Source of the DNA: Paractinoplanes tereljensis
GTDB taxonomy: Bacteria > Actinomycetota > Actinomycetes > Mycobacteriales > Micromonosporaceae
Assembly (NCBI RefSeq): GCF_016862435.1
Contig: NZ_BOMY01000034.1
Span: 124,001-188,000 of the forward strand
DNA length: 64,000 bases
Reading direction: 5' to 3'
Numbering within the stretch: the first letter of the stretch is position 1; every line of letters starts with the position of its first letter. The notes under the pieces were generated by a model that was not told where the DNA came from, made no database searches, and was given only the letters and a program-made list of their open reading frames with translations. The position numbers and the translations under genes were made by a program. Below are positions 1-64,000 of the stretch, one piece after another.

Positions 1-1681
1 TGACCGACGTGTGCAGGTGGGTCTGGCCGGCCGCCCACGCCTGGGCCGGGGCCAGGTCGGTGTGCGCGGCGGCCAGCAGCTCCGACCGGAACCCCGGGCC
101 CTGCCGGCGCATGGTGTCGCTGATCTGCCGTTCCAGCTGGGCGACCCGGTCGTCGGCGGCGGGTGGTGAGAACCCCTCGCCGACCTCGGCGGCGGCCGTG
201 CGGGCACTGCCCCGCAGCGGGACCTCCTTGAGGAACAACGCGACGAGGAAACCCAGCGCGGCGACCGGGACGACCCAGCGGAAGACGTAATCGATGCTCG
301 TCCCGTACGCGTCAATGATCGGGATGGCCACCGCGGCCGGCAGTTGCTGGAGCAACTCGGGGTTTTCGGCCGCGGCGGCGGTCGACGCCGACGCGCCGGA
401 GAGCGCGGCGGCCAGCTCGGGGGCGAGATGGTTGCCGTAGAGCGTGCCGAAGATGGCCGTGCCGAACGAGCTGCCCAGGGTGCGGAAGAAGGTGACGCCG
501 CTGGTGGCGGTGCCCAGGTCGGCGTACGGAACGGTGTTCTGCACGGCGATCGTGAGCACCTGCATGGACAGGCCGATGCCGAGACCGAGGACGAACATGT
601 AGAGCGACTCGAGCCAGGCGCTGGTGCCGCGGTGCATGGTCGACATCAGGAACAACCCGACCGCCATCACCGCGGCACCGACGATCGGGAAGATCCGGTA
701 GCGGCCGGTCCGGCTGATGAACGTGCCGGAGGCGATCGAGGTCAGGAACAGCCCGGCCACCATCGGCAGGGTGCGCACGCCGGACGCGGTCGCCGACACG
801 CCCTTGACGTACTGCAGGTAGGTCGGCAGGAAGGTCATCGCGCCGAGCATCGCGAAACCGACGATGAAGCTGAGCGTGGAGCAGACCGTGAAGACCGAGT
901 TGCGGAACAGCCGCATCGGCAACATGGGTTCCGGGGACCGCATCTCCACCAGCACGAACGCGGTCAGCAGCACGACCGCGGCGGCGAACAGACCCAGGAT
1001 CATCGGTGAGGACCAGTCGTACTGGTTGCCGCCCCAGGACAGCGCCAGGATCATGCTGGACGCGCCGGCCGCGATCAGCGCGATGCCCGGGTAGTCGACG
1101 ACCGGCTTGCCGTCCGCCCGCACCGACGGCAGATTCCGGGCCGACATGATCAGCACCACCACGGCCACCGGCACGTTCACGTAGAACGCCCACCGCCAGC
1201 TCAGATGGTCGGTGAACAGCCCGCCCAGGGTCGGCCCGACCACGGTGGTGACGCCGAAGACCGCGCCGAGCGCGCCCTGGTAGCGGCCCCGGTCGCGCAG
1301 CGGGATCACGTCGGCGATCAGCGCCATCGCCGTCACCATCAGGCCGCCCGCGCCGATCCCCTGCAGGATCCGGGCCGCGATCAGGAACAGCATGTCGTTG
1401 GCCAGCCCGCACAGCGCCGACCCGCCGATGAACACCACCGTGCTCACCTGGAACACCAGTTTGCGCCCGAACAGGTCGCCGAACTTGCCGGCCAGCACGG
1501 TCGCCACCGTCTCGGCCAGCAGGTAGGCGGTGACGACCCAGGACATGTGCCCGGCGCCGCCCAGGTCGGCCACGATCGTCGGCAGCGCGGTCGACACGAT
1601 CGTCTGGTCCAGGGCGGCCAGTAGCATGCCGAGCAGGATCGCGACGAAGACGGCGTTCATCTGCCGCCGGGTCAGGGTCAC
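1..1681 (-). CDS. MFS drug exporter, DHA2 (14-TM) type, 3' end outside window
   Basis: Proton-driven multidrug exporter of the EmrB/QacA (DHA2) branch of the major facilitator superfamily, acting in the cytoplasmic membrane. The first helix carries the family motif LDQTIVSTALPTIVADL, followed by a GRK loop (FGRKLVFQ) and an RxxQG-type signature (ARILQGIGAGG). Many hydrophobic helices follow for about 520 residues, then a charged C-terminal tail that runs off the left edge. I start it at a GTG at 1681 that overlaps the upstream gene's stop as GTGA; an ATG at 1660 is the alternative. It sits second in a two-gene unit with an EamA transporter, opposite a LysR regulator. Substrate unknown. Confidence 0.93.
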   Translation of the reverse strand, partial: MTLTRRQMNAVFVAILLGMLLAALDQTIVSTALPTIVADLGGAGHMSWVVTAYLLAETVATVLAGKFGDLFGRKLVFQVSTVVFIGGSALCGLANDMLFLIAARILQGIGAGGLMVTAMALIADVIPLRDRGRYQGALGAVFGVTTVVGPTLGGLFTDHLSWRWAFYVNVPVAVVVLIMSARNLPSVRADGKPVVDYPGIALIAAGASSMILALSWGGNQYDWSSPMILGLFAAAVVLLTAFVLVEMRSPEPMLPMRLFRNSVFTVCSTLSFIVGFAMLGAMTFLPTYLQYVKGVSATASGVRTLPMVAGLFLTSIASGTFISRTGRYRIFPIVGAAVMAVGLFLMSTMHRGTSAWLESLYMFVLGLGIGLSMQVLTIAVQNTVPYADLGTATSGVTFFRTLGSSFGTAIFGTLYGNHLAPELAAALSGASASTAAAAENPELLQQLPAAVAIPIIDAYGTSIDYVFRWVVPVAALGFLVALFLKEVPLRGSARTAAAEVGEGFSPPAADDRVAQLERQISDTMRRQGPGFRSELLAAAHTDLAPAQAWAAGQTHLHTSV

Positions 1682-2580
1682 CCCGCCAGTCTTGCGGCCT
1701 CCCTCTCGCTCGGGGCGTCGTTTTGATAAGTCGCGGCCGGCCGGGTGGACAGCCAGCAACCCGCGACGACCAGGGCGAAACCGGCCACCGTGCTCCAGCG
1801 CAGCGGCTCGTTCAGGAACAGCACGCCGAGGAACACCGCCACCACCGGGTTGAGGTAGGTGACCAGGCCGGCCCGGTTGGAGCCGGCCAGCGCGATCAGC
1901 CGGTAGAACGCCAGCAGGGCCACCGCCGTGCACAACACGCCGAGCAGGGCGAGAGCGGTCCAGGCCGAGGCGTGCACCGGCTCAGACGGCCAGGTCAGGA
2001 TCGCGAACGGGGCCAGCACGATCGCGGTGATCGCGGTGGTGCCACCGGCCAGGGCCTCCGGCGGCACGTCGGCCGCGCGCCGCTGGACCAGCATGGTCGC
2101 CACCGCGTAACTGATCGCGGCCAGCAGCACCATCCCGGCGCCCAGCAGCCCCAGCCGATCCCCCGACACATCCAGGCCGACCAGAACGGCAACCCCGGCA
2201 AAACCAAGGACCAGGCCGAGGGTACGCCCGCGGGTCAGCGGTTCGGTCCCGGACATCAGCAGCGCGATCACCACCGGCTCGACCGCGATCAGCAGCCCGG
2301 TCAGCGAGCTGGTGATGTGCACCTCGCCGTACGTGATCAGCAGGAACGGCCCGATGATGTGCACCGCCGCAAGCACCGACACCACTCCGATGCGCGCGCG
2401 CAGCGCGCCGAGCGTGCCCCGCACCGCCGCCACCGGCAGCAGCACCAGCGCCGCGATAAGGCCGCGCCCGGCCACCACGAACACCGGCGAGAGGTCCTCG
2501 ATGGCCAGCTTGATCAGGAAGTACGGGATGCCCCAGAGCACGGCGACCAGCAGGAACAGAAACCAGGCACGTCGATTCAC
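1678..2580 (-). CDS. EamA/DMT family transporter
   Basis: Ten-helix drug/metabolite transporter of the EamA (RhaT) family, 300 aa, the usual length. Two tandem EamA repeats are visible: the first begins MNRRAWFLFLLVAVLWGIPY, and the second begins near residue 150 (GLLGAGMVLLAAISYAVATML). A conserved late segment, LNPVVAVFLGVLFLNEPL, is typical of the family. Such proteins export amino acids, metabolites or drugs. It leads a unit with the MFS exporter, its TGA being overlapped by the exporter's GTG. The divergent LysR gene 71 bp away is the likely regulator. Confidence 0.92.
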   Translation of the reverse strand: MNRRAWFLFLLVAVLWGIPYFLIKLAIEDLSPVFVVAGRGLIAALVLLPVAAVRGTLGALRARIGVVSVLAAVHIIGPFLLITYGEVHITSSLTGLLIAVEPVVIALLMSGTEPLTRGRTLGLVLGFAGVAVLVGLDVSGDRLGLLGAGMVLLAAISYAVATMLVQRRAADVPPEALAGGTTAITAIVLAPFAILTWPSEPVHASAWTALALLGVLCTAVALLAFYRLIALAGSNRAGLVTYLNPVVAVFLGVLFLNEPLRWSTVAGFALVVAGCWLSTRPAATYQNDAPSEREAARLAG

Positions 2581-2602
2581 GGTTCCGAGCCTGCCGCCCT
2601 AT

Positions 2603-2633
2603 GGTGGTAAGCGGTAGTGGTGACTTACTCACC
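2603..2633. promoter_or_regulatory. Candidate LysR operator dyad
   Basis: In the 71-bp gap between the EamA start and the LysR start, GTAAG (2607-2611) and CTTAC (2624-2628) form an inverted repeat with a 12-bp spacer, bordered by GGTG and CACC. This is the size and position of a LysR-type site serving both divergent promoters. Inferred from symmetry only. Confidence 0.4.
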
Positions 2634-2651
2634 CCGTGTTAAGGAGAGCTG

Positions 2652-3566
2652 ATGATCGACGTGCGGCGGCTGGCCGTGCTGCGCGAGGTGGCCCGGCACG
2701 GCAGCTTCAACCGGGCCGCGGCCGCACTGCGGATCACCCCCTCGGCGGTGTCCCAGCAGATCAGCGCGCTCGAACGGGCCCTCGGCACGACCGTCGTGCG
2801 GCGCAGCACTCGCGGCGTCGAGCTCACCGAGGCAGGCCGGGTGCTGGCGTCGGCGAGTGACGCGATCACCGCCGAGCTGGCCAGCGCCGAGGAGGAGATC
2901 GCCCGGCTGGCCACCGCCCGCACCGAGCGGCTGACCGTGGCCACCTTCACCAGCGGCGGCCAGCGCCTGCTCCCGGCCGCCCTGCTGCGGTTCACCGCCG
3001 AGCATCCCGGCGTCGAGCTGACCGTCCTGGAGAACGAACCGGAGGACAGCCTGCCGCTGGTCCGCTCGGGCGCCGCCGACCTGGCCCTGGCCTACCACTT
3101 CGACGGCCCGCCCCCGGTCCGCCTGGGCGACCGGTCCGGCCTGACCTGGACCGTGCTGCTCGACGACCCGATGTGGATCGTGCTGCCGGCCGATCATCCG
3201 CAGGCCGGTCGCGAGTCGCTGGCCCTGGCTGACCTGGCCACCGAGCGCTGGGTGCACGGCTGCCTGGGCGTCGACACCCTGATGAACCACTACGCGGCCA
3301 TGTCCGGCTTCGAGGTCCGCACCGCCTGCCGCGGCACCGACTACGTCTTCGCCCAGTCACTGGTGCGGGCGGGCGTCGGGATCAGCCTGATCCCCCAGGT
3401 GGCGCTGACCGCCGACCGGGGCGGCCTGGCCACCGTCCCGCTGCGCCCGCCCGGCCCGTCCCGGTTCATCGGCATCGTCACCGCCGCCCGCCGCCCGCGC
3501 CCGCTGGCCACCGCCCTGATGGCGGCCCTGCAGGACACCGTTACCGGCCTGCCCCAACCAGCCTGA
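2652..3566 (+). CDS. LysR family transcriptional regulator
   Basis: Typical 304-aa LysR regulator. The N-terminal winged helix-turn-helix spans about residues 1-60 (FNRAAAALRITPSAVSQQIS), and the periplasmic-binding-like effector domain runs from about 88 to 300. The ATG at 2652 is preceded by AAGGAG at 2641-2646, which fixes the start. It is divergent from the EamA-MFS exporter unit, so the simplest reading is control of that efflux unit in response to an exported compound. The inducer cannot be read from sequence. Confidence 0.94.
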   Translation: MIDVRRLAVLREVARHGSFNRAAAALRITPSAVSQQISALERALGTTVVRRSTRGVELTEAGRVLASASDAITAELASAEEEIARLATARTERLTVATFTSGGQRLLPAALLRFTAEHPGVELTVLENEPEDSLPLVRSGAADLALAYHFDGPPPVRLGDRSGLTWTVLLDDPMWIVLPADHPQAGRESLALADLATERWVHGCLGVDTLMNHYAAMSGFEVRTACRGTDYVFAQSLVRAGVGISLIPQVALTADRGGLATVPLRPPGPSRFIGIVTAARRPRPLATALMAALQDTVTGLPQPA

Positions 3567-3660
3567 TTGCCACCCAGCGGCAACCCGGAGACCTCTGACC
3601 GATCGGGGCGCCGGCGCCGATCTCCCGTCCGCAGCGACGACGCGGTTCGAGGAGACACTG

Positions 3661-5283
3661 GTGAGCACTGAGACGGGTACGGCCGGGCGTGGCTTGCGGC
3701 GGCTGGTCGCCGATCGTCGGGTCGGGACGAAGATCGTGGCCGCGGTCGGGGTGGTGGCGTTGTTCGGCGTCGGCAACGGGCTGTTCGCCATCGCACGCCT
3801 GTCCGCCACGAACGAGCAGGTCAAGACCGGCTTCGTGATGAACCAGGAACTCAACACCGTCGGCAACCTGCGCGCCGCGGTCAACCGGACCTGGCTGGCC
3901 ATGGACGACTACATGCTGGCCGCCACCGCCGCCGAGCGCACCACCGCGCAGACCGCGATCACCACCGCCGAGGGCCAGGTCACCGAGTACGCGAAGGCCT
4001 ACCTGGCGTTCCCGATCGGAGCCGCCGGAACGGCCACCGTCACCTCGTTCCAGACCAGCTGGAAGCAGTACGAGACCCTGCTGGACAGCTCGCTGCTGCC
4101 GCTGGCCGCGAAGGGCGACCAGACCGCGCTGAAGGCGGTGCGCGCCGGCGACCTGGCGACCGTGATGAAGGCGGTCCGGGCCAACCTGACCAGCCTGGCC
4201 GACCAGACCGTGGCGGCCGGTGCCGCCGAGGCGGCCACCGCCGAGGCCCGCTACCAGACCACCCGGTGGTGGGTGATCGGCCTGCTGATCGCGGCCACCG
4301 TGATCGGCCTGGCCCTGGCCCTGGGCGTGGCCCGGCTGATCGTCCGGCCGCTCAGCCGCTGTGTGGCCGCCCTCGACCGGATCGCCGGCGGCGACCTGAC
4401 CGCGCGGGTCGAGGTCGACAGCAACGACGAGGTCGGCCGGATGTCCGCGACCCTCAACGACACCGCCGCCGCGATGGCCGGGATGGTCGGCCGGATCAAC
4501 ACCAGCTCGACGATGCTGGCCTCGGCGTCCGAGGAGCTCTCCGCGGTGTCGCTGCAGCTGTCGGCCTCCGCCGAGGAGACCGCGGTCCAGGTCGGCGCCG
4601 TCTCGGAGGCCGCCGGGCAGGTTTCCCGCAGCGTCAGCACAGTCTCGGCCGGGGCCGACGAGATGGGCATCTCGATCCGGGAGATCTCCAACAACGCCAA
4701 CGAGGCGGCCGGCGTGGCCGGCGACGCGGCCCGGGCCGCGGAGTCGACGAACGCCAGCGTGGCCCGGCTCGGTGAGGCCTCGGCCCAGATCGGCTCGGTG
4801 GTCGCGATGATCACCTCGATCGCCGAGCAGACCAACCTGCTCGCCCTGAACGCCACCATCGAGGCGGCCCGGGCCGGTGACGCCGGCAAGGGCTTCGCGG
4901 TGGTCGCGTCCGAGGTCAAGGACCTGGCCCAGGAGACCGCCCGGGCCACCCAGCAGATCACCGAGCAGGTCGCCGCGATCCAGGCCGAGAGCAGCACCGC
5001 GGTGATCGCCATCCAGCAGATCGGCGAGGTCATCGCGACGATCAACGACTACACCACGACGATCGCCGCCGCCGTCGAGGAGCAGACCGCCACCACCGGG
5101 GAGATCTCCCGCAGCGTCGCGCACGCGGCCGAGGGCTCGGTCAGCATCGCCGAGACGATCGCCGGGGTCGCCGAGGCGGCCAAGCACGTGACCGAGGGTG
5201 CCACCGAGACCCAGCAGACCGCCGCCGAACTGGCCGGCACCGCCGCCGAACTGCAGGCCACGGTGGCCACGTACCGCGTCTGA
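3661..5283 (+). CDS. Methyl-accepting chemotaxis protein
   Basis: Transmembrane chemoreceptor of 540 aa. An N-terminal helix (about 21-42) is followed by a four-helix-bundle ligand domain (about 45-195), a second helix (about 200-222), a HAMP domain (about 223-275) and a long cytoplasmic signalling coiled coil. The hairpin tip is recognisable as NLLALNATIEAARAGDAGKG, the CheA/CheW contact. GTG start at 3661 with GAGGAGAC upstream. No che or flagellar genes lie in the window, so it must work with a distant array. It is followed closely by a GGDEF-EAL gene on the same strand. Confidence 0.95.
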   Translation: MSTETGTAGRGLRRLVADRRVGTKIVAAVGVVALFGVGNGLFAIARLSATNEQVKTGFVMNQELNTVGNLRAAVNRTWLAMDDYMLAATAAERTTAQTAITTAEGQVTEYAKAYLAFPIGAAGTATVTSFQTSWKQYETLLDSSLLPLAAKGDQTALKAVRAGDLATVMKAVRANLTSLADQTVAAGAAEAATAEARYQTTRWWVIGLLIAATVIGLALALGVARLIVRPLSRCVAALDRIAGGDLTARVEVDSNDEVGRMSATLNDTAAAMAGMVGRINTSSTMLASASEELSAVSLQLSASAEETAVQVGAVSEAAGQVSRSVSTVSAGADEMGISIREISNNANEAAGVAGDAARAAESTNASVARLGEASAQIGSVVAMITSIAEQTNLLALNATIEAARAGDAGKGFAVVASEVKDLAQETARATQQITEQVAAIQAESSTAVIAIQQIGEVIATINDYTTTIAAAVEEQTATTGEISRSVAHAAEGSVSIAETIAGVAEAAKHVTEGATETQQTAAELAGTAAELQATVATYRV

Positions 5284-5324
5284 CCCTCGCTCATCCGGAT
5301 CGGCGGCATGCCGATCAGGATGGC

Positions 5325-7580
5325 GTGGGACAAATTCGGCTGGGTGCCCGGGTGCTGGTGGGCCTGGTGGTGCTGCTGCAGGTCATCGGGGTGGTCGTTC
5401 CCCACCTGCGGCCGGCACTGACGACGCTCTGCCTGCTGACCCTGCATCTGACCGGTGCGGTCTTCGCCCTCCGTGCGTCCCGGGGCGGAGACCGCATCGC
5501 GTGGCGGCTCGTCGCCGCGGGTGAGCTGCTGACCACCGCGGCCAACGCCGGCCTGGGCACGGCCCACGCGACCGGCCGGCCGGCGCTGTTCTGGGTCGGG
5601 TCGGCCTGCGGCATCGCGATGTACGTCTCGTTCGCGCTGGCCGCGTTCGCGTTCCCGGCCCAGCGGCTGCGCGGCTGGCAGCTCGCGGCGCTGGCCGGGG
5701 AGACCCTGGCGGTGCTGGGCTGCGGCTTCATGTACGTGTGGTTCCTCGTTCTGCAACCGCTGCTGAGCCGGGACACCGACTGGTCCCGGTGGCCGCTGCT
5801 TGTCGGTTTCCCGCTCGGTGACCTGCTGATGCTCACCGGGGTGGCGGCGGTGGTGCTGCGCGGCGGGCTGCACGCCCGTACCCTGCCGGTGGCCATGCTG
5901 GTCGCCGGCCTGGTCGCCTTCCTGCTCGGCGACGCGGCGTTCAACGCCGTCGGTTACGACGGCAACCACGCGGCCGGACCGCTGCCCGCCACCCTGTCGA
6001 TGCTGGTGGCCTCGGCCTGCGTCACCCTGGCCGCGATGTGGCAGTGCGCCGTCGCCGGCCCGGCCGACGACTCCGGGCCGCAGCGCCCGTGGACCGCCAC
6101 CTGGTTCTCCTACCTGCCGTACGGCGCGGTCGGGCTCAGCCTGGCCCTGATGGTCTTCGTGACCGTCCGGGACGGTCAGATCCGCACCTGGGGCGGCCTG
6201 GTCCTCGGCCTGACCGTGGTCACCGGCGGCGTCGCCATCCGGCAGGTCGTCTCGGTGCGGGACAGCCGCCAGCACGAGACGATGGACCCGCTGACCGGGC
6301 TGTCCAACCGGGTCGGCCTGGCCCGCCAGGCCACCCGCGCGCTGCGCCGGGCCGAACCGGTGGCCCTGCTGCTGATCGACCTCGACGGGTTCAAGGCGGT
6401 CAACGACACCCACGGTCACGGCGTCGGCGACCTGCTGCTGCTGGAGTTCGCCGCCACCCTGCGCCGCGACATCCGGGCCGGCGACGTAGCCTGCCGGATC
6501 GGCGGCGACGAGTTCGTGGTGCTGCAACGCGACGTCACCGGGGAGGCCGACGTGGTGGCGCTGGCCCGCCGCGTCCTGGCCACCGCCGCGAAGAGCCCGA
6601 TCCACGTCGACGGCCGGGCCATCACCGCCCGGGCGAGCATCGGCGCCGCGCTGGCCGCCGACGGCGACACCGCCGACGACCTGCGCCACCGCGCCGACAT
6701 CGCGATGTACCAGGCCAAGCGGGCCGGCACCCATGACGTGGTGGTCTACCAGCCCGGCATGCTCGACCGCCGGGCCGACGACGCCGCGCTCGGCGAGGAC
6801 CTGGAGGAGGCGGTCAGCAGCGGCCAGCTGCGCGTCCTCTACCAGCCGATGGTCGACCTGAGCTCCGGCCGGCCGGTCGGCGCCGAGGCCCTGGTCCGCT
6901 GGCACCATCCGCTGCGCGGCATCGTCTCCCCGCTGGACTTCATCCCGATCGCCGAACGCACCGGCGCGATCACCGGCGTCGGCCTGTACGTACTCGAACA
7001 AGCCTGCCGGATGGTGCAGACCTGGGCCGGCCACCCGTACGTGAGCGTCAACCTCTCGGCCCGCCAGCTGCAGGACCCGACCTTGGTCGGCTCGGTCCGC
7101 ACCGTCCTGGATCGAACAGCCCTGCCCCCGGACCGCCTGGTCCTGGAGATCACCGAGTCGGCGATCGTCGACGACCGGGTGGCCCTGCCCGCCCTGGAGG
7201 CGCTGCGCGCGCACGGCATCCGCATCGCCATCGACGACTTCGGCACCGGCTACTCGTCCCTGCAGTACCTGAGCCGCCTGCCGGTCGACATCCTCAAGAT
7301 CGACCGCAGCTTCGTCGCCGAACTGGACAACACCGGCCGCGGCTCGGCCATCACCGAGGCGGTGATCAGCCTGGCCCGCATCCTGGACATGACGACGGTC
7401 GCCGAAGGCATCGAAACCCCCGCCCAGGCCGCCGAACTACAGCGCCTGGGCTGCCGCACCGGCCAGGGCTACCTGTACGCGAAACCCCTGGCCGCCGACG
7501 ACGCCGAGCAGTACTTCACCCACCCTCAGCGGGTGCTCCTCCCACCCCCGATGACCAGCCCGTCGTCAAAGGCAAGATAG
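5325..7580 (+). CDS. Membrane GGDEF-EAL protein (cyclic di-GMP turnover)
   Basis: 751 aa. About eight hydrophobic segments form the N-terminal sensor (residues 5-310). A GGDEF domain follows with an intact GGDEF signature at about 393-397, and then an EAL domain with GAEALVRW, EITES, DDFGTGYSSL, KIDRSF and AEGIET. Both catalytic centres look complete, so it could make and degrade c-di-GMP; the net activity is unknown. GTG start at 5325. Its layout is nearly the same as the protein at 51.6-53.9 kb, suggesting paralogues. Confidence 0.94.
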   Translation: MGQIRLGARVLVGLVVLLQVIGVVVPHLRPALTTLCLLTLHLTGAVFALRASRGGDRIAWRLVAAGELLTTAANAGLGTAHATGRPALFWVGSACGIAMYVSFALAAFAFPAQRLRGWQLAALAGETLAVLGCGFMYVWFLVLQPLLSRDTDWSRWPLLVGFPLGDLLMLTGVAAVVLRGGLHARTLPVAMLVAGLVAFLLGDAAFNAVGYDGNHAAGPLPATLSMLVASACVTLAAMWQCAVAGPADDSGPQRPWTATWFSYLPYGAVGLSLALMVFVTVRDGQIRTWGGLVLGLTVVTGGVAIRQVVSVRDSRQHETMDPLTGLSNRVGLARQATRALRRAEPVALLLIDLDGFKAVNDTHGHGVGDLLLLEFAATLRRDIRAGDVACRIGGDEFVVLQRDVTGEADVVALARRVLATAAKSPIHVDGRAITARASIGAALAADGDTADDLRHRADIAMYQAKRAGTHDVVVYQPGMLDRRADDAALGEDLEEAVSSGQLRVLYQPMVDLSSGRPVGAEALVRWHHPLRGIVSPLDFIPIAERTGAITGVGLYVLEQACRMVQTWAGHPYVSVNLSARQLQDPTLVGSVRTVLDRTALPPDRLVLEITESAIVDDRVALPALEALRAHGIRIAIDDFGTGYSSLQYLSRLPVDILKIDRSFVAELDNTGRGSAITEAVISLARILDMTTVAEGIETPAQAAELQRLGCRTGQGYLYAKPLAADDAEQYFTHPQRVLLPPPMTSPSSKAR

Positions 7581-7659
7581 AAGCAAACCCTTTGCCGGTA
7601 CGGGCAACACCGCCGACAACCGCAATTCCCCCCAGTCGCCGTCGGTCACGAGCGCGAGC

Positions 7660-8175
7660 CTAGTTGTGCTGCTCAGGGAGTTCTGCGATGCCGAGGGCCT
7701 CGGCAAAGGCGAAGATCCCGTCGCCGAACGGACCGGGGCACTCCTCGAGCGCGGCCGCAAGTTGCCCAGAGCCGGCGAAGAGGCCGGCCTTCCCGGCCCA
7801 CACCAGCAGCCCGGCGAGGGCCTGACCGTTGAGCGGCTCGAAGCTGTCGCCGCCGTCGGTGACGAGGAGCCGGATCGTCTCCTCGCTGAGGTGGAAATCG
7901 ACGGTGTCACCGGCGGGATCGGCCGCCGTGGCCCAGGCACAGTCGCTGTCGAAGACCAACAGCGCGATGGCGGGTGCCACCGTCTCCAGCGCGAGGTCGT
8001 TGGCCAGGTCTTCCGGCGAGGTGTCGTCGACCGGGCCGAGGAAGCCGATCCGCCAGCCGCCGGCCCGCACGTTGTCGGTCACGGCCACGAACAGGTCGTC
8101 GACACACGCCAGCTCGTCGAGCCGGGTGTCGCCGGTGCGCGCGATGATGACAAGACCGGAGTAGCCCACGATCAC
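7660..8175 (-). CDS. Hypothetical protein (171 aa)
   Basis: Unrecognised soluble acidic protein, without signal peptide or membrane segment. It begins VIVGYSGLVIIARTGD and has a mixed alpha/beta composition. The GTG start at 8175 overlaps the stop of the upstream DUF4304-like gene as GTGA, and GGAAGG lies just upstream, so the two genes are very probably co-translated. A GTG at 8169 is an alternative start. Function unknown; partnership with the DUF4304-like protein is inferred from overlap only. Confidence 0.75.
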   Translation of the reverse strand: MIVGYSGLVIIARTGDTRLDELACVDDLFVAVTDNVRAGGWRIGFLGPVDDTSPEDLANDLALETVAPAIALLVFDSDCAWATAADPAGDTVDFHLSEETIRLLVTDGGDSFEPLNGQALAGLLVWAGKAGLFAGSGQLAAALEECPGPFGDGIFAFAEALGIAELPEQHN

Positions 8176-8828
8176 CCCTTCCGTTCGGCGGCACGCCGCT
8201 TGGCGAGTGCCACGATGTCGGCGTCCACGCTGTCGGGATCCACGCCGTCGGGATCGGAGTCGACAAAGTCCATGACTGCGTCCACGTCGCCGCGCTCGGC
8301 GTCCCGATAGGCGCGGATGAGGTCTGCGCTCCAATGCCCGTCCGGCCAGGCACCGGGCTGGTACCGCCCGGAGGCGAGCTGCTCGGCGCCGGCCCGGAGG
8401 GCGCGTTCGCGGTCCGCCTCGGCGGTGGCGAGCATCGTGTCGGTGTCACCCAGCCAGGTCTTCATGCGAGGCAGGTATTCCGCCAGCCAGGTCCGCACGA
8501 TGGTGGCGGCGTGTTCCACGTCGGCCTCCGTGGACAGCGAGAACGTATGGTCGGAAAACCCCACCAGGCGATGGTTCCAAACGCCGTGGTGTGGCATGGC
8601 GTCCCGGAGTGGATCGTCGCAGCAGTACCGAACGTACGGGGCGAGCAGTACCCCGGCGTTGATGAAGAACTCGACCTCTCCACGCAGCGCGGTGGTGCGC
8701 TGAATGTAGAGGGCGATGCCGTTGCCTTCGGGGTCGAAATACCGGAAGACCGGCCCGCGGCGGACAAATCCCGCGACTGCCAGTTCGGCTTCGAGGGGCC
8801 CGACGAACTGCCGCAGCAAGGGATTCAC
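8172..8828 (-). CDS. DUF4304-like protein
   Basis: 218-aa cytoplasmic protein resembling DUF4304. It starts with a helix and a GF-R-x(4)-F-R-Y-F pattern (AGFVRRGPVFRYFDPEGNGI), then beta strands (ALYIQR, VEFFINAGVLL). The C-terminal third is acidic with repeated D-P/S-D residues. The frame stays open upstream through the neighbouring SDR gene, but that part is antisense. I take the GTG at 8828 (VNPLLRQFVGP), where family similarity begins. Divergent from the SDR gene; the spacer between them holds the 60-bp tandem repeat. Confidence 0.72.
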   Translation of the reverse strand: MNPLLRQFVGPLEAELAVAGFVRRGPVFRYFDPEGNGIALYIQRTTALRGEVEFFINAGVLLAPYVRYCCDDPLRDAMPHHGVWNHRLVGFSDHTFSLSTEADVEHAATIVRTWLAEYLPRMKTWLGDTDTMLATAEADRERALRAGAEQLASGRYQPGAWPDGHWSADLIRAYRDAERGDVDAVMDFVDSDPDGVDPDSVDADIVALAKRRAAERKG

Positions 8829-8861
8829 GAGGCGGCATGGTACCGCCCCCCGGGCGAGGGC

Positions 8862-8994
8862 CTCATCTCCGGCGAGGGCCCACCGTCGTAGGAATGTATG
8901 GTCCGGGGCGTGCCGACACTTCTCATCTCCGGCGAGGGCCCACCGTCGTAGGAATGTATGGTCCGGGGCGTGCCGACACTTCTCATCTCCGGCG
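8862..8994. repeat. 60-bp perfect tandem duplication across a start region
   Basis: A 60-bp unit is present twice and begins a third time: CTCATCTCCGGCG recurs at 8862, 8922 and 8982, and every base between matches at period 60. The unit contains the translation start of the downstream SDR gene (ATG at 8958) and a duplicate ATG at 8898. Because 60 is a multiple of three, the upstream copy reads as a 17-codon mini-ORF (MVRGVPTLLISGEGPPS) ending at TAG 8949-8951, six bases before the real ATG. Confidence 0.97.
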
Positions 8995-9719
8995 CCTCGT
9001 CCGGCATCGGCCGGGAGGTGGCGTTGCAGGCCGCCCGCCAGGGCACGACCGTGCTCGTGCTCGGCCGCCGGGCCGCCCTGCTCGACGAACTGGCCGCCGA
9101 GACCGGCGGCCGCTGCATCCCCATCCCGGTCGACGTGTCCGACACCGCTGCCGCGCAACGGGCGGTCGACCGGGCCGTCGAGGCCACCGGCCGGATCGAC
9201 GCGGCGCTGCTCAACGTCGGCGCCGGCCCGTCGTTCAACCTGGCCGGCGGCACCGCCGCCGAGATCCTGCACACGATGGACGCCAATTACCGGGTGACGG
9301 TCAACATGCTCGTCCCGCTGATCGCGGTCATGAAACGGCAGCGGTCCGGCCTGATCGTGCACACCAATTCGCTGGCCGGCGTCAACGGCACGCCGATGCA
9401 GGGCCCGTACAGCGCGGCCAAGGCCGCTTGCCGCCTGCTGATCGACACGGCCAGAATCGAACTCAAGCCGTACGGCGTACGCCTGATGTCGGTTTATCCG
9501 GGTTTTGTGGCCACCGACCGGGTGAGCGACGACGGCCTGCCGAAGCCGTTCGAGATCAGCGCGGCAGATGCCGCCGCCCGGATCCTGCGCGCGATGCGCG
9601 GCCGCCGCCCCGATGTGCTGTTCCCCGCGCCGACCGCGACGCTGGTGCGTGCCCTGCGCATGCTGCCCAAGTCGGTGGCCGGCCGGATCATGCTGCGCTT
9701 CACCCCGCCGGAATACTGA
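8958..9719 (+). CDS. Short-chain dehydrogenase/reductase
   Basis: Classical SDR, 253 aa, NAD(P)-dependent. The Rossmann motif GASSGIG is at about residues 12-18. The usual NNAG is replaced by NVGAG, the catalytic serine is in HTNSLAG, and YSAAK supplies Tyr and Lys. The C-terminus (LVRALRMLPKSVAGRIML) resembles DltE/YqjQ-like members. ATG at 8958 with weak AGGA upstream. The start region is duplicated upstream, creating a decoy mini-ORF. Followed six bases after its stop by a ThuA-like gene, so probably one transcript. Substrate unknown. Confidence 0.9.
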   Translation: MVRGVPTLLISGASSGIGREVALQAARQGTTVLVLGRRAALLDELAAETGGRCIPIPVDVSDTAAAQRAVDRAVEATGRIDAALLNVGAGPSFNLAGGTAAEILHTMDANYRVTVNMLVPLIAVMKRQRSGLIVHTNSLAGVNGTPMQGPYSAAKAACRLLIDTARIELKPYGVRLMSVYPGFVATDRVSDDGLPKPFEISAADAAARILRAMRGRRPDVLFPAPTATLVRALRMLPKSVAGRIMLRFTPPEY

Positions 9720-9725
9720 CCGTCC

Positions 9726-10376
9726 ATGAAGGCACTCATCGTCCGCGGCGGCTGGGACGGCCACCAGCCGGTCGCCTGCACCGAGTTGTTCCGCGATTTC
9801 CTGAAAAACCACGGCTTCGCCGTCCAAACAGCCGAAACCCTAGATGTGTACGCCGATCAGAGCGTGCTCGCCGACACGGACCTGATTGTCCAGTGCTGGA
9901 CCCGGGGCCGCCTGACTCCCGAGCAGGAGACCGGCCTGGTCGACCGGGTCCGAGCCGGTGCCGGTTTCGCCGGCTGGCACGGCGGCGTTCTGGCCGTCGG
10001 CTACGAGGCCGCGGACTACCAGTACATGGTGGGCGGCCGCTTCCTGAACCATCCCGGCGGCCTGATCGACTACCGGGTGGACATCACCGGCGACGACCCG
10101 ATCACCGCCGGGCTGACCAGCTTCGACGTCCACACCGAGCAGTACTGGTGCCACCTCGACCCCACCCTGAACGTCCTGGCCACCACCACGTTCACCGGCG
10201 CGCACGGCGCCCCGGAGACGGCCGGCGCGGTGATGCCGGTCGCCTGGACCCGCCAGTTCGGCGCGGGCCGCGTCTTCGTCTCGACGCTGGGCCACTCCCC
10301 CGCCGACCTGGAACTGCCGCCGACCCGCACGCTGACCGAACGAGGCCTGCTCTGGGCGGCAACGGGCCGGTCATAA
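9726..10376 (+). CDS. ThuA-like domain protein
   Basis: 216-aa protein of the ThuA-like family, with a glutamine-amidotransferase-like fold first named from trehalose utilisation. Seen here: the first strand KALIVRGGWDGHQP, a flavodoxin-like alternation of strands and helices, and the conserved AGAGFAGWHGG segment at about residues 78-88. Many relatives occur with sugar oxidoreductases. The gene starts six bases after the SDR stop, suggesting joint action on a sugar-like substrate. No signal peptide, so probably cytoplasmic. Confidence 0.85.
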   Translation: MKALIVRGGWDGHQPVACTELFRDFLKNHGFAVQTAETLDVYADQSVLADTDLIVQCWTRGRLTPEQETGLVDRVRAGAGFAGWHGGVLAVGYEAADYQYMVGGRFLNHPGGLIDYRVDITGDDPITAGLTSFDVHTEQYWCHLDPTLNVLATTTFTGAHGAPETAGAVMPVAWTRQFGAGRVFVSTLGHSPADLELPPTRTLTERGLLWAATGRS

Positions 10377-10382
10377 TCGGGC

Positions 10383-11216
10383 ATGGAGTACGTATCCAGA
10401 GTGCCGCGACCGCCGCTGGACGGGCTGATCGACGACCTTTACTACCTGGAAGGCACGCCGCCGTACGCCCGGCTGACGCTGCCGGCCAGCCCGGCCGCGT
10501 TGCTCATCGTCAACCTCGGGGCGCCGTTCCGCATCCGCACCGGCCTCGAGATGGCCGACTACGCCGACGGCTGCGTGATCACCACGCCCACCCGCGCGTG
10601 GGAGTTCAGCTATCCGGCCCGGACCCGGTCGGTCGGCGTGCACTTCAAGCCGTGGGGGCCGGCGCCGTTCCTGCCGATGCCCGCGGCCGAGCTGTGCGAC
10701 CGCCCGGTGACGATCGAGCAGGTCTGGGGCCGGCCCGCCGTCGCCGAGCTGCGCGACCGGCTGGCCACGGCGCACCGCCCGCACGAGATGCTGACCCTGC
10801 TCGAGGAGGAGCTGATGCGACGGCTGGGCGAGACTCCCGGCCTGGGGCTGGTCCGGCACACGGGCGGCGTCATCGCGGCGACCGGCGGGGCGATGGCGAT
10901 CGGCGACCTGCGGACGGCCGCCGGCGTCAGCAGCACGCATCTGGCCCAGCGGTTCCAACAGCTCATCGGCGTCACGCCGAAGCAGCTGGCCCGCAGCTAC
11001 CGCTTCACCACCACCATGCTCGCGCTCGACCCCGCCGAACCGATCGACTGGGCCGCCCTCGCCAGTCGATCGGGCTACTACGACCAGGCCCATTTCGGCC
11101 ACGAGTTCCGGGCGTTCACCGGCCTCACCCCGACCCGGTACGTCGAGGTCCGGCGGCAGTTCCTGCGCGAACACCCCGGCCACGTGATCGACGGCTGGCC
11201 GCTGCCGGCCGATTGA
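10383..11216 (+). CDS. AraC family transcriptional regulator
   Basis: 277 aa. The N-terminal half is a DUF6597/cupin-like sensing region beginning MEYVSRVPRPPLDGLIDDLYY. The C-terminal AraC DNA-binding domain carries two helix-turn-helix motifs (about 170-265), the second ending with the signature GYYDQAHFGHEFRAFTGLTP. It starts seven bases after the ThuA-like gene on the same strand, so it is probably co-transcribed and may regulate the SDR-ThuA unit. Its ligand is unknown. Confidence 0.92.
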   Translation: MEYVSRVPRPPLDGLIDDLYYLEGTPPYARLTLPASPAALLIVNLGAPFRIRTGLEMADYADGCVITTPTRAWEFSYPARTRSVGVHFKPWGPAPFLPMPAAELCDRPVTIEQVWGRPAVAELRDRLATAHRPHEMLTLLEEELMRRLGETPGLGLVRHTGGVIAATGGAMAIGDLRTAAGVSSTHLAQRFQQLIGVTPKQLARSYRFTTTMLALDPAEPIDWAALASRSGYYDQAHFGHEFRAFTGLTPTRYVEVRRQFLREHPGHVIDGWPLPAD

Positions 11217-11259
11217 TTTTCTACAAGAGCAGCAGCGCACGACACGCTAATTTGAGCCC

Positions 11260-11841
11260 ATGAGCAAAGTGGTCTTGTACAGCTCGGTGTCGGTGGACGG
11301 CTTCATCGCGGATCCCAACGACCAGCCCGGCCCGCTGTTCGACTGGTTGACCAGTGGCGACGTCCCGCTGGACGACAGCGGCGTGCTGAAGGTCTCGCAG
11401 ACGTCCTACGACTACGTCCGGCCGTACTGGGACGAGATCGGGGTGACGATCTGCGGCCGCCACGTCTTCGACCTGACCGACGGCTGGGAGGGAAAGCCCC
11501 CGAGCGGCATCGACCACGTGGTCGTCGTGACACACCGCCCGGCCCCCGACGGTTGGGACCCCGAGGCGCCGTTCCACTTCGTAGACGGCGTAGAGGCCGC
11601 CGTGGCCAGGGCCCAGGAGCTGGCGGGCGACCGCGTGGTCGAGGTAGCGGCCGGCGACGTCGGCGGCCAGGTGCTGGCCGCGGGCCTGGTGGACGAGGTG
11701 CGCATGGACGTCGTACCGGTGGTGTTCGGCGCCGGCAAGCGCTTCTTCGGCCCGGTCCACGCACAGCACCTGCTGGCCGACCCGGACGTGGCGATCCAGG
11801 GCAGTCGGGTCCTCCACCTGCGCTACCCGGTACGCCACTGA
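11260..11841 (+). CDS. RibD C-terminal/dihydrofolate reductase-like protein
   Basis: 193-aa reductase-fold protein of the RibD-C/DHFR group. It opens with the hallmark YSSVSVDGFIADPND, has a central ICGRHVFDLTDGWEGKPP region, and ends with VDEVRMDVVPVVFGAGKRFF, the conserved E-x-x-P-V-x-x-G-x-G segment. Such stand-alone proteins bind NADPH and probably reduce an unidentified heterocycle; they are not true folate enzymes. It follows the AraC gene after 43 bp. Confidence 0.9.
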   Translation: MSKVVLYSSVSVDGFIADPNDQPGPLFDWLTSGDVPLDDSGVLKVSQTSYDYVRPYWDEIGVTICGRHVFDLTDGWEGKPPSGIDHVVVVTHRPAPDGWDPEAPFHFVDGVEAAVARAQELAGDRVVEVAAGDVGGQVLAAGLVDEVRMDVVPVVFGAGKRFFGPVHAQHLLADPDVAIQGSRVLHLRYPVRH

Positions 11842-11928
11842 CCGTCCGGCCGACCGGTCTGGTGTGCCGTTCAACAATCAGCCGGCCGGTGATTCCCGCA
11901 GAACCCGGGCTGTGGTCACATTGACCTC

Positions 11929-13260
11929 ATGGCCGGAGGCGATCATGAGGGCGCGCTCGCGCGGATCCTCGATCCCGGCCGGCTGGCCGCGGTGCACCGG
12001 ACGCGCCTGCTCGACACCGGCCCGGAAGAGGCCTTCGACCGGCTGACCCGGCTCGCCGCGACCCTGTTGGGCACGCCGTTCGCCTTCGTGACGATCGTCG
12101 ACGACACCCGCTCGTTCTGGAAGAGCTCCGTCGGCATCGACAGCACCGACCCCGCCGACCGGCAGAACACCGTGCAGCAGTCGTTCTGCCAGTACGTCAT
12201 CGGCTCCGGGGCCGAACTGATCGTGACCGACGCCCGGACCGATCCGCGTACGGCGGCCAACCCGTCGATCGATCTGATGGGCGTGGCCGCCTGGGCCGGT
12301 TTCCCCGTCCGTTCTCCCGAAGGTCACATCCTCGGGACATTCTGTGCCGTCGACACCAGCACCCGGCAGTGGACCGCGCACGACGTCGAGGTTCTGCACA
12401 CTCTGTCGCAGGCCGCCGCCGGTGAGATCGCCCTGCGTGAGGCCGTGGACAACGCCGAAGCCGCCACCGCCAGAGCCGAAGCCGCCACCGCCGTCGCGGA
12501 GACCGCGACCGTCCGCGCCGAACAACTTGCCGACACGCTGCAGGAAAGCCTGCTCCCACCGCATCTGCCCGCGGTTCCCGGGGTCGACATAGCGGTGCGA
12601 TACCGGCGGGCCGCAGGTGGCAAGGCTGACGTCTACGGCGACTTCTACGACGTGTTCCCGTCCGTCCGGGACGCCTGGGCCGTGGTCGTCGGCGATGTCG
12701 CGGGCAAGGGCCCGCAAGCAGCCAAGGTCACCGCCCTGGCTCGATACACCCTGCGAGCAGCCGCTGCCCGAGGCGCGAATCCCAGCGCCAACCTCGCCAC
12801 CCTCAACGACGCGCTACTGGGCTGGTACACCGACGACCGGCGGTTCCTCACCGCCGTCTACGCCACCCTGCGACCCCACCGCGACGGCATCAGCGTGCGG
12901 GTCAGCTGCGGTGGCCACGACCCCGCGATCATCCGGCGCGCCGACGGCCGCATCCAGATGCTCGGCCGCCACGGCCTCATCCTCGGCTGGCGGCCCGCTC
13001 CGCACCTGTCCAACCAGCGGACGATCCTGCACCCCGGCGACAGCATGGTCCTGTTCACCGACGGCGTCACCGAAGGCCACCCCATCGGCCACCGGGAGCT
13101 GTTCGGGCCGGAGCGGCTGCAGAAAGTCGTCGCGGACGCCCCGGCCCACTCCGCGGATCAACTCGCCGCCGCCGTCGACGATGCCCTCGTCGCCTACACC
13201 GGCGGCCACGCCGCGGACGACACCGCCATCCTGACCCTGCACGTTCCCGCCCGTCCTTGA
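11929..13260 (+). CDS. GAF-SpoIIE (PP2C-type) serine phosphatase
   Basis: 443 aa. A GAF sensor domain (about 20-168, with an FVTIVDDTRSFWKSS start) is joined by an alanine-rich helical linker (about 165-200) to a SpoIIE/RsbU-type PP2C phosphatase (about 205-440). Metal-binding aspartates are visible in YGDFYD and GDVAGKG, and the C-terminal ADDTAIL motif is intact. Such enzymes dephosphorylate anti-sigma-factor antagonists in partner-switching stress pathways. No antagonist or anti-sigma gene is in the window; a lone receiver lies tail-to-tail with it. Confidence 0.93.
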   Translation: MAGGDHEGALARILDPGRLAAVHRTRLLDTGPEEAFDRLTRLAATLLGTPFAFVTIVDDTRSFWKSSVGIDSTDPADRQNTVQQSFCQYVIGSGAELIVTDARTDPRTAANPSIDLMGVAAWAGFPVRSPEGHILGTFCAVDTSTRQWTAHDVEVLHTLSQAAAGEIALREAVDNAEAATARAEAATAVAETATVRAEQLADTLQESLLPPHLPAVPGVDIAVRYRRAAGGKADVYGDFYDVFPSVRDAWAVVVGDVAGKGPQAAKVTALARYTLRAAAARGANPSANLATLNDALLGWYTDDRRFLTAVYATLRPHRDGISVRVSCGGHDPAIIRRADGRIQMLGRHGLILGWRPAPHLSNQRTILHPGDSMVLFTDGVTEGHPIGHRELFGPERLQKVVADAPAHSADQLAAAVDDALVAYTGGHAADDTAILTLHVPARP

Positions 13261-13268
13261 GCGGGGAG

Positions 13269-13736
13269 TCAGGTTTCGCAGGGGACGGGGCCTCCGCCGA
13301 GCACCAGGACGGGCTCGGGCGCCGCCTGCGCTGCCGGGAGGCTGTGCTCCCGGTGCCAGCGCTGTTGCCGTACCGGGCTCAGCAAGGCCTGGACCCGGCG
13401 GCTGAGGTCCTGCGGGTCGAAGGGTTTGACGACGTAGTCGTCGGCTCCGCAGTCGAAGCCGGAAGCCCGGTCGCCGAGCTGGCCACGAGCCGTCAGGATG
13501 ACCACCGGAATGCCGGCGGTGCGGCGGTCGGCGCGCCAGGTCGCACACAGGTCGAGGCCGGATGGTCCGGGCATCCTGATGTCCAGGATGACGCAGTCCG
13601 GCAGGGTCGTGGAGACCGAGTCCAGCGCCTCGGCGCCGCTGGTCGCCGTGCGGCTGTCGATGCCGGCGACGGCCAGCGTCGCGGCGACCAAGCCGAGCAG
13701 AGCCTCGTCGTCATCCACGATCAGTACCGTCGCCAT
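13269..13736 (-). CDS. Single-domain response regulator (receiver only)
   Basis: 155 aa, a CheY-like receiver with no output domain. Acidic pocket D8/D9, phospho-acceptor D52 (CVILDIRMPG), switch T82 (VILTARG) and K104 (VVKPF) are all present. The roughly 35 C-terminal residues are basic then Pro/Gly-rich and do not match a DNA-binding domain. It lies between a SpoIIE phosphatase (convergent) and a CHASE histidine kinase (divergent, 79 bp), so it may pass signals from that kinase by protein contact. Confidence 0.93.
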   Translation of the reverse strand: MATVLIVDDDEALLGLVAATLAVAGIDSRTATSGAEALDSVSTTLPDCVILDIRMPGPSGLDLCATWRADRRTAGIPVVILTARGQLGDRASGFDCGADDYVVKPFDPQDLSRRVQALLSPVRQQRWHREHSLPAAQAAPEPVLVLGGGPVPCET

Positions 13737-13815
13737 GACGCCTCCAGATTTCCCGCATAGCGTACTCTTCCCGGCATTTCGCGGTTAGGGTTTCCGGTAT
13801 GGATCTTGCGGGCCG

Positions 13816-16011
13816 GTGCTGAACCCGAGCCGGATGAGGTCGGCCTTGATGCTGGCCGGTGTGGCCGCCGCGCTCGTCGGCCTGGCCAGCCTGGTGGTCG
13901 CCGGCGCCGCCGAAGCCACCCAGGGCCGGGTGGCCCGGCAGCAGATCGACAACCGGGCGGCCCTGATCAGTGCCGCCGCGGCGAGTCAGTTGAACCGCTA
14001 CGTCGACGCCCTGACCCTGGTGACCGGTGGCCTCGCGGCCGCCGAGCCGTTGACCGCCGGCGCGTTCCAGCGGATCACGGCGCCACTGCGCTACCTGGGC
14101 CTCAGCGGTGTTCCCGCGGTCGCGTTCGTCGTGCCCGCGCGCGACGATCAGATCGCCGCCACCCAGGCGCTCTGGCGGTCACGCGGCTCCACCGGGCTGC
14201 GACTCGCACCGAACCGCCGCGTCGGCGAGCACCTGTTCGCGGTGATGAATCAGACGGTCGACGGGTCGAACCCGCCCCGGATCGGCCGGGACTCGACCCT
14301 CGCGCCGGCCGCCGCGACCGCGATGCGCCAGGCCCGGGCCTCCGGCCGGATCACCGTCTCGGACCCGTTTCCGCTGCTGCGTGACAACCTGCTGCCGCCG
14401 GGCCGCCGTCAGCTCTCCTTCGCCCTGGCCGCACCGGTCCAGAGCGGCGAGTACCGGTCGTTCCAGGGCTGGGTCGTGATCAGCCTGCGGGGCCAGGACT
14501 TCATCAGCGCCACCATGCAGAGGTTCTCGCAGGACCTGGTCGACGTGACGCTCCTGGTCCCGGTCGCCGACCGCCCGCTGGTGACGGTGGCCAGCCTGCG
14601 TGCCTCCGACACCACCCGGCGAGACCTGCATCGCGCCCTTGACCTGGCGGTGGCACAGGCGCACTGGACGATCCAGATCGACGCGGTCGCGGCCCGTCTT
14701 CCGGGTGTGCGCAGCGCAGTTCCGGTGACGGCGGGAATCGTCGGCGGGCTGACCGCCCTGCTGGCAGTGGTCCTGATCACCGGACGGGCCCGGGCCGACC
14801 AGCGGGTCCGTAGCGCCACCTCGGAGCTGGTCCGGGGCGCCGCCCACCTGCACACCGAACTCGACGCGCGGTATGCCGCCGAGGCGCTGCTGCGGACCGC
14901 ACACGACGACCTCGCCTCCCAGCGGACCCGCCTGACCCAGGTGCTCGACGCCCTCGAGGTCGCCGTCAGCACCTGCGACACCACCGGCTCGATCACCCAC
15001 CTGAACCGGGCCGCCCGTGATTGCCTGGGTGCCGAGGCGAGCCTGTCGACGATCACCGAACTCAGCACCCGCCTGAGCCTCAACGCCCTCGACGGCCGGG
15101 CCCTGCCGGAATCCGAGTTGCCGCTGCGGCGCTCGCTGGACGGGGAGGTCATCGACGGCCTGGAGGTGACCACCGCCGGGCCGGAAAGCCACCGGCGCGT
15201 CCTGCAGGTGCACAGCCGCCCGCTGTACGACCAGAACGGCGGCCTCGTCGGCGCGGTGGCCTCGTCGCACGACATCACCGCCCTGCGCGAGCACCAGGCC
15301 GAACTGACCGCCTTCGCCGGCGTCGTCGCCCACGACCTGAAAGGACCGCTGACGGCGGTCGCGGGCTTCACCCATCTCGCCGTGACGGCCCTCGCCGCCG
15401 GGGCACCACGGGATACGGCCTCCGCTCATCTGCGTCAGGTGCTCGACGCGGCTCATCGGATGGACCGGCTCATCGACGAACTGCTCCGCTACGCGGCCGC
15501 CCGCGATGCCCAGCTGGAACTGGCTGACGTCGACCTCCACGCGCTGGTGACCCAGACCGTCGCGGACCGGTTGACCGAACACGCCGCGCACCTGGACGCA
15601 CCGGTCCCGCACGTCTTCATCGGCCCGCTACCGCAGATTCGAGCCGACGCGACGATGATGCGGCAACTGCTCGACAATCTGATCGGGAACGGCTTGAAAT
15701 ACACCCGGCCCGGCCAGGCCGCCGAACTCGACATCACCGCCGAGACGTCCCGGACCGGCGAGTTGCGTCTCATGATCGCCGACCGCGGCATCGGCATCCC
15801 GCCCGATCAGCACGGCGCGATCTTCGCCACCTTCTACCGGGCCGATCGAGGCGACCACTACGCCGGAACCGGCCTCGGCCTGTCCATCTGCCAGCGGATC
15901 GCCCAGCGCCACGGCGGCGTCATCACCGCCGCGGACAACCCCGGCGGCGGAACCCGGATAACTGTCACCCTGCCCGCCGCGCTGCTCGACCAGGCAGCAC
16001 CGCCGCAGTGA
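13816..16011 (+). CDS. CHASE-PAS hybrid-less sensor histidine kinase
   Basis: 731-aa membrane histidine kinase. TM1 (about 10-30) and TM2 (about 298-320) bracket an extracellular CHASE domain. Then come a coiled coil, a PAS domain (about 375-490) and the HisKA domain with phospho-acceptor H506 in VVAHDLKGPLTAV. The ATPase domain has DNLIGNGLKYT (N box), ADRGIGIPPD (G1) and GTGLGLSICQRI (G2). GTG start at 13816, though an in-frame ATG at 13834 is possible. Its receiver partner is probably the divergent 155-aa protein. CHASE ligands are usually small extracellular molecules; this one is unknown. Confidence 0.93.
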   Translation: MLNPSRMRSALMLAGVAAALVGLASLVVAGAAEATQGRVARQQIDNRAALISAAAASQLNRYVDALTLVTGGLAAAEPLTAGAFQRITAPLRYLGLSGVPAVAFVVPARDDQIAATQALWRSRGSTGLRLAPNRRVGEHLFAVMNQTVDGSNPPRIGRDSTLAPAAATAMRQARASGRITVSDPFPLLRDNLLPPGRRQLSFALAAPVQSGEYRSFQGWVVISLRGQDFISATMQRFSQDLVDVTLLVPVADRPLVTVASLRASDTTRRDLHRALDLAVAQAHWTIQIDAVAARLPGVRSAVPVTAGIVGGLTALLAVVLITGRARADQRVRSATSELVRGAAHLHTELDARYAAEALLRTAHDDLASQRTRLTQVLDALEVAVSTCDTTGSITHLNRAARDCLGAEASLSTITELSTRLSLNALDGRALPESELPLRRSLDGEVIDGLEVTTAGPESHRRVLQVHSRPLYDQNGGLVGAVASSHDITALREHQAELTAFAGVVAHDLKGPLTAVAGFTHLAVTALAAGAPRDTASAHLRQVLDAAHRMDRLIDELLRYAAARDAQLELADVDLHALVTQTVADRLTEHAAHLDAPVPHVFIGPLPQIRADATMMRQLLDNLIGNGLKYTRPGQAAELDITAETSRTGELRLMIADRGIGIPPDQHGAIFATFYRADRGDHYAGTGLGLSICQRIAQRHGGVITAADNPGGGTRITVTLPAALLDQAAPPQ

Positions 16012-16034
16012 GCCGGGCGGCGCGCACGACGTCG

Positions 16035-16538
16035 CTACCTGCCAGTCGGCCAAGAGCCGCGCCGGGCAAGGCGATCAAGATAATCGAGCAGCTTTACCTC
16101 ACTACGGAGCAGCTTCTCGCGCTCAAGTGCTGGCAGACCAGCCAGCCGGTTCATGAGGTTTACGCCCCGCGCCACATACACCATCGTGCCCGAATACTCG
16201 CGACAGGCCGAGCACCACGTCAACCCGATGCAACGCGTGTAAGCCCTGTCGGTCGATGCGTAGATGCGGTAGCGGTAACTACGAAGGTCGCCATTACAGG
16301 GCACACGATCCTCGACCTGGGCGCCGTGAACAACACTGACCTTGGTCCATGTCCATCCTGCAGCCCGGCGCCCCACGGCCCCAACCTGCCTGGCGACGAA
16401 CCCAGCAAGCCACCCCGGTTCTGCCGATGCCCTCCGCTCAATGCGCGCGAGTTTCGGCACCAGCGGGATGCCACCGTTGTGGATGTTCGGGAGTTTGGGC
16501 ACCACCCCGCTTGAAGCCTCCCGCGTCCGCGCGCTCAA
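16035..16538 (-). CDS. Hypothetical protein with CxxC motif
   Basis: Up to 167 aa; the start is uncertain and the N-terminal 50 residues look less constrained. The C-terminal 90 residues look genuine: a CNGDLRSYRYRIYAS segment, a cysteine pair (TWCSACREYSG) plus C at YTRC that could bind metal, and a charged C-terminal helix (EREKLLRSEVKLLDYLDRL). I have the impression of a small actinobacterial family of this shape but cannot name it. Convergent with the histidine kinase, 23 bp between stops. Confidence 0.55.
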   Translation of the reverse strand: MSARTREASSGVVPKLPNIHNGGIPLVPKLARIERRASAEPGWLAGFVARQVGAVGRRAAGWTWTKVSVVHGAQVEDRVPCNGDLRSYRYRIYASTDRAYTRCIGLTWCSACREYSGTMVYVARGVNLMNRLAGLPALEREKLLRSEVKLLDYLDRLARRGSWPTGR

Positions 16539-16703
16539 GCCAAGCCTCGCTCACGATCTATGATGGTGTCGCAGGTGGGACGCGCATTGTTCGCGGCAGA
16601 TCCGGATGCCTGACGCCGTCGTCCACTCGCTGGATCACCGTCCCGCAAGATGTCAGACCCCTCCGCGAAGCGGTGGTAAGCCGGGCATTCCGTGCACTGT
16701 CAC

Positions 16704-16756
16704 GTTGATCTTGCGAAGTTCCTGCTCGCTCAGAACAGGAACCCTCCACGATCCAC
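16704..16756. repeat. Imperfect palindrome, copy A of a VDLAxLL-type repeat
   Basis: Left arm 16704-16727 pairs with right arm 16733-16756 at 17 of 24 positions. Read on its own strand, the left arm spells VDLAKFLL and the right arm VDRGGFLF, so it is a more degenerate copy of the palindrome at 16830-16882. Confidence 0.7.
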
Positions 16757-16829
16757 ACGCAGGCCGCGCAGCACCGACAAACCTGGCCGCATGGAGTGCC
16801 TACATGTCGGACAATTCGGCAGCTGTGGT

Positions 16830-16882
16830 GTCGACCTTGCGGAGTTACTGTCAGCTCCTAACAGCAACTCGGCTAGATCTAC
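16830..16882. repeat. Codon-periodic palindrome, copy B (VDLAELL on both strands)
   Basis: Left arm 16830-16851 (GTCGACCTTGCGGAGTTACT then GT) pairs with right arm 16861-16882 at 17 of 22 positions. The five mismatches fall at arm positions 3, 6, 9, 12 and 18, all third codon positions, so both arms encode VDLAELL when read 5' to 3' on their own strand. Loop of nine bases. Confidence 0.85.
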
Positions 16883-17138
16883 ACGGATTCGGCGGCGAAC
16901 CCGCAGCGTCGCCACCAGCCGGCGCTCTGAACCGCCTACCGGCGAGAAACCGGGACGCAGACCGGAATCCGCCCGTCCGAAAACTCAGCCACTCGCAAGG
17001 CGCGCTCATCGGCAGATCCGCGTATCCGCGCTCCGGGTCCGTTCATGATCGTTTTGCACCCAGAGTGACAGGCCGCTGGGCGTCCCGTTGTAGTCCTTGA
17101 CGGAGACACGGTGACGGGGCACGAAGGCCGCCGCTTCG

Positions 17139-17472
17139 TCAGGAGATCTCGGCGTTGCCCTCGCGGTAGATCCTCGCCGACTCGATGCGGTCGCCCCGCA
17201 GTCGGTAGAAGCCCGCGATGGAGAACGTCTGCTCCTTGCCGGCTACGGTCAGCTGGCAGGCGGCTCGGTCGCCTGCGGCGAGCAGGTCCTGGATCATCAG
17301 GGTCGGCGGCAGGCCCGCCATCGCGGCGGCGAAGAACTCGGTCAGCTCACCTCGCCCGCGCACGACGCTGGTGACCCACCAGGCGTCCTCGGTGAAACCA
17401 GCCATCAGGGGCATCAAGGTCACGAGCGTTGAAGGCCCCCAGGTGCCCGCGCACCACTTCCTCTGAGCTCAT
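17139..17472 (-). pseudogene. SnoaL-like (NTF2 fold) protein, apparent frameshift
   Basis: NTF2-like SnoaL protein of about 110 aa. The N-terminus is in one frame (MSSEEVVRGHLGAFNARDLD, ATG at 17472) and the rest is in another (LMAGFTEDAWWVTSVVRG ... IYREGNAEIS). They join in a CCCC run (GGGG on the plus strand, 17408-17411) that has one base too many; removing it restores a full family member. The ATG overlaps the upstream lipoprotein's stop as ATGA, confirming the intended start. Either a recent inactivation or a sequencing error. SnoaL-like proteins are small cyclases, isomerases or binding proteins. Confidence 0.8.
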
Positions 17473-17891
17473 GACGTCGGCACTGCGGCGTCGATGCAGG
17501 CGCGGTTGACCCGGCCCGCCGCGTCCAGGAGATCGTCCTGGGCGTTCGCCGATTCGTCGCCGATGTCCGCGCGGAGCCAGGCCGAGTACCGGTCCTGCAC
17601 CTGCGCGCCGGCCTTTTCGATGCTCTCGACGCCAGACTTCCCGGCGTTCGCGATCAGGTCCTTGATCGCCGGCTCATCGATGTCTATCGCCTCGCCGGGC
17701 CGGGGCGCCGCGGCCGCGAGCTTGCAGGCGGCGACCGCCTCAGCCGCGGTGGGCGAGGCGGAACCAGCCGATGCCGCCACGGAGGCGACGGACGTCGCCG
17801 GCCGCGCCGCGGCGGGCTCAGAACCGGCCGCGCCACAGGCGGAAACGGAGATCACGCCGAGGACCGCCATGACGATCGATAGATGCCGCAT
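17469..17891 (-). CDS. Secreted lipoprotein, unknown function
   Basis: 140-aa probable lipoprotein. The signal peptide MRHLSIVMAVLGVISVSACG ends in a lipobox (VSAC, Cys about 19), followed by an Ala/Ser/Pro linker (about 20-55) and a helical domain with two cysteines (CKLAAAA and RACIDAA) that may pair. No named domain recognised. Its TGA overlaps the ATG of the SnoaL-like gene, so the two were co-translated before the frameshift. Confidence 0.82.
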   Translation of the reverse strand: MRHLSIVMAVLGVISVSACGAAGSEPAAARPATSVASVAASAGSASPTAAEAVAACKLAAAAPRPGEAIDIDEPAIKDLIANAGKSGVESIEKAGAQVQDRYSAWLRADIGDESANAQDDLLDAAGRVNRACIDAAVPTS

Positions 17892-18070
17892 GTGGGCACG
17901 GTAGAGACAAATCCCTCCGGCCGCTCTCGGCCGTCCGGCCGGAGCTGATGGAATGTCGTGATGGGAACGAGCCTTTCGAACCGGCCTTCGTTTGAAGCCT
18001 CTGGCTCACAGCGTCTCCCGTCCTGGAAATGGCATCGTAGTCGGGGAGGGCGCCTCGTTACGCTGCCGGC

Positions 18071-18394
18071 GTGACTGACGCGGAAGCGCGCGTGAAGCAG
18101 GTCCGGCTCCTGGCGGAGATGGCGCGGCAGATGGTTGCGGCCGGTGCCGGCGCGGACGAGATCGCGCGAGAACTCCTTCGGCATACCGATTCGCCGATCC
18201 AGGCGATCAAATCTCTTGCGGACGGCACCGGCATGGGGCTTGGGGACGCCAAGTGGGTCGTGCACCGCAACCTGGACGCGCGGGTGCGCGCCGCCGCGGA
18301 AGAACTATGGCAGGGCCTGGTGGACGGGTTCGCGCTCCTGACTGGTGCTGGTGAGCAGGGCTGTTCCGATCAGCCAGGTTGCGGCGACGCCTAG
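18071..18394 (+). CDS. Small protein with L7/L12 C-terminal-like helix pair
   Basis: 107 aa, GTG start. The centre, SPIQAIKSLADGTGMGLGDA followed by KWVVHRNLD, looks like the ribosomal L7/L12 C-terminal fold (I-K-x-L-x-x-x-T-G-x-x-L-x-x-A-K), a pattern also found in small stand-alone actinobacterial proteins. The N-terminus is one amphipathic helix. The last 30 residues overlap the end of a convergent DUF998-like gene by 90 bp. Function unknown. Confidence 0.68.
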   Translation: MTDAEARVKQVRLLAEMARQMVAAGAGADEIARELLRHTDSPIQAIKSLADGTGMGLGDAKWVVHRNLDARVRAAAEELWQGLVDGFALLTGAGEQGCSDQPGCGDA

Positions 18395-18919
18395 CAGGAC
18401 TCGCTCCAGCAGGGCGCCGGCCGTGCCGCGGCCGGCCAGCAGCATGGTCAGGCCCAGGGCGGCGCCCAGCGGCAGGGTCAGCGTCAGGGCGGCGGCGGTC
18501 AGCCGCCTCAGCGCCGGGCCCGCCGCGGCCCTCCAGGTCTTGGCCATCGCGGCGGCCAGGACGGCCATGCCCAGGATGCTGACGGCGGTGTGGATGACGT
18601 CGGTGGGTGTCGTCGGTTCGTAGGGCGGTAACGGACACCCGGCGCTGCACGGCACGACGCCGGAGGTGCCGGCCAGGACGGCCGCCACCAGCAACAACAG
18701 CCCGGCGCGTCGCACGGCTCGGCTCAGCAGGGCCACGCCCAGGGCGAGCAGAACCAGACCAAGGCGATAGACCATGGCGTACGGCCTACCGGCCGCCCCG
18801 GCCTCGCTGACATAGCCCTGCCACCACGAGCCGGGCTCGGCCACCAGCGTGCACAGCATGACGCCCGCACCGGCGGTGACCGCGAGAGCGGCCAGTGCGG
18901 CGAGCCGGGAACGGGTCAT
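18305..18919 (-). CDS. DUF998 family membrane protein
   Basis: 204-aa integral membrane protein with about six hydrophobic helices, matching the DUF998 pattern: helix 1 (LAALAALAVTAGAGVMLCTLV), an extracellular loop starting EPGSWWQGYVSEAGAAG, and a loop with two cysteines (VPCSAGCPLPPYEPTTPTD) before VIHTAVSILGM. The family has no assigned biochemical role. It is convergent with the preceding small gene (90-bp overlap) and divergent from an SDR gene 17 bp away. Confidence 0.88.
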   Translation of the reverse strand: MTRSRLAALAALAVTAGAGVMLCTLVAEPGSWWQGYVSEAGAAGRPYAMVYRLGLVLLALGVALLSRAVRRAGLLLLVAAVLAGTSGVVPCSAGCPLPPYEPTTPTDVIHTAVSILGMAVLAAAMAKTWRAAAGPALRRLTAAALTLTLPLGAALGLTMLLAGRGTAGALLERVLLGVAATWLIGTALLTSTSQEREPVHQALP

Positions 18920-18936
18920 ACCGTCATCATGATCGT

Positions 18937-19773
18937 ATGCGCCGGACTGTGGTGGTGACGGGCGCGAGCTCGGGGATCGGATTGGCGGCGGCCGTCGCCC
19001 TCGCCCGTGCCGGAGATGACGTCGTGCTGCTCGGCCGGAATCCGGGGCGGCTGGCGGACGCCGTGTCCCGGGTCCGGGAGGCCGGGGGCCGGACCCCGGC
19101 GTCGTACCGGGCCGACTTCGCGGTGCTGGACGAGGTCCGGGCGGTGGGTGCGGCGATCGCGGCCGCCTACGAGCGCGTCGACGTGCTGGCCAACAACGCC
19201 GGGCTGCTGACCTCGGTGCGCCGGCCCACCGCCGACGGGCACGACGCGACCATGCAGATCAACCACCTCGGCGGCTTCCTGCTCACCCATCTGCTGCTGG
19301 ACCGGCTGCGGGCCGCCGGCCCGGCCCGGATCGTCACCACCTCCTCGCTGGCCGAGGCGTGGGGCACGCTCGACGTGGACCGGCCGGGGCGCCGCCAGGT
19401 CAGCCGCTGGCTCGCCTACGGGGCCAGCAAGCAGGCCAACATCCTGATGACGGTGGAGGCGGCCCGTCGCTGGGCCGGCCTCGGCATCGTGCCGACGTGC
19501 TTCTTCCCGGGTCTGGTGCGCAGCGGCTTCGGGCGGCAGAGCCCGGCCTTCAGCCTGGCCGGCCTCGCGCCGGGGCTGTTCCGCTCCAGCGAGCAGGGCG
19601 CCGAAACCCTGCTGTGGCTGGCCACCGCGCCGGACGCCCTGCTTCCGGGCGGATACTTCGCCGGCCGTACGCCGTTCGCCGCGACCAAGCGCTCGAAAGA
19701 CCCGGCCCGGGCGCGGCGCCTGTGGCAGTCCAGCCTCGCGGCGGTCGGCCTGGCCGAACAGAGCGCGCCCTAG
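18937..19773 (+). CDS. Short-chain dehydrogenase (WWOX/retinol-dehydrogenase-like)
   Basis: 278-aa SDR. The Rossmann motif TGASSGIG comes within the first 15 residues; NNAG and YGASK are intact, with catalytic Ser in TTSSLAE. I use the ATG at 18937, directly before RRTVVVTGASSGIG; an upstream GTG at 18895 would run into the divergent DUF998 gene. The end overlaps the convergent TetR stop by four bases. Likely NADP-dependent on a hydrophobic alcohol or ketone; substrate unknown. Confidence 0.9.
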   Translation: MRRTVVVTGASSGIGLAAAVALARAGDDVVLLGRNPGRLADAVSRVREAGGRTPASYRADFAVLDEVRAVGAAIAAAYERVDVLANNAGLLTSVRRPTADGHDATMQINHLGGFLLTHLLLDRLRAAGPARIVTTSSLAEAWGTLDVDRPGRRQVSRWLAYGASKQANILMTVEAARRWAGLGIVPTCFFPGLVRSGFGRQSPAFSLAGLAPGLFRSSEQGAETLLWLATAPDALLPGGYFAGRTPFAATKRSKDPARARRLWQSSLAAVGLAEQSAP

Positions 19774-20342
19774 TCGCTGAAGCGGCGGAGCAGCACGGCC
19801 AGCCGCCGGTCGTGGTCCTCGCGGCGCAGGCGGCCGCCCCGGGTCAGCGTCACCAGGCCGTGCAGGCCGGCCCAGAGGACCTCGGTGCTCACCTCCAGGT
19901 CGTCGTCGCCGACCAGGGGGCGCACCGCTTCGCGGAGTTCGCCGAAGCCCGCCTGCAACTCGGGCCGCGTCTCCGGACTCGCGAACGTCAGGTCGACCGC
20001 CTTGGTGAACATCGCCTCGTACAGAATCGGACGGGTTTCGGCGAAATGCGCGTACGCGGCGGCTGTCTCGGCCAGCGAAGCTGGTGGGTTTGAGGTTTTT
20101 GTTCGGGCGGCGCGCAGTTCGGCGGCCAGCTCGGCGAAGCCCTCGACGGCCACCGCCGCCATGATCGCGTCCTTGCCCTTGAAATGGCTGTAGAGGACCG
20201 GCTGACTGTATTCGATCAGGTCGGCGAGCCGGCGCGTGGTGACGGCGTCCCAGCCCTCGGCCTCGGCGAGCTCGCGGGCGGCCGCGACGATCAACCGTTC
20301 GCGGTCCAGGCGTTCGCGCTCACGGCGTTCTCGGATTGCCAT
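19770..20342 (-). CDS. TetR family regulator (TetR_C_33/WHG-like)
   Basis: 190-aa TetR-family repressor. The helix-turn-helix lies at about 28-55 (TTRRLADLIEYSQPVLYSHF), after a charged N-terminal helix, with a ligand-binding helical domain beyond. Divergent from a small DUF4267 membrane gene; the 77-bp gap carries two near-identical 19-bp boxes, so it probably represses that gene and itself. Confidence 0.93.
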   Translation of the reverse strand: MAIRERRERERLDRERLIVAAARELAEAEGWDAVTTRRLADLIEYSQPVLYSHFKGKDAIMAAVAVEGFAELAAELRAARTKTSNPPASLAETAAAYAHFAETRPILYEAMFTKAVDLTFASPETRPELQAGFGELREAVRPLVGDDDLEVSTEVLWAGLHGLVTLTRGGRLRREDHDRRLAVLLRRFSD

Positions 20343-20350
20343 GACAGCGA

Positions 20351-20410
20351 TTCTAGCGGCACTAGCGAAAGCCTGTTAGCTTTGCCAGGAGTTCTAGCAA
20401 CGCTAGCGAA
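20351..20410. promoter_or_regulatory. Paired TetR operator boxes
   Basis: TTCTAGCGGCACTAGCGAA (20351-20369) and TTCTAGCAACGCTAGCGAA (20392-20410) are identical except for the central four bases and start 41 bp apart, about four helical turns. The second contains TAGC-N3-GCTA symmetry. They fill the gap between the divergent TetR and DUF4267 genes; the second abuts the ribosome-binding site. Confidence 0.75.
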
Positions 20411-20419
20411 GGAGAAGTC

Positions 20420-20782
20420 GTGCTCAGCTTCATCGCCTACGGGCTCGCCATCGTGCTCAATCTCTTCATCATCTTCATCGGCGTCCGGTTCCTGCTGGTG
20501 CCGGCGGCGGCCGCGGCGGGGTACGGCGTGCCGGCCCAACCGAGCGCCTACCTCGCGGTCAAGGGGGTTCGCGACCTCACGTACGGCCTGGTCGGGCTGG
20601 CCCTTCTCGCCTTTGTGGGTGCGCCGGCGGAGGCGTGGTTCATGCTGGTCGTGGCGCTGGCGCCGCTGGGCGACACGGTGATCGTGCTGCGGCACGGCGG
20701 CACCAAGGCGGTCGCGTTCGGCATCCACTTCGCCACCGCGGTGACCGTGCTGATCAGCGCCGTCCTGTTGTTCGCCGTCTGA
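20420..20782 (+). CDS. DUF4267 family small membrane protein
   Basis: 120 aa with four hydrophobic helices, beginning LSFIAYGLAIVLNLFIIFIG. The conserved loop FLLVPAAAAAGYGVP then VKGVRDLTYGL is the family mark. GTG start at 20420, with AAGGAG at 20409-20414. The family is usually found next to TetR regulators, as here. The role is unknown; small-molecule resistance or transport assistance is only a guess. Confidence 0.9.
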   Translation: MLSFIAYGLAIVLNLFIIFIGVRFLLVPAAAAAGYGVPAQPSAYLAVKGVRDLTYGLVGLALLAFVGAPAEAWFMLVVALAPLGDTVIVLRHGGTKAVAFGIHFATAVTVLISAVLLFAV

Positions 20783-22519
20783 TCAGGAGACCTCGACGGA
20801 CGGTTCGGCGCTGGCCGATGTCGTGGTCGGGACCCCGTGCCGCGGCGGGGTGGGCGGCGGAGCCTTTATGACGGTTGTCGAGGAGACTGCCGTGCTCGGC
20901 TCGTCCGGCGCCTGGCTGGCTGTTTCCGTTCCCGTCTCGGTATCAGGCTCGGTGCTCACCGGCGACGACGGCGCGGTCGTGATCGTGATCGGATTGAGGT
21001 GCACCCCGCCGCTCGGGTCGACAGACACGCCCGGGACCGGGACAGCCCCGGAGGCCACCGGCACCAACTTGACCTTGCCGTTGGGCGAGCGCTGGACCAG
21101 CTTGATCGGCTCGCCCGGCTTTCCCGACACGTACGCCTCGCAGGGAATGTTGTTGAGCCGGAACGCCAGCGGCACCGCATTGCTGACGTGATAGCCGCCG
21201 GCGACCGGCATGGTCACCGACTTCATCGCCCCCAGCGGCCGGCTCGATCCCACCGTCACGGTGTTGCCGGCCTGGATGACATCGCCGTTCGTCAGCACCT
21301 GATCGCCGGGCAGGATGAACCACAGATTCCAGTCGCTGATCGGCACCGAGTCTCGGTTGGCCACTGTCATCCGCGCGGTGAACTGGCCGCCCTTGTCGGA
21401 CTGGACGGCGTAGGCGACCACGCATTCCCCGCTCGACCGCACGGCTCCGGGTGCGTCGCGGTCGTGATCCCGGCTGGTCAGGCTCCACACGTAGGTTCCG
21501 GCACCGAGCAGGAGCACGGTAGCGGCGGCCACCAGCACCCGCCGAGGGCGCCGGGGTGCCCTGACCTGCGCTGTATCGCGAGATTCCGGCTGTTCGACGC
21601 GGATCACATTCGGGTACGAGCGCAGCGCCGGCAGGATCGTCGTGTCGGCGTCCCCCTCCGGCAGCGGCCCGGCCGGCACCCCGGCGGCGATCCCGGCCAG
21701 CACCCGCGCCAGCTCGGCGCTGGACGGCCGGTCCTGCGGCCGCTTCTCCAGGCAGCGGCCGATCAGCTCGGTGACCACCGTCGGCAGGCCGTCGATCGGC
21801 GGCAGCGGGTCCGGCTCGACGTACTGGTGGGCGCGCAGCAGCTGGGTGGTGGTGCCGACGTCCCACGGCAACTGGCCGACCAGGGCGCGGTAGATCAGCA
21901 GGCCCACCGCGTACACATCGGTGGCCGAACTGACCTGCCCGCCCTCCAGCCGCTCCGGCGCCAGATAGGCGGGGGTGCCCATCAGGCTGCCGTCCGGGCC
22001 GATGTCGTTCTCCCCGATCAGCGCGGAGATGCCGAAGTCGACCACCTTCGCCCCGCCGGTGGGAAGCATCACGTTCGACGGGGTGACGTCCCGGTGCACG
22101 ATCCCCCGCGAGTGCGCGGCCGCCAGCCCGCCCGCGACCTCGGCCGCGATCCGCACCGCGTGCTGCCACGGCAGGAACCTGGTCCGGGCCAGGACCGCGG
22201 CCAGCGATTCGCCCTGCACGAGTTCCATCACCACGAACGGCACCGGTTCACCGTCTACCGTGGTCGCCTCGCCGTAGTCGTACACGTTGGTGATGTTGGG
22301 GTGGGTCAGGCGCGCAGCGGCCTGGGCCTCGGCCTGCAGCCGGCGCCGGAAGATCGGGTCCGCGCTGCTGGAGGGCGGAAGCACCTTGACCGCGACCTGA
22401 CGGCCCAGCACCTCGTCGAATCCACGCCAGACCACCGACATCCCACCGGCGCCGAGCCGCTCCACCAGCCGGTACCGGCCGGCCATCAATCCCGACCCGA
22501 ACGAATCCGTCGTGCTCAT
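20783..22519 (-). CDS. Transmembrane Ser/Thr protein kinase with CBM2-like ectodomain
   Basis: 578 aa. Kinase domain at about 13-270: GAGGMSVVWRG loop, VAVKVLP lysine, HRDVTPSNV catalytic loop, VDFGIS and GTPAYLAPE. The catalytic-loop lysine (HRDxK) is threonine here, a change seen in some actinobacterial kinases, so activity is probable but not certain. A Pro/Arg linker and one TM (about 333-352) lead to an extracellular domain (about 372-478) with CVVAYAVQS, FTARMTVANRD, ISDWNLWF and a closing cysteine, the pattern of carbohydrate-binding module family 2. A Thr/Ser/Pro-rich tail follows. ATG at 22519 chosen over an upstream in-frame ATG. Confidence 0.93.
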   Translation of the reverse strand: MSTTDSFGSGLMAGRYRLVERLGAGGMSVVWRGFDEVLGRQVAVKVLPPSSSADPIFRRRLQAEAQAAARLTHPNITNVYDYGEATTVDGEPVPFVVMELVQGESLAAVLARTRFLPWQHAVRIAAEVAGGLAAAHSRGIVHRDVTPSNVMLPTGGAKVVDFGISALIGENDIGPDGSLMGTPAYLAPERLEGGQVSSATDVYAVGLLIYRALVGQLPWDVGTTTQLLRAHQYVEPDPLPPIDGLPTVVTELIGRCLEKRPQDRPSSAELARVLAGIAAGVPAGPLPEGDADTTILPALRSYPNVIRVEQPESRDTAQVRAPRRPRRVLVAAATVLLLGAGTYVWSLTSRDHDRDAPGAVRSSGECVVAYAVQSDKGGQFTARMTVANRDSVPISDWNLWFILPGDQVLTNGDVIQAGNTVTVGSSRPLGAMKSVTMPVAGGYHVSNAVPLAFRLNNIPCEAYVSGKPGEPIKLVQRSPNGKVKLVPVASGAVPVPGVSVDPSGGVHLNPITITTAPSSPVSTEPDTETGTETASQAPDEPSTAVSSTTVIKAPPPTPPRHGVPTTTSASAEPSVEVS

Positions 22520-22615
22520 GCGCCCCCGTATGCCCGTCGAACCGCGGGGAGGGTAGCCCGGCATCAGGCTTGATCACGATCCGTCGATCGGGTGACCGCA
22601 TTCGGGTGATCGTGG

Positions 22616-23053
22616 TCAGCGTTCCATCCGTCGGGTCAGTTCGGCGGCCCGGGATTGCTGCACGGCGGTCGCCTGGCCAAGAGCGAAACGACGCAACACC
22701 GCGGGCGTACGCAGCTCCACCGACTCGGTCACCAGGGTGCCGTCGCCGTCCGGGACCAGGTCGACGGTGGCGACCAGGCGGACCGCGCCGGGGCTGATCA
22801 CCGAGCTGCGCAGCTGCCGGTCCGGCGTGACCGGGGTGAGCGTCACCCGCAGCCGGTTGTCCCACGTGAACGGCCCGAACCGGAAGCGTTCGACACCCAG
22901 ATAGGTGATCTCGTCGCGGCCCGGCCGGACGTCGCGCACCGCCACCAGCAACGGCGAGAGCCCGATGTAGTTCCGCGGCTCGATCAGATGGGCGTAGATC
23001 TCCCCGGCCGGCGCCGCGACATGGAAGGAATGGCGGAAGTGATCCGTCGGCAT
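22616..23053 (-). CDS. SRPBCC family protein
   Basis: 145-aa START/SRPBCC-fold protein (polyketide cyclase/dehydrase-like). It begins HFRHSFHVAAPAGEIYAHLIEP, the usual first strand and helix, followed by alternating strands (VRDVRPGRDEITYLGVERF) and a long C-terminal helix. The fold binds hydrophobic ligands in a cavity. No catalytic signature seen. It is upstream of the kinase gene on the same strand (96-bp gap) and divergent from mraY. Confidence 0.85.
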   Translation of the reverse strand: MPTDHFRHSFHVAAPAGEIYAHLIEPRNYIGLSPLLVAVRDVRPGRDEITYLGVERFRFGPFTWDNRLRVTLTPVTPDRQLRSSVISPGAVRLVATVDLVPDGDGTLVTESVELRTPAVLRRFALGQATAVQQSRAAELTRRMER

Positions 23054-23139
23054 CCGCTCACCTTAGAGATCCGGTGAATGTCCTCTTGCTGCCGGATGGC
23101 AAGCTCATGTCCCGTGATTGATCTCGTGGAGGTTCGCCC

Positions 23140-24243
23140 GTGAGGGCCGTCATCGTCGCGGCCGCTGTCGCGTTCCTCATCTCGCTGTTCGGCACCCCGG
23201 TCGCGATCAGGGTCTTCACCGCGCTCAAGGCCGGCCAGCCGATCCGGTCCATCGGGCTCGCCTCCAACGTGGGCAAGAAGGGCACCCCCACGATGGGTGG
23301 CGTCGCGTTCATCGTGGCGACCGTCTTCGCGTACGTGGCCGGGCACATTGCCCTGACCACCCTGCCGGAACGGCAGATCGCGCAGGAGGGGCCGACGATG
23401 ACGGCCCTGGTCCTGCTGGGGTTGTTCGTGTTCTGCGGGGTGGTCGGCTTCATCGACGACTTCCTCAAGGTGCGCAAGCGCAACTCCGACGGCCTGTCGG
23501 CCAAGGGCAAGCTGCTCGGCCAGGCACTCGTCGGCGCCGGGTTCGGCATCGCCGCGCTCTACACGGCCAGCACCAACGGCGAGACAGTGGCCAGCGAGCA
23601 CATCTCGTTCATCCGCGACATCAGCTGGCTGGACGTCGGCAAGGTCGGCTCGGTGATCGTCTTCGTCTTCGTGATCACCGCGATGTCCAACGGCGTGAAC
23701 CTGACCGACGGCCTGGACGGCCTGGCCACCGGCGTGTCGGTCCTGGTCCTGGGCGCGTACGCGCTGATCGGGTACTGGCAGTACCGGCACTGGTGCGGCG
23801 ACACCGCGTACGCCACCGCCAACGACTACTGCTACCAGGTGCGAGATCCGCTGGAGATCGCCATGATCGCGGCCGCGGCGGCCGCCGCCTGCGTGGGCTT
23901 CCTGTGGTGGAACACGTCCCCGGCCCGGATCTTCATGGGTGACGTGGGCGCACTCAGCCTGGGCGGCCTGATCGGCGGCCTGGCCGTGGCGACCCGCACC
24001 ACGCTCCTGTCGATCATCATCGGCGGCCTCTTCGTGATCATCACGGTGACCTGGGTGATCCAGATCGTCTCGTTCCGCACCACCGGCCGGCGGGTCTTCC
24101 GGATGGTGCCGTTGCACCACCACTTCGAGCTGGCCGGCTGGAGCGAGGTCAACATCGTGGTCCGGTTCTGGATCGTGTCCGGCGTCTGCGTGGCGATCGG
24201 CCTGGGCCTGTTCTACTCGGACTTCCTGGCGGTCGTCGGCTGA
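23140..24243 (+). CDS. mraY: Phospho-N-acetylmuramoyl-pentapeptide transferase
   Basis: 367-aa multi-pass enzyme that moves phospho-MurNAc-pentapeptide to undecaprenyl phosphate, making lipid I. Signatures are complete: [11 protein letters not shown], the aspartate-rich [39 protein letters not shown] and [16 protein letters not shown] start at 23140 with GGAGG upstream. Normally mraY sits in the division/cell-wall cluster, but none of those genes are here, so this is either a second copy or a relocated one. An internal segment (about 205-235, with [15 protein letters not shown]) is a longer loop than I expect. Confidence 0.95.
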
Positions 24244-24361
24244 ATCGGGCTCCTTGACACGCACGTCATGTCGGCGCAATCATTCAGCAACTTGGATGCG
24301 TCGCGCCGGCGACGTGTGCCGCCAATCCCCCGAACGTGTGCATCAACTGCTCCCCCAGCTC

Positions 24362-24379
24362 GATGTTTACGTAAACATC
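24362..24379. promoter_or_regulatory. Perfect 18-bp palindrome, LacI-type operator
   Basis: GATGTTTACGTAAACATC is fully symmetric, AT-rich in a GC-rich setting, and centred 27 bp before the GH5 start codon. TGTTTACGTAAACA-like sites with a central CG are typical of LacI-family sugar regulators. It probably represses the GH5-GH43 unit; no LacI gene is in the window. Confidence 0.8.
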
Positions 24380-24397
24380 CCCAGGTTGGAGTGCTCC

Positions 24398-25393
24398 ATG
24401 AGACGTCGACGGCTACGCGCGCTACTCGGCGCAGCCCTCACCGCGGCAATCGCTGTCCCCCTGGTCGCCGTCGCCGGCGACGCCTCCGCGGCCACGAACA
24501 GCTTCCGCGGGGTGAACTGGGCCGACGCCCGCGACAACTACGTCAACGGGTGGGTCATCCCGTCCGGACTGACCGCCGCGGACAGCTACAGCACCGTCTA
24601 CACCAAGGCGAACGGCATCATCGCCGGCTTCCAGAGCCTGCTCGGCGCCAACACGGTCCGCCTGCCGATCAACCCGCAGAGCGTCAATGACACCTGGTGG
24701 GCCAGTTACAAGGGCGCGTTCGACTCCGCCCTCGCGCACGGCATGAAGGTCATCGTCTCGTACTGGGAGGCGGACACCGCCAAGGACGGGTACGTCGACG
24801 ACCCGGCCGCCTGGAACACCATGTGGGACCGGGTCACCACGGACTACGCCGGCAACGCCAACGTCTACTTCGAGCCGATGAACGAGCCGTTCGGCTACAG
24901 CCTGAGCGCCTGGGTGTCGCTCTGCTCGACCTGGCTGTCCCGGCACGCCAACATCCCCCGCGGCCGGGTCCTGATCAGTGGCACCGGCTACAACGACAAC
25001 GTGACCGGGGTGGGCGCGGCCAGCGCGCTCAGCGGCACGCTGCTCTCGCTGCACTTCTACGGGTTCTGGGCGTCGGACACCACCCGGGCCGCGTGGACCA
25101 CCAACCTGAGCAACCGGCTCGGGTCGTACTCGTCGCGCACCGTGATCGACGAGGCCGGCTCGCCGATGACCACCGGGCTCACCTACACCGGCGCCGCCAA
25201 CCAGGACGGCAACGTCTTCACCTCGTACTTCGCCGCCACCACCGACCTGACCCGGGCCCGGCAGATGGGCATCGTCTACTGGCCCGGCCTGCGCACCGGG
25301 GACACCTACTCGATCACCCGGCAGAGCGGGTCCGGGCTGGCCGTCAACAACGCGTCCGGCGTTGCTCAGCTGCGCTGGGGGTGGGGACTGTGA
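24398..25393 (+). CDS. Secreted glycoside hydrolase family 5-like (endoglucanase/mannanase type)
   Basis: 331 aa from the ATG at 24398 (GGAG upstream). A signal peptide (MRRRRLRALLGAALTAAIAV ... GDASA) precedes a TIM-barrel glycosidase. The acid/base glutamate is in FEPMNEPFG and the nucleophile in VIDEAGSP; LHFYGFW and VRLPINPQ also match GH5. The frame is open further upstream, but that would bury the signal peptide. The stop overlaps the next gene's GTG (GTGA), so both enzymes are made together and exported, presumably for plant polysaccharide. Exact substrate not readable. Confidence 0.88.
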   Translation: MRRRRLRALLGAALTAAIAVPLVAVAGDASAATNSFRGVNWADARDNYVNGWVIPSGLTAADSYSTVYTKANGIIAGFQSLLGANTVRLPINPQSVNDTWWASYKGAFDSALAHGMKVIVSYWEADTAKDGYVDDPAAWNTMWDRVTTDYAGNANVYFEPMNEPFGYSLSAWVSLCSTWLSRHANIPRGRVLISGTGYNDNVTGVGAASALSGTLLSLHFYGFWASDTTRAAWTTNLSNRLGSYSSRTVIDEAGSPMTTGLTYTGAANQDGNVFTSYFAATTDLTRARQMGIVYWPGLRTGDTYSITRQSGSGLAVNNASGVAQLRWGWGL

Positions 25394-26244
25394 GGAAGCT
25401 TCTGGCGACGCTGCTCGCCGTACTCGTCACGGTCCTGGCCGCGCCGCGGCCGGCCGTCGCGGCCACCACGCTGGTCTACGCCACCTTCAAGGGTGACGCG
25501 GCCGCCGACGAAGAGCTGTGGATCTACCAATCAACCAATGGCGGTACGACCTACAGCGTGCTGTCGGACACCAACTTCCACGGCCCGACCGGGGTGCTGC
25601 GTGACCCGAGCATCCTGAAGTACAACGGCGTCTATTACATCGCGTACACCGTGCAGTCCTGGACCACCAACTCCACCTACTTCAACATCGCGTCCAGCAG
25701 CAACCTCACCAGCTGGACGAACATCGCCAGCATCCCGTCCGGCATAGCCAGCACCAAATACACGTGGGCGCCGGAGTTCTACGTCGAGGGCAGCACGGTC
25801 CGCCTGATCACCAGCGTCGCGGCCACCACCTGCTCGGCCTGCTTCCGGCCGTACGTCTACACCGCCCAGAACACGGCGCTGACCTCGTGGAGCGGCCCGT
25901 CCCAGATGTGGGGCCTGGGCACCAACCACATCGACACGTACGTCGTGAAGTCCGGCAGCACCTGGCACGCCTTCACCAAGGACGAGACCGGCAAGTACAT
26001 CGAGCACTGGACCACCACGGCCAGCCTCACCACCGGCTGGATCAACCGCGGCACCCTGTGGGCCTCCGGCTACGAGGGCCCGTCCCTGGTCAAACTGGAC
26101 AACGGCAGCTGGCGCATCTACGTCGACCGGTACAGCACCGGCGGCGGCATCTACACCGCCACCAGCACCGACCTCAACACCTGGACCGCCCTCAGCGCGG
26201 TGACCTGCGCCGGTTGCCGGCACGGCACGGCCATCGCCAAGTAG
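25390..26244 (+). CDS. Secreted GH43-like beta-propeller glycosidase
   Basis: 284 aa. Signal peptide MRKLLATLLAVLVTVLAAPR...AVA, then a five-bladed propeller. RDPSILKYNGVYYIAYT contains the likely catalytic base aspartate, APEFYVEG the blade carrying a glutamate, and TNHIDTYVVKSG a later blade; repeated WT...S motifs fit GH43/arabinofuranosidase-xylosidase relatives. The GTG at 25390 overlaps the GH5 stop. Two cysteine pairs (TCSACF, TCAGC) suggest disulfides outside the cell. Co-expression with GH5 points to hemicellulose side-chain removal. Confidence 0.85.
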   Translation: MRKLLATLLAVLVTVLAAPRPAVAATTLVYATFKGDAAADEELWIYQSTNGGTTYSVLSDTNFHGPTGVLRDPSILKYNGVYYIAYTVQSWTTNSTYFNIASSSNLTSWTNIASIPSGIASTKYTWAPEFYVEGSTVRLITSVAATTCSACFRPYVYTAQNTALTSWSGPSQMWGLGTNHIDTYVVKSGSTWHAFTKDETGKYIEHWTTTASLTTGWINRGTLWASGYEGPSLVKLDNGSWRIYVDRYSTGGGIYTATSTDLNTWTALSAVTCAGCRHGTAIAK

Positions 26245-26832
26245 CTACCACAGGTAAGGAATCAGCCGGGCCCTGGTCGCCGCGAACGCGCGGTAGGGGT
26301 CGCCCAGCGCGGCGATCAGGGCACGCTCCTCGATCCGCAGCCGGTAGATCAGCGCGGCCAGGATCAGCCCGACCGACCCGGCCGCGCCGACCCAGTTCCC
26401 CCACATCAGACCGGCCCCAGCGAAGGCGAGCAGCAGCCCGGTGTAGCTCGGATGCCGCAGCACCCGGTACGGCCCCCGATCCACCACGACCTGATCAGCG
26501 CTGGTCTTCACCACGACCGTGAAGTACCGGCCCAGGCTCGCGAACGACCACCACCGCAACAGCAACCCGGCCAGCCCGACCGCCGCGCCGAGCCCGAACA
26601 CGAGCCCACCCCCGCCGATGACCGCCCCCGGGACGACCGCCCGGCTGAGCGGCAGCATCAGGATCCCGCCGAAGAACACCACCCGGAACAGGACCTCCGC
26701 CCAACGATCGACGGCCGCCGCCGCGAGCCGCAGCCGGAACGCCTGCGCGAGCTCACCCACCGCGAAGGCCCCGGCGCCGCCGAAGAACACCGTCCGCGCC
26801 GAATTCGACAGTTCCACGTACGGCACTGGCAT
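26245..26832 (-). CDS. Isoprenylcysteine carboxyl methyltransferase-like membrane protein
   Basis: 195-aa membrane protein with about five helices. The C-terminal half carries the ICMT/PEMT signature: a GRYFTVVVKT strand, VDRGPYRVLRHPSYTGLLL, and a final EERALIAALGDPYRAF segment that binds S-adenosylmethionine. Bacterial relatives methylate small or lipid substrates that are mostly unknown. Its stop directly abuts the convergent GH43 stop. Divergent from the next gene by 45 bp. Confidence 0.9.
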   Translation of the reverse strand: MPVPYVELSNSARTVFFGGAGAFAVGELAQAFRLRLAAAAVDRWAEVLFRVVFFGGILMLPLSRAVVPGAVIGGGGLVFGLGAAVGLAGLLLRWWSFASLGRYFTVVVKTSADQVVVDRGPYRVLRHPSYTGLLLAFAGAGLMWGNWVGAAGSVGLILAALIYRLRIEERALIAALGDPYRAFAATRARLIPYLW

Positions 26833-26877
26833 GCTGGCAGTGTCACACGCGGCATACGGACAGAGGTCACTCCGAAA

Positions 26878-27486
26878 ATGAGACGGCGGTCGGCCCTGAT
26901 CCTGGGCGTAGTGCTACTCCTGGCCGCGGCCGGCGGCGTGACCGGCCGGCGCTGGTGGCACAACCGCCCGCCGTACGGCCCGGAGGCGTTGAACGCCCAA
27001 GCGACCCTGCAGCTGGTCGACCAGGCGACCGCGGACGCCGCGCTGAAACCGGTAAACGCCGAGGTCGCGACCGACGACAGCGACCAGATCTTCCTAGGGC
27101 ATGTCAGCTGGACCCGCCCGCCGCACCCGCAGAGGAACGGCTCCCTGCGGATCGTCCTGCTGGACCAGCGCCGGCACCTGCTGCCCGGCTTCATCGCCGC
27201 CACGGCGGCGGACCCCGACCAGGTAGGCACCGGCTCAGACGGTTCCCTGGACCTGGCCGAAGAGCGTTACCCATGGCTGCGCAGCACCGACGAGGGTGCG
27301 GGCAGCACCATCGCGGTGTCCTCGCTGGACGTGTCGCCGGTGACGTTCCAGACCGTGCTGCACACGGAACGGCCGGGAACGCCACCCGTCGCCACCGCGC
27401 CCGCTTTGGTCGCGGACCTATTGGTAGCCCTGATCTGCGTAGGACCCGACGGTCAGGTCTACTGGGCCCAGCGCCTACTGAACTGA
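26878..27486 (+). CDS. Membrane-anchored hypothetical protein
   Basis: 202 aa with one N-terminal hydrophobic helix (RRRSALILGVVLLLAAAGGV), probably an uncleaved anchor or signal, and a 175-residue outside domain. No domain is recognised. ATG at 26878 chosen because it gives the basic-hydrophobic start; longer upstream frames are antisense to the methyltransferase. Its last 12 bases overlap the end of the convergent AraC-type gene. Confidence 0.75.
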   Translation: MRRRSALILGVVLLLAAAGGVTGRRWWHNRPPYGPEALNAQATLQLVDQATADAALKPVNAEVATDDSDQIFLGHVSWTRPPHPQRNGSLRIVLLDQRRHLLPGFIAATAADPDQVGTGSDGSLDLAEERYPWLRSTDEGAGSTIAVSSLDVSPVTFQTVLHTERPGTPPVATAPALVADLLVALICVGPDGQVYWAQRLLN

Positions 27487-28350
27487 CGGTTCGACCGGCA
27501 GCCAGAGCTCACAGGTCGCCGTGCTGAAGTCAGCGGCCCGCTCAAGCACCGCGACGATCTCCGGCCCGGGCCGAAGCCGCCACGGGTTGGACGGAAACCA
27601 TTCGGTCGCGGTCGCGGCCCAAGCTGTCTGCAAGGCTTGCGGGTACGGACCTGAGGTCCGAAAAACCGCCCACCGCCCGGCCGCAACGTCGATGACGTCG
27701 AGATCCCCCGGAACGGCCGCGCCAGGCGACACGGCAACCCCGTGCAGATAGGTAAGTTCGGAGCCCTCAGCCCGATCCGGGTCAAGGTCGTCGCTGACCG
27801 CAAGCAGCCCCGCCGGCTCAGTGTCCCCAAGGTCCTTCAACCGCAGGTGCTCCTCCGGCGGCAGAGCGGTGACGTGCTGCTGGATGTGCGGGTTGACCCC
27901 TTCGTGAACAAGCGGAACGCGGGCAGCGTGCCCAACAAGCCGAAACGCGGGTTGGTCAGCGATGCGAGTGTCCATGGGTAGATTCCCTTCAACGGTCAGG
28001 CGGAACCTGAGCTGCGGTTGTGTCCGAAGGGGCCCACCATCCCGGCGCACGTCCCCAGGCCCAGCACCATGCACGGCCCGAAATGCCCGCCCAAAGGCTT
28101 CGGTAGACCCATACCCATGCCGAACAGCGACGCTGAGCAGGCCTTCCTCACCCCGAACGACCGCAGCCGCGGCGACAGTCATCCGCCGCCGCCGCACGTA
28201 TTCCGACAGCGGCATCCCAGCAAGCGACGAAAACATCCGCCGCAGGTGGTATTCGGTCGTGCCGAGCTCCTTAGCCGCAGCCTTCACGTCAAAGTCCCCG
28301 CCAAGGCTCTCCTCGACAAGGTCGACGAGCCGGTTGAGTGCCGAGATCAT
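27475..28350 (-). CDS. AraC-GyrI (effector-binding) regulator
   Basis: 291 aa. The N-terminal AraC helix-turn-helix pair is at about 1-100 (EYHLRRMFSSLAGMPLSEYV, then GYGSTEAFGRAFRAVHGAGP). The C-terminal GyrI/Bacterial-transcription-effector domain spans about 118-291 (FRLVGHAARVPLVHEG, YLHGVAVSPG, WLPVE). This is the Rob/MarA-like order, DNA binding first and small-molecule binding second. ATG at 28350 preferred (GGAAGGGGG upstream) over one at 28371. Confidence 0.92.
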   Translation of the reverse strand: MISALNRLVDLVEESLGGDFDVKAAAKELGTTEYHLRRMFSSLAGMPLSEYVRRRRMTVAAAAVVRGEEGLLSVAVRHGYGSTEAFGRAFRAVHGAGPGDVRRDGGPLRTQPQLRFRLTVEGNLPMDTRIADQPAFRLVGHAARVPLVHEGVNPHIQQHVTALPPEEHLRLKDLGDTEPAGLLAVSDDLDPDRAEGSELTYLHGVAVSPGAAVPGDLDVIDVAAGRWAVFRTSGPYPQALQTAWAATATEWFPSNPWRLRPGPEIVAVLERAADFSTATCELWLPVEPSVQ

Positions 28351-28423
28351 GGTGCCCCCTTCCGCCCTCAACTCTGTCCGCCAGACCCCCGGCCCCGCCC
28401 GATAGCGCTGGCCCGATCAGATC

Positions 28424-28699
28424 ATGCGCCGAGATAACCGACAGATGCTCATGGATCAGCTGAGCGAATCGGAGCGGGCCGTGCGCAACGCGTTCGGCCT
28501 CAGCGAAGCGGTCGATCTCATTGCGCGCCGTATAGGGTGGTGCCGGCTTTGGAGGGTGCGGTTCCTGTTGCTCTGTGGTGGGCCGGCTCCGGCGCCGGGC
28601 GAGCGGCCGACGCTGCGCCTGATCGGTGCCCGGGTCACCGGCCAGCTGGAGCTCGCATACGCCGAGGTGAGCGCCAAGTTAAGACCACGATCATCGTAG
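28424..28699 (+). pseudogene. N-terminal fragment of a pentapeptide/membrane 'oxidoreductase'-type protein
   Basis: 91 codons. Residues 12-82 (LSESERAVRNAFGLSEAVDL, then GERPTLRLIGARVTGQLELA) match the start of a large actinobacterial protein whose later part is bactofilin/pentapeptide-like repeats and membrane helices; such proteins are several hundred residues long. After AYAEV (about 28672) the similarity stops and the frame soon ends. The break coincides with the drop in G+C that begins the NACHT island, so it was probably truncated by that insertion. Confidence 0.6.
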
Positions 28700-28723
28700 T
28701 CATGTCCAAGGAAGGACACATCA

Positions 28724-31700
28724 GTGAAGGCGTTCGGTGCGACGCTTAGGGTTCTAGCGAGGTCGGCAAACGAAAAGGGCGATGTGATGACACGCCTAGC
28801 GGCTGATTTGTTCTATGCCCTCGGATATGACGACCTCAAGTTTGACGTCGCAAAGAGCGGCCGCGAGGTCGATATCACGGGTGCCCACAGACTCGAAAAT
28901 CGGGGCGTTCGGGCTGAGTGCAAGGCGCAGGAAGATCCCATTGGTGGGAGTGACATCAATAAGTTCTACGGTGTACTTGACGCCGAGCGTCGAACCTCCA
29001 ACGTACCCATCGAAGGCTATTTTGTTTCGGTCTCGGGTTTTCGCTCCTCCGCGTTGGAGCAGGAACGCAGTTTTGGCCAACCCAGGATTACGCTCCTCGA
29101 CGGCGGCGATGTCGTATCGCTACTTGAAGAACGAGGCGTGATCGTGTCGCGGGCCGTGGCCGCGGAAGCGGCCGGTCGCCTCGTCAGCCGGAACCACAGC
29201 TCGTTGGTGCCCGAGCCGGATATCGAGCTTCTCGCGAGCTCAAAGGGCTGGCTTTGGGCGATTTACTACCGAGCTGGCGACGCAAGACAGGCAGTATGCG
29301 TTGTTCATTCCGATGGCCAAGTACTCTCAGAAGCTTTCGCAGATTATCTTGGCGAGTTTGAACTCCCGAGAGTCATCACTGCGGATGACCCCGCAACGTT
29401 GCCTGACACATCGGACGCGAAGGCGGCATATCTTCGCTACATCCTCGCCGAGTGCGGGGTTTTGAGCCTCGAAGGGATGCCAGCAGATGAAGCCATTGTC
29501 TCCAAGCCCTTCAAGCTCGAATCTCTATACGTCGCAGCATTGCTCGAAGAAATCGACGACCCGAGGGATACCACTGCAACATCCGCGGGACACCCTGCGA
29601 AAGCTTCGCCTGTTAGCATGGAAGTCCGGCTCGGAGACGCGTTCTCGGAGTACTCAAAGTTAGCGATTCTCGGGCTACCAGGGGCAGGCAAGTCCACCCT
29701 CATTAAGCGCCTAGCGGTTGCCTATGCAGACCCAAGCCGCCTAAATGATTCCAACGATAATTTGCCGCCGCTACGACTGTTCCCTGTCCTTATACGCTGT
29801 CGCCGGCTCGGGAGCCTGGTTGAGCGACCAATTAGAACAGTGATAGATGATCAAATATTGCGCGCAGAGCGCCCCGATCTATCCGCGCCATTTTCGGCAC
29901 TTATTGGAGAATTGCTGCGGGGCGGGGGGATGATGCTTCTGATAGACGGCCTCGACGAAATCTCGGACCCATCACAGAGAATCGCCTTCACCTCACAGCT
30001 ACGAACCTTTGTCGCGACCTACCCAGACGTAAGAATTGTCCTTACCTCGCGTGAATTCGGATTTCGTCCTGTCGCCGGCGCTGTCGCTTCCGTGTGCAAG
30101 ACCATGAGGGTCGCCGAGCTGGGGAATGACGGTATTGCGAACCTGGTGCTCTCATGGAACCGCGAAGTGGTTGGCAAAGACAAGGAAACTGAGCAAAAGG
30201 CCTATCAGCTCGTCGACGAGATTTTGGAAATAGATCGCGTCCGTACCCTGGCCACCAATCCTCTGCTTCTAACGACGCTGCTGCTCGTAAGAAGATGGGC
30301 TGGACAGCTTCCTCGTCAGCGTTCCGTTCTGTATAGAAAAGCTATTGAACTGCTACTAGCCACGTGGAACACAGAAGGACATGAGGCTATCGATCCGGAT
30401 GAGGCCCTACCGCAGCTTGCGTATACGGCCTATTCAATGATGATCGCCGGATCTCAGCGAGTTTCCTCCGGAGAGCTTCGTCGTCTGTTCCGTGAATCTA
30501 GGCGCCAAATGCCCGATGTACTCGGTTTTGCGAAGGTTTCTGTTGGACGTCTTGTCGACCGAATAGAAGAGCGCAGTAGCCTTCTCAATCTTCATGGTTA
30601 CGAGGTAATCGCCGGAAGTCTCGAATCTGTCTACGAGTTTAAGCATCTAACATTCCAAGAGTATCTTTGTGCTTTGTCGATCACGAATGAGTGGCTGCCT
30701 GAAGAACTAAACGAGACGCCGCTCCTGTTGAGACTAAGGCCGTACCTTGCCGACCCACGCTGGCAAGAGGTAGTCACGCTCTCCGCCGCACTTAGCGGCC
30801 GCAAAGGGAGCACCATAGTTGAAGAGTTAGTTCGTATGGCGCGCCTCCCGGAAGTCTCCGATGGGGACGTCCACACAAAAGAACAAATTGATACGGCTGT
30901 TGTTGCCGCGGAAAATCTAGTCGACTGCATGGCGGACGAAATCGCCATGTCTCCCGAAGTGGCTAGACTTGCGCTCGATGCCCTGTTTAGCAATCCAGGT
31001 TTCAGCGAGCTCGCGCTGGATCGGATAGTTGGCTCAAGGTACGACAAGGAACTGTACCGAACATGCCATGACTATTTGCTGCGCGACTCGCATGTTACCC
31101 AAGAAGTATTCCACATACTTGAGAACCTCGTTGGGCGACGGTTTGATTCTCTTGATGACAATGCGGTGCCTATTCAGGTGCACCAATTGTTAGGCTCGGA
31201 AAACCGGGCAGAGCGCGTTGATGGGTTAGCTTTGGCGCTGCATGCCATCTTGCAGTCCCCCTTCTCAGAGCTCAAGGAATACGTCGACCGCAATCCTGGA
31301 ATTCGTCAAATTGCTTACAGCGTGGCTGAATTCGCGTCCCAAAGTATAGAATCGTACGAATTTGCCGGCGTGGCTTGGATACTCGGATGGAGCGGGGTTC
31401 TCATCGAGGAGCAACGGGTCGCAGGGAAATTGCAAGATGCCCTTCTCTCTAGGTGGCGGCTAGAAGTAGAACACGATGATTCCACTCCTCACATCTACCT
31501 ATTGCCCTGGGCTATATGCAGTCTTCCGGCATCACGCCTAGAGTCGGCCGATATTCCCGACGGAGCATTGGAGTTTCTGCGAATGCAGTTCGGAATGGAT
31601 CCTCGGCAATACGATTCTAGAGAACGGGAGAAGCTGGCGTGCCTGAAGCTGGGCTATCGACTTGGCGGACCATGGTCCGACGAAGAAATCCTAGGATACC

Positions 31701-31780
31701 TTCGACAGGAAGACCTTTTTGTTAATTTTCTTACTAAGCAGGCTGCCGATTTTGTCAAGGTCTTCACTTTCGGCCATTAG
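28724..31780 (+). CDS. PD-(D/E)XK nuclease-NACHT STAND ATPase (probable anti-phage defence)
   Basis: 1018 aa. The N-terminal nuclease (about 15-155) has D50 in REVDITG and E65-x-K67 in RAECKAQ, an Mrr/REase-like PD-(D/E)XK core. The NACHT ATPase spans about 311-545: Walker A GLPGAGKST (317-325), Walker B LLIDGLDE (405-412), sensor VLTSREFG (439-446), then NPLLLTTLL (512-520). FKHLTFQEYLCA (639-650) is the NACHT-associated helical mark, followed by about 370 residues of helical C-terminus, the presumed trigger sensor. In known bacterial NLR-like proteins, ligand binding causes oligomerisation and activates the N-terminal effector. GTG start, with AAGGAAGGA upstream. The gene is A/T-richer than all neighbours and contains at least four TTA codons. 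Confidence 0.92.
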   Translation: MKAFGATLRVLARSANEKGDVMTRLAADLFYALGYDDLKFDVAKSGREVDITGAHRLENRGVRAECKAQEDPIGGSDINKFYGVLDAERRTSNVPIEGYFVSVSGFRSSALEQERSFGQPRITLLDGGDVVSLLEERGVIVSRAVAAEAAGRLVSRNHSSLVPEPDIELLASSKGWLWAIYYRAGDARQAVCVVHSDGQVLSEAFADYLGEFELPRVITADDPATLPDTSDAKAAYLRYILAECGVLSLEGMPADEAIVSKPFKLESLYVAALLEEIDDPRDTTATSAGHPAKASPVSMEVRLGDAFSEYSKLAILGLPGAGKSTLIKRLAVAYADPSRLNDSNDNLPPLRLFPVLIRCRRLGSLVERPIRTVIDDQILRAERPDLSAPFSALIGELLRGGGMMLLIDGLDEISDPSQRIAFTSQLRTFVATYPDVRIVLTSREFGFRPVAGAVASVCKTMRVAELGNDGIANLVLSWNREVVGKDKETEQKAYQLVDEILEIDRVRTLATNPLLLTTLLLVRRWAGQLPRQRSVLYRKAIELLLATWNTEGHEAIDPDEALPQLAYTAYSMMIAGSQRVSSGELRRLFRESRRQMPDVLGFAKVSVGRLVDRIEERSSLLNLHGYEVIAGSLESVYEFKHLTFQEYLCALSITNEWLPEELNETPLLLRLRPYLADPRWQEVVTLSAALSGRKGSTIVEELVRMARLPEVSDGDVHTKEQIDTAVVAAENLVDCMADEIAMSPEVARLALDALFSNPGFSELALDRIVGSRYDKELYRTCHDYLLRDSHVTQEVFHILENLVGRRFDSLDDNAVPIQVHQLLGSENRAERVDGLALALHAILQSPFSELKEYVDRNPGIRQIAYSVAEFASQSIESYEFAGVAWILGWSGVLIEEQRVAGKLQDALLSRWRLEVEHDDSTPHIYLLPWAICSLPASRLESADIPDGALEFLRMQFGMDPRQYDSREREKLACLKLGYRLGGPWSDEEILGYLRQEDLFVNFLTKQAADFVKVFTFGH

Positions 31781-31790
31781 CTGATCACCT

Positions 31791-31892
31791 CATGCGGACG
31801 GCATCGAGTCCGTCCGAGGCAACGCCTACGGCTCGGTGGCCCTCTACCGCCTAATCGACCGGACTTTCCGGGTGGTCAGCGAAGCCGCCTAG
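31791..31892 (+). pseudogene. Host-like gene tail after the NACHT gene
   Basis: A short open stretch reading HADGIESVRGNAYGSVALYR... to VVSEAA and TAG. Codon third positions return to G/C, unlike the NACHT gene, and an in-frame TGA at 31782 separates it from anything upstream. It looks like the 3' end of a resident gene cut by the island. The protein family is not recognised. The TAG sits exactly on the IS630 target. Confidence 0.4.
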
Positions 31893-33085
31893 TGCTCGTC
31901 ATGCGGCCTTGAAGGGGTAATCCGGGTGGCGGATCTTGGAGTTGGTTGCGTATCCGGTCTTGGGACGGGCGCGTTGGTTGTGCCAGCGGATGTAGTCACC
32001 GATCGCCGTGTCTTGTTCGGTGTGTGATTGGTGGTCGGTGCCGTTGAACGCGAAGTAGCGTAGGGCGGCGAACTCGGCTTCGATCCAGTTCAGCCAGGAG
32101 CTGTAGGTCGGCAGGAATGCCAGTTCGACGTGGTTGGCCTGGCACCTGGCCCGCACTGTGGGGTGTTTGTGCGGGGAGAAGTTGTCGGGGATCAGATATA
32201 GGGTTTGTCCTGGCCATCGGCGGCGCAGGGATTTGAGGAAGTCGAGGAACTCGCTCGAGCGTTTCCGGTCCCGGATCCGGTAATGGATCTTCCCGGTGGT
32301 CAGGTCGAGGCTGGCGATCATGTGCCGGACACCGTGGTCGCGGTGGTAGGTGGCGCGGAGCCGGACGGGTTTGCCCTGCGGTTTCCAGGCCTTTCCGGGT
32401 CGTGGTTGCAGGTTCAGCGGTCCAAACTCATCGATGCAGATGACCCGGCCGCCGGTGGGTGGCTGGTCGTAGAGGTCCAGGATGCGGCGCATCTTCGACG
32501 TGAAGTCGGGGTCGTTGCTGGCCTTCCACGTTTTCGAGGTCTGCCAGGTGACGCCGCGTTCGTGCAGGATCCGCCGCCTGGTCTCGATACTGATCGACAC
32601 CAGGCGGCCGACTTCGATCAGGTAGTCCCGCAGCTTCGACAGTGACCAGCCGGAGAACGGCAGGCCGAGGAATCGGGGGTCACACCGGGCGATGACGCAG
32701 ATCCAGTCGCGGGTCTGCTCGTCAATCTTGTTCGGTGTGCCCCCGTTCCATTTTGGGTCCAGGGCGTCGAACCCCCTGTCGTTGAACGCGTGGATCACGT
32801 CACGGACATAGTCATCGGTGGCCTTCAACAGATGCGCGATATCCGGCGCCGGCTGTCCTTGGGCCGACATCAAGACGACGATCGACCGGCGCAGCTTCAC
32901 CGGATCCTTGGCCGTGCGGGTGATTCTCTATAGTCGCTGGCCTTCGGCCGTCGACAGCACTCTGACGAACACTTCCGGGCGTCTGCCCACCCGGCACCAC
33001 CGCCTTCCGCACCTGGAAGGCAAAGCGTGCCCGATTCACACCCGAAACCGGTGGATTACCCGGCCAACGTTCCAAGACGAGGCAC
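31892..33085 (-). mobile_element. IS630-family insertion sequence
   Basis: Terminal inverted repeats: GTGCTCGTC at the left (31892-31900) against GACGAGGCAC at the right (33076-33085). Both ends are bordered by TA (31890-31891 and 33086-33087), the duplicated target of this family. Flanks CCGCC and GGCGG show that the original site was the palindrome CCGCCTAGGCGG. One transposase gene fills the element. Length about 1.19 kb. Confidence 0.85.
31899..32972 (-). pseudogene. IS630 transposase with N-terminal amber codon
   Basis: DDE transposase. Helix-turn-helix region (SAQGQPAPDIAHLLKATDDY), then catalytic D in CIDEFGPL, D in LIPDNFSPHKH and E in SWLNWIEAEF. The full-length reading starts at a GTG at 32972 (VFVRVLSTAEGQRL) but meets TAG at 32928-32930, where relatives would be expected to have a Gln codon (CAG). 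A shorter 333-aa product from GTG 32900 keeps all three catalytic residues but loses the first 24 residues. Probably inactive or weakened. Confidence 0.85.
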
Positions 33086-33105
33086 TAGGCGGCGGAACTG
33101 AGAGG

Positions 33106-33206
33106 GCGGCCCGGCTTCCGCCGTACGGAAGCCGGGCCTTAAAAAGATCTCACCAGCGGTTGAAGACGTCCGGGCGGAAGTGCTTCGCTACCGCCGCCGC
33201 TGTGAC
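33106..33206 (-). pseudogene. Relic of an LVIVD-protein gene end plus its terminator
   Basis: Read on the minus strand, this segment ends AVAKHFRPDVFNRW-stop, followed by a 13-bp-stem hairpin. It matches the end of the LVIVD gene at 37.75-37.86 kb (AVAKHFRTDVFN...LRW-stop plus the same hairpin) but lies in the opposite orientation. Nothing upstream of AVAKHF matches, so only the 3' end remains. Confidence 0.75.
33108..33138 (+). terminator. Hairpin terminator, copy 1
   Basis: GGCCCGGCTTCCG (33108-33120) pairs perfectly with CGGAAGCCGGGCC (33126-33138) around a five-base loop. TTAAAAAGATCT follows on the plus side. The same stem and loop occur inverted at 37826-37856. Confidence 0.7.
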
Positions 33207-33255
33207 CCCGGCCGAGCACCGAGCCCGCCGGAAGTGTCGTCGTTATCGTTGAGCG

Positions 33256-34224
33256 GTGAGCGGCGACCTTGAGGCGTTTCAGGATGAGCTGGCTGCCAGT
33301 GGGTTTCCGCCGCTGGTCAACAAGCTGGCCGGGGCCGGCTTCCGAGGGCGGATCGCCACCCGTGACCTCGGGCCGCTGCGGCTGGTCTCGCTCGACACGC
33401 CTGCGAGTGCCTGTATCGGGCGGGAGCGCGACGCCGCCGACGGCGAGAACCTGGCGGTCAAGGTGATGAGCCGGGGCCGGACGCGGATCGAGCAGGGGCG
33501 CGGCGACGCCGAACTCGGGCCGGCTGACCTGGTGCTGCTCGATCCCACGCGTGCGGTCCGGTTCGAGAGCACCGCCTCGGCGCACGTCACCATCCTGGTT
33601 CCGCGCCGGGAGCTTCGGATCCGGCCCGCGCAGATCGATCGGCTCGTCGGCAAGCGCATCGACGGCAGTCGCGGTCCGGGCGCTCTCGTCTCCGTCCTGG
33701 CTCGCGAATCGGCGCGGTCCGCGACCGCATTCCGTGAAGCGGAGGCGCTGCGGTCGGCGGCGGCCGTCATCGAGCTGATCGCGGTCGCGCTGGAGGCCCG
33801 GCTGGGCGACGAGCAACCGGCCCCGGACGAGTGGCTGCGGAACCGGATCGCCGGCTACATCGAGGCCCGGCTGGCCGATCCCGAGCTGTCCCCGCTGGGC
33901 ATCGCCGCCGCCCACCACATCTCCGTGCGCCGGCTGCACAAGCTGTTCGAGGACCAGCCGCTCACCGTCGCGGCCCTGATCCGGCGCCGCCGCCTCGAGC
34001 GTTGCCGGGCCGAGCTGACCGGAGGCGGACGTACGGTCACCGCCGTGGCCGCCCGGTGGGGATTCTCCGATCCGACCCATTTCAGCAAGCTCTTCAAGAC
34101 TACGTACGGCTACAACGCCCGCGCACTGGTAACCAGCAACCGTGCGCTTACGACCAAGACGCGCACGGCCGGCCCGGAACAGGATGGTGGCCATGAAGAA
34201 GGTGAACATCGTCCGCCCCGGTGA
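33256..34224 (+). CDS. AraC family transcriptional regulator
   Basis: 322 aa. An AraC-binding-like sensor (AraC_binding_2 type, about 15-190, with SLDTPASACIGRERD) precedes a C-terminal AraC domain (about 205-305) carrying RRLHKLFEDQPLTVAALIRR and WGFSDPTHFSKLFKTTYGYN. The GTG at 33256 is chosen. The last roughly 20 residues are low-complexity and overlap the start of the downstream cupin gene by 32 bp, so the two are translationally linked and the cupin gene may be its target. Confidence 0.9.
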   Translation: MSGDLEAFQDELAASGFPPLVNKLAGAGFRGRIATRDLGPLRLVSLDTPASACIGRERDAADGENLAVKVMSRGRTRIEQGRGDAELGPADLVLLDPTRAVRFESTASAHVTILVPRRELRIRPAQIDRLVGKRIDGSRGPGALVSVLARESARSATAFREAEALRSAAAVIELIAVALEARLGDEQPAPDEWLRNRIAGYIEARLADPELSPLGIAAAHHISVRRLHKLFEDQPLTVAALIRRRRLERCRAELTGGGRTVTAVAARWGFSDPTHFSKLFKTTYGYNARALVTSNRALTTKTRTAGPEQDGGHEEGEHRPPR

Positions 34225-34660
34225 GGGCGAGATCCTCGGCAGCGGGGCGCAGCAGATCCGGATCCTGGAGAACGGCGAGCACACCGACCATCGGCTGGGG
34301 TTCGCCGAGGTCACCATCCCGCCGGGCACCCCGAGCCCGTTGCAGCACCGCCACGCCCAGCACGACGAGGGCTTCTACGTGCTGGCGGGGACGTTCCGGT
34401 TCACCGTCGGTGAGGACCAGTACGACGCCGGGCCGGGCACCTGGGTCATCGTGCCGACCGGGGCGCCGCACACGTTCGCCAACGTCGGCGACGTGAACGC
34501 GGTCATGTTGAACACGTTCACGCCGGACCTGTACGTGCAGTACTTCCGCGACTTCAAGGCCATGATCGATTCCGGGCAGCCGGTCAACGCCGAGACCATG
34601 AAACCGCTGTGGAAGAACTACGCCACCGAGATCTCCGACGAATACGCCTCGGGAAACTAG
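34193..34660 (+). CDS. Cupin domain protein
   Basis: 155-aa single-domain cupin. Metal-ligand motif 1 is visible as QHRHAQHDEGFYVLAGTFRF (two or three His plus Glu) and motif 2 as PTGAPHTFANVGD. Such proteins are dioxygenases, isomerases or binding proteins. ATG at 34193 has GGTGG upstream; an ATG at 34184 is nearly as good. The end overlaps the convergent ALF-repeat gene by four bases. Substrate unknown. Confidence 0.9.
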   Translation: MKKVNIVRPGEGEILGSGAQQIRILENGEHTDHRLGFAEVTIPPGTPSPLQHRHAQHDEGFYVLAGTFRFTVGEDQYDAGPGTWVIVPTGAPHTFANVGDVNAVMLNTFTPDLYVQYFRDFKAMIDSGQPVNAETMKPLWKNYATEISDEYASGN

Positions 34661-35658
34661 GGCCGCACGCTCGCGGCGGCCTGGGCGTACTGGAGCAGGG
34701 CGGTCCACCACGCGGCCTGGTCGGCGGCGTTGGTCACCTCGGCGTACCACTGGGTGCTCAGCGCCGGGCCCCGGGCGGCCAGTGGGGCCCACAGTGGGCT
34801 GGCCGACGCGGCCGCCGTCTGCACGGTTCGGCGCCAGTCGTCGGAGCGGGCCAGCGCGTACCTCTGGCGGGCGGTCCAACCCGTCGGCAGAGGGGCGAAG
34901 CGAGTCCGCACTGAGTACCACAGCTGGATCGCGGCGACCGGGTTGGTGGCGGCCACCGCCACCGCCGTCGCGGTCTGCTGCCTCGCCTCGGACCAGAGGG
35001 ACCGCTCGTCGGCCACGTACTGGGCGCGGAACTCGTCGGTGGCGATGCCGGCCGCGCTCAGCCAGCCGTAGCGCAGGAACTCGGCCACCTCGGCGTCGGT
35101 GGTCACGCCGGCGGCCCGGTCGCGGACCACGAGGCTCGGGTCGGCGTCGGCCACGCCCGACACCAATTCACGGTCGTCCTCGGTCACCAGGGCCGCGCCA
35201 TCGTCGTACGGAATCTGGGCATTGTCGTTCTTCAAGGCCGCGGCATATCCGGTGCTGGAGTAATCGGCCAGCTCCGTGTCGGTGCCGTTGGCGGCCCGCC
35301 GGGCCGTCGCGTTCACCCAGGGGTAGTACTGCGCCGGGTGGGTGTCGGCCATCCGGGTCGCGTAGTCGAGCTGGCGGGCCCGGGTCTCGGCGGCCCGGGT
35401 CGCGGCAGACGCGTAACCGGAGGCCAGGAACGCGGTGATCGCAGCGGCGCCGTCGCTGCTCAGCAGAGCCGTCCGGGCCACCGAGCGGACCGTCGCCCGC
35501 GGATCGTGGATGGACAGCCAGCGTACGAAATCGCGCTCCGCGGCGGGCGGGTCGGTCACCAAGGTCGGGGCCTCCGAAAAGGCCTGAGCCGGTGACGGCA
35601 CGGCCAGGGCACCCAGTGCTACCCCGGCGGTGGACAGCAAGAATTTCCTGCGCTTCAC
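34657..35658 (-). CDS. Secreted ALF-repeat protein
   Basis: 333 aa. The N-terminal signal MKRRKFLLSTAGVALGALAV ends near AQA; RRKFL suggests Tat export. The body is alanine-rich and helical with about four ALF-type repeats (e.g. AITAFLASGYASAA, VAEFLRYGWLSAAG), each with an ARxAL or F-L-x-x-G-Y core. ALF-repeat proteins are secreted actinobacterial proteins of unknown role. A fragment of a related gene lies at 39.04-39.15 kb. Confidence 0.83.
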   Translation of the reverse strand: MKRRKFLLSTAGVALGALAVPSPAQAFSEAPTLVTDPPAAERDFVRWLSIHDPRATVRSVARTALLSSDGAAAITAFLASGYASAATRAAETRARQLDYATRMADTHPAQYYPWVNATARRAANGTDTELADYSSTGYAAALKNDNAQIPYDDGAALVTEDDRELVSGVADADPSLVVRDRAAGVTTDAEVAEFLRYGWLSAAGIATDEFRAQYVADERSLWSEARQQTATAVAVAATNPVAAIQLWYSVRTRFAPLPTGWTARQRYALARSDDWRRTVQTAAASASPLWAPLAARGPALSTQWYAEVTNAADQAAWWTALLQYAQAAASVRP

Positions 35659-35703
35659 AAAATCTCCCCGTGTGTGTTGCGGTCAGCCATTGAAGCACAC
35701 GGA

Positions 35704-36366
35704 TCAAGCGGCCAGGCCCAGCTGCTGGATGCGGTTGATCTCGCTGCCCTGCTCGACCGCCATCTCGCCGGCCACCTCGCGCAGGCGCTCGTCGGAGCCG
35801 CCGGCCAGGACCTCCTGGGCCATCCGGACCGCGCCACGGTGGTGGGCGGTCATCATGGTCGCGAACCGGCGGTCGAAGGACGATCCCGTCAGGCCGGTCA
35901 GGGCGGTCATGTCGGCGGGGCTCTGCATGCCCGGCATGTCGGCGTGGTCGTGAGCAGCGTCACTCTCCGGCAGGCCGCGGTCGCGCAACCAGCCGCGTAG
36001 CCACGCCACCTCGGGGGCCTGGGCCGCGCCGATCCGGCCGGCCAGCGCGCGCAGCTGATCGTCGGCGGCCCGGTCGGGGGCCAGGGCGGCCATCTCGATC
36101 GCCTGTCCGTGGTGGACGATCATCATTTGCACGAACGTGGTGTCGATTGTGTTGTAGGTCGACCCGTCCGGCGCTGTGACCTGGTCGGAGTCGGTCACCC
36201 GAGCCGACTCGCCGGGGCGGCCGGGGAGCACCACGCGTACCGCCGGACTCTTTTCCGCCCGCGGAGCTGACGCCGAACCGCCCGAGGTGGCGCGCGCCGC
36301 GGCCGCCAGGCCGCCGGCCGCCGCGAGGGAGATAACGACCAAGAGGATCGATGATCTTCTAATCAC
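35704..36366 (-). CDS. DUF305 family secreted protein
   Basis: 220 aa with an N-terminal signal/anchor (SSILLVVISLAAAGGLAAA). DUF305 consists of two four-helix units with paired histidines: VQMMIVHHGQAIEMA and TMMTAHHRGAVRMAQEV, likely metal ligands. Relatives are often near copper or other metal-handling genes, but none is evident here. It is divergent from the LVIVD gene (52-bp gap), and the two may share a promoter region. Confidence 0.9.
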   Translation of the reverse strand: MIRRSSILLVVISLAAAGGLAAAARATSGGSASAPRAEKSPAVRVVLPGRPGESARVTDSDQVTAPDGSTYNTIDTTFVQMMIVHHGQAIEMAALAPDRAADDQLRALAGRIGAAQAPEVAWLRGWLRDRGLPESDAAHDHADMPGMQSPADMTALTGLTGSSFDRRFATMMTAHHRGAVRMAQEVLAGGSDERLREVAGEMAVEQGSEINRIQQLGLAA

Positions 36367-36418
36367 TCCGCTACTCTACCGACTTAGGTGAACACTGACC
36401 GTATTCGGAAGGAGCTGT

Positions 36419-37813
36419 ATGAAGCACACCGCCTCACGAGGGTGGCTGCTCACCGCCGCGGCCATGCTCGTCGCGGCGCTGGTGGCGGCGCCCGCAAACG
36501 GAGCCACTCCGGCCATCCCCGGCGTTGACGAGATCGTCAGCAGCCCGAACCTGACCCAGGTCGCGCACCTCGACAAGACCGGGCCGTTCGCCAGTTCCAC
36601 CAACTCGGACTGGGCCTTCCAAGGCCATTACGCGTACGGCGGTAACTACAACGGATTCGCCGTCTACGACATCCGTAACCCGAAGGCGCCGACCGTGGCG
36701 ACCCAGGTGCTCTGCCCGGGCTCGCAGAACGACATCTCGATCAGCGGCAACCTGCTCTTCCTCGGCACCGACTCGCAGCGCAGCAACGACTCCTGCGACA
36801 ACGTGGCCTCGACCACTGCCGCGCCCGGCGAGCGCTGGGAAGGCATCAAGATCTTCGACATCAGCGACCCGCGTACGCCGCAGTACCTCAAGTCCGTCAA
36901 GACGGACTGCGGCTCGCACACCCAGACGCTGGTGCCGGGCAAGCGCCACGACCCGAACCTGTACCTGTACATCTCCTCGTACAACCTGACGGGCGCCGAC
37001 CAGCCGAACTGCGCGCTCCCGCATGACAAGATCTCGATCATCAAGGTCCCCAAGCGGAACCCGACCGCCGCCACCGTGGTGGCCGCGCCGGTGCTGTTCC
37101 CGGACGGCGGTTACGGCGGCGGCACCGGCCAGTCGCCCACGACCGGCTGCCACGACATCACGGTGTACGCCGAGAAGGACCTCGCCGCCGGCGCCTGCAT
37201 GGGTGACGGCGTGCTCTTCGACATCTCGAAGCGCACCGCCCCGCGGGTCATCACCACGGTCCGGGACACCGTCAACTTCTCGTTCTGGCACTCCGCGACC
37301 TTCAACAACAGCGGCACGAAGGTCGTCTTCACCGACGAACTGGGTGGCGGCGGCGCCGCGACCTGCAACCCGACGATCGGTCCCGACCGCGGTGCCGACG
37401 CCGTCTACGACATCGTCCGCGGCAAGAAACTCGTCTTCGGCAGCTACTTCAAGATCCCGCGGACGAACGCCGACACCGAGAACTGCGTGGCCCACAACGG
37501 CTCGCTGATCCCGGTCCCGGGCCGCGACATCATGGTCCAGGCCTGGTACCAGGGCGGCATCTCGGTCTGGGACTTCACCAACTCGCGGCACCCGCGCGAG
37601 CTGGCCTACTGGGAGCGGGGCCCGATCTCGGCGACGCAGTTCATCGGCGGCGGTTCCTGGTCGGCGTACTGGTACAACGGCTTCATCTACTCCAACGACA
37701 TCGCCAAGGGCGTCGACGTGCTGGAGCTCAAGGACCCGCGCACCGCGGTGGCCAAGCACTTCCGCACCGACGTCTTCAACGCCCAGACCCAGGACAATTT
37801 CCTGCGCTGGTGA
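36419..37813 (+). CDS. Secreted LVIVD-repeat beta-propeller protein
   Basis: 464 aa. Signal peptide (GWLLTAAAMLVAALVAAPANGA), then repeats of the LVIVD type (GFAVYDIRNPKAPTVATQV, GIKIFDISDPRTPQYLKSV, GVLFDISKRTAPRVITTV, GISVWDFTNSRHPRELAYW), which form a propeller. Several cysteines suggest disulfides. Function unknown; these proteins are found at the cell surface. The gene ends in a strong hairpin. A relic of its 3' end is found inverted at 33.1-33.2 kb. Confidence 0.9.
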   Translation: MKHTASRGWLLTAAAMLVAALVAAPANGATPAIPGVDEIVSSPNLTQVAHLDKTGPFASSTNSDWAFQGHYAYGGNYNGFAVYDIRNPKAPTVATQVLCPGSQNDISISGNLLFLGTDSQRSNDSCDNVASTTAAPGERWEGIKIFDISDPRTPQYLKSVKTDCGSHTQTLVPGKRHDPNLYLYISSYNLTGADQPNCALPHDKISIIKVPKRNPTAATVVAAPVLFPDGGYGGGTGQSPTTGCHDITVYAEKDLAAGACMGDGVLFDISKRTAPRVITTVRDTVNFSFWHSATFNNSGTKVVFTDELGGGGAATCNPTIGPDRGADAVYDIVRGKKLVFGSYFKIPRTNADTENCVAHNGSLIPVPGRDIMVQAWYQGGISVWDFTNSRHPRELAYWERGPISATQFIGGGSWSAYWYNGFIYSNDIAKGVDVLELKDPRTAVAKHFRTDVFNAQTQDNFLRW

Positions 37814-37825
37814 AAATCTTTTAAA

Positions 37826-37856
37826 GGCCCGGCTTCCGTACGGCGGAAGCCGGGCC
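37826..37856. terminator. Hairpin terminator, copy 2 (between convergent genes)
   Basis: GGCCCGGCTTCCG and CGGAAGCCGGGCC form a perfect 13-bp stem with loop TACGG. On the minus strand it is followed by TTTAAAAGATTTT, suiting the TetR gene; on the plus strand it is preceded by that A/T tract and follows the LVIVD stop by 12 bases. Probably bidirectional. Confidence 0.8.
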
Positions 37857-37862
37857 GCCCTC

Positions 37863-38513
37863 TTAACCCCGCGGCCAACTCGAGGCCAGGCCGTCCTCGA
37901 TGAGCCGGGCCGCGCGATGGACGTCGACGGTGACCTCGCTGTGCAGTTTCGCCGGGTCCGCAGTGGTGGCCAGGTGACGGCGCAGGCTCTGGAACTGGAC
38001 GCGCCAGAGGCCGACCAGGGCGATGGCGGCGATCTGCGGCTCGGGGTCGTCGGGGTGCAGCCCGGCCCGTGCGGCGAGCAGCTCCGCGGCCACGGCGACG
38101 CAGCGATCTATCGTGTCGCTCTGATAGGCCCGCAACGATGCGGTGGAGCCGATCAGCTCGCCGAATCGCCGGTAGCCGGCGATCGCCGAGCCCGGGTCGC
38201 CGCTCTCGGCCAGGCCTGCGGTCATGGCGGTGAGCTCGGTGTCGAGGATGCGCAGCACTGCCTGCACCGGGGGCGCCGAGGAGTCGGCAAGGCCGGTGCG
38301 CAGCGCGGACACGGTGTCCTCGAGCTGGTCCAGGACCAGTGATTCCTTGGTCGGGAAGTAGTTGAAGACGGTCTTCTCCGAGACGCCGCAGGCGTCGGCG
38401 ACGTCGGACACCCGGAACGCGTCGAACCCGTGCTGCAGGAACAGCCGCGCCGCGGTATCGGACAGCTGACGGCGCATCTCGCGCTTCTTGCGCTCCCGGA
38501 GACCTTCGGTCAT
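37863..38513 (-). CDS. TetR family regulator
   Basis: 216 aa. The helix-turn-helix is at about 28-50 (FRVSDVADACGVSEKTVFNYF), preceded by a basic helix (LRERKKREMRRQLSD); a TetR_C_7-like ligand domain follows. Divergent from an SRPBCC gene, with symmetric A/T-rich sequence between (38555-38575). Probably represses that gene. The 3' end meets the shared hairpin. Confidence 0.93.
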   Translation of the reverse strand: MTEGLRERKKREMRRQLSDTAARLFLQHGFDAFRVSDVADACGVSEKTVFNYFPTKESLVLDQLEDTVSALRTGLADSSAPPVQAVLRILDTELTAMTAGLAESGDPGSAIAGYRRFGELIGSTASLRAYQSDTIDRCVAVAAELLAARAGLHPDDPEPQIAAIALVGLWRVQFQSLRRHLATTADPAKLHSEVTVDVHRAARLIEDGLASSWPRG

Positions 38514-38537
38514 GGTGCCGAGCTTAGTACAGTCTCA

Positions 38538-38575
38538 GTAAAAGTTCTGCTACTGTAAATTTACTGCGACGGTAA
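38538..38575. promoter_or_regulatory. Candidate TetR operator
   Basis: Between the divergent TetR and SRPBCC starts, GTAAATTTAC (38555-38564) is a perfect 10-bp palindrome. CAGTAAAA before it and TTAC-N7-GTAA overlapping it repeat the same half-site. Promoter and operator probably overlap here. Confidence 0.5.
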
Positions 38576-38585
38576 CTATGGAGGC

Positions 38586-39044
38586 ATGGTGAGCGAGTTT
38601 CGTATCGTCTGTGACTATCCGTACTCGATGGAACAGGTCTGGCGGGTGATGACCGAGCCCGGACTCGTCGCGCAGTGGACCGTCACCGGGCAGGGCGGGC
38701 GTCCCGAAGGCTTCGAACCCGTTGCCGGCACGCACTTCCGGTTGATCGCGAAGCCGGTGATGGGCTGGCGCGGAATCGTCGACTGCGAGGTCCTCGAGGT
38801 CGACGCACCCCGGCTGCTGCGCTACACGTGGGTCGGAGACGAGGGCGAGGCGCCCAGCTTCGTGACGTACCGGATCGAGGAGCTACCGACCGGAACCCGG
38901 TTCACCTGGGAGCACACAGGTTTCACGGGGGTCGGCGGTTTCTTCATGGCGAAGCTCCTGCGGTCGGTGCGAACCAAGATGTTGACGGTCGCGGTGCCGG
39001 CCGTCCTGGAGCAGACCTACCCACGGCCGGCAATGAATCCGTGA
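38586..39044 (+). CDS. SRPBCC/AHSA1-type protein
   Basis: 152-aa Bet v1-fold protein of the activator-of-Hsp90-like/SRPBCC group. It shows FRIVCDYPYSMEQVWRVMTE, then LRYTWVGDEGEAPSFVTYRI, typical of the family, with a conserved TRFTWEHTGF strand. A ligand-binding cavity is expected; no enzymatic residues are recognisable. GGAGG immediately upstream; an in-frame GTG at 38589 is an alternative start. Divergent from its probable TetR regulator. Confidence 0.9.
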   Translation: MVSEFRIVCDYPYSMEQVWRVMTEPGLVAQWTVTGQGGRPEGFEPVAGTHFRLIAKPVMGWRGIVDCEVLEVDAPRLLRYTWVGDEGEAPSFVTYRIEELPTGTRFTWEHTGFTGVGGFFMAKLLRSVRTKMLTVAVPAVLEQTYPRPAMNP

Positions 39045-39148
39045 CGCTCCGCGTCGCCGACACCGTGCTCACCGCCGGTTCGTCGGCGAGCCCACTGTGG
39101 TCACCGCTGGCCGCCAAGGGCCCGGCGGTGCGCAGGGCCCGCCCATAG
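39041..39148 (+). pseudogene. ALF-repeat gene fragment
   Basis: A 35-codon stretch, ADTVLTAGSSASPLWSPLAA then KGPAV, closely follows residues near the C-terminus of the intact ALF protein at 34.66-35.66 kb (RRTVQTAAASASPLWAPLAA then RGPAL). It lacks everything else and ends in an early stop, so it is a relic of a second copy, here on the plus strand. Confidence 0.7.
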
Positions 39149-39269
39149 ATCGATTCATTTCACTCCCCCGGTTTTCGGCGACGCGCGTGTTTGCATCGTC
39201 GGCTCCGGCCGGGAGACCGGACAGGCAAGCGACCGGCAAACTACCGGCAGAAGCGGTTACCTTGGCCGG

Positions 39270-40157
39270 ATGGACCATCCCGATCAGGTGGCCGGTTACG
39301 TCGCGCGGAGCGTGCTGGGTGAGGCGCACCAGCCGGAGCCGTTGGCTGCCGGGGCCTGGTCCACGGCGTACGCGCTGGCGGTCGATGGCCGGGACGTGGT
39401 GCTGCGGGTCAGCCGGCATGGCGGGGACTTCGCGAAGGACGAGGCGGTCAGCACGGTGGTGGGTGGCACGCTGCCGGTGCCGGCGATCATCGCCCGCGGT
39501 GCGAGCCACGGCTGGGCGTACGCTGTGTCGGAGCGGCTGACCGGCGTCGCGCTCGACGACCTCGACGCGAGCGGCTTCGGCGCCGTCCTGCCCGACCTGT
39601 TCGACGTCATGGACGCCATCAGCCGGATCGAGATCGGCGGCCACGGCTACGGCATCTGGGATGAGTCTCGGACAGCGAGACACCGTTCCTGGCCCGACTA
39701 TCTGCTCGCGACCGAGCACGAGACGCCGCGGGTGCCGGGCTGGCGGGCCGCCCTGGCCGCGTCCGACGTCGGCCTGGAACCGTTCGAACGAGGGCTGGCC
39801 ACGCTGCGCCGGCTCGCGCCGGAGCTGCCGGACGAGCGCCGCATGGTTCACGACGACCTGCTGGCCCGGAACCTGCTGGTCACGGGCGACCGGATCTCGG
39901 GTGTTCTGGACTGGGGCAGTGCCTGCTTCGGCGATCCGCTCTACGACGCCGCCTGGCTGCTGTACTGCCAGGGCTGGTACCCGCAGTGGTCCCCGGTCGA
40001 CCTCGAGGCGGCGATCGGCCGCCGCTGGAACCCGGATCCGGCCGCACTGCGCGCGTACCAGCTCCACATCGGCCTGGGCTCGATCGGCTACTGCGCCACC
40101 CGCGACCGCTGGGACGATGTGGCCCGCAACGCCGAGTGGCTGCTCGCGCTCGCCTGA
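39270..40157 (+). CDS. Aminoglycoside phosphotransferase (APH) family protein
   Basis: 295-aa kinase-fold protein. Brenner motif MVHDDLLARNLLV (HxDxxxxN, with D where G is usual) and metal motif VLDWGSACFGDPLYDAAWL are present; the N-terminal lobe has VVLRVSRHGG. It is closest in shape to hygromycin-B 4-O-kinase-like members. It could phosphorylate an aminoglycoside or, as for many environmental homologues, some other small molecule. Resistance is not established by sequence. Confidence 0.88.
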   Translation: MDHPDQVAGYVARSVLGEAHQPEPLAAGAWSTAYALAVDGRDVVLRVSRHGGDFAKDEAVSTVVGGTLPVPAIIARGASHGWAYAVSERLTGVALDDLDASGFGAVLPDLFDVMDAISRIEIGGHGYGIWDESRTARHRSWPDYLLATEHETPRVPGWRAALAASDVGLEPFERGLATLRRLAPELPDERRMVHDDLLARNLLVTGDRISGVLDWGSACFGDPLYDAAWLLYCQGWYPQWSPVDLEAAIGRRWNPDPAALRAYQLHIGLGSIGYCATRDRWDDVARNAEWLLALA

Positions 40158-40167
40158 CCCCTCTCGG

Positions 40168-40373
40168 TCAGAACGTGGCGATCGGGTTGACCGGGCTGCC
40201 GGACGTGCCGGCGAAGCGCACCGGCCGTCCGTGCCGCACGGCCCGAGCCGCCGCCACCCGCACGCTGTCGGTGATGTGGTTCAGGGTGCCGAGCTCGTCG
40301 TCGTCCCCCCACCGCCCCAGTTCGACAGCGCACCGAAGTACCCGAGCACGTCGTCCTGGGTCGGCAAAGTCAT
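40168..40373 (-). pseudogene. Decayed cyclase (kynurenine formamidase-like) gene
   Basis: Starts normally (MTLPTQDDVLGYFGALSNWG, ATG at 40371-40373), then continues in another frame (GRWGDDDELGTLNHITDSVR ... HGRPVRFAG), as in cyclase-family proteins. A single missing base in a G run around 40312-40319 causes the shift. The sequence stops after VNPIATF, where a normal member would have about 200 more residues including the metal-binding His motif. Clearly a remnant. Confidence 0.8.
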
Positions 40374-40382
40374 CCCAGCAAG

Positions 40383-41027
40383 TTAGCGGACGAGGCCGAT
40401 CTCGTACGCGAAGATGACGGCCTGCACCCGGTTTCGCAGGTTCAGTTTGGTCAGGATGCTGCCCACGTGGGTCTTGACCGTCGCGTCCGAGACCACCAGC
40501 TGGGCGGCGATCTCGGCGTTGGACAGGCCGGCTGCCACCGCCCGCAGCACCTCCTGCTCGCGCGGGGTGAGCTGGTCGAGAGCCGCTGTCGGCGGGCCGG
40601 GCAGGTGGGTGGCGTGGACGTCGAGGAGACGCCGGGTGATCCGGGGTGAGACGACAGCGTCGCCGCCGGCCACCGCGCGGATGGCTCGGGCCAGCTCGTC
40701 GACCGGCACGTCCTTGAGGACGAAACCGCTCGCGCCGGCCCGCAACGCCGCGAAGGCGTACTCGTCGAGGTCGAAGGTGGTCAGGATGAGCACCCGGGCG
40801 GCCGGGTCGCGGGCCATGATCCGGCGGGTGGCCTCGATGCCGTCGACCCCGGGCATCCGTACGTCCATGAGCGTCACGTCCGGGCTCAGCTCGGCGGCCA
40901 GCCGGACCGCCTCGGCGCCGTCCGGTGCCTCGCCGACGATGTCGATGTCGTCGGTCTCCTCGAGGATCATCCGGAACCCGGTCCGGATGAGGGCCTGATC
41001 GTCGACCAGCAGGAGGCGAATGCTCAT
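40383..41027 (-). CDS. NarL/LuxR-type response regulator
   Basis: 214 aa. Receiver with D9/D10, phospho-acceptor D55 (LMDVRMPG) and K105-type lysine (FVLKD), then a LuxR helix-turn-helix (about 150-210: LTPREQEVLRAVAAGLSNAE, VSDATVKTHVGSIL). ATG at 41027 overlaps the kinase stop as ATGA. It forms a two-component pair with the upstream kinase. No nearby target is obvious. Confidence 0.95.
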   Translation of the reverse strand: MSIRLLLVDDQALIRTGFRMILEETDDIDIVGEAPDGAEAVRLAAELSPDVTLMDVRMPGVDGIEATRRIMARDPAARVLILTTFDLDEYAFAALRAGASGFVLKDVPVDELARAIRAVAGGDAVVSPRITRRLLDVHATHLPGPPTAALDQLTPREQEVLRAVAAGLSNAEIAAQLVVSDATVKTHVGSILTKLNLRNRVQAVIFAYEIGLVR

Positions 41028-42340
41028 CGCGCCACCGCGTCGATCGGCAGGGCCAGGCGGGCACGGACCCGCCATCCCCCACGGGGATCGGGCCCCGCGC
41101 TGACCTCGCCGCCGTAGACCGCGGCCCGCTCCCGCATCCCGGCCAGCCCGCGGCCAACCACCGGGCGGCCCACCCCGAAAGCCCCGTCACCGTCCAGGCC
41201 GTCGCCAATACCCGGGCGGCGGCCTGCCGCGAGAGGCCCGTCGTCGTGCACCTCGACAGTCACCGCGCCGGGGCCCCCGGTGATGGTGACGCTGACCCGG
41301 TGGGCGCCGGACGCGTGTTTGAGGGTGTTGGTCAGGGCCTCCTGGACGATGCGGTAGACCGTCAGTTCGGCCCCGGGCGGCAGGTCGGTGGGCAGGTCGG
41401 TGACGGCTGACGTGACGGTCAGGCCGGTGGACCGGACCTGGTCGAGCAGGTCGTCCAGCTGGGCCAGGCCCGGCTGTGGATGGCGGTCGTCCAGGGGCTG
41501 CTCGGTGTGCAGCACGCCGAGCAGGCGGCGCATCTCGGCGAGGGCCTGGCGGCCGGTGACCGCTACCTGGCGCATCGCCTCGCCGGCCCGCTGCGGTTCG
41601 GCGGCCTGCTTGCGGGCCGCCCCCTCGGACAGCGTCACCATGACCGACAGGCTGTGGGCGACGACGTCGTGCATCTCCCGGGCGATCCGGGTCCGTTCGG
41701 CGGCCGCGGCGATGATCGCCTGCTGGTCGCGCTCGCGTTCCAGCCGGGCCGCCCGCTCGGCGAGGGCGTCCAGGGCGCCTCGCCGATAACGCACGCTGAC
41801 CCCCAGCAGCAGTACGGCAACCACCGGACCGGAGAGCAACACCAACGTCCCGGTCCACGACCCGGTCCCGGCCCACAACCCGATCTCCGGCCAGCGGACG
41901 GCGGTCAGCAGGGCACCCACCTCGACCACCCCGCCCGCGACGACCGCCACCCGCGTCGGGCAGCGGCTCGCCACCGTGTAGAGGTAGATCAACAGGGCCA
42001 GGTCGGCGGCCGGTCGCACCCCGGCCAGCCAATGCGCCAGCGCCACGGCCGCCGCGAAGGCGAAGGTCGTGACCGGAAATCGCCGACGCCAGCACAGCGG
42101 GACCACCAGCAGGGCGCTGAACAGCACCAACGCGCCGAACTGCCGCTCCGAGTGGGTGGCGTGATAGTAGAGCTGGGGCACCGTCCCGGCCGCCGCAACC
42201 ACCGCCAGCAGCACATCGGCCGCCAAAGCGTGCCGGCCGACCGCCGCCGCGGCACGGCTTGCGGCCCGACTGGCCGCGGTGGGACGCGGGCTGTCCGACA
42301 ACCAGGCGTGCCACCACGCCACCACGTGTCGAAGCGTCAT
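41024..42340 (-). CDS. NarL-family sensor histidine kinase
   Basis: 438 aa. About five or six N-terminal helices (35-205) act as a membrane sensor, then a HisKA_3 domain with phospho-acceptor H224 in IAREMHDVVAHSLSVM, and an ATPase domain (YRIVQEALTNTLKHA, GRGLAGMRERA). This is the common DesK/LiaS-like actinobacterial type, which senses membrane state or envelope stress. ATG at 42340 chosen because MTLRHVVAWW precedes the first helix. Overlaps its regulator by four bases. Confidence 0.94.
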   Translation of the reverse strand: MTLRHVVAWWHAWLSDSPRPTAASRAASRAAAAVGRHALAADVLLAVVAAAGTVPQLYYHATHSERQFGALVLFSALLVVPLCWRRRFPVTTFAFAAAVALAHWLAGVRPAADLALLIYLYTVASRCPTRVAVVAGGVVEVGALLTAVRWPEIGLWAGTGSWTGTLVLLSGPVVAVLLLGVSVRYRRGALDALAERAARLERERDQQAIIAAAAERTRIAREMHDVVAHSLSVMVTLSEGAARKQAAEPQRAGEAMRQVAVTGRQALAEMRRLLGVLHTEQPLDDRHPQPGLAQLDDLLDQVRSTGLTVTSAVTDLPTDLPPGAELTVYRIVQEALTNTLKHASGAHRVSVTITGGPGAVTVEVHDDGPLAAGRRPGIGDGLDGDGAFGVGRPVVGRGLAGMRERAAVYGGEVSAGPDPRGGWRVRARLALPIDAVAR

Positions 42341-42483
42341 GCCGGTCAGCCTAGGTAATCGGCCGCCGGAATCCGTCCGCCCTGGGTTGGAACTTGGTCT
42401 CCACCTTTGGTAGGAGACCCCGGGGAAGAAGACCATCACCGGGCCCGAGGCTTTCGGACCGCACTTTCCGTACGGTCGCATTC

Positions 42484-43071
42484 ATGCCATTCGAAACGAG
42501 CCCAGCCTACGACCGAGTTCTGGCCGACGACCGGAATTATCACATCGTATTCCTCGTCGTCGGCGGCCTTTTCACCCTGCTCCTGGTGGTCTTTATGGTC
42601 TTTTCCCGGCTGCAATTCAAAAGGGCCGGAAGCAGGTTCGAGCGGCGAACATATCTCTCCTTCGGCGCGGCCGGCCTGACCCTTGTCCTATTCATGGCCC
42701 TGGCCCTGTGGGCCAACGTGACCAGCGTCGTCAACCCGCGCAAGACGCTGGCCGGAACGACCTTCTCCCCCGTCGGCGAAGCCTGGCTCAGCGATGGCCG
42801 CGCCCAGATCTCGCCACTGCTCCAGCAGGCGATCGACGACCGTCTCGCGTGGCAGCGACCGAAGGCCGTCATCTGCGCCATTCTGCTCGTGGCATGCGTG
42901 ACGCTCACCGTGTTTCTCTGGCGACGGCTTCTTCGCCGGTCCACCGCCGGAAAGCTGGCAGTGACCGGCGGAGTCCTTTCTGCCGCCGCCTGCGTGTTGC
43001 TGATGTTCATGGTCATCGGCAACGCCGAAGGCGCATTGGCACCACTGACGCTGACCGTGATCTACGGCTGA
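42484..43071 (+). CDS. Hypothetical four-helix membrane protein
   Basis: 195 aa, with hydrophobic segments at about 22-42, 58-78, 130-147 and 156-178, and an extracellular loop (about 80-125) containing NPRKTLAGTTFSPVGEAWLS. No family recognised. Divergent from the histidine kinase (143 bp), so a possible regulatory target or sensor partner. Its end overlaps the convergent ligase gene by ten bases. Confidence 0.8.
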   Translation: MPFETSPAYDRVLADDRNYHIVFLVVGGLFTLLLVVFMVFSRLQFKRAGSRFERRTYLSFGAAGLTLVLFMALALWANVTSVVNPRKTLAGTTFSPVGEAWLSDGRAQISPLLQQAIDDRLAWQRPKAVICAILLVACVTLTVFLWRRLLRRSTAGKLAVTGGVLSAAACVLLMFMVIGNAEGALAPLTLTVIYG

Positions 43072-45038
43072 TCGGCGAGCAGTTCGGCGAACTCGGCCGG
43101 GTCGATGATCGGGATGCCGAGCTTGGCGGCCTTGGTGGCCTTGGCGGTGGTGGTCTCGGAGGTGACCAGGGCGGTGGTGGTGGCCGAGACGCTGCCGCTG
43201 GCCCGGCCGCCCAACTGCTCGATGCGTTCGCTGACCGTGGTGCGGGTGTAGCCGGGGACGCTGCCGCTCACCACGTAGGTCTTGCCCTCCAGGGGCTGCT
43301 CGCCGGTGGTCTCGGGGACGCTCATGGTGACGCCGGCGGCGGCCAGCCGGTCGATGACGGAGGCCATCGCGGTGAGGCCGTCGATGACGTGCTGGGCCTT
43401 GATCAGGCCCATCTTGTCGATCTCGGCGATCTCCTCGACCGTCGCGGCGCGTAGTGCCTCCATGGTCTTGAAGCGGGCGGCCAGCCAGCGGCCGACGCTG
43501 CGGCCGGTCATCCGGATGCCGAGGCCGGTGATGACCCGGTTGAACGGCTGGGTCTTGCTGTGTTCCAGCGAGGCGATGACCTTGGCGGCGTTGAGCTTGC
43601 CGAGCAGGACGACGCCGCCGGCCTTGGTGTTGCCGACCGGCAGCTCGGCCAGCTGCTCCTCGGTCAGCGAATAGAGGTCGGCCACGTCGTTGGCCAGGCC
43701 GGCGTTGACCAGGGCCACGCAGAGTGCCTCGCCGGCGCCCTCGACGTCCAGCGCCTCGCGACTGCACCAGTATTCGAGGGCGTTGGTGGCACTGCACGAC
43801 GCGGTGTGGCAGCGCCAGAGCAGGCTCGACTTGTCCCACGGCTCGCCGCACTGGGGGCAGGTCTCGGGGGCGACCCACGGGGTGAGGCCGTGCGGCTGCT
43901 CGCCGATCGGCGCGGTGACCCGGGGGATGACGTCGCCGGCCCGCCACACCGCGACGGTCTGGCCGATGGCCAGGCCCTGGTCCTCGACGAACTTGGGGTT
44001 GTGCAGGGTCGCGTAGGTGATGGTGGTGCCGTCGACGAAGACCGGGTCGAGCACGGCGCGCAGCGTGATGCGGCCGGTGCGGCCGACCCGGACCTCGATG
44101 TCGCGCAGCACCGTGGAGCCGGTGTCGGCGGGGTATTTGAAGGCGGCGGCCCAGTGCGGCGTGCGGCTGCCGGAGCCGAGCCGGCGGCGGGTGGTCTCCA
44201 GGTCGGCGGTGAGGACCGCGCCGTCGATCGGGAACTCGAGGCCGCGGCGCACCTCGCCGATCCGGGCGACGGCGGCGAGCGCGGCCTCGGCGTCGGCGGT
44301 GACCTGGAAATCGCCGGTGGCCAGCCGCCCGGCCACCGGGAAGCCGAGCTCGACCGCGTGGCTCATGCGTTCCTGGTGGGCGGCGAATTCACCGGAGATG
44401 TCGTACGCCGCGAAGGTCATCGGCGTCTCGTAGGTGCGGTCGACGCTGCGGATCGACCCGGCGACCGCACCACGCGAGTTGATGAACGGCTTGGCGCCGG
44501 CGGCGACCCGGTTGGCGCTCGCGGCCTCGAAGTCGGCGACGGTCATGTATACCTCGCCGCGGACCTCGCCCGTCCACGCCGTGCCGAGCCGGGCGGGCAG
44601 GCCGGCCACACCCCGCAGGACCTGGGCGGTCACGTTTTCGCCGGTGCTGCCGTCGCCGCGCAGCGCGGCCAGGGCGAGCCGGCCGGACGCGTATTCCACC
44701 CGGATGGCGAGGCCGTCCAGCTTGACCTCGACCAGGACGGAGTCGCCACCGAGACTCGCGACGAACGCGCGCACCTCGTCCTGGTCGGTGACCTTGTCGA
44801 GCGACATCATCGGCACCGGGTGCCGCACATCGCCGCCGCCGGACACCCCGGCCGCGACCCGGGTGGTGACCCCACGGTCGTCCCAGTCGGGATGCGCCTT
44901 CTTCGCCTCGGCGATGCGGTCGAGCAGCGCGTCGTAGTCGGCGTCGGTCATCAGCACGTCGCCGGTGTCGTAATACGACTTCGCGGCGGCCTGCACCTGG
45001 TCAACGGCGGCAGCGAAGCCGGCTTCGGTGTCGGTCAT
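43062..45038 (-). CDS. ligA: NAD-dependent DNA ligase, divergent paralogue
   Basis: 658 aa. Adenylation domain with lysine in VEVKLDGLAIRVEY and later motif AAFKYPA; OB fold (VAVWRAGDVIPRV); zinc finger CPQC...WRCHTASC; helix-hairpin-helix repeats; BRCT (EGKTYVVSGSVPGYTRTTVS). All modules of LigA are present and catalytic residues intact. The usual SLDNAF segment reads SLDKVT, and the overall sequence looks less conserved than a housekeeping copy. The neighbourhood is not that of a core ligA, so I infer an accessory second ligase. Confidence 0.92.
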   Translation of the reverse strand: MTDTEAGFAAAVDQVQAAAKSYYDTGDVLMTDADYDALLDRIAEAKKAHPDWDDRGVTTRVAAGVSGGGDVRHPVPMMSLDKVTDQDEVRAFVASLGGDSVLVEVKLDGLAIRVEYASGRLALAALRGDGSTGENVTAQVLRGVAGLPARLGTAWTGEVRGEVYMTVADFEAASANRVAAGAKPFINSRGAVAGSIRSVDRTYETPMTFAAYDISGEFAAHQERMSHAVELGFPVAGRLATGDFQVTADAEAALAAVARIGEVRRGLEFPIDGAVLTADLETTRRRLGSGSRTPHWAAAFKYPADTGSTVLRDIEVRVGRTGRITLRAVLDPVFVDGTTITYATLHNPKFVEDQGLAIGQTVAVWRAGDVIPRVTAPIGEQPHGLTPWVAPETCPQCGEPWDKSSLLWRCHTASCSATNALEYWCSREALDVEGAGEALCVALVNAGLANDVADLYSLTEEQLAELPVGNTKAGGVVLLGKLNAAKVIASLEHSKTQPFNRVITGLGIRMTGRSVGRWLAARFKTMEALRAATVEEIAEIDKMGLIKAQHVIDGLTAMASVIDRLAAAGVTMSVPETTGEQPLEGKTYVVSGSVPGYTRTTVSERIEQLGGRASGSVSATTTALVTSETTTAKATKAAKLGIPIIDPAEFAELLADQP

Positions 45039-45105
45039 GCCGATAATTTACGGGTCGGGTACGACAAAACCTGCAACCCGGACCGGCCCGCGCACGTCAG
45101 GGACC

Positions 45106-45852
45106 GTGAGATCAATCCTGGTGGCGACGATGGTGTTCCTCCTGGCCGGCTGCGGCACGGCGGTCCGCGCGGAGCCACCGAGCGCCCCACCCCCGACGAC
45201 CGCGACAGCGGCGAGGCCGAAGCCGAAGCCGGCGGAAGTAGAGATCACCTACACGGCCAACGGCGGCCGGAAGTTCACGGTCGCCGAGGCGGAAGCCGGA
45301 AAAAAGGGCACCAAAGGCACCCTGCTGCGCTATCACGTCGCGGTGGAACGCGACATCCACGGCATCACCGCCGCCGACTTCGCCACTACGGTCACCGCCA
45401 CCCTCCGTGACCCCCGCAGCTGGACCGGCACCGGCGAGTGGCGCCTGCAGCGGGTCGGCCCGGCCGACCAGGCGGACTTCACGATCAGCCTGGTCACCCC
45501 GAAGACCCGGGACGCCCTGTGCGACGGCGCCGCCGACGGTTACACCTCCTGCCGCAGCCACGACGACGTCGTGATCAACGTGGCCCGCTGGGTCAAGGGC
45601 GTGCCCGGCTACGGCGCGAGCCTCGACGTATACCGCCAGTACGTGATCAACCACGAGGTCGGCCACCGCCTCGGCCAGGCCCACGAACTCTGCCCGGCCA
45701 AGGGCGACCCCGCCCCGGTCATGCAGCAGCAGACCCTCGGCCTGCACGGCTGCCAGCCCAACCCGTGGCCGGTCCGCGACGGCGAGCGCTATCGAGGCCG
45801 CATCGGCGCGTACGACGACCCGGTCCCGCCCCGCGACCGTGGGCTCGCCTGA
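45106..45852 (+). CDS. DUF3152 lipoprotein (metallopeptidase-like)
   Basis: 248 aa from GTG 45106. Lipoprotein signal VRSILVATMVFLLAGCG with Cys at about 16, a Pro/Ala linker, then the DUF3152 domain. NHEVGHRLGQAHELCP supplies an HExxHxxxxxH zinc site, followed by PVMQQQTLGLHGCQPNPWP. A surface-anchored zinc peptidase is plausible though unproven. Divergent from ligA (67 bp). The following operon starts 83 bp later behind a palindrome, so it is probably separate. Confidence 0.9.
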   Translation: MRSILVATMVFLLAGCGTAVRAEPPSAPPPTTATAARPKPKPAEVEITYTANGGRKFTVAEAEAGKKGTKGTLLRYHVAVERDIHGITAADFATTVTATLRDPRSWTGTGEWRLQRVGPADQADFTISLVTPKTRDALCDGAADGYTSCRSHDDVVINVARWVKGVPGYGASLDVYRQYVINHEVGHRLGQAHELCPAKGDPAPVMQQQTLGLHGCQPNPWPVRDGERYRGRIGAYDDPVPPRDRGLA

Positions 45853-45863
45853 CCAGACGAGTC

Positions 45864-45877
45864 GAGTACCGGTACTC
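45864..45877. promoter_or_regulatory. Perfect 14-bp palindrome before the 46-50 kb operon
   Basis: GAGTACCGGTACTC is exactly symmetric and ends 58 bp before the ATG of the adenylate-forming enzyme, within the likely promoter. It suits a TetR- or MarR-type dimer. It does not resemble the operator of the nearby TetR gene at 50.9 kb, so another regulator is expected. Confidence 0.6.
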
Positions 45878-45935
45878 ATTCCCGCCGGAAGCCCAGCCGC
45901 AAGGGTGGAGGTCTATTGCGGAAGGCGGGACCCCC

Positions 45936-47450
45936 ATGACGTACGTGCGGCAATGGCTTTTGCGGTTCGCCAGCACGGCATTGAGCTGGATCTACGGGCT
46001 GTACCGGGTGCACCCGGTGGCCTGGCGGGTGATGGCGAGGAACTACCGGCCCTGGATGGCCGGGTTCGGTCGCGTCCACGCCTGGATGACCTGCCAGTTC
46101 GCGGCGATCGACGTGCCCGCGTACGGCGATTTCCTCCGCCGCAACGACTGGCGGTTCCGCTGGTTCGACCTGTCCTGCTACCCGCCCACCGACAAGGTGT
46201 CCTACGTGGCCGCCTACCCGGAGGAACAGCGCTGCTGGGGTGGCCGCCTCGCGATCGCGGGCAGCGTCGTCGACGAGTCCTCCGGCTCGTCGGGCCGGCC
46301 GTACAACTGGGTGCGCAGCCGGCGCGAGCTGCGCACCGTGCACAAGAACCTGGCCGGCTACACCACCCTGGTCTTTCCGTCCCGGCGCCGGTTCGTCATC
46401 AACGCGTACTCGATGGGCGCGTGGGCCACCGGCACCAACACCGGGATCGCGATGGCCCGGGTGGCGATGGTCAAGAACACCGGGCCGGACCTGGACAAGA
46501 TCATCGACACGTTGCGGCACTTCGGGCCGGGCTTCGACTACGTGATCACGGCGTACCCGCCGTTTCTGAAGCATCTTCTCGACCGGATGGACGCGGACGG
46601 CTTCCCGTGGGCCGGCTACCGGCTGTCGGCGCTGGTCGGCGGCGAGGGGATGACCGAGGCGCTGCGCGACTACCTGGAGCAGCGGTTCGACAAGGTGCGC
46701 TCCGGTTACGGCGCGAGCGACCTGACGATCGGAATGGCCGGGGAGACCGACTTCACCGTCTGGCTGCGGCGCCGGCTGCGGACCGACGCCGGGCTGCGGG
46801 CCGCGCTGCTCGGGCCGGACGAGCACCGGCTGCCGATGATCTTCCAGTACAACCCCCTGGAGACCTACCTGGAGACCACGCCGGACCAGGAGATTCTTTG
46901 CACCATCAACACCACCGCGGTGCTCAACCCGAAGGTCCGCTACAACATCGGCGACGAGGGCCGGCTGCTGCCGTTCGACGTCGTGATGCGGGCGGCCGGG
47001 CCGGAAGCCGAGGCGGCCTGGCGGGTCGACCGGATGCGCTTGCCGCTGCTGTTCCTGTTCGGGCGCAAGGACAGCACGGTGTCCTACATGGGCGCCAACA
47101 TCTACCCGCAGGACGTCGAGTACGGCCTGTACACCGGCAACCCGATGGCGCACCTGATCGAGAGCTTCCGGCTGTGCCTGGAGGAGCGCGCCGACCTGGA
47201 GGCCCGGCCGACCGTCGACGTGCAGCTACGCGGCACGTCCACCCCGGACGAGCGGCGGGAACTCGCCGACCTCTGCCGGGCCGGGCTGCTGCGCTACCTC
47301 GCCGGGGTGAGCCGCGACTTCGCCGAGTCGCTGGCCGAGGACCCGTCCGCCGCCGACCTGCGGGTCCGCGTCCACGACCACGGCGACGGCCCGTTCCACG
47401 GCACCGACGGAAAGATCAAGAACGTTTACCTGACGAGGAGTACGGCATGA
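45936..47450 (+). CDS. Phenylacetate-CoA-ligase-like adenylate-forming enzyme
   Basis: 504 aa of the PaaK/CoF390-synthetase-like branch of adenylate-forming enzymes. P-loop-like VVDESSGSSGRPYNWVRS, A5-like SGYGASDLTIG, RYNIGDEGRLL, GRKDSTVSYMGANIYPQD and a C-terminal GTDGKIKNVYL that may hold the catalytic lysine. A hydrophobic N-terminus (LLRFASTALSWIYGLYRV) could touch the membrane. It should activate a carboxylic acid as AMP-ester. First gene of a four-gene operon; its stop overlaps the next ATG (ATGA). Substrate unknown. Confidence 0.85.
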   Translation: MTYVRQWLLRFASTALSWIYGLYRVHPVAWRVMARNYRPWMAGFGRVHAWMTCQFAAIDVPAYGDFLRRNDWRFRWFDLSCYPPTDKVSYVAAYPEEQRCWGGRLAIAGSVVDESSGSSGRPYNWVRSRRELRTVHKNLAGYTTLVFPSRRRFVINAYSMGAWATGTNTGIAMARVAMVKNTGPDLDKIIDTLRHFGPGFDYVITAYPPFLKHLLDRMDADGFPWAGYRLSALVGGEGMTEALRDYLEQRFDKVRSGYGASDLTIGMAGETDFTVWLRRRLRTDAGLRAALLGPDEHRLPMIFQYNPLETYLETTPDQEILCTINTTAVLNPKVRYNIGDEGRLLPFDVVMRAAGPEAEAAWRVDRMRLPLLFLFGRKDSTVSYMGANIYPQDVEYGLYTGNPMAHLIESFRLCLEERADLEARPTVDVQLRGTSTPDERRELADLCRAGLLRYLAGVSRDFAESLAEDPSAADLRVRVHDHGDGPFHGTDGKIKNVYLTRSTA

Positions 47451-47902
47451 GGACCGACGACTTCTCCCAGGCGCCGCCGCTGGGTCAGGCCACCGCGATG
47501 TTCGTAGGAGCCACGCGCTATCGGAGCCCGTACGACATCGTGGTTTTGAGTTTGACCTGGTTTCGTCTCGTCCGGCAGATGCGGCGGATGCGGGGTTATC
47601 GCTGGCACCGGGTCTACTGGCAGTGGCCGTTCACGCTCGGCACGATCGCGTTCTTCGCCGACCGCGACGCGATGCTCAAATTCGCCCGCTCCAAGCACCA
47701 CCGCGCCCTGATGTGCTGGGTCGCCGACCACGGCACCCGGCACGCCACCGGCGGATACATCCGGCTCTACACCGCCGACCGGGACGGTTACACCAACGGC
47801 GTCTGGCGGGCCGAGGACGAGCCGATGGCGCACATCGCGGACTTCTCCGCGCTGTCCACCGAGACGGCCGGCCCGCCCGTGCACCGGAAGGCCGCGCGAT
47901 GA
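47447..47902 (+). CDS. Small protein, possible dimeric alpha/beta-barrel (monooxygenase-like)
   Basis: 151 aa, soluble, rich in Arg, Trp and Tyr (RMRGYRWHRVYWQWPFTLGT). The centre, FFADRDAMLKFARSKHHRAL, followed by a GGYIRLYTADRDGY strand, recalls DUF4188/spheroidene-monooxygenase-like ferredoxin folds, but I am not certain. Start and stop both overlap neighbours by ATGA, so it is locked into the operon between the ligase and the acyltransferase. Confidence 0.78.
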   Translation: MRTDDFSQAPPLGQATAMFVGATRYRSPYDIVVLSLTWFRLVRQMRRMRGYRWHRVYWQWPFTLGTIAFFADRDAMLKFARSKHHRALMCWVADHGTRHATGGYIRLYTADRDGYTNGVWRAEDEPMAHIADFSALSTETAGPPVHRKAAR

Positions 47903-49002
47903 GGCTCGACCTGGTCACCGACCGGGCCGGGCTGCGGGAATTCCAGGCCTTGCCGATGCGGCTGCACCCGGCCGACCGATACGTGCCGATGGCCAACGCC
48001 GTGCTGGCCGGCTGGTGGCGCGGGAAGGCCGAGTTCTATCTCGTGCGCGATCGGAAAGGCGAGGTGGTGGGCCGCACCTGCCTGCACCGCGACCCGCGGC
48101 TCGACGCCAAGCTCGGCCGCGACCTGCAGTTGTTCGGCCTGACCGAGTTCGTCGACGACGACGCGGTGGCCGCCGCGCTCTTCCAGCTGATGGCGGAGCG
48201 GGGGCGGGACCTGTTCGGGCCGGTGGGCCTGCTGCCGAACCAGACCGGCGGCGTGATCACCTCCGGTTTCGACGAGCGGGGCTTCATCGACTCGACCTGG
48301 AACCCGGCCTACTACCCGGCCACCTACGAACGGCATGGCTTCACCCGCCGGTTCGAGTCCGACACCTGGCGCTGCGACCTGCCCGACGCCGACCCGGACG
48401 CGCTGTTCCGATTCGACGACGAGCGCCTGGCCGCGGAAAATCTGGTGCTGCGGCACGGTTCGCGCCGGCGGTTCGGCGAGCAGCTGCCGATCCTGCGGGA
48501 GATGCTCAATGCCAGCTTCGCCCGGCTGGGCTACTACACCGAGATCGACGCGGACGAGCTGGCGGCGCAGACCGACGGGCTGGCCTACCTGCTCGACGAG
48601 TCGCTGCTGATGTGGCTGGAGAAGGACGGCCGCCCGGTCGCCTTCGTGGTCACCGTGCCGGACGTCTCCCGGTTCCTGATGGCCCGGCGCGGCGACCTCG
48701 GCCTGGTCAACCAGCTGCGGTTGCTGGCCACCCGGGGCCGCTACCGCGACGAGGCGGTGCTGATCATCAAGGGGACCGTGCCCGGCGAGCAGGGCCGGGG
48801 CTATCTGACCCTGCTGTCCCGCGAGCTGTTCCGCAACCTGGTCGCCGGTGGCTACCGCACGCTGCGCAGCACGTTCGTGGAACGGGACAACCCGGCGTCG
48901 GCCGCGCAGTATCCGAGGATGGGCGGTCGCCCGCTGCACGGTTACACCTTCTACCAAAGGCCGCCCGAATATCAAAGGCAGGCCGATGAGCTGGGTCGAT
49001 GA
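47899..49002 (+). CDS. GNAT-fold acyltransferase-like protein
   Basis: 367 aa resembling large GNAT-related N-acyltransferases. N-terminal half has FYLVRDRKGEVVGRTCLHRD and GFIDSTWNPAYYPATYERHG, and the C-terminal half has VAFVVTVPDVSRFL and an acyl-CoA-binding-like PGEQGRGYLTLLSRELFRNL. The last helix ends STFVERDNPASAAQYPRMGG, typical of GNATs. It may transfer the acyl group activated by the operon's first gene. Overlaps both neighbours (ATGA in front, 17 bp behind). Confidence 0.8.
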   Translation: MRLDLVTDRAGLREFQALPMRLHPADRYVPMANAVLAGWWRGKAEFYLVRDRKGEVVGRTCLHRDPRLDAKLGRDLQLFGLTEFVDDDAVAAALFQLMAERGRDLFGPVGLLPNQTGGVITSGFDERGFIDSTWNPAYYPATYERHGFTRRFESDTWRCDLPDADPDALFRFDDERLAAENLVLRHGSRRRFGEQLPILREMLNASFARLGYYTEIDADELAAQTDGLAYLLDESLLMWLEKDGRPVAFVVTVPDVSRFLMARRGDLGLVNQLRLLATRGRYRDEAVLIIKGTVPGEQGRGYLTLLSRELFRNLVAGGYRTLRSTFVERDNPASAAQYPRMGGRPLHGYTFYQRPPEYQRQADELGR

Positions 49003-49975
49003 GCTGCGGCGCCGGGAGGACGCCTGCCGGCGGGCGCCGAGCGCCCACAACACCCAACCCTGGATCCTTCGGTACGCCGAGGAAGAGGTCACTGTTCATT
49101 GGGATCCGGATCGTGCGCTGCCGGATTCGGACCCGACCCGGCGGGACCTGTTCCTGTCGCTCGGCGCGTTCGTCGAGACGTGCCTGATCGTCGCCACCGG
49201 CGCCGGGCTGGCCGTGCGCGCGGAGATCGCGGTCGACGAGGACGAGCGGCGGGTGGCCCGGATAGTCGCGGCCGGCACAGCGTACGCCACGCCGTTCTCC
49301 GCCGCGGCGGTCGACCGTCGCCGCTGCGCCCGCGGCCCCTACCGGCCCGGCCATCTTCCGGAGCCGACGGCCGGTGTTCGCCGGCTTCCCTCCCGGCGGC
49401 TGGCCGGGATGTTGTCCGAATCCGATCGCCGGATGTTCGGCACCCCGGCCGTCGCCCGCGAGCTACGGCAGTGGCTGCGGCTGTCGCCCCGTCATCCGCG
49501 GTACGCGCTCGACGGCCTCACCGACCGCGCACTGGGACTGTCCCGGCTGGAGGCGGCCGGGCTCGCCGCCGCCCTCTCCCCCGTCGCCTACGCCGCCGGT
49601 CGCCGGCTCGGCCTGCCCGCGGTGCTCGCCGCGAGCCCCCGGAGCCTGCTGCGGTACGACGGTGACGTGCTGGTGCTCGTCGGCCGGGCGGACACCGCCG
49701 AGCACCTGGTGGAGCAGGGCCGGACGCTGATGCGGGTGTGGCTCGATCTGTCCGAGCGCGGACTCGCGGTGCATCCACTGAGCCAGATCCTGGACTGCGC
49801 GGCTACCGCCCGTACCCTCGAAGGCCTTTTGGGTCTGGAAGTTGGCTTTTCGGCCCTGGCCGTTTTCCGGGCCGGGCACCCGCTTCAGGAACCGGCCCGC
49901 TCGGCCCGGATCCCGGCGTCGAACGGGAAGGACACGCCGGTCAGTTCCTCGGAGACGGCCCACAGGCGACGCTGA
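48986..49975 (+). CDS. Acg-like nitroreductase family protein
   Basis: 329 aa, about twice a simple nitroreductase and closest to the Acg/Rv2032-type FMN-binding group. APSAHNTQPWILRYAEEEVT is the FMN-phosphate motif at the N-terminus; SRRDLFLSLGAFVET-like text follows (here TRRDLFLSLGAFVET). The C-terminus ends in HPLSQILDC and a divergent basic tail. ATG at 48986, overlapping the acyltransferase by 17 bp. Its end overlaps the convergent SDR gene by 91 bp. Likely redox enzyme or flavin store of the operon. Confidence 0.85.
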   Translation: MSWVDELRRREDACRRAPSAHNTQPWILRYAEEEVTVHWDPDRALPDSDPTRRDLFLSLGAFVETCLIVATGAGLAVRAEIAVDEDERRVARIVAAGTAYATPFSAAAVDRRRCARGPYRPGHLPEPTAGVRRLPSRRLAGMLSESDRRMFGTPAVARELRQWLRLSPRHPRYALDGLTDRALGLSRLEAAGLAAALSPVAYAAGRRLGLPAVLAASPRSLLRYDGDVLVLVGRADTAEHLVEQGRTLMRVWLDLSERGLAVHPLSQILDCAATARTLEGLLGLEVGFSALAVFRAGHPLQEPARSARIPASNGKDTPVSSSETAHRRR

Positions 49976-50817
49976 ACGGACGCGTCGTGCGAGGCCGGGC
50001 TGGAGGCGACCAGCCGGGGGTTGCCGCGGACCTCGCCGATGCCGTCGGGTCCGTAGTACTGCCCGCCCTGGACGGCCGGGTCGGTCGCGGCCCGCAGCGT
50101 GGGCAGCGCGCCCCTGGCCGGCTTCTGGGTGAGCACCGGCCCGAGCCAGGTCAGCGGCAGGCGCAGGAAGGCCGGGGTGTTGCGGGCCAGCTCGGTGTCG
50201 GACACACCGGGATGCGCGGCCACCGCGATGGTCGTGCCGTGCTCCGCGAGCCGCCGCTGCAGCTCGTAGGTGAACATCAGGTTGGCCAGCTTGGCCTGCC
50301 CGTAGGCGCCGACCCGGCTGTAGGAGTGCTCCCACTGCAGGTCGTCGAAGTGGATCGCGGCCCGGATGCGGTGCCCGACGCTGCTGACCGTCACCACCCG
50401 GGAGCCGGCCACCGGCAGGAGCCGGTCGAGCAGCAGCCCGGTGAGCGCGAAGTGGCCTAGGTGGTTGGTGCCGAACTGGGTCTCGAAGCCGTCCCGGGTG
50501 GTGCCCTTCGGGGTGTACATCACCCCGGCGTTGTTGATCAGCAGGTCGATCCGCGGGTGGGCGGCGCGCAGGTCGGCCGCCGCGGCCCGGACCGACGCGA
50601 GGGAGGTCAGGTCGAGTTCCTGCACGGTGACGTCGCCGGCCATCTGGGCGGCGGCCTGTTTGCCCTTGTCAACGTTGCGCACCGCCAGCACCACCGAGGC
50701 GCCACGCCCGGCCAGTGCCTTGGCCGTCGCGAAGCCCAGGCCGGTGTTGGCTCCGGTCACGATCGCCACCCGCCCGCGCTGGTCGGGGATGTCCTGCTCG
50801 GTCCAGTTCCTGCTCAT
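49885..50817 (-). CDS. Short-chain dehydrogenase (retinol-dehydrogenase/WWOX-like)
   Basis: 310-aa SDR. TGANTGLG cofactor motif, D-L-x-S (ELDLTSLAS), NNAGVM, catalytic Ser in VSSVGHR, YGQAK, then HPGVSDTEL. The N-terminal MSRNWTEQDIPDQRGRVAIV is typical of this oxidoreductase clade. Divergent from a TetR gene, with three operator-like repeats in the gap, so it is the probable target of that repressor. Natural substrate unknown, perhaps a toxic carbonyl. Confidence 0.93.
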   Translation of the reverse strand: MSRNWTEQDIPDQRGRVAIVTGANTGLGFATAKALAGRGASVVLAVRNVDKGKQAAAQMAGDVTVQELDLTSLASVRAAAADLRAAHPRIDLLINNAGVMYTPKGTTRDGFETQFGTNHLGHFALTGLLLDRLLPVAGSRVVTVSSVGHRIRAAIHFDDLQWEHSYSRVGAYGQAKLANLMFTYELQRRLAEHGTTIAVAAHPGVSDTELARNTPAFLRLPLTWLGPVLTQKPARGALPTLRAATDPAVQGGQYYGPDGIGEVRGNPRLVASSPASHDASVQRRLWAVSEELTGVSFPFDAGIRAERAGS

Positions 50818-50833
50818 CTCGTCCTCCTAAAGT

Positions 50834-50899
50834 ACCGCCGGTCTCTTATGCCGACAACGTTAAGAGACCGGCGGTCTGATGTCAAGAGACCGGCGGTCT
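50834..50899. promoter_or_regulatory. Triplicated TetR operator, AGACCGGCGGTCT
   Basis: AGACCGGCGGTCT, a 13-bp palindrome, occurs at 50865-50877 and 50887-50899 (22 bp apart). A third, slightly altered and inverted copy (ACCGCCGGTCTCTTA) is at 50834-50848. They fill the promoter gap between the SDR and TetR genes, one site beside each start. Confidence 0.85.
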
Positions 50900-50918
50900 T
50901 TAAGATAAGGTGGAGGGC

Positions 50919-51584
50919 ATGACGTTCCAACGGGCCCGCAGCGACGAACAGCGGGAAGCCCGCCGGCAGGCGATCCTGGACACCGCGGCGGCGATGCTCT
51001 GCGAGATGCCGGTGGCCGACGTGAGCCTCAACGAGCTGAGCCGGCGGGTCGGCCTGGCCAAGTCGAACGTGCTGCGCTATTTCGAGTCCCGCGAGGCGGT
51101 GCTGCTCGAACTGCTCGACTACTTCCTGCGGGCCTGGCTGCCCGAGGTGACCGCCGAGCTGGCGGCCGGCGTCGACCCGGACCGGCCCGCGACCGAGCGG
51201 GCCGGGCAGCTGGCCGACGTCCTCAGCCGGTCGCTCGCCGCCCGGGTGCAGCTGTGCGACCTGATCGGCGCGCAGGGTGGCGTGCTGGAGCACAACGTCT
51301 CGGTCGAGGTCATCCTGCGCCACAAGCGGGCCACCGTCGAGATCCTCGGGCAGGCGATCGACCTCATCCGGCACCACCTGCCGGAGGTGGGCGACGACGC
51401 CCAGACGGTCTGCCTGCAAGCCCTGATCATGGCGGGTGCCCTGTCGTCCTACTGCTCGCCGCCGGCCAGCGTGCTCGCCGCCTACCAGCACGAACCCGGT
51501 CTGGCCGCACTCCAGTTCGAGCTGGGCCCGTCGCTGCGGCTCGCGATCATCACCGCGATCCTGGGCACCCTCCCCCGGGATTGA
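50919..51584 (+). CDS. TetR family regulator
   Basis: 221 aa from ATG 50919 (GGTGGAGG upstream), with a possible start nine bases earlier. Helix-turn-helix SLNELSRRVGLAKSNVLRYF (about 35-55), then a TetR_C_17-like all-helical ligand domain. It faces a divergent SDR gene and the triple operator, so it should repress both until a ligand appears. Confidence 0.93.
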   Translation: MTFQRARSDEQREARRQAILDTAAAMLCEMPVADVSLNELSRRVGLAKSNVLRYFESREAVLLELLDYFLRAWLPEVTAELAAGVDPDRPATERAGQLADVLSRSLAARVQLCDLIGAQGGVLEHNVSVEVILRHKRATVEILGQAIDLIRHHLPEVGDDAQTVCLQALIMAGALSSYCSPPASVLAAYQHEPGLAALQFELGPSLRLAIITAILGTLPRD

Positions 51585-51648
51585 GTTGCACCCGGCTCGC
51601 AACGGGTGACCGGCGCAACAACGCCCGCTCGCGGCCGAACTTGCCGGT

Positions 51649-53895
51649 ATGGCACAAGGGCGAAACCGGCTGCTGACCGCATCGGTGTGGGGATCGTGCG
51701 CCCTGCTCGGCGCGGTCCTCGTTCAGTTCGTCACCGGATGGGGCAGCGGCTCCTCGGCCGGAGTGATCAACAACCTGGCCTACCTGCCCGCCGTCGTGCT
51801 GACCGCGGTCCTCGGGCTCCGGCTGATCCTGGCGGGCGGGCTGGACCAGCGCGAGCGCCGGGCCTGGATCCTGCTCGAGGTGTCGTTCGTCTGCCAGGTC
51901 GTGGCGCACGTGGCCTCGCTGATCCAGAAACCCGGGTACCCGGCCTTCTCCGACTACCTGTACGCGGGGGCGATCCCGTTCGTGGTGGCCGGGCTGTTGC
52001 TGCTGCCGGCCGCGCACCGCAACCGGGCCGAACGGGTCAAGCTGCTGATCGACTCGCTGATCATCGTGGCCGGGGCCTGCATGACGCTCTGGTACCTGGA
52101 GATCGGCCCGCTGCTGCAGACCCCGGGCGCCGACCCCGAGGTGATCATCTTCTCGACCGCCGTGCCGGTGCTCGACCTGCTGCTGCTCTTCGCGCTGATC
52201 ACGTTGCTGCTGCGCCGCTCGGAGACCGGTGCCGCGGTGGCCCTGCTGGGCGGGTCGATGGCCTTCAAGGTGGTCGCCGACAGCACCTACACGATCGCGT
52301 ACGTGCAGTTCGGGGTCTATTTCCGGCCCGGCGACTGGCCCTACCTGCTGTGGGCGGCCGGTGCCGTGCTGACCCTGCTCGCCGTGCACCGCCGCCTGCG
52401 CCAGAACGGCCCGGCCCCGGCCGAGCGCCCCGGTCGCGGCCGGCTCGGCTGGCTGCCGTACGGCGCGGTCGCCCTGGCCTCCGGCCTGCTGGCCTTCGTC
52501 GCCCGGGAGCAGTCGCTGTACCCGCTCGGCGGCATGATCATCGGCGCCATCGTGATCACCGCCCTGGTGATCGCCCGGCAGATGTACGCCCAGCGGGAGA
52601 ACCGCCGGCTGGCCGTCACCGACCCGCTCACCGGGCTGTCCAACCGCGCCCTGATCGCCGAGCGCCTGGCCGAGGTGACCCGGCAGCCGCTGCGCGCCGA
52701 CCGGCACAGCGCGGTCCTGCTGATCGACCTCGACCGCTTCAAGCCGATCAACGACGCGTACGGCCACGAGGCCGGCGACGCCGTGCTCAAGGCGGTCGCG
52801 GCCGCCCTGCGCGCGGTGATCCGCTCCGGCGACACGGCCGGCCGGCTCGGCGGCGACGAGTTCGCCGTCGTGCTGCCCGCCCTGCCGACCCGGGCCGCCG
52901 CCGAGGGCATCGCCCAGCGGCTGGTCGACGCGCTGCGCACGCCGGTGATCTTCGGGGACGCGCTGCTGTCCATCGAAGCGAGCATCGGCGTCGCGTTCCG
53001 GGACGAGACCACCCTCGACACCGAGCAGCTGCTCGCCCACGCCGACGCCGCCATGTACGCGGTGAAGCGCTCCGGCCGCGGCCACTTCCGGGTCTACACC
53101 CCGGAGCTGGACACCCGCGCCCGCGACGCCGAACTGCGCCGGGCGGTGGCCGGCGACGAACTGGTCGTGCACTTCCAGCCGGTGGTCTCGCTGACCGGCG
53201 GCGGGGGCATGTCGGTCGAGGCGCTGGTGCGCTGGAACCACCCGACCCGCGGCCTGCTGATGCCGGGCGCGTTCATCGACCTGGCCGAGGAGACCGGCGC
53301 GGTGATCCCGATCGGCGAGTGGGTGCTGCGCGACGCGTGCCGGCAGGTCGCCGGGTGGCGGGCGGCGAACCCGGCCGCCGAGTCGGTGTGGCTGAACGTC
53401 AACCTCTCGGCCCGGCAGGTCACCCAGCCGGCCCTGGTCGAGACCATCCGGGAGATCCTGGCCGAGACCGGCTTCCCCGCCGACCGCCTCGTCCTGGAGC
53501 TGACCGAGAGCGTGATCCTGCAGCCCGACGAGCAGACCGTGGCCCGGCTGAACACGCTGCGGGAGATGGGCATCGGCATCTCGGTCGACGACTTCGGCAC
53601 CGGCTATGCCGCGCTGAGCTACCTGCGGTCACTGCCGGTCACCGTGCTGAAGATCGACCGCTCGTTCGTCACCGGCATCGACACCGATCCCGACACGTAC
53701 GCCGTGGCCGAGGCCATCGTGCGGCTGGCCCAGGCCTACAAGCTGCACGTGGTGGCCGAGGGCATCGAGACCGCCGAGCAGGCCCGCTGCCTGGTCGAGA
53801 TGGGCTGCGGCTACGGCCAGGGTTACCACTTCGCCCGCCCGATGCCCGGCCCGGCCTTGGCCGAGCTGCTGGAATCGCGCCGCGTCCTGAGCTGA
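51649..53895 (+). CDS. Membrane GGDEF-EAL protein (cyclic di-GMP turnover)
   Basis: 748 aa. About nine N-terminal hydrophobic segments (10-310), a GGDEF domain (TDPLTGLSNR ... LGGDEF at about 400-405) and an EAL domain (VEALVRWNHP, ELTESVILQ, DDFGTGYAALSYL, KIDRSFV, AEGIET). Both active sites look intact. Similar in order and length to the protein at 5.3-7.6 kb but clearly divergent in the sensor. Next to a Stealth polysaccharide enzyme; control of surface polymer by c-di-GMP is only a suggestion. Confidence 0.95.
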   Translation: MAQGRNRLLTASVWGSCALLGAVLVQFVTGWGSGSSAGVINNLAYLPAVVLTAVLGLRLILAGGLDQRERRAWILLEVSFVCQVVAHVASLIQKPGYPAFSDYLYAGAIPFVVAGLLLLPAAHRNRAERVKLLIDSLIIVAGACMTLWYLEIGPLLQTPGADPEVIIFSTAVPVLDLLLLFALITLLLRRSETGAAVALLGGSMAFKVVADSTYTIAYVQFGVYFRPGDWPYLLWAAGAVLTLLAVHRRLRQNGPAPAERPGRGRLGWLPYGAVALASGLLAFVAREQSLYPLGGMIIGAIVITALVIARQMYAQRENRRLAVTDPLTGLSNRALIAERLAEVTRQPLRADRHSAVLLIDLDRFKPINDAYGHEAGDAVLKAVAAALRAVIRSGDTAGRLGGDEFAVVLPALPTRAAAEGIAQRLVDALRTPVIFGDALLSIEASIGVAFRDETTLDTEQLLAHADAAMYAVKRSGRGHFRVYTPELDTRARDAELRRAVAGDELVVHFQPVVSLTGGGGMSVEALVRWNHPTRGLLMPGAFIDLAEETGAVIPIGEWVLRDACRQVAGWRAANPAAESVWLNVNLSARQVTQPALVETIREILAETGFPADRLVLELTESVILQPDEQTVARLNTLREMGIGISVDDFGTGYAALSYLRSLPVTVLKIDRSFVTGIDTDPDTYAVAEAIVRLAQAYKLHVVAEGIETAEQARCLVEMGCGYGQGYHFARPMPGPALAELLESRRVLS

Positions 53896-53947
53896 TCATG
53901 GCGTAACCACAGGTCAAACATAGAAGTGCTCATTACGTTCCGGCGCT

Positions 53948-55804
53948 GTGATCGCCGTCCGGATGTACCGCATCCTCCCCAAGCGCTATCGGCTGCGGCT
54001 GATCCAGCTGCTGCCGCCGCACCGGCAGCTGTGGCTGGTCCGGCAGCTCACCCGGCAACGGTCGCTGCCGCGCCCGGCCGCGGCGGGGGCGCTGATCCGC
54101 GTACGGGATGGGGGTCGTGCTGTTCTGGCCCTGGTGGTGACCGAGATGACCGCGGCCCGGGCCTGGCAGCAGAACCTCGACGCGGTGACCACCGTGCTCG
54201 ACCGGGAGGGCGTCGACCACTTCTGTGTCCGCCCGGTCGACGACGCGCACAGCGTGGTGGCGGTGCACCGCCGGGACCGGGCCCGCACGCTGGACGCCCT
54301 CCGGTCGGCCGCCGAACTGGCCGGGGCGCGGATCCGCACCGGGCGGATCACCGACGCCGGGTTCCGGGCCGGCCGGGCCGCACGGACCGGCGTGCAGGTC
54401 TTCTTCCCGTTCACCGACCCGCGCGGCACCACCGTCCTGGGTAGCGGGTCGGCCTGCGAGATCGAGTTCTGGCAGGAGCTGCCGGGCGAGGACGGCGCCC
54501 CGGCGATGCTCGTCGGCCCGCGCCGCAACCGGGTCGCCGCCGCCCTGCCGGTGGACGGCCCGTCGGTCCGGGTCGGCGCCGCCACGATCAACCGGATGCT
54601 GCCCGCGACCGGCGACGAACCCCGTTACCGGACCCGGGCCGAGTTCGCCGACGCCGCCCCCGACGACGTCCGCTTCCCGATCGACGCGGTCTTCACCTGG
54701 GTCGACGGCGACGATCCGGACTGGCTCGACCGCAAGAACGCGACCCTGGCCGCGATCGGCGCGCAGCAGATCAACGCGATCGCGGCCAACCAGTCCCGGT
54801 TCACCAGCCGCGACGAACTCAAGTACGCGCTGCGCTCGATCGTCGCCTTCGCACCCTGGATCCGGCGGATCCACGTGGTCACCGACGACCAGATCCCGCC
54901 GTGGCTGGACGACTCGCACCCCGGGCTGACCGTGATCAGTCACCGGGACCTGTTCGCCGGCACCGGCTCGCTGCCGACGTTCAACTCGCACGCGATCGAG
55001 TCCCGGCTGCACCTGATCCCCGGGCTGGCCGAGCACTTCATCTACTTCAACGACGACATGTTCCTCGGCCGGCCGGTGCCGCCGACCGCGTTCTTCCACG
55101 CCAACGGGATCGCCAAATTCTTCCTCTCGTCGGCCCAATTGGAGGCCGGCCCGGCGACCGCCTTCGACGCGCCGGTCACCGCGGCCGGCAAGAACAACCG
55201 GCAGCATGTCCTGGACCGGTTCGGCCGGGGCATCACGCAGAAGATGCAGCACGTGCCGTACCCGTTGCAGCGCAGCGTCCTCGAAGAGATCGAACGGACC
55301 ATCCCGGATGAGGTGCTGCACACCGCGCAGCACCCGTTCCGGCACCCCGAGGACCTGTCCATCCCGTCGTCACTGCAGCACTACTGGGCCTATCTGACCG
55401 GCCGGGCGGTACCCGGCAGCATCAAATACACGTACGCCGATCTCGCCCATCCCTCCACGCCGGCCCGGCTGGCGTTCCTGCTGGCCCGGCGGGCCACCGA
55501 CGTCTTCTGCCTGAACGACACCGACTCGGCGGTGGTCGCTCAGGCCGAGCAGCTCGCCATCATGGCCGACTTCCTGCCCCGCTACTTCCCGTTCCGCTCA
55601 CCCTTCGAGCTGCCCGACGACGTGACCGCCGAGCGGTCCGCGCTCAGCGCCACCCAGCTGGGCCTCGGCGCCCAGCCATGCCCGCACCGCGGCGGCGGTG
55701 GTCCGGGCGTGGACGTTGAGCATGCTGAAGTGGTCGCCGGGAACCTCGATCCGGGTGTGCGGCACCGATCGGGCCGCCCGCCATCCGGTGGGCAGGCCAG
55801 GTAG
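53948..55804 (+). CDS. Stealth-family sugar-phosphate transferase
   Basis: 618 aa. Stealth conserved regions in order: CR1 [19 protein letters not shown] (about 244), CR2 [20 protein letters not shown] with [16 protein letters not shown]3 [32 protein letters not shown]4 near [17 protein letters not shown]. The family transfers hexose-1-phosphate to build phosphodiester-linked polysaccharides, as in capsule synthesis. Core similarity ends by about residue 555. The remaining roughly 60 residues are antisense to the PKS thioesterase, an overlap of 207 bp, so the natural stop may have been lost. Confidence 0.92.
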
Positions 55805-58800
55805 CAGGTCGGCCGCCGCCACCAGCAGGCTCGGCGTGGTCAGCGGCCGGGGCCGCCAGTCGAAGAGCAGCCGGATGTAGGTGCCGGCGGCCAGCATCAG
55901 GGTTCGCTCGGCCTCCGGGCTCAGCCGGGCCCGCATCCGGGTCAGGCCGGTCGCCACCAGGGTGGCCCGCAGGTTGTCGTGGCCGTCGTGGTCGTTCTCG
56001 TAGGTGTCGAGCAGCACAAGGGCCGCCGCCGGGTTTCCGGCGCCCTCCAGGTGCTCCGCGACCAGGTGCGCCAGATGGCCGCCGCTGGACCTTCCGACCA
56101 GGACGAACGGCCGCCCCTCGGCCGCCCGGAGGGCTCCCTCGGCCAGCGAGGCGGTGACCGACGCCAGCGAGGAAGGCCGAGAGACCAAAGATTCAAAACC
56201 CGGCAGCGGTACGACGGTGACAGCACCGCCGGCAGCCCGAGCGAACGCCTGGAACTCAAGATGCGGAAACGGCCCGTACGAGGGCAGGCACACGAGCACC
56301 GGTCCGTCGTCGGCCTCAGCCAGGCGCACCGGAGCGGGCACCCCGCCGTCGTCCTCCCCCAGCGGCGCGGCCGATGCGCTGATCAGCAGATTCACCGCCA
56401 GCTCAGGCCGCCCCGCCCCGAGAATCGCGTGGAACAGTGCCGGCACTCCCGCCGCCACATCGCCGGCCACCCCGGCAGTCGAGGCCGTCGCGGCTGGGGC
56501 GGGTGCCCGGTTGTGTTCTTCGGCGATCCAGCGGGCCAGGGCGGCCGGAGTGGGATGGTCGAAGACCACGGTGGCCGGCATGGCTATCCCGGTCGCGGCC
56601 ACCAGGCGGGTGCGCAGCTGGATCGAGCCGACCGAGTCCAGGCCCTGGTCGGTGAAGGCGGCGCCGAGGTCCACCGGGGACGCGTCCGGATAGCCCAGCT
56701 CGCCGGCCACCTCGGTGCGGATAAGCGTCTCGGCCGCGGTCACCAGTTCAGCCCCGGTCAGGCCGGCCAGGACCTCGGGCTGCCCGGTCGCCACCGGCTC
56801 CGCGGTGGTGACCGGGCGCGAGCTGCCCGGCGGCAGCGGGGCGACCACCGGTTCGGCGGCCCGCAGCGCCGCGTCGAAGGCGGCCGTGATCTCGGCCGGG
56901 GTCAGCGGACGCAGCCGGGAGCGGTTGGTCACCGGCATGCCGCCGTCCAGGTCGAGCGGGCCCCAGGCCACCGACCGGCCCGGCTGACCGGCATCGTGGC
57001 GGCGCCGGGCCAGGTCGTCCAGGAAGGCGTTGCCGGCCGCATACGGGCCCTGGCCCGGGTTGCCGAGCAGCCCGGACGCCGAGGAGAACAGCACGAACGC
57101 GGCCAGGTCCCGGGTCAGCTCATGCAGATGCCAGGCGGCGTCGACCTTGGGCCGCAGCACGTCGTCGACCCGATCCCGGGTAAGTCCCTCGAGGGTGCCG
57201 TCGCTGAGCACCCCGGCGGTGTGCACCACCGCGCTGACCGGCGGATCGGCCTTGGCCAGCAGATCGGCAACGTCGGAGCGTTCCGAGACGTCGGCGGCGA
57301 CGATGGTGACGGCGTCGCCGAGGTCAGCGCGCAGGCCCGCCGCCCGCGGCGCCCGGTCGCCCTGCCGGCTGACCAGCAGCAGGTGCCGCACCCCATAGGC
57401 GGCAACGAGATGCCGAGCGATCAGCCCAGCCAGCGCCCCGGTGCCACCGGTGATCAACACAGTCCCGGACCCGAACGAAATACCGTCCGCCTCGCCCGCA
57501 CCCGGCCGAACGCCGGACCCCGCGCGGGGTTCCGCGATGGCAGCGCGGACGAGCCGGGGCACGCCGACCATGCCTCTGCGGAGGCCAGCCTCGGCTTCGG
57601 TGGCGGCGACCCGGATCGCGCCGGGCAGCGCGCGCAGCGACTCGGCGGTGCCGTCGTGGGCGACCAGGCCCACCCGGCCGGGATATTCGGCGGCAGCGAC
57701 CCGCACCAGCCCGGCCACGGCCGCCGACCGGGTGGTGATGACCAGGCGGGCCGGGCCGGGCAGGCGCCCGCGCAGGGCGAGAACCGCGTTCCACACCTGG
57801 TCGCGCACGTCGGCCGGGCCGGCCGGGTCGATGGTGTCGAGGTCGAGCACAACCGGGGCCGGGCCGTCGGCTGGGATCGGGACCGGGACCAACGCCGGGG
57901 TGAGCAGGGCGCGGGGCACTGCACGCAGGGTCAGCGACTCGATCTCCAGCAGTGGGGTGCCGTCCTCGGTGGACAGCTGCACCGCGAGCCGGTCGCGGCG
58001 GGCCGGGTCGCGGGTGAGCCGGACGCGGGCCCGCGTGGCGTCGCCGGCCCAGCGGCGGACGCCGGTGAAGACGAACGGCAGGCGTGGTTCTCGCGCGGCC
58101 GCCTCGAACAGCCGCGCGGGATGCAGTGCGGCGTCGGTCAGCGCGGCGTGCAGGTCGGTGCCGGCGCCGGCCGCGGAGACCGGCAGGCGCAGTTCGGCGT
58201 ACATGGTGTCGCCAGAACGCCAGGCGGCGGTGACCCCGCGGAAGGCGGGACCGTAGTCGCCGCCGGCGTACAGGTCGCCGAGGTCGGCCGGTTCCGCGTC
58301 CGGCGGCGGCCAGGTGCGCACCCACGGCCACGGCGACGGTGCGGCGGAATCCGGGCGGCAGGTGCCGGTGGCGTGCCGCGTCCAGGCGCCGGACCGTCCG
58401 GCCTGGATCTCCAGGCTGCGGGCGCCGTCGGCGGCCGGCTCGCCGAGCAGCACGCGCAGCTCGACCGCGTCGTCGTCGGGCAGTTCCAGGGGGCGCTCGG
58501 CGACGAGTTCCGCGACGACCGGCACCCCGGCCTGCTCGCCGGCGGTCACCGCCAGCTCGGCCAGCAGCGTGCCCGGCACCAGCGGGGTGCCGCCCAGCGC
58601 GTGATCGCGCAGCCAGGGATGGGTGCGCAGGGACAGCCGGCCGGTGTCCGAGGTCAGGATCCGGGGCGCGCGGACGGTGTCGGTGAGCCAGAACCGGCGG
58701 CGCTGGAACGGGTAGGTGGGCAGGGCGGCGGCCCGCCTCGGGTCGCCGTGGCCGAGCACCGCCGGCCGGTCCAGGTGGACGCCGGCCGCCCACAGCCGGG

Positions 58801-61800
58801 CGGCGGTGTCGTCGGACATCGGCACGGCGTGGCCGGGGACCAGGTGGGTCAGCGTGGGACGGGGGCCCAGCTCGACGGTGATCCCGGTCAGCGTGCCGGC
58901 CGCGGCGGCGAACCGCACCGGCTCGCGGACCTGCCGCACCCAGTAGCCGGCGTCGCGCAGGTCGTCGCCGGTGGCCGGGCGGCCGGTCAGGGTGGAGACG
59001 ATCGGAATCGCCGGGGCCTGGTAGGTCAGCGAACGGGCGACCTCGGCGAACTCCGCGAGCATCGGCTCCATCCGTACCGAATGGAAAGCGTGACTGACTC
59101 GCAGCGCGGTGGTCCGGTAGCCGCGGTCGCGCAGCGTCGCGGCGATGGCCGCGACGGCGTCCTCGTCGCCGGAGAGGGTGATCGACCGGGGGCCGTTGAC
59201 CGCGGCCAGGCCGGCCCGCGAACCCAGCAGCGGCCGCACCTCGTCCTCGGCGGCGTCTACGGCGACCATGGCGCCGCCCGGCGGCAGCGCGCCCATCAGC
59301 CGGGCCCGCGCGGCGACCAGGCGGACCGCGTCGGGCAGCGCGAGGATCCCGGCGACGTGCGCGGCGGCCAGCTCGCCGACCGAGTGTCCGACCAGGACGC
59401 CGGGGCGGACACCCCAGGACCGCAGCAGGCGGTACGCAGCCACGCCGAACGCGAACAGCACCGGCTGGGCGTTCTCGGTGCGGTCGAGATCGGCGCCGGC
59501 GGGTACCGCGAACTCGGCCAGCACCTCGTCGTAGGCCGACCGGAACAGCGGCGAGGTCAGCATCTCCCGCATACCCGGCCGTTGCGCGCCCTGACCGGGG
59601 AAGACGAAGGCGACCTGCCCGGCCGGGCGGCCGTCGCCGAGCACCAGGGCGGGGTGGGCCGCACCGGCGGCGAGCGCGGCCAGTCCGCCGTCGCCGAGGA
59701 TCGCGGCCCGGCGACGCTGGGCGGCCCGGGTGCCCAGCGCGGCGGCGTCCAGCGGGCCGTGCGCCAGCAGTTGCCCCGCCAGGGCGCGCAGACCCGGCTC
59801 GTCTGCCGCGGACAACAGCAAGGGCCCCGCCTCCGAGGCCTCGAAAGCCGACAGATCCAACGGCGCCTGTTCGAGGATCACGTGGGCGTTCGTGCCGGAG
59901 ATGCCGAACGAGGAGACCGCGGCCCGGCGCGGACGCCCGGTCTCCGGCCAGTCCCGGGCGGCGGTCAGCAGCGAGACGTCGCCGGCGGTCCAGTCGACCT
60001 TGTCGGTGGGCTGGTCGGCGTGCAGGGTGCGGGGCATCCGGCCGTGCCGCATCGCGGCCACCATCTTGATCACGCCGGCCACCCCGGCGGCGGCCTGGGT
60101 GTGACCGATATTGGACTTCACCGAGCCCAGCCACAGCGGCCGGCCGGCCGGCCGGTCCCGGCCGTACACGGCGAGAAGTGCCTGCGCCTCGATCGGGTCA
60201 CCGAGCGGGGTGCCGGTGCCGTGCGCCTCGGCCAGGTCGACGTCGGCCGGGGTCAGCCGGGCGTCGGCCAGAGCGGCCCGCAGCACCCGCTGCTGGGCCG
60301 GGCCGTGCGGGGCGGCGAGCCCGTTGGAGGCGCCGTCCGAACCGACCGCCGAGCCGCGCAGCAGGCCGAGCACCGGGTGGCCGTGCCGGCGGGCGTCGGA
60401 GAGCCGTTCCAGCAGGAGCAGGCCGGCTCCCTCGGCCCAGCCGGTGCCGTCGGCGCCGGTCGCGAACGCCTTGACCCGGCCGTCCGGGGCGAGTCCGCGC
60501 AGCCGGCTGAAGCCGACGAACGGGCCCGGGGTGGACATCACCGTCGCGCCGCCCGCGATGGCCAGGGCGCACTCGCCGGACCGCAGCGCCTTGGCCGCCC
60601 AGTGCAGTGCGACAAGCGACGACGAGCAGGCGGTGTCGACCGTGACGGCCGGTCCGGTGAGCCCGAACGTGTAGGCGATCCGGCCGGACGCGACACTGCC
60701 GGCCGAGCCCAGCCCCAGGTGTCCCTCCAGCTCCGCCGTCGGGTCGAGGGCCGAGCCGGCGTAGTCGCGGTACATCAGGCCGACGTACGTGCCGGTGTCG
60801 CTGCCCCGGACGGTGGCCGGGTCGATGCCGGCCCGTTCCCACAGCTCCCAGGCGGTCTCCAGGAGAAGCCGCTGCTGCGGGTCCATGGCCAGGGCCTCGG
60901 CCGGTCCGATGCCGAACGGCGCCGGGTCGAACCCGGTCGCGTCGTGCAGGAAGCCACCGTCCCGGGTGTACGTGCGGCCGGCCCGGTCCGGGTCGGGGTC
61001 GTAGAGATCGGGATCCCAGCCACGGTCGTCCGGGAAGCCGGTGATCGCGTCGGTCTCCCGGACGACCAGGTCCCACAGGTCCTCCGGCGAGCGCACCCCG
61101 CCGGGATAACGGCAGGCCATCGCGACGATCGCGATCGGATCGTCGTCGGCCCGCGATGGCTCCTCGAGCGGCGGCGCGTGCCGTATCACCTTGCCGGTGT
61201 CGGTGCGCGGGATGGCGGTGACCAGGCGGATCTCGTCGGGGGCCCGGCCGGCCGACAGGCGGCTGCGGCAGGCGGCCAGCAGCGCCACCGGATCGGCTCC
61301 CCCGGCGGCCGGCACGACGTAGCCGACGGCCACCTGCCCGAGCCGGTGATGTGGCCGGCCGGCCACCATGGCGTCGGCCACCCCGGGCAGTGCCAGCAGC
61401 ACCTTCTCGATCTCGGCCGGGTGCACGTTGGCGCCGCCGCGAATGATCAGGTCACCGGCCCGCCCGGTCAGCACCAGCAGGTCATCGTCGACCAGGCGGG
61501 CCAGGTCGCCGGTGTGGTACCAGCCGTCGGTGAGCACCTCGGCGGTGGCCTCGGGCTGGTTGTGGTAACCGCGCATGACGCCGGGCCCGCGCAGCCAGAG
61601 CTCGCCCTCGGCGCCCGGTGGCAGCGGTTCCCCGGTTCCCGGCCGGACGATCCGGGCCTCGAAGGCGGTGATCCGGCCGACCGAGCCGTCGACCGGGATC
61701 GGTCCCGGTGTCTCCAGTGCGATCGCGCCGCAGGTCTCGGTGCTGCCGTAGCTGTTCACCAGCGGAACCCCGAGCGCCCGCCGGACGCTGAGCCGCATCT

Positions 61801-62593
61801 CGGCCGGGCACGGGGCGCCGCCGGTGACGCACACCCGCAGCGACGGTACGGCCAGTCGCCGCTCGCCGAGTGTGGCCAGCAGCCGGTGGTAGGTGGTCGG
61901 CACTCCGGTCAGGACGGTCGGCGCGGTGCTCTCGACGGCGTCGATCAGCTCGGCGTCCGACGGATGGTCCAGGATCGTCGCGGTCGCCCCGGTGACCAGC
62001 ACCCCCAGCAGGCAGCGGGCGTGGCCGAGCGCGTGGTGCAGCGGAAGCGGCCAGAGCAGGCGGTCGTCCTCCCCGACGCCGAGCACGGTCATCACCCGGA
62101 CCACCGTGTCCAGCCAGCGGGCCTGGCTCGACACCACTCCCTTCGGCCGGCCGGTGCTGCCCGAGGTGTAGTGGATCCAGGCGTCCTCGTCCGGGCCGAG
62201 GTCGTCGCGCGCGGGCCCGTCACCGGCGGTGAGGACTGGGTCGATGTCGGTCACCACCAGCCGGGGCCGGCAGTCGTCCACGAAGGCGGCGAGCTCGGCG
62301 GTCGACGACCGCGGGTTGACCGGCACGCCGATCCCGGCCGCCCGCACCACCCCGAGCACCGCGACCACCGCGTCGAGCCCGGCCGGCAGGTTCACCAGGA
62401 CCGGGTCGCCGCGCTCCACCCCGAGGGCGGCCAGGCCGGCCGCGAACCGCCGGGTCCGTTCCTCCAGCTCGGCGAAGGTGAGCTGCCGCCCACCGGCCAC
62501 GAACGCGGGGTGGGCGGGCCGCTCGTCGGCGTGCCGGCGCAGAAGTTCGACAATGGACGTATGCACGGGGGACACGATGGCAGATCGACGCAC
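55598..62593 (-). CDS. Type I polyketide synthase, AL-KS-AT-DH-KR-ACP-TE
   Basis: 2331 aa. Acyl ligase (about 10-475: [11 protein letters not shown] near 140, [11 protein letters not shown], lysine of TGKVIRH near 466). KS (about 483-905: Cys about 656 in [30 protein letters not shown]). AT (GHSVGE near 1070; HAFH near 1168, malonyl type). DH ([10 protein letters not shown] near 1331; DAALHP). KR (GGTGALAG near 1720; YAAGN near 1852; LSD in the B-type position). ACP (DQGLDSVGS near 1988). TE (GRSSGGH near 2167; GDHFSML). No ER, and no carrier protein between ligase and KS. GTG start at 62593 with GGAG upstream. It should load an acid, extend with malonyl-CoA to the enoyl level and release by TE. 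Confidence 0.95.
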
Positions 62594-62620
62594 GTGGCTC
62601 CGGGAACCGTTCCGCGCGGA

Positions 62621-62632
62621 TGAGACGTCTCA
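62621..62632. promoter_or_regulatory. Perfect 12-bp palindrome between PKS and lipoprotein
   Basis: TGAGACGTCTCA lies midway in the 68-bp gap between the divergent PKS and lipoprotein starts. It is fully symmetric and could bind a dimeric regulator of both genes. Confidence 0.45.
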
Positions 62633-62661
62633 CCCCGACAAGACGACGCTGAGGAGTGCAT

Positions 62662-63567
62662 ATGTCCGCGCGGGGGATTGTTCTGCTGGTGGTGGCGTTG
62701 CTGGCCGGTGGTTGTGCCGGGCAAGCGGCGGACGGCGGCGAATCGCCGGTCGTGCAGCCGCGCTGGGAATCCTGTGCCGCGGTCACGCCCGAGGAGGGCA
62801 CCGAGGGGCTGGCCCTGCCGAAGCTCGACGACAGCTTCGTGCCGGTCAGCGCGGTGATCTGCCGGACCGTGCCGGTGCGCCGGCCCTCGGGCGGCGAGGA
62901 CATGGTCGCGGCGGAGGACAAGGCCGGCGACATCGCCGGCCTGCTGGCCACGCTGCGGCTGCCGGACGAAAAGCCCACAAACGGCGCGTGTACGGCGGAC
63001 CTGGTGCTCGTGCCGTACCTGGTGCTGCTGGACGCCGACGGCCGGTGGATCCGTCCCGGGGTACCGGTGGACGCCTGCCGCAAGCCGCGCATCGAGTTCC
63101 GCGACGCCCTCGGCCAGCTGAAGACCGAACGGGTGTCCGGCCGGGTGGTCCTCGAGCTCGAGTCGGACGAGGCGGCCGCCAGCGGGTGCGGCCAGGCTTG
63201 GGCCGACATGGTGTGGGTGATCGGCGAGAACGGCGGTGGCAACGCCTCCCTGGCACCGCTCGCGCCCGAGAACGCCGAGGTTCGCCGCTGCGTCTACCGA
63301 GTGCCGGCCAAAGAACAGGGCGGCGCGAAACCGGCCGGCGAGTTCGAGACGGGCGGCAAGCTGCCGGCCGGGACGTGGGCCGCGGTGCGGCGTGAACTCA
63401 CCAACGCCGCGCCAGCCGGCCGGTGCACGACGCCGGCCAGCCGGTTCGCCGTGCTGACCACCCCGGCCGGAGAGGTCTACGTGGAGGGCGACGGCTGCCG
63501 CCGCGCACTGCTCGGCGAGACCGCCCTGCGGACGGCCACGCCGGCCCTCGAAAAGCTGCTGTTCTGA
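62662..63567 (+). CDS. Secreted lipoprotein, unknown function
   Basis: 301 aa from ATG 62662 (GAGGAG six bases upstream). Lipobox in LLAGGCAG. The mature part has seven or more cysteines in separated positions (SCAAV, VICRTV, GACTAD, DACRKP, SGCGQA, RRCVYR, GRCTTP, DGCRRA), suggesting a disulfide-rich fold; no domain is named. Divergent from the PKS. Confidence 0.82.
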   Translation: MSARGIVLLVVALLAGGCAGQAADGGESPVVQPRWESCAAVTPEEGTEGLALPKLDDSFVPVSAVICRTVPVRRPSGGEDMVAAEDKAGDIAGLLATLRLPDEKPTNGACTADLVLVPYLVLLDADGRWIRPGVPVDACRKPRIEFRDALGQLKTERVSGRVVLELESDEAAASGCGQAWADMVWVIGENGGGNASLAPLAPENAEVRRCVYRVPAKEQGGAKPAGEFETGGKLPAGTWAAVRRELTNAAPAGRCTTPASRFAVLTTPAGEVYVEGDGCRRALLGETALRTATPALEKLLF

Positions 63568-63570
63568 GCC

Positions 63571-63828
63571 TCAGCGTCGGCGTCGGTAGTTGTCGACGGT
63601 CAACGCGACTGCCACCACCGCCACGATCGCGCAGGTCATCGCGACGCCCCGGGCGCCCCAGGCGACCATGGCCACCGACAGCAGGCCCCAGACAACGGCG
63701 CCGACCGCGGCAATCGTGATCAGCACGGGTCGGGGCAACTGCCTCGGCACCCGCCTCAGGGACGGATATTCGGTGGTCAGTCGCTCGACGATCTGTTCGA
63801 ACTGGCGCTGCCTGTCCTCGGTAGCCAT
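63571..63828 (-). CDS. DUF3040-like small membrane protein
   Basis: 85 aa. A charged N-terminal part (EDRQRQFEQIVERLTTEYPS) is followed by two hydrophobic helices (VLITIAAVGAVVWGLLSVAM, GVAMTCAIVAVVAVALTV), the DUF3040 layout. ATG at 63828 has GAAAGGGCG upstream. Function unknown. Convergent with the lipoprotein, three bases between stops. Confidence 0.8.
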   Translation of the reverse strand: MATEDRQRQFEQIVERLTTEYPSLRRVPRQLPRPVLITIAAVGAVVWGLLSVAMVAWGARGVAMTCAIVAVVAVALTVDNYRRRR

Positions 63829-63939
63829 TTGCTCGCCCTTTCGGTCCGGGCACTGCTTCCCCGCGGATCGCAGGTTACCCCGGAAACCTGTGATGTTCAC
63901 AGGATCCGGACGGTGGAGCCACGATGCGACAATCCGCCG

Positions 63940-64000
63940 ATGCGGAAGACGCGAGATCTGATCACGCCGCCGACCATCTCGGCGGGCACGCTCGCCGCGA
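63940..64000 (+). CDS. Start of a gene cut by the right edge
   Basis: Reads MRKTRDLITPPTISAGTLAA and continues past the window. The opening resembles the first residues of small GNAT acetyltransferases, but this is too short to assign. Confidence 0.4.
   Translation, partial: MRKTRDLITPPTISAGTLAA

Follow-up and report, generated by a model that had tools for sequence, protein, structure and literature searches.

A four-gene cassette of the actinobacterium Paractinoplanes tereljensis bears on the question of how Acg-type flavoproteins are employed beyond the ThiF-linked oxazolone pathways. The cassette lies in a 64,000-nucleotide stretch of contig NZ_BOMY01000034.1 (positions 124,001 to 188,000), the whole of which is referred to here as the window, and it raises the question of what a ligase, a small barrel protein, an acyltransferase and a flavin oxidoreductase encoded together might make.

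Layout, conservation and distribution of the cassette

The features, in window coordinates and with the products as predicted, are the following.

45864-45877, no strand: palindrome GAGTACCGGTACTC ahead of the cassette, the form that a GAGTA/TACTC element takes in the window
45936-47450, plus strand: PaaK-like carboxylate-adenylating enzyme (ANL superfamily), 504 aa
47447-47902, plus strand: small protein of the ABM fold (dimeric alpha/beta barrel), Monooxy_af470-like, 151 aa
47899-49002, plus strand: YghO-like tandem GNAT acyltransferase, 367 aa
48986-49975, plus strand: Acg-type flavin oxidoreductase, nitroreductase superfamily, 329 aa

Consecutive genes overlap by 4 bp (ATGA), 4 bp (ATGA) and 17 bp. 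An earlier note on this DNA, which had proposed four overlapping genes at 45936-49975, was accurate in the coordinates and in all three overlap sizes, and its family calls are borne out in outline by model scores, folds and family profiles. Scans for promoters and terminators found none.

The earlier note had also held that scattering of the genes in relatives would speak against its reading. Among the best 80 of 164 loci by ligase similarity, a sample biased to close ligases, all four families are kept together in 77, and 76 have the strict order of ligase, small barrel, GNAT and oxidoreductase (lig-sb-gnat-acg). One locus, L082, starts in this order, carries extra gnat and acg matches and has its gnat split across two frames; two Streptacidiphilus loci read lig-sb-acg, without gnat. 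In 12 of the 80 loci gnat and acg run on in a single open frame, internal starts being possible in these 12; the initial count of 13 included L082, which was removed for a stop in between. Four-family loci are carried by Micromonosporaceae, streptomycetes, Pseudonocardiales, Micrococcales and one Corynebacterium MAG. Besides the four, the most frequent neighbouring gene cluster is present in at most 16 of 81 loci, so that the four genes look sufficient as a unit, and the flanking genes mostly differ from clade to clade. The open-licence PMC literature yielded neither a published description of the cassette nor, as the earlier note had anticipated, a characterised cluster that combines these genes.

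Samples of the family and the phylum, more even than the 80 loci, gave lower bounds, a part of the first-look candidates being scored per genome: at least 39 of 200 family genomes have a ligase match (E<=1e-60), as do at least 12 of 396 phylum genomes (E<=1e-40). In the stretches examined, six of the 12 phylum hits pair the ligase with the oxidoreductase and have no small-barrel or GNAT match, as does a Gemmatimonadota replicon, and three of the 12 have a ligase with no Acg match nearby. One lone pair (L105) has an Acyl_transf_3 gene overlapping acg, and the end of a gene similar to it was read by eye at locus L110. Gene calls in part of the neighbourhood analyses came from a codon-usage script, which missed the acg gene of the window. 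Judged by gene content, ligase and oxidoreductase appear to be the wider core of the system, with deeper relatives that have neither of the other two genes, and the cassette is best explained as a self-contained biosynthetic unit of patchy distribution. A phage origin was rejected, the ligase having no match in 50,697 phage records (E<=1e-10), and so was a mobile (plasmid) origin, with two ligase matches in 72,556 plasmid records (E<=1e-20), from Nonomuraea and Gemmatirosa. The Nonomuraea match sits in an 11.85-Mb record labelled plasmid.

The palindrome upstream had been called private. It is indeed a single copy in the 10.79-Mb assembly at up to one mismatch, and at up to two mismatches the window holds one additional site (17584-17597; mean in shuffles 0.10). 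It does not belong to this locus alone, being one form of the GAGTA/TACTC element that precedes the cassette in Micromonosporaceae and streptomycetes. In a test devised after the sequences had been seen, GAGTA and TACTC fall inside a span of 45 bp in 22 of 31 cassette promoters of Micromonosporaceae, streptomycetes and Pseudonocardiales, against 10 of 13,739 background windows that overlap one another; in the cassette loci outside these groups the pair is found in 0 of 50. A wider regulon in the source genome was discarded: with up to two mismatches allowed, the divergent form (GTACTCAGN6TGAGTA) gave 3 matches, against 16 for a reversed control.

The four predicted proteins

The ligase matches no Pfam family and matches TIGR02155 weakly (E 4e-8), and a search of the PDB gave one relative only, PaaK (4r1l, E 1e-3). 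In an alignment of 34 rows with a mean column identity of 61%, its conserved features are an SxGSxG loop, YGASD, GRxD and K495, and the columns of what we take to be the P-loop, A5, A8 and A10-lysine motifs of ANL enzymes are invariant or nearly so. With the PaaK model it scores 32 bits, where the cut-off is 646; this places the two far apart, and for this reason CoA use is not transferable from PaaK to the cassette enzyme. Some PaaK relatives adenylylate F420 (coenzyme F390 synthetase); this identity was dropped for the ligase, no support being found in open-licence papers.

The small protein of the window falls by itself under the Pfam cut-offs, while 30 of 32 aligned family members match Monooxy_af470-like (PF13826) at E<=0.1. 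Its AlphaFold (AF2) model is of medium confidence (pLDDT 68), and the best PDB matches are ABM structures, with SnoaB (3kg0) first; a ferredoxin-like barrel of the ABM type is thus predicted from the model. H54, H85, R106, Y115 and N117 are invariant in 32 rows. Two copies occur in 18 of the 80 loci, in one frame in 16 of these, when overlapping model ranges are demanded (an earlier count gave 24 loci, 20 in one frame).

The acyltransferase just passes PF00583 (21.5 bits, cut-off 20.7). Its AF2 model (pLDDT 93) is matched best in the PDB by mycothiol synthase (1ozp/2c27) at 16% identity, and its profile has no match among PDB sequences at E<0.03. A mycothiol-like function was set aside, MshD being the top fold match at this low identity and one among many tandem GNATs. 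The family HMM matches E. coli YghO over its full length (122 bits, HMM positions 6-367; hhalign probability 99.5), a homology by which the cassette GNAT is assigned to the YghO type. In the sections of PMC9386255 drawn on, YghO is listed among the acyl-CoA N-acyltransferases of dihydroceramide synthesis, and the E. coli protein is a proposed ceramide N-acyltransferase. Two further, distant GNAT relatives, read by eye, adjoin acyl-carrier/PKS-type and lipid-type genes.

The oxidoreductase carries the RAPSxHNxQPW motif, and its best curated model is NF047509 (Acg family FMN-binding), at 158.5 bits under a cut-off of 199 that several other loci of the source genome pass. By score it is nearer to this FDO-B (Acg/Rv3131-type) model than to the Rv1355c model, with which it reaches 64 bits, and its family profile matches MsAcg (2ymv) at E 1.8e-20 over profile positions 1-311. 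P18, N22, Q24, P25, G60, R112, R116, G177, G245 and R308 are each the commonest residue, at 100%, in the FDO-A, FDO-B, cassette and lone-pair rows, and S19 is common to all but one lone-pair row. Whole-length similarity and these group-wide residues argue for an Acg-type member of the nitroreductase superfamily, with flavin binding predicted. W252, R305 and S306, common to FDO-A (2 rows counted), occur in 19, 15 and 19 of 19 cassette rows and in 2, 0 and 3 of 24 FDO-B rows. In trees whose FDO-A sampling consists of Rv1355c/TrzS-type rows, leaving TyzC and OxzB aside, the cassette rows stand apart from the five Rv1355c/TrzS-type rows (support 100/100) and from the 24 FDO-B rows (100/98), and FDO-A groups with FDO-B, the cassette lying outside (99/94). 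As a group of their own the cassette rows have weak support (61/70, 56/10), L102 falls among them, and several rows are long branches. As far as the sequences tell, the enzyme is separate from both sets compared. An equivalence of cassette R165 with TrzS Arg540, as numbered in the part of PMC12856293 used, was abandoned, the numbering not being fixable and the arginine occurring in 7 of 24 FDO-B rows as well.

A candidate product and its rivals

The cassette probably makes a fatty-acyl small molecule, and the earlier suggestion of a pathway to a modified acyl compound fits the relatives of its parts, the chemistry itself being predicted. By analogy, the product could be N-acylated, a derivative of an N-acyl amino acid being the likeliest form, and to this reading we give slightly less than an even chance. 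With acyl-CoA or acyl-ACP as the donor, the YghO-type tandem GNAT would acylate an amine, for which an amino acid is the likeliest candidate; the Acg-type enzyme would act as an O2-dependent FMN oxidase and desaturate the amino-acid part; the PaaK-like enzyme would adenylate the carboxylate, leading to ring closure to an oxazolone or to capture by a nucleophile; and the ABM-fold protein may tailor the product. As a whole, the scheme of N-acylation, FMN desaturation and ATP-driven carboxyl activation is equally tentative, falling just short of even, and ring closure, its least certain step, is doubtful. The N-acyl reading is favoured by the joint conservation of the four families, the one-frame gnat-acg loci, the YghO homology, the neighbourhoods of the two distant GNAT relatives, the place of the oxidase in the wider Acg/FDO group, the W252, R305 and S306 residues common to FDO-A and the core of ligase and oxidase. 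Against it stand the higher FDO-B model score, the position outside FDO-A and FDO-B in the trees, the absence of ThiF, a FeeM-like acyltransferase and an Rv1355c-type oxidase from the cassette, the Streptacidiphilus loci without gnat, the ligases without a nearby Acg gene and the naming of the PaaK relative as a CoA ligase.

That last point speaks for a different course, in which the ligase would form the CoA thioester of a free aryl or fatty acid and this acid, not an amino acid, would be modified: the Acg-type oxidase would desaturate or reduce the thioester, the ABM protein would oxidise it, and the acyl group, once complete, would be passed to an amine by the GNAT. The gene order is compatible with activation first, the lone pairs with an oxidase acting on the ligase product, and acyl-CoA is a common substrate of GNATs. 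The distance of the ligase from PaaK weighs on the other side, as do the characterised members of the Acg/FDO group, TyzC, OxzB and TrzS, which in the sections of PMC10404671 and PMC12856293 drawn on carry out desaturation on N-acyl amino acids or on cyclised forms of these (azlactones), and we consider this course somewhat unlikely.

An operon that breaks down or detoxifies an aromatic or nitro compound, with the GNAT as detoxifying acetyltransferase and a monooxygenase-like barrel, is quite improbable. PaaK, ABM, nitroreductase and GNAT are all family names represented in aromatic catabolism or detoxification, but no transporter, beta-oxidation or ring-cleavage partner is widely kept, because no cluster besides the four exceeds 16 of 81 loci (most neighbours being unannotated); moreover, the oxidoreductase is Acg-type, not a classical nitroreductase, and the GNAT is YghO-like. 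The relation to YghO would itself suit a lipid or cell-envelope modification, the GNAT N-acylating a ceramide-like lipid base, the other proteins building or trimming the acyl chain, and the product being membrane-bound. The same want of a widely kept neighbour puts a serine palmitoyltransferase partner outside the unit, as judged at cassette loci, and the oxidase and ligase have no place in ceramide synthesis as described in the sections of PMC9386255 drawn on; we regard this as very improbable.

A bolder form of the N-acyl amino acid reading, and an unlikely one, would be a separate pathway assembled by convergence, its ANL (PaaK-like) ligase activating the carboxylate and closing the ring as ThiF does in oxazolone synthesis, together with a third flavin-oxidase lineage, giving an undescribed class of N-acyl dehydro-amino acids or azlactones common to many actinobacteria. 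The cassette gives an Acg-type enzyme a constant setting of four genes, mostly in environmental, cultured bacteria, and its function thereby becomes testable.

Comparison with known systems

Among single-protein relatives, the phenylacetate-CoA ligase PaaK shares ANL-type adenylation motifs with the ligase and is very distant in sequence. SnoaB and other ABM-fold oxygenases resemble the small barrel in modelled fold, and the Af470-like family in a weak match; unlike these, the cassette barrel is doubled in some loci, and its monooxygenase role is putative. The ABM fold also serves functions besides monooxygenation. YghO and the bacterial ceramide-type N-acyltransferases are likened to the GNAT by full-length homology, whereas the latter has no further widely kept neighbour gene. 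The Acg/Rv3131/Rv3127 (FDO-B) family shares whole-length sequence and motif with the oxidase, which differs in lying below the NF047509 cut-off, on a separate branch and in a fixed operon. In the sections drawn on, PMC10404671 reports the three Mtb FDO-B genes as not near predicted oxazolone genes, treats Acg as a protein of unknown function and suggests lipid desaturation for the group; neither these sections nor those of PMC12856293 demonstrate desaturase activity for FDO-B members.

The closest working analogue, absent from the earlier note, is the oxazolone logic of Tyz (TyzABC), Trz (TrzAS) and Oxz (OxzAB), which likewise combine an N-acyltransferase, a nitroreductase-superfamily flavin oxidase and an ATP-dependent carboxylate activator in small sets of adjacent or fused genes. 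Three defining features of oxazolone clusters are missing, and the cassette is therefore not classed as one: no ThiF-type cyclase lies beside or fused to the oxidase, the genome's two PF00899 matches (E<=0.001) being on other contigs (C13 and C46); the GNAT is not FeeM/AHL-synthase-like, its best fold matches being MshD and other tandem GNATs; and the oxidase is not of FDO-A type as compared with five Rv1355c/TrzS-type rows, the TyzC and OxzB subclusters lying outside this comparison. The Rv1355c model has no match in the source genome at E<=1e-40. The ABM protein is additional to the Tyz/Trz/Oxz set, and no role for it follows from the analogy. Where those systems use ThiF, the cassette has a non-homologous PaaK-like ANL enzyme; where they use a FeeM/AHL-synthase-like fold, it has a YghO-like tandem GNAT; and its oxidase falls outside the Rv1355c/TrzS rows. 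The core of ligase and oxidase parallels the ThiF and FDO core of Trz and Oxz, and the cassette hints at one chemical logic assembled on more than one occasion from unrelated activating enzymes and acyltransferases.

The four-gene cassette and its distribution

Four plus-strand genes form the cassette, and the overlaps claimed for all its junctions in the earlier note were confirmed, successive genes sharing 4, 4 and 17 bp:

45936-47450, + strand, lig, first cassette gene, a PaaK-like ligase
47447-47902, + strand, sb, second cassette gene, a small barrel of the ABM fold
47899-49002, + strand, gnat, third cassette gene, a tandem GNAT
48986-49975, + strand, acg, fourth cassette gene, an Acg-type flavin oxidoreductase

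Co-occurrence of the four families, proposed there as a check, holds: with family HMMs, exactly lig-sb-gnat-acg on one strand is found in 76 of 80 loci, the best 80 of 164 found by ligase search. Among these 80, gnat is missing from two Streptacidiphilus loci (L028 and L031), the cassette of L075 is decayed, and L082 starts with the four genes in order and carries extra matches, its gnat being broken across two frames. The loci come from Micromonosporaceae, Streptomyces, Embleya and Streptacidiphilus, Pseudonocardiales, one Corynebacterium MAG and many Micrococcales (Brevibacterium, Subtercola, Agreia, Cellulomonas, Serinicoccus, Nesterenkonia). The distribution is patchy across family and phylum, with the ligase present in at least 39 of 200 family genomes (E<=1e-60; seven of the same genus, own included) and at least 12 of 396 phylum genomes (E<=1e-40).

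Neighbours outside the cassette are common mostly within clades, every other gene cluster occurring in at most 16 of 81 loci. The four family distance matrices correlate pairwise at r 0.66 to 0.89 (20-29 loci; species relatedness uncorrected). Moreover, gnat and acg lie within a single stop-free frame in 12 of 80 loci, and paired small-barrel domains occur in 18 of 80, in a single frame in 16 of those. Given the kept order, the changing neighbours, the correlated distances and these single-frame cases, the four genes are one functional unit.

In the one-frame double small barrels (including L040, L044, L059 and L064), one domain is near the window protein and the other has diverged, as though fusion had turned a homodimer into a heterodimer. 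An alpha/beta-hydrolase-like gene, read by eye, lies near the cassette in 14 loci (including L036, L038, L044 and L059); in several Micrococcales it stands 5' of the cassette in some and 3' in others.

Upstream element and genome setting

A palindrome before the cassette had been called private. GAGTACCGGTACTC does occur once in the genome (at most one mismatch), but its half-sites recur before the cassette in relatives, roughly 35-100 bp 5' of the ligase start, in one of two arrangements: converging like those in the window, or in the order TACTC...GAGTA. Among 31 promoters from Micromonosporaceae, streptomycete and Pseudonocardiales loci, 22 hold both half-sites within 45 bp, against 10 of 13,739 background windows, and 30 hold at least one, against 1039. 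For 416 upstream stretches of other genes the counts are 3 and 39, and for the remaining 50 loci 0 and 3.

The assembly comprises 10.79 Mb in 82 contigs, and a protein search of the genome finds the window copy of the ligase alone; its closest named relative is in Paractinoplanes toevensis (90% identity). An SDR gene and a TetR-type regulator (type read by eye) occupy 49885-51584, 3' of the cassette, the convergent SDR gene sharing 91 bp (49885-49975) with the acg 3' end. The same pair, 86% and 80% identical, lies directly upstream of the cassette in P. toevensis (L010), so the cassette has switched sides. Next come, both read by eye, a GGDEF/EAL-type protein (51649-53895), which has no match within the L010 stretch, and a protein resembling Stealth-type phosphotransferases (53948-55804). 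Cyclic di-GMP genes are reported to adjoin trzAS (PMC12856293).

Families of the four products

The ligase is distantly related to PaaK; its family is well conserved (mean column identity 61%, 34 rows), and the Pfam AMP-binding model, at E<=0.01, picks up just 1 of 34 members. The small-barrel protein is ABM-like. The predicted structure of the GNAT product is a tandem GNAT (pLDDT 93) with MshD as first fold match; none of 34 family members matches NCBIfam at E<=0.01, and the family HMM gives a full-length match to E. coli YghO (122 bits). The gene yghO has been grouped with Caulobacter CC_1154 as acyl-CoA N-acyltransferase genes of dihydroceramide synthesis (PMC9386255). In L151, at about 5200-14960, a distant GNAT relative adjoins acyl-carrier-protein, KAS-III-like, acyl-AMP-ligase-like and polyketide-synthase genes (read by eye).

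The acg product matches 2ymv (E 1.8e-20, family profile) and scores 158.5 bits, under the cut-off, with the Acg/Rv3131 model NF047509. In a tree of 56 rows (an earlier one had 52), the 24 Acg/Rv3131-type rows (FDO-B) form a separate group (100/98), as do the five Rv1355c/TrzS-type rows (FDO-A; 100/100), and the two sets join (99/94). Cassette rows and L102 fall together on one side of a branch (98/93), cassette rows on their own being weakly supported (56/10), and six lone-pair rows, from ligase-oxidase pairs alone, have their own branch (100/100). L108, L113, L102 and one FDO-B row have long branches. Residue likenesses are split: W252, R305 and S306 are common to cassette, lone-pair and FDO-A rows and rare in FDO-B, whereas H21 and W163 are common to cassette and FDO-B rows, not FDO-A; the curated-model score is better for FDO-B. 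On these grounds, the product belongs to the Acg group of oxidoreductases and lies outside the FDO-A and FDO-B sets in the comparison. It may fall in a subcluster already drawn in PMC10404671, our tree being without TyzC, OxzB and that paper's 58 subclusters. At E<=1e-15, NF047509 has 19 matches in the own genome (cassette gene included, fragments of a single gene counted separately), several sitting close together.

The ligase-oxidase core and oxazolone pathways

Among the 12 phylum ligase matches (E<=1e-40), three hold the full cassette (own, L108, L109). In six (L102-L106, L110) the ligase adjoins an Acg-type gene with no sb or gnat match within the examined stretches, and three show no Acg match: L107 (20 kb), L111 (17 kb, broken ligase) and L100 (a 2.6-kb stretch). 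An acg-lig pair is also present in Gemmatirosa (Gemmatimonadota). In L105 acg is overlapped by an Acyl_transf_3 gene (PF01757, E 2e-26), and in L110 the end of a gene resembling it was read by eye. Given these lone pairs and acyltransferase genes, ligase and oxidase are the wider core, whose acyltransferase partner seems to change.

This is a real, widespread enzyme cassette with a testable scheme. The earlier note knew of no cluster in this order, and likewise our searches of open-licence PMC papers turned up no account of it; within their reach, the cassette is undescribed. We infer that the ligase would adenylate a carboxylate, the GNAT would carry out N-acylation, the ABM protein would act in tailoring and the oxidase would desaturate, the product class being likewise putative. 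In the known pathways, cyclisation precedes desaturation in Trz, and either order is possible in Tyz (PMC12856293).

Because three defining features of the oxazolone family were sought in the cassette and found absent, it is not classed within that family. On this evidence, the way it works most resembles an acyl amino acid pathway of the oxazolone type. In such pathways ThiF is either fused to the oxidase or next to it, with an acyltransferase alongside (PMC10404671, PMC12856293), and a ligase-oxidase core with a changing acyltransferase follows the same pattern.
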